A stretch of 22,024 bases of DNA. Source: a virus. The notes under the pieces were generated by a model. That model saw nothing but the letters and a program-made list of their open reading frames with translations. It had not been told where the DNA came from and made no database searches. Positions 1 to 22,024 of the stretch are shown in pieces (positions within the stretch are counted from its first letter, which is position 1; the number at the start of each line of letters is the position of its first letter). The position numbers were made by a program, and so were the translations under genes. The stretch lies in the IMG/VR virus record IMGVR_UViG_3300020198_000118, positions 1 to 22,024 of that record; one strand, given 5' to 3'.

Positions 1-211
1 CGACACGCGTCAACGCGTTGCCGACCGACACGTCATCCATCTGCGGAGAGACCGGCGTGAACGGCACGACGAAGTCTCTCGTATCGACGCCGCTACTGAC
101 GTTCGGCAGCTGCGGCGTTGACATCGGACGTTGGTACGTCGAGTTCGGAGCTCGCCGAGTGTTCGTCGCCCCTGGTGAATCGTTGCGAGCGGTCGTGACT
201 GGAATCTTCAT
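1..211 (-). CDS. Internal virion protein, N-terminal fragment (gp15-like position)
   Basis: An open frame starts at the ATG complementary to 209-211 and runs 70 codons off the left edge. Its ATG overlaps the TGA of the preceding gene (ATGA), as expected in this operon. The visible N-terminus begins MKIPVTTARN, is rich in Pro, Thr and Asn, and contains VVPFTPVSPQMDDVSVGNAL. By position, directly after a gp14-like gene, it should be the next internal virion (DNA ejection) protein, like the large gp15/gp16 proteins of T7-like phages. I cannot confirm the family from 70 residues; the assignment rests on synteny. Confidence 0.6.
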   Translation of the reverse strand, partial: MKIPVTTARNDSPGATNTRRAPNSTYQRPMSTPQLPNVSSGVDTRDFVVPFTPVSPQMDDVSVGNALTRV

Positions 212-1125
212 GTCCAGCCAGATCCCGTGCTGTAGTAGGAGCCGTACGGCCTTGATGGAGTCATCAGGCGGCTAAATGCTCGTCCTGCATCTCCCACGGC
301 ACGTCGCGCGTCAGGCGAACTCAGGATCGTCCCGGGCATGCTGATCCCTGCACCGATCGACCGCTGCGTTCCTGTCATCCGTGCGACGTCGCCGGCGTAA
401 CGGTAGGCGTTCGCCTGTGAGAGCAGCCCAGCAGCCCGCACCTCGCCGCCGTAGCGCGTGAGCGCAGCAGCGGAACGCGTGGCACCAGAGAGGTACTCCC
501 CCTGCTGGCGGGCAACGTCGCCGGCAAAGCGCAGGCGGGTCGCTTCCGCTCTAGCAGCCTCAGCGCGGAGTCGACCGTCGGCCGTGATGAGCGACGCCTC
601 GTCGAGGATCGCGTCCCGCTCGCGAGCGCCGCGGATCGTCTCTCGCGACACCTCGAGGTCGAATTCGTTCTCGAGATCCATGAGCGCTAGGAGAGGCGAC
701 CCTTCCGTGCTCACGCCGGACGCGCCGAGCAGCGCACGCCCTGCCCCGGTGGTGATGTCGCGCTCGCGGCGGATGTCGCGGATACGATCACGGCTGGCAT
801 CGCGAGAGTACTCCGCCTGCGCCGTCATCACGGCCGCGTCGCGCGCAGCGGCCTCTTCGGCAATGCCGGCCTCACGATACGCCAGGGCGGCGTTGATGGC
901 CGCCGAGCGATCGGCGAGCTCGGCCTCGTGCTGTCGCTGGATCGCTTCGTTTTCTTGCAGCGCGGCCTGGTAGGAGGCCGCGCGACGGTTCTGCTCGGCC
1001 TGCTGCTCGGCGGCGCGGGCGGCCTGCTCGTTGGCTTCTGCCTGCGCTGCGGCCTGCTGCTGGCTGGAGTAGATCGTGTACGCGGTGCCGGCGGCGATGA
1101 TGACGAGCGTCGCGAGGGTTGCCAT
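208..1125 (-). CDS. Internal virion protein, gp14-like
   Basis: This 305-residue protein has a short hydrophobic segment near the N-terminus (about residues 3-18, LATLVIIAAGTAYTIYSS). A very long Ala/Glu/Arg-rich coiled-coil helix follows (about 20-110), then a GRALLGASGVSTEGSPLLAL segment and a second helical part. This architecture is typical of podovirus internal virion protein B (T7 gp14), which leaves the capsid during infection and helps form the channel through the cell envelope. The start has a good ribosome site (AGAGGAA, 6 nt upstream). It lies between the gp13-type gene and the edge fragment. The role follows from architecture and order; no single diagnostic motif is present. Confidence 0.75.
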   Translation of the reverse strand: MATLATLVIIAAGTAYTIYSSQQQAAAQAEANEQAARAAEQQAEQNRRAASYQAALQENEAIQRQHEAELADRSAAINAALAYREAGIAEEAAARDAAVMTAQAEYSRDASRDRIRDIRRERDITTGAGRALLGASGVSTEGSPLLALMDLENEFDLEVSRETIRGARERDAILDEASLITADGRLRAEAARAEATRLRFAGDVARQQGEYLSGATRSAAALTRYGGEVRAAGLLSQANAYRYAGDVARMTGTQRSIGAGISMPGTILSSPDARRAVGDAGRAFSRLMTPSRPYGSYYSTGSGWT

Positions 1126-1128
1126 GGT

Positions 1129-1560
1129 CTATTCCTCTGAAGGAAGGATCCGATAGCGGACGTAATCCTCCCCACGCGGTCCGTACTTCCTCATGAAAGA
1201 CTCGAACTCGAAGCCGAGGTGTTCGGCCCATCGACGGCCGACAGCAAAGTTCGCGACGACGTCGGCCTGGATCCGGTGATAGCCACCGTCGCGAACGATG
1301 CTGCCGAAGATCGTCTTCACCGCACGATGAACCTCGCGCCGATGTTGTCGACCGAGTTCGGTCACGACCGCCCAAGCTTCACCCATCCCGGGCCAGAAGG
1401 TCGCGACGCCGGCGCACGCCGCGACCTTGCCGTCGATCAGGCCGGTGAACGCAGGCCCGCGGTCGTGGTAGATGACGCCGGCTTCGTACGCGTCGCCGAT
1501 GACGTGCGGGCTGTTGATCGCCTCGACGTAGTGATTCGGCTCGAACGGAACGACGATCAC
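1129..1560 (-). CDS. GNAT-like virion-module protein (gp13-type)
   Basis: This 143-residue protein has a GNAT acetyltransferase-like fold signature: a central FTGLIDGKVAACAGVATFWPG strand region, the YHRIQADVVANF strand, then AERRWAEHLGF-type text (here VGRRWAEHLGFEFES) and MRKYGPRGEDYVRY at the C-terminus. This fits the GNAT-like proteins encoded between nozzle and internal proteins in podoviruses, the slot of T7 gp13. The likely start is GTG at 1560, whose GTGA overlaps the nozzle gene stop. The degenerate acetyl-CoA loop suggests a structural more than catalytic role, but that is inference. Confidence 0.7.
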   Translation of the reverse strand: MIVVPFEPNHYVEAINSPHVIGDAYEAGVIYHDRGPAFTGLIDGKVAACAGVATFWPGMGEAWAVVTELGRQHRREVHRAVKTIFGSIVRDGGYHRIQADVVANFAVGRRWAEHLGFEFESFMRKYGPRGEDYVRYRILPSEE

Positions 1561-3737
1561 CTCGGAGAGACCGCCAGGGTGCCGGTGAGGCTGGTGACGT
1601 GCATCGGCAGCGGCTGATCCTGCACGATCTTGATGCGCCCCTCACGATCCCATCCAGGCGTCGCGGTGAGCTCGATGTCATCAGAGACCAGAGACGGTGC
1701 CGCGTCCATCAGGTCGGCCGCGCTGCGCGTCGGCAGTACCCGATCGCCGACCTTGCCGCCCATCGACTCGAGCACGCGCACGATGACCTGGATCCACCGC
1801 TTCAGCAGACCCTGCGCCGTGCCACCCTGCTGCTGCACTTCGGCGCGCAGTGTCTCGAGCGTCGAGGTGTACTTCAGACCGATCTCCATCTTGAGGGCCG
1901 AGATGTCGACGGTGACGGACCCGCTCGACACGGTCGCCGTCGGATACACGGCTCCGTCGCCCAGTAGCTGCACACTCTTTCCCTCGAGATGCGAGAGTCC
2001 CGTGAACGTGAACGGAGCGATGCCCCATCCGCTCGCGGCGATGCTGGTCGACGCGAACGCGTTCTTCACGTTGACGGTCACGACGGTGCCGCTCGTGAAT
2101 GCGGTGATCAGGGCACGACCGGTGCCGGCGCGGATCTCTTTGCCGACGTCGCCGGCAGCGAACACCGACGACCCAGCGGTCGCAGTGACACTGGTTCCGC
2201 TGACCGCGGACAACGTCAACGTCGTCGCCTGCGTGCCGTCGTACGCCAGCATCGAGTCGACGTAGACCTTGTTGTAGTACCCGTCCTTGTCGTCGAAGAG
2301 TTCGATGTAGCGCCTTGTAGCGCTGTTGATCGTTCTCTTCACCACGACCCAGACCTGTTCTCGGTCCCCGTCAGGATGAGGAATCACCGCGACGCTCTCG
2401 AACGAGCCGTCAGTGATGTGCTCGTGCCACCCGACGACGTCCTGGTTACGCTCGTACGTCATGCCGAGGAGCTCACCGTCGGCTCTGACGGCCCAGAGCA
2501 TCGGGTCCTCTTCCTGCTGAAAGTCCATGTCGACGATCTTCTTGTCGGTGGACTTCGTCGACCGCAGAAGGTGTTCCGCCAGGATGGACAGGTCGGGTGC
2601 GACGTACGCGTCGGCGTCGAAGTTGAACGTGAGCTCACGGACCTTGCGGCCGCTTCTCGTGGCGAAGAGCACGACGTTGCCGACACGCACCGGAGGGACG
2701 GTGCTGCTCCCGTACGTCGTCTCCGGTCGCACGTCGATGTTCGTCGGCGTCATCGGCGCATCCGACGCGCCCCTGACGCGGAACTCGCCGCCGAGCGTCC
2801 CAATGAGGAGCACGCGGCTGCCCTTCATCCAGCGGATGACGTTCACCTTGTCGGAGCCGATCGTGTAGGAGACGGGATCGTCGTCCGTCGTCCCCGGCGT
2901 CATGTCCTCGAAGGAGTTCGTCTTCGAGCCCCAAAACGTCTGCGGGTTGTCCTTCGTCCCGCCGAAGAGGAGGCGCTCTTCGAAGAACGTGATCGCGCGA
3001 GGAAAACCGCGCTTCGTCGACCACGCGCCCTCACGGAACGCGACCGAAGCCGTTGTCGCGCCGAAGTTGGACTTCACGTCTGCAGTCGCCGACGTCGAGC
3101 TCCCGACTGCCGTGACCTTCGCGTAGCCCCAGGTCGAGCCGTGCTTCAGGCGGAAGTACGCCCCGACGTGCCCCGACTCGAAGAGCGCAGCCGACGCGGT
3201 GAGCGTGATGCCGTTACCGCTCGCGGCCGACGGCGTGATCGTGATATCGGTGCGCTCGTCGAGGTAAGGCCCGTCACGGAAGTCGACCTCGGCCAGTGTC
3301 CACGCCGTATGCGACGTGCGCGTCAGCTTCCGCACTGTGTAGTTCTTGTGGACGATATAGAAGACGTCCGCGGACTGCGCGTAGGCTATCTCGAAGAGGT
3401 CGGCCTCTACGTACGGCGTCACCACCTCGACCGGTGTGCCGGAGACGATCTGTGCTTCGTTCCGGTAGAACCGGAAGTAGAGATCGCCAACCTCGATGAT
3501 GTAGGCGTCGGAGTCCGAGTACTCAAATGGCAGGAGGCGCGTCTTCTTCGCGCTCGTCTTCACCTCGGCGACGTACCGCGTACCCGGTCGGCGATCCGCG
3601 CCGCCGTACGGCAGGGCGACGAAGTTCTGCATCGTCTTGACCGCGTTCGCGTAGCGCTGGATGTCGACGCGACCCTCAAGTCGCGGACTGAATGCACCAG
3701 AGGTGAAGCTCGACTGGAGCGGGCGGTAGTTCGCCAC
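1557..3737 (-). CDS. Tail tubular protein B / nozzle (gp12-like)
   Basis: This 726-residue protein opens with SFTSGAFSPRLEGRVDIQRY and NFVALPYGGADRRPGTRYVA. That opening is the standard one of podovirus tail tubular protein B, the nozzle of the short tail (SGG-x-SP-x-L...GR-D...Y, then N-GG...RPGT). Further on are RGFPRAITFFEERLLFGGTK and PQTFWGSKTNSFEDM, also characteristic. The length is close to T7 gp12 (about 794 aa). It starts at GTG, 3 nt after the adaptor stop codon, with GAGGCGGTAAG upstream, and its end overlaps the gp13-type start. It works in the virion tail. Confidence 0.93.
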   Translation of the reverse strand: MANYRPLQSSFTSGAFSPRLEGRVDIQRYANAVKTMQNFVALPYGGADRRPGTRYVAEVKTSAKKTRLLPFEYSDSDAYIIEVGDLYFRFYRNEAQIVSGTPVEVVTPYVEADLFEIAYAQSADVFYIVHKNYTVRKLTRTSHTAWTLAEVDFRDGPYLDERTDITITPSAASGNGITLTASAALFESGHVGAYFRLKHGSTWGYAKVTAVGSSTSATADVKSNFGATTASVAFREGAWSTKRGFPRAITFFEERLLFGGTKDNPQTFWGSKTNSFEDMTPGTTDDDPVSYTIGSDKVNVIRWMKGSRVLLIGTLGGEFRVRGASDAPMTPTNIDVRPETTYGSSTVPPVRVGNVVLFATRSGRKVRELTFNFDADAYVAPDLSILAEHLLRSTKSTDKKIVDMDFQQEEDPMLWAVRADGELLGMTYERNQDVVGWHEHITDGSFESVAVIPHPDGDREQVWVVVKRTINSATRRYIELFDDKDGYYNKVYVDSMLAYDGTQATTLTLSAVSGTSVTATAGSSVFAAGDVGKEIRAGTGRALITAFTSGTVVTVNVKNAFASTSIAASGWGIAPFTFTGLSHLEGKSVQLLGDGAVYPTATVSSGSVTVDISALKMEIGLKYTSTLETLRAEVQQQGGTAQGLLKRWIQVIVRVLESMGGKVGDRVLPTRSAADLMDAAPSLVSDDIELTATPGWDREGRIKIVQDQPLPMHVTSLTGTLAVSPR

Positions 3738-3738
3738 C

Positions 3739-4305
3739 TTACCGCCTCACGTCGATAAGCGTGGTGTTCTTGACCTGCTGCGGCGTCCCCTCCATCCCGT
3801 CCATCGCACGGGCGCGGGCGAGCTTGTACTCCTTCAGCTTCATCATGGCGTCCGCGACCTTGACGTCCTGCATGATCGGGATCGCCATCTCTGCCGCGAG
3901 CGCCGCCTCGAGCGCCTGCACGAAGAGGGCGTCGTACTGCGCTGGGTCATCGATCAGAGCGATGTAGCGGATCTTCGCTGTGGTCTCGTCGGTGAGGAGC
4001 TCGCGCCCCTCGATGACGAACTCTGCCTCCTCGTCACTCATGGCGAGCACGCGGAGGCAGTACGGATCCGCCGGCAGCTGGTACGCGTAGTCGTAGCCGA
4101 ATGCCGGCGCATCAGAGAGACGCGCCAGTGAGCTCCGACGGATCGCGAAGTTCCACGGGTGCTCTCGGAGGAGTGCATCCCGAGTTGGCTCGTAGAGACG
4201 GTTCGCGAGGCGCGCCGGATTACTGTCGTCCTCAAGCGACGTGATCGACGTCGAGCCAATCTTCAGCAGGGCATTCGAGCAGATTTCGACGACGGACAGA
4301 GCCAT
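3739..4305 (-). CDS. Tail tubular protein A / adaptor (gp11-like)
   Basis: This 188-residue protein has the typical adaptor N-terminus: VEICSNALLKIGSTSITSLE, then NRLYEPTRDALLREHPWNFA. The YQLPADPYCLRVL strand and a C-terminal four-helix region (ALEAALAAEMAIPIMQDVKV) follow. Podovirus adaptors (T7 gp11) form the ring between portal and nozzle. The length matches T7 gp11 (196 aa). The start has CGAGGTAG upstream. It is immediately followed by the nozzle gene, the usual order. Confidence 0.92.
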   Translation of the reverse strand: MALSVVEICSNALLKIGSTSITSLEDDSNPARLANRLYEPTRDALLREHPWNFAIRRSSLARLSDAPAFGYDYAYQLPADPYCLRVLAMSDEEAEFVIEGRELLTDETTAKIRYIALIDDPAQYDALFVQALEAALAAEMAIPIMQDVKVADAMMKLKEYKLARARAMDGMEGTPQQVKNTTLIDVRR

Positions 4306-4332
4306 GCGCTACCTCGTGGGTGAGGAGAGAAA

Positions 4333-4360
4333 CGGCCGGGAGCCGTTGAGCCCCCGGCCG
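4333..4360 (-). terminator. Hairpin downstream of decoration gene (attenuator/terminator)
   Basis: Positions 4333-4343 pair with 4350-4360. In the minus-strand transcript all 11 pairs form, one of them G-U, whereas on the plus strand the same place is an A-C mismatch; this favours function in minus-strand RNA. The hairpin begins 10 nt after the decoration gene stop and is followed by TTTCTCTCC, a weak U-tract. It may partially terminate transcription before the tail genes. Confidence 0.5.
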
Positions 4361-4369
4361 TAGGCGGGA

Positions 4370-4849
4370 TCAGTTGCCGGACACGTACGCGACGTAGCCG
4401 TCGATCGTGTCGTTGTCCTCGATGTTGCCGGTGTCGATCATCGCGTAGACGATGACGCCGTCGCGGCTGTCGAGCGTCTCCTTGCCGCCGGCCGGCAGCG
4501 GGAACGCCTTGTCGAGCGCACCGCCGCCCGCGTCCTCGTTGTCCGCGAAGCGGTTGTCGTCTTCGGCGACCGCGGTGCCGTCCGGGTTCGTGAACGCACG
4601 CGTGCCGATGTGGATGTCGGCGTTGGCGGCGAATGCGGACGTCACGAGACGCGAGAGATCGGGGAGCACGACGATGCGCCCGGGCGGCAGGCGCACCAGG
4701 TTCACCTCGCCGATGCCCGCACCCGCGGCGTGCGTGTACGAGAACGGCGCGTAGCGGACCGGCTTGTCGTGAAACGGTGCCGCCTTCTTGTTGCCGTCGA
4801 CCTGGTTCGTGTACTCGGTCGACTTCGTGGGAGATCCGGTGAAGGCCAT
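4370..4849 (-). CDS. Putative capsid decoration / head protein
   Basis: This 159-residue protein lies directly downstream of the major capsid gene and before the adaptor, where many phages encode a decoration or head-fibre protein. It is Gly/Asp/Asn-rich and probably mostly beta-structured (NLVRLPPGRIVVLPDLSRLV; ADIHIGTRAFTN; GVIVYAMIDTGNIEDNDTID). There is no transmembrane segment and no enzymatic motif. The ribosome site AGAGGAAG is strong, consistent with high expression. The gene is bracketed by two hairpins. Function is inferred from position only. Confidence 0.6.
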   Translation of the reverse strand: MAFTGSPTKSTEYTNQVDGNKKAAPFHDKPVRYAPFSYTHAAGAGIGEVNLVRLPPGRIVVLPDLSRLVTSAFAANADIHIGTRAFTNPDGTAVAEDDNRFADNEDAGGGALDKAFPLPAGGKETLDSRDGVIVYAMIDTGNIEDNDTIDGYVAYVSGN

Positions 4850-4878
4850 GAGTTCTTCCTCTGTGTGAGTGGTGAAGA

Positions 4879-4902
4879 GCGGTGGCGGGCGGCCGCCACC
4901 GC
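4879..4902 (-). terminator. Perfect 10-bp hairpin after the capsid gene
   Basis: GCGGTGGCGG and CCGCCACCGC (10 bp, perfect) enclose a 4-nt loop between the capsid stop and the decoration gene start. The tail on the minus strand is TCTTCACC, so there is no real U-run. In T7 the terminator T-phi also follows the capsid gene; a similar attenuating or RNA-stabilising role is possible here. That is analogy, not proof. Confidence 0.45.
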
Positions 4903-4903
4903 A

Positions 4904-4928
4904 TTACGTCAGCGAGACGTTGTCAGGA
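4904..4928 (-). promoter_or_regulatory. Recurrent TTGACAACGTCTCG element, copy A
   Basis: On the minus strand this reads CCTGACAACGTCTCGCTGAC, starting right after the capsid stop codon. It matches copy B (15228-15252) at 22 of 25 positions. No convincing -10 box follows, so if functional it is more likely a protein-binding site than a promoter. Confidence 0.5.
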
Positions 4929-5813
4929 TCAGTAGGCGACCGACTCGTCGACCCCGACCTCGACGACCTTCTCGTCCTCGACGCGGGTCGCGCCGAGCGT
5001 CGTCTCGCAGTAGACCTGCGTCGCGTACGACAGGTCGTCGCGCTCCGACACCTTCGTCGAGATGTCGCCGTTCACCGCGAGACCGATCGCGTTCTTCAGC
5101 CACGCGATACAGAAGCGGGTGTTGCCGGTCTTCGCCAAGCGCGTGGTGCGCTTGAACTTAAAGCCCATGTACTCGTCGATCTTGCCCTCGGCGAGCGCCT
5201 TCACCGCGTTGTAGTCGGCGCTCTTCACCTCGGTGGAGTTCATCAGCTGGAGCAGCGACTTCGGCGACGCTGCGAAGACCACCTGCATGTCGGGGTCCTC
5301 GACGTCGATGTCGTTGTTCCAGAAGATCTCCTTGGTGGAGAGCAGCTTCGCGATCGTCAGCCCCGTGGTGCCGACGGCGACCTTCTGCCCGGACGGCAGC
5401 GCCACCGCGGAGGCGGCGAGGTCGGCGTCCACACTGTACGCGTCGCCGCGCGCAGCCTCGAGGACGATGGTGTCGATGCGCCGGCCGAGCGCCCACGCGC
5501 CCAGCTGAGCGTAGTCGCTCTCCGGGCTCGTGAGCATCCGCTCGACGTCGTCGGAGTCGATGAGCGACGCCCAGTGCCAGTCCTGCGGCGTGACACGCCG
5601 ACGGCTGTGCTCCTGGTCGATGTTCGGCGTCGGCGCGAACCGCGACGTCTTCTGCACGGCCTCCGTCGCGGCGAGGCGGTCGAAGTACGCGGCGTTGCCC
5701 TTCAGCGGCTTCTCGCGCACCATGCCGCGGAACTTGCTGCCCTTCTGCTGGGCGAGCAGGATGACGTTGTCGTTGAACTGCCTGATGTGTGCTTTGTCGA
5801 TCGTGACGGCCAT
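4929..5813 (-). CDS. Major capsid protein
   Basis: This 294-residue protein matches the HK97-fold capsid family used by many short-tailed phages. Cues are QFNDNVILLAQQKGSKFRGM near the N-terminus, RVTPQDWHWASLIDSDDVER (residues ~73-92), the helix around ALGRRIDTIVLEAA, and the P-domain-like YNAVKALAEGKIDEYMGFKF. The TRFCIAWLKNAIGLAVNGDI stretch and the final E-loop/A-domain strand (CETTLGATRVEDEKVVEV) also fit. The ribosome site GGAAGGAAATCC precedes ATG. The gene follows the scaffold gene, separated by 144 nt that contain a hairpin. It forms the icosahedral head shell. Confidence 0.9.
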   Translation of the reverse strand: MAVTIDKAHIRQFNDNVILLAQQKGSKFRGMVREKPLKGNAAYFDRLAATEAVQKTSRFAPTPNIDQEHSRRRVTPQDWHWASLIDSDDVERMLTSPESDYAQLGAWALGRRIDTIVLEAARGDAYSVDADLAASAVALPSGQKVAVGTTGLTIAKLLSTKEIFWNNDIDVEDPDMQVVFAASPKSLLQLMNSTEVKSADYNAVKALAEGKIDEYMGFKFKRTTRLAKTGNTRFCIAWLKNAIGLAVNGDISTKVSERDDLSYATQVYCETTLGATRVEDEKVVEVGVDESVAY

Positions 5814-5906
5814 TGGATTTCCTTCCGATGGGATTGAGCGATGCGGGTCGTCACGGAGGGTTGCCCGCCCAATGCGGACCCTGCCTTGTCGCTACGGGGA
5901 CCATCC

Positions 5907-5927
5907 CGCCGGCGCTTGCCGCCGGCG
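5907..5927 (-). other. Hairpin in the scaffold-capsid gap
   Basis: CGCCGGCG is repeated as an inverted repeat around a 5-nt loop. It lies in the 144-nt gap 5814-5957, the only sizeable gap in the head operon. No U-tract follows, and I see no sigma70 promoter in this gap. It may be an RNA processing or stability element for the capsid message. Confidence 0.4.
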
Positions 5928-5957
5928 CACCAGGACTCTCGCGAGTTCCCCTGGCCT

Positions 5958-6830
5958 TTACTTCTCTGGGTAGGCGATCTTGTAGAGGTTGCGGACGTAC
6001 TTCACGCGCTCGTCGTGACCGGGCTTGCCGGCATGACGACCGTGATACAGATCGTTCGGATCGTTCTGGATCCGCGCGATCTCCGCCTTCGCGTCCTCCG
6101 CCCCCGGCACGCCGGGGACATCACCTGCGATCGAGCCTTCCTCGGCGAGCAGCGCGCCGACGCGGGCGAACATCTTCACCAGTACTGGGTCGTTGCCCAG
6201 CCCCGTCGTCTCGAGCTTCTCGAGGAGCTCTTTGCCGCCGACCTCGAGCACGGCGCGCCGTGCAAGGGTGACGTTCTTCTTGAAGCCGGCCGGACCCCAC
6301 TCCTTCTGGAGCTCGTCCTCGACCTGCTTCCGACTCTGGGCCAGTTCTGCCTGGCCCTCGCCGAGCGTGCGCTTGTAGTAGTCCAGCACGCCGGCCATCT
6401 GCTTCTGCGTGAGCCCGAGCTTGTGAGCCTCGAGCGCGAAGCCCTTCGCCGCCTCGGCGGGAACGACGTCGTCACCCGTGATCTCGTACTTGTCGGGCGA
6501 TTCCGGCGGCCCTTCGATCAGCCCGTGCTTGACGAGCTTGTCGCGGACCGCGGCGATCTCTTCGGGCTTCGCGTCCTTACCGGGAAGCTTGACGCTCTGC
6601 CCGGCATAGCGCTGGCCCTCGAGGTAGCCCTTCGCCAGCAGGGGACCGGCCTCGTTCCAGTCCTTGCCCTTGATCGTCTCGAAGACCTTCTCGCCGCGGA
6701 GACTCTCGTCGAGACCCGCGCGCCAGTCGGTTACCTCGGCATTCCGATTGCCATCGTTCGCGGGCGTCTCCGTCGCCGGTGTTTCGACGACTTCCTCGTT
6801 CTCCGCTCCGATGATCGTGCCTGTGGTCAT
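5958..6830 (-). CDS. Capsid scaffolding protein
   Basis: This 290-residue acidic protein has a disordered, Glu/Thr/Pro-rich N-terminus. The scaffold signature DWRAGLDESLRGEKVFETIK followed by GYLEGQRYAGQSVKLPGKD comes next, and then long charged helices (LTQKQMAGVLDYYKRTLGEG) and a basic C-terminal end. Scaffold proteins organise procapsid assembly and are later lost. Position between the portal group and the capsid gene fits. The start overlaps the Bbp19-like stop (ATGA) with GAGGAGG upstream. Confidence 0.88.
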   Translation of the reverse strand: MTTGTIIGAENEEVVETPATETPANDGNRNAEVTDWRAGLDESLRGEKVFETIKGKDWNEAGPLLAKGYLEGQRYAGQSVKLPGKDAKPEEIAAVRDKLVKHGLIEGPPESPDKYEITGDDVVPAEAAKGFALEAHKLGLTQKQMAGVLDYYKRTLGEGQAELAQSRKQVEDELQKEWGPAGFKKNVTLARRAVLEVGGKELLEKLETTGLGNDPVLVKMFARVGALLAEEGSIAGDVPGVPGAEDAKAEIARIQNDPNDLYHGRHAGKPGHDERVKYVRNLYKIAYPEK

Positions 6831-7126
6831 TCAGCCTCCTCGTCGCTCTGAGTGATCGCGTCACGTTGCCTGGGTGCGGCGTCGGTGATCGCGACAGTCT
6901 GCTTGTCCTGCACTTCTTCGGCGAGCTCGAGCAGGCCGAGAATGCGCAGGTATACGGCGCGCTCGCCTTCCTTCGCCGCCGTCGCGTACGGATCGCCCTC
7001 GGTGTAGGACCGGCGACGGCCGTAGATCTGCTCCAGTTCCTGTAGAACCTTGCGACCAGGAGGCGTCGAGAACGTGTCGCGGTACGCGTGCGCCTGCTCG
7101 ACCTTGTCGTTGAAGATCGCTCTCAT
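6827..7126 (-). CDS. Bbp19-like small head-module protein
   Basis: This 99-residue protein contains YRDTFSTPPGRKVLQELEQI, which I recognise from the Bbp19 family named after Bordetella phage BPP-1. That family is usually encoded between portal and scaffold genes. Its biochemical role is not known to me. The rest is helical (GERAVYLRILGLLELAEEVQ) with an acidic tail. Both ends overlap neighbours by 4 bp, with the ribosome site GGGAGG, so translation is coupled to portal and scaffold. Confidence 0.78.
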   Translation of the reverse strand: MRAIFNDKVEQAHAYRDTFSTPPGRKVLQELEQIYGRRRSYTEGDPYATAAKEGERAVYLRILGLLELAEEVQDKQTVAITDAAPRQRDAITQSDEEAE

Positions 7127-8829
7127 GCGCCTCCCGGGACCGCGCCGGCGAGCGCGGCCATCGGACCGCCAGCGGCCACGCTCTCAGGCGTCACCAGGCC
7201 TTGCGGCGCAACGGCCTTCACGAGCGGCCCAGTAGCGCCGGCGGCTTTCATCTGCTCGATCTGCATCATCTGTTGCTTCTCGGCGTCGGCCTTCTTCTGA
7301 CGCTCCGCACGGGTCTTCTCGACGACACGCGGATCCTTCTTGAATCGAGACGCGAGCCCGTTGGCATCGCCGATGCCGCGCGCCATCTCGTCGAGGTCGT
7401 AGTTGTCGAGGACCGTCGGATCGGTCTGCGCGAGCGGCACCAGCATCTCGAGCGTCCGCTGGATCGCGGCGACATCGCTCGCCTTCGCCGCCCTCGCGAG
7501 CGGCCCTTCGTACTCGACGTCGAGTTCGGCCATCCCTCCGAGCATCTCGGCCTGTTCCATCAGGATCGGCGGCAGAGGCAGCAGTACGCCGGCTCTCGCC
7601 ATCATGCTGAGGCATCGATGAATCAGCGGCGCGAGGAGCTCGGACTCGAGACGCCCGAGCGTCGGACCGAGCAGTCGCTGCATGAGCTCGTAGCGACGCT
7701 CGACTTCCGTCGCCGTCATCTGCGGGCCTTCTTGCAGCTGCAGCTGGTCGTAGAAGAAGATCTGCTGAATCGATCGGCGCAGATCCTCGGACTTGATCTG
7801 GTCGACGTCGTACTTCGCACCCGTGGTGATCGGCTTGATCGAGCCGGCCTCACGCACCGTGTTCAGCGCCGCCGGCGTCCACCGGACGGATCCGATCACG
7901 CCGTCGTCGACCACTTCCATCGGCGGGCGCAGGTCGATCGCCCACGCTTCGAGGCCCATCTCCTTCGCCTTGTTCAGTGTGCGGATGTCTGGCAGAGCCG
8001 TGTGGCCGGGGCCGTAGCCGTACTCTCCGGTGCTCGAGGTCTTCGTCCACCGCGGCACCATGTACGGCAGTTCGTAGTACCCACCCTCCTCGAGGAGGCT
8101 CTTGTCCTCCATCGAGACGTAGCAGGACGCGAACTTCCTCGACTTCGGCGTCTTGCTGTACTGCGCGAGCACGCGCGGGTACACCGCGTGGAGGATCTTG
8201 ACCATCTGGTCGGGATCCTTCTCGGCGATCTGCGCGATCTTCGGGCCGACGTTCTTACCCCACTTCTGCACGGCCGCGCCGGCGGTGAGCTCGAACTCGC
8301 GCATCACCGTGTCGACGCGCCCCTCGGCGTTCTCGGCGATGACATACTCACCGACCGCGAGCGCCTTTAACTGGAACCCGTTGAAGAACGGGTCGTCGCC
8401 TTCCTTCTCCTCGACGAAGAGACAGCCGATGCCGAAGGTGCCGAGGTCGAGGTAGACCTCCTGCATCTCGGCCGCGAAGTTCGATTGCCGCAGCCCGAGT
8501 GAGAGACGGTCGCGCGTGTCGTCGAGCCAGACCCCGACGTTGCGGTCGAGGTTCAGCATCTGGTCGCGCATCTTCAACCGGAACCACATCAGCTGACCCG
8601 GCGTGAGCGAGCCCTGCATCGACGACGCGAGGAGCTCCGCCGAGCGCGGCGCGGTCGAGTCGTACTTCTCGGTGTCAAGCTTCGTCCCCGGCGTCCGGCG
8701 CACGGAGATGTTCGACTTGCGCGGCACGATGTAGTCGGCGAGCTCTTGCCACTGCGGCCGGCAGAGATCCTGCTTCTGCTTCAGCCGCGCGTGACGCTTC
8801 AGCAGCGTGACAGCCCCGGTCTCACTCAC
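7123..8829 (-). CDS. Portal (head-tail connector) protein, T7 gp8-like
   Basis: This 568-residue protein starts like T7-type connectors: a helix with KQKQDLCRPQWQELADYIVP, then DSTAPRSAELLASSMQGSLT and PGQLMWFRLKMRD, the hallmark of the head-tail connector family. Later come GYGPGHTALPDIRTLNKAKE (stem/crown entry) and TATEVERRYELMQRLLGPTL. The length is close to T7 gp8 (536 aa). It forms the dodecameric DNA channel at one capsid vertex. The start is GTG at 8829, overlapping the upstream stop by 8 nt; the end overlaps the Bbp19-like gene. Confidence 0.95.
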   Translation of the reverse strand: MSETGAVTLLKRHARLKQKQDLCRPQWQELADYIVPRKSNISVRRTPGTKLDTEKYDSTAPRSAELLASSMQGSLTPGQLMWFRLKMRDQMLNLDRNVGVWLDDTRDRLSLGLRQSNFAAEMQEVYLDLGTFGIGCLFVEEKEGDDPFFNGFQLKALAVGEYVIAENAEGRVDTVMREFELTAGAAVQKWGKNVGPKIAQIAEKDPDQMVKILHAVYPRVLAQYSKTPKSRKFASCYVSMEDKSLLEEGGYYELPYMVPRWTKTSSTGEYGYGPGHTALPDIRTLNKAKEMGLEAWAIDLRPPMEVVDDGVIGSVRWTPAALNTVREAGSIKPITTGAKYDVDQIKSEDLRRSIQQIFFYDQLQLQEGPQMTATEVERRYELMQRLLGPTLGRLESELLAPLIHRCLSMMARAGVLLPLPPILMEQAEMLGGMAELDVEYEGPLARAAKASDVAAIQRTLEMLVPLAQTDPTVLDNYDLDEMARGIGDANGLASRFKKDPRVVEKTRAERQKKADAEKQQMMQIEQMKAAGATGPLVKAVAPQGLVTPESVAAGGPMAALAGAVPGGA

Positions 8830-9523
8830 CGAGCAGCGTCTTCTTCTGCGTCGGGACTTCGTCGAGCAGTCCCGCCGGCCCGCCGAGGTTGAGGATCGTG
8901 CGGCGACGCGTCACCTTGCGGGACTCGTACGCCTTGTCCTCATCCTCCTTCTTCTTGCGGGCCTTCTCGGCTTCCTCGCGCTCGACGCGCGCCTTCTCTT
9001 CGGCGACTCGCTTCTCTTCCGCGATGCGGTTCTGCTCGTCGATCGCCGCCTTCGAGTTCAGGAGTTCCTTACGGTAGGCGTCGATCGTCACGTCGTTCTT
9101 CATGAGCCGCGTCGAGTCGGCCACCAGGAGGTCGCTCTCGATCTCCTTGCCGAAGATGTCGCGGTACGTCCCGCGCACCGCAGCCCGCGCCTCGCCTTCA
9201 CCGAGCGGTGGCAGCGACGCCTGCGCGGCTTTGGTCTTCCTCCCCTCTCGCTGCGCCGTCGAGAGCCGCGAGTACTCGATCGCCTCGGGCGTGTTGCCGA
9301 CACGATTGCGGAAGTCCTGCGTCTTCAACCCGCCGGTGAGCTCGGTCGCATCGCGCTCGAGCTCCTGCTCGTTGGGGTCGCGCCCGTAGAACTCCTGGTA
9401 GACGCCGCGCGTTACGTTGTACGCCTCCGACCTCGAGATCGCAGGCGGCGGCGGGGGCGCAGGCGGCGGGGGCGGCGGCGAAGGCGGAGGCAGTGGTGCA
9501 GGAGCTCGACGCTTGGATCCCAT
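8822..9523 (-). CDS. Proline-rich, coiled-coil head-module protein
   Basis: This 233-residue protein has a polyproline N-terminus (about residues 8-27). Two similar modules follow (RGVYQEFYGRDPNEQELERD, about 39-58, and RGTYRDIFGKEIESDLLVAD, about 117-136), recalling short repeat modules such as DUF4214. A charged coiled coil (about 160-205) leads to the C-terminal end RRTILNLGGPAGLLDEVPTQ followed by KKTLLGE. C-termini ending in TLLG are common in proteins encoded beside podovirus portals, but I do not know their function. The ribosome site is GAGGGA. The polyproline tract comes from a G/C-rich low-complexity stretch near 9440-9490. Confidence 0.7.
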   Translation of the reverse strand: MGSKRRAPAPLPPPSPPPPPPAPPPPPAISRSEAYNVTRGVYQEFYGRDPNEQELERDATELTGGLKTQDFRNRVGNTPEAIEYSRLSTAQREGRKTKAAQASLPPLGEGEARAAVRGTYRDIFGKEIESDLLVADSTRLMKNDVTIDAYRKELLNSKAAIDEQNRIAEEKRVAEEKARVEREEAEKARKKKEDEDKAYESRKVTRRRTILNLGGPAGLLDEVPTQKKTLLGE

Positions 9524-9526
9524 GAG

Positions 9527-10939
9527 CTATTCCCTCGCGAACACGTTGAAGTCGGATTCGTATGTCTGCTGCCGGCCGCGGTCGCGACCGAGCGGATCGA
9601 ACTCAGTGATGGCCCGCACCTGGCGGCGCTGCTCCGGCTCGATGCGCCGGAACCCCATCGCCCCGATGCGGAACGCGTCCGCGCCGTGCGAAGACCAGTC
9701 GTGCTTCGGGTCTTTCTTGAACCCCTTGCGGTCCTCGTCCCACTCCTTGTGGTAGTGGCGGAGCGCACTGAGTCCGCGGTCGCACTTCTTCTCGTCGAAC
9801 CAGCAGAGCGGGAGGATCTGGCGTACGGCGTTGATGCCGTCGTTCACCAGATGTTTCTTCACGATCGTGAAGCGCACGCCGAGCTTGCGAGCCGTCACGG
9901 CTCTCTGTTCGCCGGACGTGAACTCGTGGACGGCGAGGTCGTGCGGCCCGTAGTGGCGGCCGTACGTGTAGGGCAGCGCCTTCAGTTCCTTCGCGTAGAA
10001 GCCGAGCCCCTCGCCGTGATGCTCGAGGTAATCGATGAAGCGGAGCTCGCGGCCGACCTGCTGCATGAACCAGATCGCCGTCGAGTCGCCGTACCCGAGG
10101 TCCCACCAGGTATGGACTTCGATCGACGGCTCCCACGGCACGATCCCGATGCGCGGAGGCTTCGCCTCATCGAGGAGCTTGAACTGCGAGGTGTAGTACG
10201 CGCCGACGATCCCACCGTGGAAGGAGCAGTAGTACTCCTGCTGGATCGTCTCTTCGTCCGCGCCAGAGGCGATCTCTTCGTCGATGATCTCTTGCGAGAC
10301 GACCGGCGTACCGTCGGGGCGGAACGTGTCGCGCACCGTGAGGAGAGAGACGAACCACGTCGCGCGGTCCTTGTTCCTCGAGTAGAGCGTCCACCCGTGG
10401 TTCTTGCCGCGAGGCGTGTACACGAAGACCGCCCAGCCGCCGTTCTCCGCGAGGATCGGGCGCGTGAGCTCCCAGGCCTGCGGATCCTGCAGCGAGTACT
10501 CGGAGAAGACGCAGCCGACGGGGTTCGTGCCGACGATCTTGTCGAAGTCGTCGGTGCCGATCAGCTGGATGATGGACCCCGGCTTCGTCGAGTCGTCGGG
10601 ATGACGGAACGTGATCTTCATCTCCGTCTCGTTCTTGTTGTAGATGAGCTCAGCCGGGATGTGATCGAGGAACCGGAAGCCGTCCCGGTCCATGCCGTCC
10701 CAGATGACCTTCTTCGCCTGCGCGTACGTCGGGAAGAAGTAGTAGTACGTGCCGACGCGCAGGTTGATCGCGGCGTGGATCATCCAGTTCCACGTCGTCT
10801 TGTCTTTGCCGGAGCGACGGTGCCAGACGAGAATCGCGCGCTTACAGCCCTCGCTCATCGCATCGAAGAACGGCAGTTGGTACGAGCGCGGGTCGAACTG
10901 GTAGGGAACCTCGATGGACTTCGTGACCGTTGCGGTCAT
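9527..10939 (-). CDS. terL: Terminase large subunit
   Basis: This 470-residue protein is the ATP-driven DNA packaging motor and headful/cos nuclease. The Walker A motif is WHRRSGKDKT (residues 39-48). The Walker B strand with catalytic Glu is CVFSEYS (Glu147), and the coupling motif region is VYTPRGKNHGW (173-183). The RNase H-like nuclease acids are plausible at Asp280 (WWDLGYGDSTAIW), Asp303 (FIDYLE), Asp334 and Asp421 (HGADAFR). The length is normal. It acts on the portal at the capsid vertex. It sits upstream of the portal gene; the start is ATG 10939 with only a modest ribosome site. Confidence 0.96.
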   Translation of the reverse strand: MTATVTKSIEVPYQFDPRSYQLPFFDAMSEGCKRAILVWHRRSGKDKTTWNWMIHAAINLRVGTYYYFFPTYAQAKKVIWDGMDRDGFRFLDHIPAELIYNKNETEMKITFRHPDDSTKPGSIIQLIGTDDFDKIVGTNPVGCVFSEYSLQDPQAWELTRPILAENGGWAVFVYTPRGKNHGWTLYSRNKDRATWFVSLLTVRDTFRPDGTPVVSQEIIDEEIASGADEETIQQEYYCSFHGGIVGAYYTSQFKLLDEAKPPRIGIVPWEPSIEVHTWWDLGYGDSTAIWFMQQVGRELRFIDYLEHHGEGLGFYAKELKALPYTYGRHYGPHDLAVHEFTSGEQRAVTARKLGVRFTIVKKHLVNDGINAVRQILPLCWFDEKKCDRGLSALRHYHKEWDEDRKGFKKDPKHDWSSHGADAFRIGAMGFRRIEPEQRRQVRAITEFDPLGRDRGRQQTYESDFNVFARE

Positions 10940-10996
10940 CGCATCTCGTCGAAGTTCGACGGCACCGGCAAGTAGTTCGTCTGCGCGGCGACGGTG

Positions 10997-11191
10997 TTAC
11001 AGGGACGCGGGGACGGGCTTGAACTCGACCGGGAAGCACTCACTCAGGAGGACCGGTTGTGCGTCCTTGGCGATCCGAGCAGCGAGCTCAGCCTTGGCCG
11101 TGCGGCACTCCTGCTCGGTCTGGAACTCTCCGGTGGAGGTGCCGAGCGGAGACAGGGACAGGGCGATCCAGAGGACGACGGATTCGAGCAT
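10997..11191 (-). CDS. Small secreted Cys-pair protein
   Basis: This 64-residue protein begins with a hydrophobic segment (MLESVVLWIALSLSPLGTS), a probable signal peptide or anchor. The small domain has two cysteines 23 residues apart, within EQECRTAKAEL and LLSECFPVEF. Such a pair would form a disulfide outside the cytoplasm. A very strong ribosome site (AGGAGGATCTCCC before ATG) supports it. It closely resembles the gene at 12064-12270. Function is unknown; a role in envelope modification or lysis is possible but unproven. Confidence 0.65.
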   Translation of the reverse strand: MLESVVLWIALSLSPLGTSTGEFQTEQECRTAKAELAARIAKDAQPVLLSECFPVEFKPVPASL

Positions 11192-11258
11192 GGGAGATCC
11201 TCCTAGAGGCGCAGGCTGGGGGATTCGGATTTTTGGTGCGCCCGTCGAATCGGTAGGG

Positions 11259-11282
11259 AACGCGCCTCACGGCCGGCGCGTT
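11259..11282. other. Inverted repeat in the terS-downstream gap
   Basis: AACGCGCC and GGCGCGTT (8 bp, perfect) enclose 8 nt. It lies in the 165-nt gap 11192-11356, which holds no gene that I can see. A T-run follows only on the plus strand, against the direction of the genes, so a terminator reading is weak. Confidence 0.3.
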
Positions 11283-11340
11283 TTGGGGGTGCCGGGGGTC
11301 GGAAAGTCTAGAAAATCAAGGTCGCCGCGTACTTAGGCCT

Positions 11341-11364
11341 GTTCGTGACCGCCCGGTCACGAAC
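11341..11364. other. 24-bp perfect inverted repeat at the end of the putative terS
   Basis: GTTCGTGACCG, 2 nt, then CGGTCACGAAC: 11-bp perfect arms. It spans the stop codon of the putative small terminase gene. No U-tract follows on the minus strand. The inner TGACCG/CGGTCA arms resemble the twin TGACCGGTCA palindromes at 18110-18136, so a protein-binding site is as plausible as an RNA hairpin. Confidence 0.5.
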
Positions 11365-11791
11365 GCTTCAGCCAGGGAGCGATGGCGACGTTGACCTGCA
11401 CCTTGCCGGCCTGCTGCGGTGCGGAACGAGAGGGCTTTACACCAAGGATCTCGCCAGCTTCCCGAGCAGCTGAGAGCCTAGTTCGGTGGTCGATGTCGAC
11501 GTACTCCTCGACCTCGGACGGAGCTCCGCGGCCCTGCGACACCACGAGGCGCTGCACGACCTTCGCGTCCATTCCCTCGTCGAGCACTCGGCCGATCTTC
11601 CTGAAGATCTCAGGAGTTAGACCGCAAGCCTCAAGGGCTCGCTGTCGGTAGTCCTCGAGAGACACAGGGAATGCTTCGCCTTTACTTTCAACTACTTGCA
11701 CCGTGACGTGACTATCTGGCACGGCAGGCGCGGTCGGCACGAGCTCGACGGCGGCAGATGTCTCCTTTTTACCACTCTTCCTGTGAGCCAT
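11357..11791 (-). CDS. Putative terminase small subunit
   Basis: This 144-residue protein is encoded just upstream of the TerL gene. It has a low-complexity N-terminus and a helical middle (YRQRALEACGLTPEIFRKIG). The segment VDIDHRTRLSAAREAGEILG resembles the terminal oligomerisation helix seen in many small terminases, where the protein is screened as D...R..AA....LG. The tail ends in VNVAIAPWLKRS. Small terminases bind the packaging site and load TerL. The placement supports the call but a DNA-binding helix-turn-helix is not obvious. The alternative is an uncharacterised packaging-module protein. Confidence 0.5.
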   Translation of the reverse strand: MAHRKSGKKETSAAVELVPTAPAVPDSHVTVQVVESKGEAFPVSLEDYRQRALEACGLTPEIFRKIGRVLDEGMDAKVVQRLVVSQGRGAPSEVEEYVDIDHRTRLSAAREAGEILGVKPSRSAPQQAGKVQVNVAIAPWLKRS

Positions 11792-11800
11792 CGCTGATGC

Positions 11801-12100
11801 CTATCTGAGCCATTGGGACTTGCCGGGGCCACGTAGACGCTGCGATCGCACCAGCCAGATCTCTCGAGGGCTCAGGATCCTCGTTCGACACTTCGTCTTT
11901 CCCATCCGATACTTGCGGTACGTCGGCGGGAACATATCCTTGCGCTTCGAGAGATGGGCAGACAGCTGCTTCGGGGTACAGGGCACGAGCATGGCCGCGA
12001 TCACCAGATCAATCGGTGGCTCTAGGCCAATATCGATGAGGTCTTGAAGCTTGACCTCGCCGGCTACCGAGCCGCAGCTGGTGCAGAGATGGAGCGGCAC
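11801..12100 (-). CDS. Small Cys-motif, probable DNA-binding protein
   Basis: This 99-residue protein starts at GTG 12100 with AAGGA upstream and overlaps the preceding gene by 37 nt. The N-terminus has a CTSCG pair, and further cysteines occur at LVPCTPKQ and KTKCRTR. The part TPKQLSAHLSKRKDMFPPTY followed by RILSPREIWLVRSQRL looks like a helical DNA- or RNA-binding fold. I do not recognise the family with certainty. It precedes the putative small terminase by 9 nt, so it belongs to the packaging or late-control operon. Confidence 0.55.
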   Translation of the reverse strand: MPLHLCTSCGSVAGEVKLQDLIDIGLEPPIDLVIAAMLVPCTPKQLSAHLSKRKDMFPPTYRKYRMGKTKCRTRILSPREIWLVRSQRLRGPGKSQWLR

Positions 12101-12270
12101 TCAGTGAGATCCTTCGTGTCGACGCCCGCCAGCATCAACTGCACTTTCACCAGGCGTCTCAATGAGTTACAGGCCTCGAGCGTCTTCGCCTCGGCCGTGA
12201 TCTGCACGGCCGTGATCTGCACTCCACCGAAGGCCGCCAGCGTGAGCATGAACGCATACACGATCTCCAC
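12064..12270 (-). CDS. Small membrane/secreted Cys-pair protein
   Basis: The frame is open from ATG 12312. I prefer the GTG at 12270 because GGAGG lies 5 nt upstream and the N-terminus then becomes VEIVYAFMLTLAAFGGVQIT, a good signal or anchor segment (68 aa). The exported part has KTLEACNSLRRL and DLTECRSI, two cysteines 24 residues apart. That spacing and the (T/S)EC context match the protein at 10997-11191, so the two may be paralogues. A perfect tandem 15-bp repeat inside the gene duplicates five residues. Function is unknown. Confidence 0.5.
   Translation of the reverse strand: MEIVYAFMLTLAAFGGVQITAVQITAEAKTLEACNSLRRLVKVQLMLAGVDTKDLTECRSISAPAAAR
12193..12222 (-). repeat. Perfect tandem 15-bp duplication
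   Basis: GGCCGTGATCTGCAC occurs twice back to back, in frame, inside the small membrane protein gene, giving a VQITAVQITA sequence just after its hydrophobic segment. It is probably a slippage duplication. Confidence 0.8.
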
Positions 12271-12563
12271 GCAGGCCTCCAGTTGGTACTGCCGCCCTGC
12301 GGCGGGCACCATCCGCTGAGCGACCAGCCGGCATACGCCATGACGCTGGCACGTTTACGCATCGCGGTATAGGGCTGCAGTCCGGCCGCAGGGCAACAGG
12401 TCGGAACCGCCGTATCGGCACGCAGGGTCCGATCGCCAGCGGTCAGCAGGTGGGACACGAAGGGCCAGGCGGATCTCACGACCCGACTGGCCCTTAGCTA
12501 CAGGTGGGGGATGTCCTCGAGGCACGCTTTACGCCTCGTCCCTGTTCTCCACCGTACCTGCGT
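12271..12563 (-). other. Structured leader without a clear gene
   Basis: About 290 nt separate the promoter at 12564-12593 from the first gene I accept. Short open frames here have poor starts. The stretch contains AAGGGCCAG/CTGGCCCTT (12460-12468 with 12487-12495, 9 bp perfect, 18-nt loop) and CGAGGC/GCCTCG (12518-12523 with 12533-12538). A long structured 5' leader in front of the packaging genes could host attenuation or antitermination; no known class is recognised. Confidence 0.4.
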
Positions 12564-12593
12564 ATGATACACCAGTCATAGACACGTTGTCAA
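12564..12593 (-). promoter_or_regulatory. Sigma70-type promoter (leftward)
   Basis: On the minus strand: -35 TTGACA (12593-12588), 18-nt spacer, -10 TATCAT (12569-12564). The -35 box lies inside copy E of the recurrent TTGACAACGT element (12571-12595) and inside a palindrome, so the promoter is probably repressible. It would drive the packaging and possibly late genes to the left. Confidence 0.6.
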
Positions 12594-12600
12594 GTGTCTA
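12579..12600. promoter_or_regulatory. Palindromic operator over the -35 box
   Basis: TAGACAC, 8 nt, GTGTCTA: perfect 7-bp arms centred on the -35 TTGACA. It starts at the TAG stop codon of the upstream 57-codon gene. The symmetry suggests a dimeric repressor site. Confidence 0.5.
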
Positions 12601-12771
12601 GTTGACCGTCGTGTAAACCCGCGTCATCACGATCTCATAGAGACGTCTGTCGATGAGCTCGTGCCGCACATCCTCGAGCGGCACCACCGGGAGCCGCAGC
12701 GTCCACCGCACGATCCTCGGCACGATCGCAGGGGCACGGTACCTGCCGCCGTCGAGCATTCCCCAATCCAT
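12598..12771 (-). CDS. Small hypothetical protein (57 aa)
   Basis: An ATG at 12771 lies 2 nt after the stop of the RHH gene and opens a 57-codon frame ending TAG at 12598. The product starts MDWGMLDGGRYRAPAIVPRI and ends LYEIVMTRVYTTVN. It has a patterned beta-rich look (IVRWTLRLPVVPLEDVRHEL) with GC-rich third positions. No family is recognised. Tight coupling to the RHH gene suggests a shared operon. Confidence 0.6.
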   Translation of the reverse strand: MDWGMLDGGRYRAPAIVPRIVRWTLRLPVVPLEDVRHELIDRRLYEIVMTRVYTTVN

Positions 12772-12773
12772 CG

Positions 12774-13268
12774 TCAGGAAAGCCTCTGGCTGCCACCAGG
12801 TTCGACGATCCTGATGGGGGTCGCTATCTGTACCTTGCCCGTTGTCAAAGTCTCAGGGACAGGCGTCCTGGGGTCCATGCACCAGGGACAGCTTTCCGCC
12901 GGAGCCTGCTCGGCATGGTCGACATGCCTCTCGTAGAGCTCGAGCCGTTGAGCATCCCGTTTCGCCAGGATTGATCGGGCCTCGTCCATCGTGACGACCG
13001 CGGGAGCGGCCCCCCTGATCTCTTCCCCTGATGCGGGGCGACGACGCGCGCCGGAGGCGGGCGCGGAGGACGCCCCCTCGTTCGTTTTCTTTCTCTCTTT
13101 CAAGGGACGGTTCTCGCGGAGTTCCTTAGCGAGCTCTTTCGAGCGCGCCTTGAAGCGGTAGGCGAGCGACTCTCTCACCTGGTGAGACATCGAACTTCCG
13201 TCAATGTTGGCGAGAGCTTCCAGCTTCCTGTGATGATCCTCAGTCAGATGCACGACGAGCTTCTTCAT
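12774..13268 (-). CDS. Ribbon-helix-helix transcriptional regulator
   Basis: The frame is open from 13367, but the ribosome site GGAGG just before ATG 13268 and the domain start favour 13268 (164 aa). Residues 1-50 are a clear RHH (Arc/MetJ/CopG-type) fold: the strand KKLVVHLTED, then HHRKLEALANIDGSSMSHQV and RESLAYRFKARSKELAKELR. RHH dimers insert a beta-ribbon into the major groove. A long basic/Ala-Pro linker leads to a C-terminal part with ESCPWCMDP, a possible zinc knuckle. Directly upstream are stacked palindromes and a promoter, so autoregulation is likely. A degenerate copy (H) of the recurrent element lies inside its 3' coding end. Confidence 0.8.
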   Translation of the reverse strand: MKKLVVHLTEDHHRKLEALANIDGSSMSHQVRESLAYRFKARSKELAKELRENRPLKERKKTNEGASSAPASGARRRPASGEEIRGAAPAVVTMDEARSILAKRDAQRLELYERHVDHAEQAPAESCPWCMDPRTPVPETLTTGKVQIATPIRIVEPGGSQRLS

Positions 13269-13291
13269 GAGCCTCCGCGAAGCGAAAGTGA

Positions 13292-13324
13292 GTGGGCCAT
13301 TCGTGGGCCATTGGTGGGCCATTG
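13292..13324. repeat. Three tandem 11-bp repeats upstream of the RHH gene
   Basis: GTGGGCCATT(C/G) occurs three times head to tail between the promoter and the RHH start codon. A further CTGGGCCAC lies at about 13359-13367. Iterons of this kind are typical of cooperative RHH operator binding. Confidence 0.7.
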
Positions 13325-13358
13325 GTGACATCGCTGGAGATGTCACAACGATATCGTT
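13325..13358. promoter_or_regulatory. Two adjacent perfect palindromes (candidate operators)
   Basis: GTGACATC-N6-GATGTCAC (13325-13346, perfect 8-bp arms) is followed immediately by AACGATATCGTT (13347-13358, perfect 12-bp palindrome). Both lie in the 5' leader of the RHH gene, downstream of the -10 box. Confidence 0.65.
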
Positions 13359-13376
13359 CTGGGCCACTTGTGGACT

Positions 13377-13406
13377 ACTCTACAACAGGCGAGTAGCAAG
13401 TGTCAA
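13377..13406 (-). promoter_or_regulatory. Promoter of the RHH gene
   Basis: On the minus strand: TTGACA (13406-13401), 18 nt, TAGAGT (13382-13377). The operators and repeats lie between this promoter and the RHH start, giving a leader of about 100 nt. Confidence 0.5.
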
Positions 13407-13411
13407 GAGGC

Positions 13412-13687
13412 CTACTTCTTGCTCTTGCCCGCCGTGTCGTCCCTGACCGCCCAGAGGACGTACGTATCGCCCCGTCGCTGCGTGCGCAGGAGGAGCCCGC
13501 GGCGGATCAGCTGCTGGCCGACGGCCGACCGCATGGCGTGCGCGTCGATGCCCTCAGCATCGATCTCGATCGCCTTGCCGTTCTCATAGGCTGTGAGGAC
13601 AGCCTTCGTGATATCCAGCCAGTGACCGCGCTCCTGCTTGCCGCCCTCTGGCATGGCGACCTGCCGGATCCTCGCCTTCGCCACCAT
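13412..13687 (-). CDS. Hypothetical protein, possible DNA-binding (91 aa)
   Basis: ATG 13687 is preceded by the strong ribosome site GGGAGGATCTCC. The product has GHWLDITKAVLTAYENGKAI then AMRSAVGQQLIRRGLLLRTQ and RRGDTYVLWAVRDD, a helix-strand pattern that could be a winged-helix-like domain with a C-terminal hairpin. The Lys-rich end is basic. I do not recognise a named family. TTGACAATG at 13738-13730 overlaps the stop of the upstream gene and could be a -35 box, but no good -10 follows. Confidence 0.6.
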   Translation of the reverse strand: MVAKARIRQVAMPEGGKQERGHWLDITKAVLTAYENGKAIEIDAEGIDAHAMRSAVGQQLIRRGLLLRTQRRGDTYVLWAVRDDTAGKSKK

Positions 13688-13732
13688 GGAGATCCTCCCG
13701 AACCTCAGAGTCTCATGGTCAAAGTATCATTG

Positions 13733-13936
13733 TCAACTTCCGCACGCCAGTAGCCGCCGCGCCCGCCCGAGCTCGCCGCCGGTCAGGGTGCGCTCGAGTT
13801 CCGTCACCCTGGTGCGTGTGAGTTTCAGCATCCGCTCGTAGTCCGTGAAGTCCGCGGGGTCGCCGGCCGCGAAGCTGTCGCGCGCCCGCACCGCCGCCAC
13901 GTAGTCGTCGACCTTCTTGGCGCTCGAGGTCGCCAT
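13733..13936 (-). CDS. Hypothetical alpha-helical protein (67 aa)
   Basis: I chose ATG 13936 because GGGAGGTGAGG lies just upstream; the frame itself is open further. The protein is helical and charged: KKVDDYVAAVRARDSFAAGD and DYERMLKLTRTRVTELERTL. No motif is recognised. It lies 19 nt downstream of the zinc mini-protein gene and is probably co-transcribed. Confidence 0.6.
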   Translation of the reverse strand: MATSSAKKVDDYVAAVRARDSFAAGDPADFTDYERMLKLTRTRVTELERTLTGGELGRARRLLACGS

Positions 13937-13955
13937 GTCCCTCACCTCCCGGTGG

Positions 13956-14063
13956 TTAGCCGCCCTCACCACCACGCTCGTTGTAGATGGCGGCAATGAG
14001 CTCCTCGACGATCTTCCTCTCGCAGCCGCTGCACTCGTCCATGTGGCGCAGGATCTCGTCCAT
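13956..14063 (-). CDS. 35-residue HxxxCxxC mini-protein (zf-HC2/anti-sigma-like)
   Basis: ATG 14063 overlaps the previous stop (TGATG) with GGGAGGAG upstream. The whole product is a helix with EILRHMDECSGCERKIVEEL. The H-x3-C-x2-C spacing (His7, Cys11, Cys14) is that of the zinc-binding anti-sigma (ZAS, zf-HC2) domain. At 35 residues it is about half such a domain. It may bind zinc and possibly a sigma factor or another regulator; this is inference from spacing alone. Confidence 0.6.
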   Translation of the reverse strand: MDEILRHMDECSGCERKIVEELIAAIYNERGGEGG

Positions 14064-14269
14064 CAGCACTCCTCCCTGTCGAGAATGTCGATCACGTCGT
14101 CCAGCACCATGCTCACGCGCACCATCGCTGGATGATCGGAGCGCGGATCCTCGTCGTACACGTAGTCGATGAGCCCCGCGGCCTCGTGGTCGGCCCACTC
14201 CATCCGCCGGCGCTCGAGGTAGCGGTTGGGGGCGAAGTAGCGGAAGTCGGGCGAGACTGGGATGACCAT
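14063..14269 (-). CDS. Hypothetical protein (68 aa)
   Basis: ATG 14269 overlaps the upstream stop (TGATG) and has GGAAGAG before it. The product starts MVIPVSPDFRYFAPNRYLER and ends VLDDVIDILDREEC; it is acidic at the C-terminus and probably small and globular. No family is recognised. The overlaps at both ends make it a credible operon member. Confidence 0.6.
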   Translation of the reverse strand: MVIPVSPDFRYFAPNRYLERRRMEWADHEAAGLIDYVYDEDPRSDHPAMVRVSMVLDDVIDILDREEC

Positions 14270-14400
14270 CACTGAAACTCTTCCGGGCAGACCTCTCGGA
14301 AGAAGCGCTCTTCGCACGCCACGGTATGCGGCTGCGGTCCGCTGTTGTGGCCTAGAGCGCAGACGTGGCACGAGCAACCGCAGCACTTATGGACTTCCAT
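14269..14400 (-). CDS. Cys-rich mini-protein (43 aa)
   Basis: The ATG overlaps the stop of the serine recombinase gene (TGATG at 14398-14402), and the frame ends exactly at the next gene start. The product starts MEVHKCCGCSCHVCALGHNS and carries further Cys residues in VACEERFFREVC. Seven cysteines and several histidines in 43 residues suggest metal binding. No family is recognised. Overlap at both ends supports it being real. Confidence 0.55.
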   Translation of the reverse strand: MEVHKCCGCSCHVCALGHNSGPQPHTVACEERFFREVCPEEFQ

Positions 14401-15065
14401 CAAGCGCTCGCCTTCAGGATCTGATGGATCGTCGCCGGCGCGAACGGCTGACCATTGCGAGCCCTATGTCCCTCGTGCTCGAGCTCGCGTGCGATACCGC
14501 GGATGCTGCGACCGTCGGCAGCGAGCCGCTTGATCGCGCGGATGATGGCCTGCTCCGGTTCTAAGGACTGCAGCCGATCGCCGATCAGGTTGAACCCGTA
14601 CGGGATCTTCCCCGAGTACCGCCGCCCCTTCGCCTTCAGCTGCGCGAGCGCGTCCTTCGTCTTCTCCGACACCAGTACTCGGTAGTGCTCGGCGAGCGCG
14701 GCGTGGATCGTCGTCATCAGGAGCCCGTTCGAGCTCGTGATGTCGATGCGACCCTCGTTGACGGCGTGGACGTCGATGCCCTTCTTCGCGAGGAGCCGCA
14801 CCTGGTGGAGGACAGCTTCCGTGTCGCGCGCGAAGCGATCGAGGTGGTAGACGATCACGACCTTCGCGTTGCACTCGGCGCACGCGCAGTGGATCTGGTG
14901 GAAGCGGTCGCGGTCGCCGCCAGACACACCGTCGTCGCGGATGACGTGCAAGAGATCTGCGCCGATCTTCTCGGCGTAAGCACGGCAGTGCTGCTCCTGC
15001 GTCTCGAGCGACACCTGCTTCGCGCCGGACTCCTTGGAGCGACGGACGTAGATGATGGCGTTCAT
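14400..15065 (-). CDS. Serine recombinase (resolvase/invertase-type)
   Basis: I chose ATG 15065 (221 aa), which overlaps the upstream stop (ATGA) and follows GGGAG. The catalytic domain is clear: IYVRRSKESG with nucleophile Ser10 and Arg8, LETQEQHCRAYA, RDDGVSGGDRDRF (43-55), and YHLDRFARD (73-81) with the catalytic Arg residues. A Recombinase domain follows (GKIPYGFNL ... ILKAS, about 152-220). Large serine integrases continue with a zinc ribbon and coiled coil, which are absent here. It could invert or resolve DNA, or be a short integrase-like enzyme. It shares the genome with a complete tyrosine integrase. Confidence 0.9.
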   Translation of the reverse strand: MNAIIYVRRSKESGAKQVSLETQEQHCRAYAEKIGADLLHVIRDDGVSGGDRDRFHQIHCACAECNAKVVIVYHLDRFARDTEAVLHQVRLLAKKGIDVHAVNEGRIDITSSNGLLMTTIHAALAEHYRVLVSEKTKDALAQLKAKGRRYSGKIPYGFNLIGDRLQSLEPEQAIIRAIKRLAADGRSIRGIARELEHEGHRARNGQPFAPATIHQILKASA

Positions 15066-15214
15066 GAGTTGAGCTCCCTGTTCGCGCGGCGGCAGCCGCC
15101 GCAGGTGACCTGCTCCCACGACTGCGTGTAGTGCAGTGGCTCGACGGGCGTCGAGTACGGATTGCACAGCGGCCGGATGTCGCCGCCTTTTGAGTACAGG
15201 AAGTGAATGACCAT
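15062..15214 (-). CDS. Small zinc-knuckle-like phage protein (50 aa)
   Basis: ATG 15214 follows AAGGTGACTGAC. The product includes SKGGDIRPLCNP and HYTQSWEQVTCGGCRRAN. The pattern of one Cys, then HYT...VTCxxCr, is common in small phage proteins of unknown role and would bind one zinc. The gene ends overlapping the serine recombinase start. Confidence 0.65.
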   Translation of the reverse strand: MVIHFLYSKGGDIRPLCNPYSTPVEPLHYTQSWEQVTCGGCRRANRELNS

Positions 15215-15227
15215 GTCAGTCACCTTC

Positions 15228-15252
15228 TCACGCCAGCGAGACGTTGTCAAGA
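15228..15252 (-). promoter_or_regulatory. Recurrent TTGACAACGTCTCG element, copy B
   Basis: Minus strand: CTTGACAACGTCTCGCTGGC, ending with the TGA stop of the 92-residue gene and 14 nt upstream of the next ATG. No good -10 box follows. Confidence 0.55.
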
Positions 15253-15506
15253 GACAATTTCTCGATGACGGCTTCTTTCGCCAGCAGCCACTCAAGCGGG
15301 TTGTCGGACGGATCCGTGTCCGTCTCACGCAGCCGCACGCGCCGCTCGAACTTGGCGGTGCCGAAGAGCACCAGCTTGCGAGCCTCGCGGTTTGCGGTGG
15401 TCGTCGGGTGCTCTGGGGACTGCTTGATCGGAGCTCCTCGCAGGCGCGCGTGCTTCTCGAGCCAGCGGGTCCGGTGGAACGGATCGCGCGTGTGATTGTG
15501 CGCCAT
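15228..15506 (-). CDS. Hypothetical protein (92 aa)
   Basis: ATG 15506 overlaps the previous stop (TGATG). The product is basic: HTRDPFHRTRWLEKHARLRG, then LVLFGTAKFERRVRLRE and NPLEWLLAKEAVIEKLSLDN. No family is recognised. Its last codons (LSLDNVSLA) are copy B of the recurrent TTGACAACGTCTCG element, so coding and regulatory sequence overlap here. Confidence 0.6.
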   Translation of the reverse strand: MAHNHTRDPFHRTRWLEKHARLRGAPIKQSPEHPTTTANREARKLVLFGTAKFERRVRLRETDTDPSDNPLEWLLAKEAVIEKLSLDNVSLA

Positions 15507-15703
15507 CAGCGAACCGCCGGCGGCAGAATGTACGTGTGGACCGCGCGATCGAGCTCACGCAGGCGCTCGAGGAAGGCCTTCGCCTCGGCCTCCGTTTCGA
15601 ACTGCATGATCGTGGTGCATTCGTTCGGCGGATCCGTGACGACGTTCCAGAGGCGCTCATGGAAGAGTCTCGTGCGGCGCTGCTGCTGGTGCCAAGTAGC
15701 CAT
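15506..15703 (-). CDS. Hypothetical protein (65 aa), first gene of the leftward operon
   Basis: ATG 15703 has GGAGGG upstream and lies only about 25 nt from a good promoter. The product contains RLWNVVTDPPNECTTIMQFE and TEAEAKAFLERLRELDRAVH, a strand-helix pattern with a C-terminal strand. It may be a small ferredoxin-like or RNA/DNA-binding fold, but I cannot name a family. Confidence 0.6.
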   Translation of the reverse strand: MATWHQQQRRTRLFHERLWNVVTDPPNECTTIMQFETEAEAKAFLERLRELDRAVHTYILPPAVR

Positions 15704-15726
15704 TGACTTAGCCCTCCACGCCGCCG

Positions 15727-15755
15727 ACCATACGCGTCCGGCGAGACGTTGTCAA
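15727..15755 (-). promoter_or_regulatory. Strong leftward promoter embedded in copy C of the recurrent element
   Basis: Minus strand: TTGACA (15755-15750), exactly 17 nt, TATGGT (15732-15727). The -35 box and spacer form copy C of the recurrent element (TTGACAACGTCTCGCCGG, within 15733-15757). It should drive the operon from the 65-residue gene through the serine recombinase. Confidence 0.65.
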
Positions 15756-15768
15756 TTGTTTTCTTGTC

Positions 15769-15788
15769 CACTCCTACCCTCGACCTAC
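15769..15788 (+). repeat. Direct repeat flanking attP, left copy (candidate integrase arm site)
   Basis: CACTCCTACCCTCGACCTAC. The same sequence with one inserted T occurs at 15979-15999, on the other side of the tRNA-like core and in the same orientation. Confidence 0.65.
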
Positions 15789-15885
15789 AGTCGGTCCGGG
15801 ACCTCCGATGGTTTACTGGGATTTTCTGGGACAGTGGGCCATCGGCCGTCGAGGCCTGAAACCGGACCTAACTACGCGGTGGATT

Positions 15886-15932
15886 TGGTGAGCCGTCTGG
15901 GACTCGAACCCAGGACCCCCTGATTAAAAGTC
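15886..15932 (-). other. attP: attP core: 3' half of tRNA-Lys(UUU)
   Basis: The minus strand reads as the 3' part of a tRNA from the anticodon loop (CTTTTAA, anticodon UUU) through variable loop and T-arm (CTGGG-TTCGAGT-CCCAG) to ACGGCTCACCA. The 5' half (acceptor strand, D-arm) is missing, and the bases upstream do not complete the anticodon stem, so it is not a functional tRNA gene. Temperate phages that integrate into tRNA genes carry exactly such a 3' segment to restore the host tRNA. The integrase gene is about 300 bp away. Confidence 0.85.
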
Positions 15933-15945
15933 CTAAGGCTCCGAT

Positions 15946-15962
15946 GTTCACGTATCGTGAAC
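15946..15962. repeat. Inverted repeat beside the attP core
   Basis: GTTCACG-TAT-CGTGAAC, perfect 7-bp arms. It lies 14 bp from the tRNA-like core. TGAACAC recurs at 15958 and 15975. It may bind integrase, excisionase or a host factor. Confidence 0.5.
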
Positions 15963-15978
15963 ACGCGGACTTACTGAA

Positions 15979-15999
15979 CACTCCTACCCTTCGACCTAC
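15979..15999 (+). repeat. Direct repeat flanking attP, right copy (candidate integrase arm site)
   Basis: CACTCCTACCCTTCGACCTAC, a 20-of-21 match to 15769-15788. It overlaps the 3' end of the lipoprotein gene by 4 nt. Confidence 0.65.
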
Positions 16000-16223
16000 T
16001 CTTTGCGATACCCCTTCGCCACCATGCAGTTGTGGAAGACGTACGCGGTGCCGAATCCACCGGGGTGCGCCATGGCCTGCTGGTTGTTGCACTCGGCGAC
16101 GTCGCGGTCGAACGATGTGTAGTTGCCGTCCGGCCGAGAGTAGGTCGGCGTCGCGCAGCCCCAGATCGCTAGGGCGAGAATCGCGGCGTAGAGGACGAGT
16201 GCCCAGCGTCGATTGATCGTCAT
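15996..16223 (-). CDS. Small phage lipoprotein
   Basis: This 75-residue protein has a lipoprotein signal: Arg-Arg at 5-6, hydrophobic WALVLYAAILALAIWGC with Cys23 as the likely lipidation site. The Trp at -2 makes the lipobox imperfect. The mature part has Cys45 and Cys66 (DVAECNNQ and FHNCMVAKGYRK), a layout common in small phage and bacterial lipoproteins. Its ribosome site (GAGGAGG) lies inside the integrase 3' end, so it is coupled to the integrase and may be made in lysogens. Position between int and attP suggests a lysogenic-conversion gene, for example superinfection exclusion; this is inference. Confidence 0.7.
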   Translation of the reverse strand: MTINRRWALVLYAAILALAIWGCATPTYSRPDGNYTSFDRDVAECNNQQAMAHPGGFGTAYVFHNCMVAKGYRKE

Positions 16224-16225
16224 GA

Positions 16226-17296
16226 TCAGTCCTCCTCGAGCAGCGAGACCGCGCGCTGTGCGGCGCGCAGGTTCGCCGGCACGTACTCACGGGTCATGGT
16301 CAACGACGAGTGGCCCAGCAGATCCTGCACCGTCGCCGGATCCGCTCCTCTGGTGAAGAGCTCACGCGCGAACGTCACACGGAGATCGTGTCGCCAGAGC
16401 TTCGGCAGCCCGAGCTCCTCCCGCGCGTGCGCCCATCGTCGGCGCAGCATGGTGTCGCTGGTCTCGGTGAACACGCGTCCCGCGGTCTTCGGCCCGAGCT
16501 CCTGCAGGATGTCGAACGCCCGCTTGTTGAACGGGATCGTGCGGTCCTTGCCCTTCGAGTAGTACGTGAACACGCGCGCGACGAAGTCGATCCGCTCCCA
16601 CTCGAGATCGAGCACGACCTGTTTCCTGACGCCGAGGTTGAAGAGGAGTTCGGCCTTCAGGCGCTCACGGCGGTAGGTGCCGTCTGGCCCTTCGATCGCG
16701 GCGTACAGCTGCTCACGCGACGGCTTCGAGATCGCCGTGCGCGTGCGCTTCGGCTCCGGGTAGCGCGTGACCAGATCGCGGACGGCGGGGTTGTGGTCGA
16801 TGAGCGGTGGCCGCTGCTTCATGCACCACGAGAAGAACGCGGAGAGGTACGCGAGATCGCGGTTGACCGTCGCGCCGCTGATGATGCGGCCGTGCGCTCC
16901 GGCCACTTTACACTTCTTCTTGGCGCACGCGTGACACCAGCGCTGCGCCTTGCGCCAGGCTTTGTACTCCTCGACGTCGCGCGAGGTGATGGACGTGAGC
17001 GCGCGGTCGCCGAGGTGCCGGGAGATCAGCTTCCACGAGTGCTGCTCGCTCCACCGATCGGCGCGGTGGCTCGGGATCACGACCTCGGCGAGGTAGCGCG
17101 TGGCCGCTGACCCGAAGAGCGTCTGGCGGATCCGCGTGCGCTCGCCGGTCGCGCCGACTTCCTGCTTCTTCTTCCACAGAGCCTCGAGGGCAGCCCGCTG
17201 GTTGTCGAAGCCAGCCTGCTCGTACAGGCGACCGCGGTGCTTGAACCGATACTTGAACGAGCCGCGGTGGAAGTAGACGTTCTGGTGCTTCTTCAT
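16226..17296 (-). CDS. int: Tyrosine integrase
   Basis: This 356-residue phage integrase has all catalytic residues visible: Arg224 (LGVRKQVVLDLEW), Lys248 or Lys250 (YSKGKDRTIPF), His303 and Arg306 (WRHDLRVTFA), His329 (LLGHSSLTMT) and nucleophile Tyr338 (TREYV). The N-terminal arm-binding part includes VYFHRGSFKYRFKHRGR, and the core-binding helices lie around 60-180. Unusual is a Cys-rich insert, CHACAKKKC (121-129), within the core-binding domain, possibly zinc-binding. The start overlaps the upstream HTH gene (ATGA). It should recombine the tRNA-Lys attP core with attB. Confidence 0.95.
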   Translation of the reverse strand: MKKHQNVYFHRGSFKYRFKHRGRLYEQAGFDNQRAALEALWKKKQEVGATGERTRIRQTLFGSAATRYLAEVVIPSHRADRWSEQHSWKLISRHLGDRALTSITSRDVEEYKAWRKAQRWCHACAKKKCKVAGAHGRIISGATVNRDLAYLSAFFSWCMKQRPPLIDHNPAVRDLVTRYPEPKRTRTAISKPSREQLYAAIEGPDGTYRRERLKAELLFNLGVRKQVVLDLEWERIDFVARVFTYYSKGKDRTIPFNKRAFDILQELGPKTAGRVFTETSDTMLRRRWAHAREELGLPKLWRHDLRVTFARELFTRGADPATVQDLLGHSSLTMTREYVPANLRAAQRAVSLLEED

Positions 17297-17613
17297 TTCT
17301 TCTTCGTCATGAGCTCAATCGCATCGATCTTGTCCCACTCGCCCTTCTCGGCGAGCTCACGGATCAGCCGAATGCAGCGGTCGCACTTTGTGAATCGACG
17401 GTCCCTCCGACCAGCACTGGCGTTCAGATCCTTACGGCGATATCTCTCCATAAGCGGACCGAGGACGACGCTAGCGGGCACGCCGTCCCGCCTCCAATTG
17501 CTCGCGCGCGTACGACTGACTCCATGACGTAAACGCTCCTCGGAGCCAAAAATCTCCACGGCGAGCTCGTACGGGACTCGCACGGAGTAGTGCGCCTCCG
17601 TCTTTCTCTTCAC
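17293..17613 (-). CDS. HTH DNA-binding protein upstream of int (repressor/Cro-like)
   Basis: This 106-residue protein starts at GTG 17613. Residues about 15-55 (YELAVEIFGSEERLRHGVSR then TRASNWRRDGVPASVVLGPL) look like a Cro/YdaS-type helix-turn-helix, where recognition helices are followed by NWRRDGVP. The C-terminal half is basic with KCDRCIRLIRELAEKG. It is divergent from the excisionase-like gene across a 236-bp region, which is the arrangement of a lysis/lysogeny switch, and it shares its transcript with int. Whether it is the repressor, a Cro-like protein or an int regulator cannot be told from sequence. Confidence 0.65.
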   Translation of the reverse strand: MKRKTEAHYSVRVPYELAVEIFGSEERLRHGVSRTRASNWRRDGVPASVVLGPLMERYRRKDLNASAGRRDRRFTKCDRCIRLIRELAEKGEWDKIDAIELMTKKK

Positions 17614-17748
17614 CGCCCGCTATTCTGGGCAGGTGATGTCCAAGTTTTGTGACGCTTACATCCACCGATTTCCCCGAAAAACCTTTCCTCGTGCAGCGTC
17701 ATTGGACTATTGTTCGGAGGCGTTGTCCATAGAGTTTGAACATCGATC

Positions 17749-17778
17749 TTGACAGCGATAAGGAAAGTGAGCGATGAT
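17749..17778 (+). promoter_or_regulatory. Rightward promoter for the excisionase-like gene
   Basis: TTGACA (17749-17754), 18 nt, GATGAT (17773-17778). The -35 is perfect and the -10 is moderate. Its TCTTGACAGCG context resembles the recurrent element. The leader to the start codon is about 65 nt. Confidence 0.45.
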
Positions 17779-17810
17779 GCTCCACCAAACAGACGACGAG
17801 CAGTGCCGTA

Positions 17811-17827
17811 CCGCCGGGTTCCGGCGG
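17811..17827 (+). other. Leader hairpin before the excisionase-like gene
   Basis: CCGCCGG-GTT-CCGGCGG, 7-bp perfect stem, in the 5' leader. No T-run follows. It may modulate translation or partially stop transcription. Confidence 0.4.
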
Positions 17828-17849
17828 GACCCCTAGCGAGGCCAATGTC

Positions 17850-18113
17850 ATGAGCGAAGTTTTCCGCACTGAGAATCTCCTCCTTGAGACCGTGTCACTC
17901 GCCGAGGCCGCAAAGATCTACGGCACCACGCCGAAGAATCTGCGCAACAAGCTCGCGCGCAACGAGAACGACTTCGGCGCGATCAAGGTGCTGGGCCGCT
18001 GGCGCGTGTACAAGGTGGCCGTCCAAGCAGCCTTGGTGCCAAAGTCGCCCAGCGGAGAAGTCTTCGTTTTTGTTCGCGGGATCCGCGCGAAGCTCGTGCC
18101 GATCCCCGATTGA
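17850..18113 (+). CDS. Excisionase-like HTH protein
   Basis: This 87-residue protein has a MerR/excisionase-type winged HTH: VSLAEAAKIYGTTPKNLRNK followed by LGRWRVYKVAVQ, the usual place of the wing in HTH_17/Xis proteins. The C-terminal part (GEVFVFVRGIRAKLVPIP) is beta-like. Small proteins of this type next to integrase genes are recombination directionality factors or early regulators. It diverges from int. Its stop codon lies inside the first of two perfect palindromes. A direct Xis role is inferred. Confidence 0.65.
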   Translation: MSEVFRTENLLLETVSLAEAAKIYGTTPKNLRNKLARNENDFGAIKVLGRWRVYKVAVQAALVPKSPSGEVFVFVRGIRAKLVPIPD

Positions 18114-18136
18114 CCGGTCAAGCTCTGACCGGTCAA
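18110..18136. promoter_or_regulatory. Twin TGACCGGTCA palindromes / 11-bp hairpin
   Basis: TTGACCGGTCAA (18110-18121) and TGACCGGTCA (18126-18135) are both perfect palindromes, centres 15 bp apart. Together they also form an 11-bp stem with a 5-nt loop. The tail is TTAACC, not a U-run. Tandem palindromes fit a dimeric repressor operator; the hairpin fits an RNA stop signal. About 85 further bp to 18220 hold no gene, only copy G of the recurrent element and a weak TTGACT that could be a -35. Confidence 0.6.
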
Positions 18137-18187
18137 TTAACCACTGCACTCTTTTCCTTTTGACTCTTGGTGAGTGAAATGAGATGC

Positions 18188-18212
18188 TCTTGTCAACGTG
18201 CAAGAGACAGGA
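18188..18212 (+). promoter_or_regulatory. Recurrent element, copy G, joined to a ribosome site
   Basis: CTTGTCAACGTGCAAGAGAC followed by AGGAGG. It contains CTCTTG-N8-CAAGAG as an inverted repeat and matches copy F (20058-20082) at 22 of 25 positions. Confidence 0.5.
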
Positions 18213-18220
18213 GGTCGCGG

Positions 18221-18394
18221 ATGAACGAGATCAAGGCGCAGTACCTCGCCGCGCTCGAGGCCGGCGACATCATCACAGCTGGTGAGATCGCGCTCGCGCA
18301 CCCCGAGTTCCGGCTCGCCAGGTTCGTCGACATCCCGGTCGATCTCGAGCTCACCGACACTGGCCGCGCCGCGTGCGAGGCAGAGCGATCTTGA
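18221..18394 (+). CDS. Hypothetical protein (57 aa)
   Basis: ATG 18221 follows CAGGAGG at good distance. The product (NEIKAQYLAALEAGDIITAG, then ALAHPEFRLARFVDIPVDLE) is a helical small protein with an acidic tail. No family is recognised. Its TGA stop lies inside copy D of the recurrent element and overlaps the likely start of the next gene. Confidence 0.6.
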   Translation: MNEIKAQYLAALEAGDIITAGEIALAHPEFRLARFVDIPVDLELTDTGRAACEAERS

Positions 18395-18413
18395 CAACGT
18401 CTCGTTGGGTTCA
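18389..18413 (+). promoter_or_regulatory. Recurrent TTGACAACGTCTCG element, copy D
   Basis: TCTTGACAACGTCTCGTTGG, at the junction of two genes. It contains the stop codon of the first and a possible TTG start of the second. There is no -10 box at the right distance. Confidence 0.55.
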
Positions 18414-18798
18414 GGTGTCACCGGAGGAGTTTCTCGAGGCACGCAACCAGTCCACGAGGCTCGGCTTCCTCACGCCGTGCGAGCCGCTCGACCTGAAGGA
18501 ACATCTGCTCATGGTGTCGCGCGATCGTCGCGTGGGCTTCGCGATCTCTCCGCAGGGTGACCTGCAGAGCGTGTTCAACAACGGCGGTCCTCGTGGTGCC
18601 GATGCTGACGCAGTGCGTGAGGCCGTCGCCCTTGGCGCGCGAACGTGCGACATCTACGACGGCTTCTTGAGAGGGTTCTACGGCCGCTTCGGCTTCGTCG
18701 AGGTGAGCCGTGTGCCGTTCGATCCGACGCTCGCGCCGGCCACGTGGGACTACACGACGTACGGCACGCCCGACGTCGTCTTTATGCGGCGTGACTGA
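18391..18798 (+). CDS. GNAT-like acetyltransferase family protein
   Basis: I place the start at TTG 18391, overlapping the upstream TGA; GTG 18373 and GTG 18415 are in-frame alternatives. The protein contains VSPEEFLEARNQSTRLGFLT, GDLQSVFNNGGPRGADADAV, GARTCDIYDGFLRGFYGRFG and WDYTTYGTPDVVFM. This pattern (a NNGG acetyl-CoA-binding-like loop, then YDGFLxxFYxRFGF) is that of a GNAT-like family often found in phages and toxin-like loci. The substrate is unknown. Its stop is overlapped by 8 nt with the next start (GTGACTGA). A role in modifying a host protein, small molecule or DNA base is possible. Confidence 0.6.
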   Translation: MTTSRWVQVSPEEFLEARNQSTRLGFLTPCEPLDLKEHLLMVSRDRRVGFAISPQGDLQSVFNNGGPRGADADAVREAVALGARTCDIYDGFLRGFYGRFGFVEVSRVPFDPTLAPATWDYTTYGTPDVVFMRRD

Positions 18799-20047
18799 CG
18801 AGCCGATTCTGTGGCCGACCCCGGACACGTTCAACAGAAAGAGCCGCAAGGCTATGACCGCCTCGACGAACAACTCTCGTCGTAGCGGTGGCGGCAATTC
18901 CAGTACTCCGGGGTTGGAGCAGGTTGCAGAGCTTCACGCAGGTATCTATCCGAGAGACATGCCGATAGAGCAACTGGCTCCGACGGCGAGGAGGATGGTC
19001 ACATCGATCATGTCAATGCCCTCTCCATCTGTTCCGGCATCGGAGCCCAGAGCTTCGGCCTCCAGCGAGCCATCCCCGGCTACCGGACGGTCTGCTACGT
19101 CGAGGTCGAGAAGTTCCCGCAAGACGTCCTGCTCGCCCGCATGGCGGATGGACTCCTTGCGCCTGCTCCCATCTGGGGAGATCTCAAACGATTCGACGGG
19201 CGACCGTGGCGTGGCGCAGTGGATCTCGTCGTTGCTGGCTACCCGTGTCAGCCGTTCTCCTTCGCCGGACGACGGCAAGGAGCCGCGGACCCTCGACATC
19301 TCTGGCCCGATGTCGCACGCGTGCTACGAGAGACCAGAGCGCCCCTCTTCCTCGGCGAGAACGTCGCCGGACACCTGTCCCTCGGCTTCCGAGAGGTCCG
19401 AGAAGAACTGGAAAGCATGGGCTACTCGGTTGCGTCAGGACTCTTTACGGCGGCTGAAGTCGGCTCGCCTCACAAGCGGCAGCGCCTCATCTTCCTCGCC
19501 GTACTGGGGGATGTGGCCGACGCCAACAGCATCGCTGACGAACGACGGCGAGACACCAGAGAGTTTCGAGCGGCGGCGGCGGCTACAGGAGACGGGCGTC
19601 AACGGCAACGGAGCGGGGACGCCGCTGACGATCGCCGCGAAGATGTGGCAGACGCCGAGAGCATCGGACGGTCCTCATGGCGGTCCGAATGGCAGCAAAG
19701 GAGATCTGCCGTTGCCGAGCCAGAGCATCGCGGAGACGGAGAAGCTTTGGGCGACGCCGACGGCTCGCGACTGGAAGGACGGGGGGGCTCCGTCGATGAA
19801 CGTGCCGACGAACTCCCTGCTTGGCCGCCAGGCCCCGAGGAGCATGACCTCTGGCGACGCATCATCGCCGTCCGACCCGACCTTGCGCCCGCGACTCCGG
19901 CTGAACCCCGAGTTCGTGGAGTGGCTGATGGGCCTGCCAGTCGGGTGGACAGTCCCGGTGCGCGGCTCGGTGTCCGCGTTCCGCGGCTCAAAGGACTCGG
20001 CAACTCCGTCGTCCCCGCGTGCCTCGGACACGCCTTCTGGCACCTAG
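18791..20047 (+). CDS. WPTP-repeat protein overlapping the methyltransferase (other frame)
   Basis: This 418-residue frame runs from GTG 18791, overlapping the previous stop, to TAG 20047. It has WPTP-type motifs at about residues 8-11 (ILWPTPDTF), 242 (MWPTPTAS), 286 (MWQTPRASD) and 320 (LWATPTARDWKDG), and LNPEFVEWLMGLPVGWT at 371-387. I recognise this set from phage proteins annotated as methylase or hypothetical. The first WPTP lies upstream of the methyltransferase frame, in DNA where that frame is closed. By hand count its codons end in G/C more often than the overlapping methyltransferase codons (about 80% against 66% from 19201; about 84% against 57% from about 19525). The middle (about 75-130) is Ser/Arg/Pro-rich and may be disordered. 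Function is unknown. Confidence 0.6.
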   Translation: MTDEPILWPTPDTFNRKSRKAMTASTNNSRRSGGGNSSTPGLEQVAELHAGIYPRDMPIEQLAPTARRMVTSIMSMPSPSVPASEPRASASSEPSPATGRSATSRSRSSRKTSCSPAWRMDSLRLLPSGEISNDSTGDRGVAQWISSLLATRVSRSPSPDDGKEPRTLDISGPMSHACYERPERPSSSARTSPDTCPSASERSEKNWKAWATRLRQDSLRRLKSARLTSGSASSSSPYWGMWPTPTASLTNDGETPESFERRRRLQETGVNGNGAGTPLTIAAKMWQTPRASDGPHGGPNGSKGDLPLPSQSIAETEKLWATPTARDWKDGGAPSMNVPTNSLLGRQAPRSMTSGDASSPSDPTLRPRLRLNPEFVEWLMGLPVGWTVPVRGSVSAFRGSKDSATPSSPRASDTPSGT

Positions 20048-20088
20048 CGGCGCTGCATCTTGACAACGTGCAAGTTACAGGAGACTGA
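19003..20088 (+). CDS. C5 cytosine DNA methyltransferase
   Basis: All main C5 motifs occur in one frame: I ALSICSGIGAQSFGL (SAM binding), IV GYPCQPFSFAG with the catalytic Cys82, VI ENV (119-121), VIII RQRLIFLA (about 159-166) and X LGNSVVP (near 333). The segment between VIII and X has VADA-type repeats and RGVADGPASRVD, common in phage enzymes; the target recognition domain should lie there. The first ATG (19141) would remove motif I. The frame upstream to the TAG at 18883 has no ATG, GTG or TTG. AGGAGG (18989-18994) stands 8 nt before an in-frame ATC at 19003, giving an N-terminus MDHVNALSICSG, so I use that position. It probably protects phage DNA from restriction. Confidence 0.8.
   Translation: MDHVNALSICSGIGAQSFGLQRAIPGYRTVCYVEVEKFPQDVLLARMADGLLAPAPIWGDLKRFDGRPWRGAVDLVVAGYPCQPFSFAGRRQGAADPRHLWPDVARVLRETRAPLFLGENVAGHLSLGFREVREELESMGYSVASGLFTAAEVGSPHKRQRLIFLAVLGDVADANSIADERRRDTREFRAAAAATGDGRQRQRSGDAADDRREDVADAESIGRSSWRSEWQQRRSAVAEPEHRGDGEALGDADGSRLEGRGGSVDERADELPAWPPGPEEHDLWRRIIAVRPDLAPATPAEPRVRGVADGPASRVDSPGARLGVRVPRLKGLGNSVVPACLGHAFWHLAALHLDNVQVTGD
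20058..20082 (+). promoter_or_regulatory. Recurrent element, copy F, joined to a ribosome site
   Basis: CTTGACAACGTGCAAGTTAC then AGGAG, just before ATG 20090. The same bases encode the methyltransferase C-terminus (LDNVQVTGD). Confidence 0.5.
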
Positions 20089-20089
20089 G

Positions 20090-20227
20090 ATGGGGCAATC
20101 GTCCGTCGACCGCTACCTCGACTCGAAGTCCGACAACGAGCTCGAGCGGCACCGCTGGCTGTTCGACATGATCCCGCACTCGCAGGAAGCGCTCGACGAG
20201 TCCGGCGACGCGAGGTTCCGGCACTGA
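20090..20227 (+). CDS. Hypothetical protein (45 aa)
   Basis: ATG 20090 lies 1 nt after the methyltransferase stop with AGGAG upstream; the stop overlaps the next ATG (TGATG). The product (SSVDRYLDSKSDNELERHRW, then FDMIPHSQEALDESGDARFR) is a charged helical peptide. No family is recognised. Position links it to the methyltransferase and PAPS-reductase-like genes. Confidence 0.55.
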   Translation: MGQSSVDRYLDSKSDNELERHRWLFDMIPHSQEALDESGDARFRH

Positions 20228-20841
20228 TGAACATGGTCTGCTACGGCGGCGGGACCAACTCCACCGCGATGCTCGTCGGGCTCTCCGGCGTGGTCGACGA
20301 GAAGAAGCGTCGCAAGGTCGACGTCATCATCTTCTCCGACACCGGCGGCGAACTGCCTGAGACGTACGAGTACGTCGAGTACTTCTCCCGCTGGCTCGTC
20401 GAGCACGGGATGCCGGCGATCACGGTCGTCCGCACCGTCAACCGTGAGGGTGACGTCATCACGCTCGAGGCCGACTGTCTACGGCGCGCGACGCTGCCGG
20501 CGATCGTCTTCGGCTGGAAGACGTGCTCTGAGCGCTTCAAGACGCGGCCGCAGAACAAGTTCATGAACAACTGGCCGCCGGCGAAGGCGCACTGGGCCAC
20601 CGGGGACCGCATCACCAAGCTCGTCGGCTTCGACGCCGGCGAAGAACGCCGCGCGAAGCCCTTCGAGGACAAGAAGTACGTCGTCGACTACCCGCTCATC
20701 AGCTGGGAGTGGGATCGCGACGACTGCGTCGAGGCAATCAAGCAGGCTGGGCTCCGTTTGCCGGGTAAGTCGTCGTGCTTCTTCTGCCCGTCGAGCCGCG
20801 CCGTCGAGATCCTCAAGCTCGACGAGGAGGACAGCGAGTGA
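20227..20841 (+). CDS. PAPS-reductase-like (PP-loop ATPase) protein
   Basis: This 204-residue adenine-nucleotide alpha-hydrolase-type protein has a PP-loop variant CYGGGTNSTAML (residues 5-16; usual form SGGxDS), FSDTGGELPETYEYVEYFSR (36-55), the KTCSERFKTRP segment (98-108) and GKSSCFFCPSSRAVEIL at the C-terminus. Phage members resemble PAPS reductase and DndC. Cys residues at 84, 100, about 180 and 183 could bind a metal or Fe-S cluster. The protein stops soon after the CxxCP motif, earlier than relatives I recall. The role may be sulfur transfer or DNA/tRNA modification; the substrate cannot be told. Its 3' end provides the ribosome site of the next gene. Confidence 0.78.
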   Translation: MNMVCYGGGTNSTAMLVGLSGVVDEKKRRKVDVIIFSDTGGELPETYEYVEYFSRWLVEHGMPAITVVRTVNREGDVITLEADCLRRATLPAIVFGWKTCSERFKTRPQNKFMNNWPPAKAHWATGDRITKLVGFDAGEERRAKPFEDKKYVVDYPLISWEWDRDDCVEAIKQAGLRLPGKSSCFFCPSSRAVEILKLDEEDSE

Positions 20842-20981
20842 CCGCCATCCGCACCGCCGTGCGCCGCCTGATGGACGCCGCGAACCACGGTCACTCACCC
20901 GAGGTGTTCGTGCGCCGGAGCGATCTCGAGCTTCTGCTCGCGACGTTCTTCGAGAAGCGGGAAGAGGCGCTGCGCAAATGA
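20838..20981 (+). CDS. Hypothetical protein (47 aa)
   Basis: GTG 20838 overlaps the previous stop (GTGA) and is preceded by GAGGAGG. The product (TAIRTAVRRLMDAANHGHSP, then VRRSDLELLLATFFEKREEA) is an amphipathic helical protein. The stop overlaps the next ATG (ATGA). No family is recognised. Confidence 0.55.
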   Translation: MTAIRTAVRRLMDAANHGHSPEVFVRRSDLELLLATFFEKREEALRK

Positions 20982-21277
20982 AGCAGCCCTGTTGCACCGT
21001 CTGCGGCTGCGACGAACGGATGCTGTGTCAGCGCTGCCGCGAGCGCCGCTGTCCGCACTGCGCCACGGTCCGCATGATCGAGGCGTGCCGGATGAACTCG
21101 TCTCCGACGACGAGCATGGAGCAGGAGGAGACCATCGATCTCTGGCCGGGTGGTTACATCCAGAGCTCCGACTACCGGCGCTCGAAGCTGCTCTCGGTCA
21201 AAGAGTCGTTCGTGCCGTCGTTCTGGTGCGAGAGCCCCCTGGTGATCGACATCAGTGTACCGCCGGCCCGCGCCTGA
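20978..21277 (+). CDS. Cys-rich (zinc-binding) hypothetical protein
   Basis: This 99-residue protein starts at an ATG overlapping the previous stop. The first 40 residues carry CCTVCGC, CQRCRERRCPHC and EACRMNSS, a probable double zinc knuckle. A more polar second half contains ETIDLWPGGYIQSSDYRRSK and FWCESPLVIDISVPPA. The family is unknown. Its end overlaps the next gene by 23 nt. Confidence 0.55.
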   Translation: MKQPCCTVCGCDERMLCQRCRERRCPHCATVRMIEACRMNSSPTTSMEQEETIDLWPGGYIQSSDYRRSKLLSVKESFVPSFWCESPLVIDISVPPARA

Positions 21278-21644
21278 CGACGCCGATCTCGCACGACTGT
21301 TCGACCGACTGAAGGCCGCCACCGACAAGCAGGAGGTGGTGCGCGGGCTGCCACCCGCCGAGTTTAAGGACTGGGTAGATCGCGCGACGCCGCACTTCGT
21401 GAAGCTGCGCGACGCGCTCGAGGCGGTGAAGAAGGAGCGCTACGGCCGCGTGCTGCGGACGTACTGGGAGTGGACGCACTGGCGCGATCTCGAGGACTAC
21501 TACGTGCCTCCGCTCCAGGGCCCGCTGATCTGGTGGCCGCCGACGCTGCGCGAGCTCGCGTCGAGGCTGGGGCTGCTGCAGACGCTAGAGAAGTTCTCGG
21601 CATCGATGCGCGGCCTCGCGGCGCGCGAAGAAGAACTCAAGTAA
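21255..21644 (+). CDS. Hypothetical helical protein (129 aa)
   Basis: It starts at GTG 21255 inside the preceding gene. The product is mostly helical, with LARLFDRLKAATDKQEVVRG, KKERYGRVLRTYWEWTHWRD and PPTLRELASRLGLLQTLEKF. The Trp/Tyr-rich middle is distinctive. No family is recognised and the start has no clear ribosome site, so translation may depend on the upstream gene. Confidence 0.6.
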   Translation: MYRRPAPDDADLARLFDRLKAATDKQEVVRGLPPAEFKDWVDRATPHFVKLRDALEAVKKERYGRVLRTYWEWTHWRDLEDYYVPPLQGPLIWWPPTLRELASRLGLLQTLEKFSASMRGLAAREEELK

Positions 21645-21654
21645 AGGAGGGGGA

Positions 21655-21981
21655 ATGCTCGCAAGACACCCGCTCGACGTCGCGCGTGACATCGAGCTCC
21701 CGGCGCGGGCCGGCGACCCTGAGACGTCGGCGCACTCGACGAACAGGAAGACGCTCGAGGAGCAGTATCACCGCATCCTCGTGATCCTGTCGGAAGGTCC
21801 GCTGACGGACACGGACCTGTACCTCACCTACCGTCTTCGCTTCGGCCTGATCTCGCCGTCGGGTCTGCGCACCCGGCGCTCCGAACTCGTGGCAGTCGGC
21901 AAGGTGGTCGACACGGGAGCGCGCAACACGCTCGCGTCCGGCCGGAAGTCCATCATTTGGGCGATCAAGGAGGTGAAGTAA
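21655..21981 (+). CDS. Winged-helix-like phage protein
   Basis: This 108-residue protein has an excellent ribosome site (AAAGGAGG, 6 nt before ATG). A DPETSAHS-type N-terminal segment is followed by a winged-helix pattern: QYHRILVILSEGPLTDTDLY, LISPSGLRTRRSELVAVGKV, then SGRKSIIWAIKE as the wing. I recognise this as a recurring small phage DNA-binding family, usually near replication genes. It probably binds DNA as a regulator or replication accessory factor. Confidence 0.7.
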   Translation: MLARHPLDVARDIELPARAGDPETSAHSTNRKTLEEQYHRILVILSEGPLTDTDLYLTYRLRFGLISPSGLRTRRSELVAVGKVVDTGARNTLASGRKSIIWAIKEVK

Positions 21982-22024
21982 GTGAAGATCGAGATCAAGC
22001 ACAGGATCGAGACTGGTGAGACGT
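21982..22024 (+). CDS. Start of a further gene (edge fragment)
   Basis: GTG 21982 directly follows the previous stop and has a strong ribosome site (AAGGAGGTGA). The visible residues are VKIEIKHRIETGET. An N-terminus like KIEIKHR is seen in some phage pentapeptide-repeat proteins, but 14 residues cannot settle this. Confidence 0.45.
   Translation, partial: MKIEIKHRIETGET

Follow-up and report, generated by a model that had tools for sequence, protein, structure and literature searches.

A tandem iteron array and abutting palindromes in the leader of an RHH-like phage gene as a candidate autoregulatory operator

Known RHH operators often overlap the -35 and -10 hexamers of a promoter. Binding of RelB to a pair of neighbouring 12-bp half-sites is cooperative, and base insertion abolishes repression, i.e. 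the spacing is essential (PMC2812701). RHH centromere-binding proteins repress via iterons that overlap promoters, their own included (PMC5016525). Sites of RDF proteins are direct repeats one turn apart, and Apl works at att as well as at promoters (PMC7498355).

Here, we analysed a stretch of 22,024 nt (IMGVR_UViG_3300020198_000118; the window), which is a fragment of an uncultured, podovirus-like temperate phage and encodes a head-tail connector (PF12236, E=2e-121), a tyrosine integrase, a serine recombinase, a terminase and a major head protein. Gene 12774-13268 (minus strand) is the first of a leftward run, in which it is followed by small ORFs and then by terminases and structural genes, the RHH operon being upstream of these and in line with them. 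The initial annotation had described a promoter, palindromes, three 11-bp repeats and a fourth GGGCCA in the minus-strand leader of this gene, and all of these are present. The elements of the leader, and the genes that follow it, are:

13401..13406, minus strand: -35 hexamer TTGACA, 18-bp spacer; 10/12 consensus positions when counted with the -10 hexamer
13377..13382, minus strand: -10 hexamer TAGAGT
13359..13372: fourth, upstream iteron CTGGGCCACTTGTG, imperfect (79% over 14 nt), at the predicted +1
13347..13358: perfect 12-bp palindrome AACGATATCGTT
13325..13346: inverted repeat GTGACATC-GCTGGA-GATGTCAC with an N6 loop, a candidate dimer operator
13292..13327: three tandem 11-bp iterons GTGGGCCATT with the core TGGGCCA, copies at 13292, 13303 and 13314
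13272..13276, minus strand: GGAGG, read from the sequence as ribosome-binding-site-like, 3 nt upstream of the ATG
12774..13268, minus strand: RHH-like gene, 164 aa, with ParD-like N-terminal residues 1-51 (sub-threshold) and a C-terminal HVDH...CPWC motif
12598..12771, minus strand: 57-aa ORF, which begins 2 nt past the RHH stop codon

Promoters as good as TTGACA/TAGAGT, which is one of them, occurred twice in 3 kb compared with 0.2 times in shuffles, and its spacing places the predicted +1 at about 13369-13371. Read leftward, the order is TTGACA-18-TAGAGT, TGGCCCA at approximately +1, AACGATATCGTT, GTGACATC-N6-GATGTCAC, three times TGGCCCA, GGAGG and ATG, and the elements tile the leader almost without gaps from ~13370 to 13292 (about +1 to +80), with centres at about 13296, 13307, 13318, 13335.5, 13352.5 and 13363. 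On the plus strand, the TGGGCCA cores of the tandem iterons begin at 13293, 13304 and 13315, i.e. with a period of 11. The core is exact in the fourth iteron (13360-13366), and the distance from the third to the fourth iteron is 45 bp, which is a non-integer number of 11-bp steps. Moreover, the core is itself 2-fold symmetric (TGG-S-CCA) and reads TGGCCCA on the minus strand. Upstream of the ATG, the RHH frame continues without a stop as far as a GTG at 13367 (13269-13367, minus strand); this GTG is 2-4 nt past the predicted +1, and leaderless translation from it could give an N-terminally extended product of 197 aa. Because a period of 11 bp is not divisible by 3 and successive repeats encode different peptides, the iteron repeat is a DNA feature and not a protein one.

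Chance occurrence was estimated in order-1 simulations of the 139-bp leader region. Three exact 7-mers at constant spacing were found in 0.0001 of the simulated 139-mers, an inverted repeat (arms ≥8, loop ≤8) in 0.016 of the simulated regions, a perfect palindrome (≥12 bp) in 0.031, and both palindrome types together in 0.003. The paired-TGGSCCA pattern occurred twice in the window and not once in 100 shuffles. The tandem TGGGCCA array thus stands well clear of chance expectation; the arrangement in the leader is real and probably functional. Perfect 12-mer palindromes are not enriched in the whole window (11 found, 12.5 expected), and AACGATATCGTT alone is therefore unremarkable. In total, each palindrome alone is only mildly unusual, while the abutting of the elements strengthens both. 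The search for the palindromes elsewhere that the initial annotation had proposed, run on the window, returned no second copy of either.

Residues 1-51 of the 164-aa protein matched Pfam ParD (PF09386) with E=0.0007 and 20.4 bits, and the match is thus sub-threshold (cut-off 27.3). In a single-sequence structure model (pLDDT 71), helices 10-21 and 29-52 follow a short N-terminal stretch in the RHH helix order. Using this model, Foldseek detected no match to solved structures, and phmmer of the protein against the PDB detected no RHH relative. The sequence match and the model suggest that the 164-aa protein is likely, if not proven to be, an RHH protein, and the assignment is weak. Its C-terminal HVDH...CPWC motif could bind zinc. 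The RHH gene and the 57-aa ORF probably form one operon; the latter had no match in Pfam or PADLOC that would make it a ParDE-type toxin neighbour, and no ParA/ParM partner indicative of a partition centromere was matched among the scanned neighbouring ORFs of the window, itself a fragment. The product of p91 (13412-13687) was considered as a winged-helix second regulator and rejected; its model is mixed alpha/beta and gave no convincing match in the PDB.

The locus resembles RelB/relO and the P22 Arc-type RHH operators in that a small RHH-like protein is encoded next to adjacent symmetric sites approximately one turn apart, with autoregulation as the reading proposed here. By contrast with these systems, the window has a fourth unit besides three contiguous ones, every one of them at the predicted +1 or beyond it, and its 164-aa protein has an extra C-terminal region and no toxin partner that we could see. 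With ParR-parC of plasmid R1 and omega of pSM19035, it has in common that the promoter region of the RHH protein's own gene carries short iterons in tandem (PMC5016525); however, no ParA/ParM partner was recognised, and the iterons number only three to four. As at the RDF sites of phage 186 Apl and the lambda Xis type, the repeats are direct and spaced 10-11 bp, and a unit is also present at attP, but the attP of the window has only one convincing unit and the units are themselves symmetric.

Array and palindromes, i.e. repeated symmetric sites, are placed precisely in the interval that separates a good promoter from the RHH-like start codon. Autoregulation by an array of RHH dimers is the most economical reading. 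We consider the chances about even that the leader is a compound autoregulatory operator of the RHH operon. In this mechanism, RHH dimers would bind the four symmetric TGGSCCA units cooperatively; the three units that are 11 bp (one helical turn) apart would lie on one face of the helix, and the fourth would overlap the predicted +1. Bound RHH protein would block the promoter start and hinder elongation just downstream, and once abundant, the protein would shut off its own transcript. The two palindromes might be additional binding sites of the RHH protein or might serve a second regulator; two different regulators at the leader are possible given that the array and the palindromes differ in sequence. 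Points against autoregulation are the sub-threshold RHH assignment, the 45-bp distance of the fourth iteron, the lack of an independent relative in the searches (see below) and the location of all sites in the leader at or after the predicted +1, unlike the known RHH operators that overlap the -35 and -10 hexamers. The proposal in the initial annotation that several operators control the RHH gene agrees with where the sites lie, with their symmetry and with their spacing of one turn. If binding were confirmed, an orphan RHH-like phage protein would gain a defined operator, and a candidate switch would be placed ahead of the packaging and structural genes. It would be an ordinary kind of switch, the principle of which is already known from RHH repressors.

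The best match to the iterons outside the leader is located near the integrase gene. At 15888-15935 (minus strand), the window contains the 3' half of a tRNA-Lys(UUU)-like sequence including CCA, and a tRNA search found no full tRNA; we read this stretch, which is beside the tyrosine integrase gene (16226-17296), as attP. On either side of the tRNA-like sequence are direct repeats, CACTCCTACCC(T)TCGACCTAC, at 15769 and 15979, which are possible arm-type sites; a palindrome, TGTTCACGTATCGTGAACA, also flanks it at 15945-15963. The match itself is:

15834..15845, plus strand: iteron-like unit GTGGGCCATCGG (11/12) in the attP region, the best match outside the leader

Matches of the GTGGGCCATCGG grade are expected about 0.003 times per 300-bp stretch and 0.1 times per window. 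However, its weight-matrix score of 14.0 is barely above that of matches inside genes (13.3), and GTGGGCCATCGG is therefore a lead and not evidence. The unit is a possible remote site and weakly favours a wider role. The int-linked HTH genes have no iteron match in their promoter region. At the end of the HTH_17 gene, a perfect 12-bp inverted repeat, ATTGACCGGTCA-AGCTC-TGACCGGTCAAT (18109-18137), is perhaps a terminator or an operator.

Alternatively, the leader repeats could be the sites of an RDF-type protein, e.g. the excisionase-like HTH_17 protein encoded at 17850-18113, which, in the manner of phage 186 Apl, would combine a role at attP with repression of the RHH/late operon. This protein matched HTH_17 (E=0.001) and PADLOC mad1 (E=6e-4), both weakly, and the best out-of-leader copy of the iteron is in the attP region, where it adjoins two TGGGA repeats. 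However, RDFs need several units, of which attP has only one good one, and the individual symmetry of the leader units is more in keeping with a dimer than with monomers bound head to tail; we regard this alternative as unlikely. That a single RHH protein governs its own (late) operon and also binds the iteron-like unit at attP is a long shot; if true, the lytic/structural programme would be coupled to excision, with an Apl-like dual role in an RHH fold. Judged by title or abstract, none of the papers retrieved in a literature search on RHH with excisionase dealt with such a dual role. The array might also be a site of DNA transactions, i.e. packaging by the small terminase or iterons for replication or partition, that is in the leader by happenstance. 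Just upstream of its small terminase gene, at 2487-2545, the closest terminase relative (L027; 54% identity) carries 4.5 perfect copies of a 13-bp repeat, TTGTCACCCCTGG, which are a candidate packaging site, and short intergenic tandem arrays were seen by eye beside primase/helicase-like or terminase-like genes in several unrelated viral contigs. However, terS lies ~1.5 kb downstream of the array in the window, beyond several ORFs, no replication or partition gene was recognised within the window, the L027 repeats are unlike the array in sequence, and arrays occur in similar numbers of contigs in a reversed-sequence control (see below). We judge this explanation improbable. A unit of L027, TGTCACCnnTGG, was also considered as kin of the window leader and rejected, a rough estimate placing it at chance level.

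It is very unlikely that the inverted repeats act as RNA structure in the leader mRNA, as an attenuator or in translation control. The elements are inside the predicted transcript, in which a stem of about 12 bp forms; nevertheless, the leader folds no better than shuffles (z = -1.2), an Rfam scan of it detected no family, and the direct array, its strongest feature, gives no strong fold. That the palindromes are due to chance and that the direct array alone is functional is a tentative possibility, on the unlikely side. It draws on the frequency of each palindrome in the region (0.016-0.031), on the lack of enrichment of 12-bp palindromes noted above, and on the GTGACATC-N6-GATGTCAC palindrome in other viral contigs, where its 26 stretches are mostly within ORFs. 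On the other hand, the palindromes abut the array edge to edge, and the two types coincide in few simulations (0.003). This estimate concerns the palindromes only, is compatible with autoregulation by an RHH dimer array and is not additive with the estimates for the other alternatives.

Triple TGGGCCA-N4 arrays were found in 12 viral contigs, including a sister contig of the window, compared with 10 for the reversed-sequence control; the array is thus not a widespread element. Except for the sister, the flanks of these contigs showed no resemblance to the window. In protein searches of viral contigs, GTDB genomes, GenBank phages, PLSDB plasmids and 20 related viral records, the only relative of the RHH gene was in the sister contig. 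Weak matches to the RHH protein in 369 genomes of one class (E 0.002-0.004) were rejected as relatives, since most of them fall outside the RHH domain and some are interrupted by stops. The leader DNA had no blastn match in phages and plasmids, and other terminase relatives had neither the RHH gene nor the array in the sequence stretches covered. Relatives of p91 were limited to the sister contig, and none were found for the resolvase. The sole homologous locus, contig IMGVR_UViG_3300020200_000310, has the same array and is 99.7-99.9% identical over window positions 1554-14400. In this sister contig, ~67 bp at the end of the small terminase gene (window 11383-11449) are tandemly duplicated. 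Moreover, the contig ends exactly where the serine recombinase gene ends (window 14400); the serine recombinase module may be variable between the two, or there may be an assembly break at this position.
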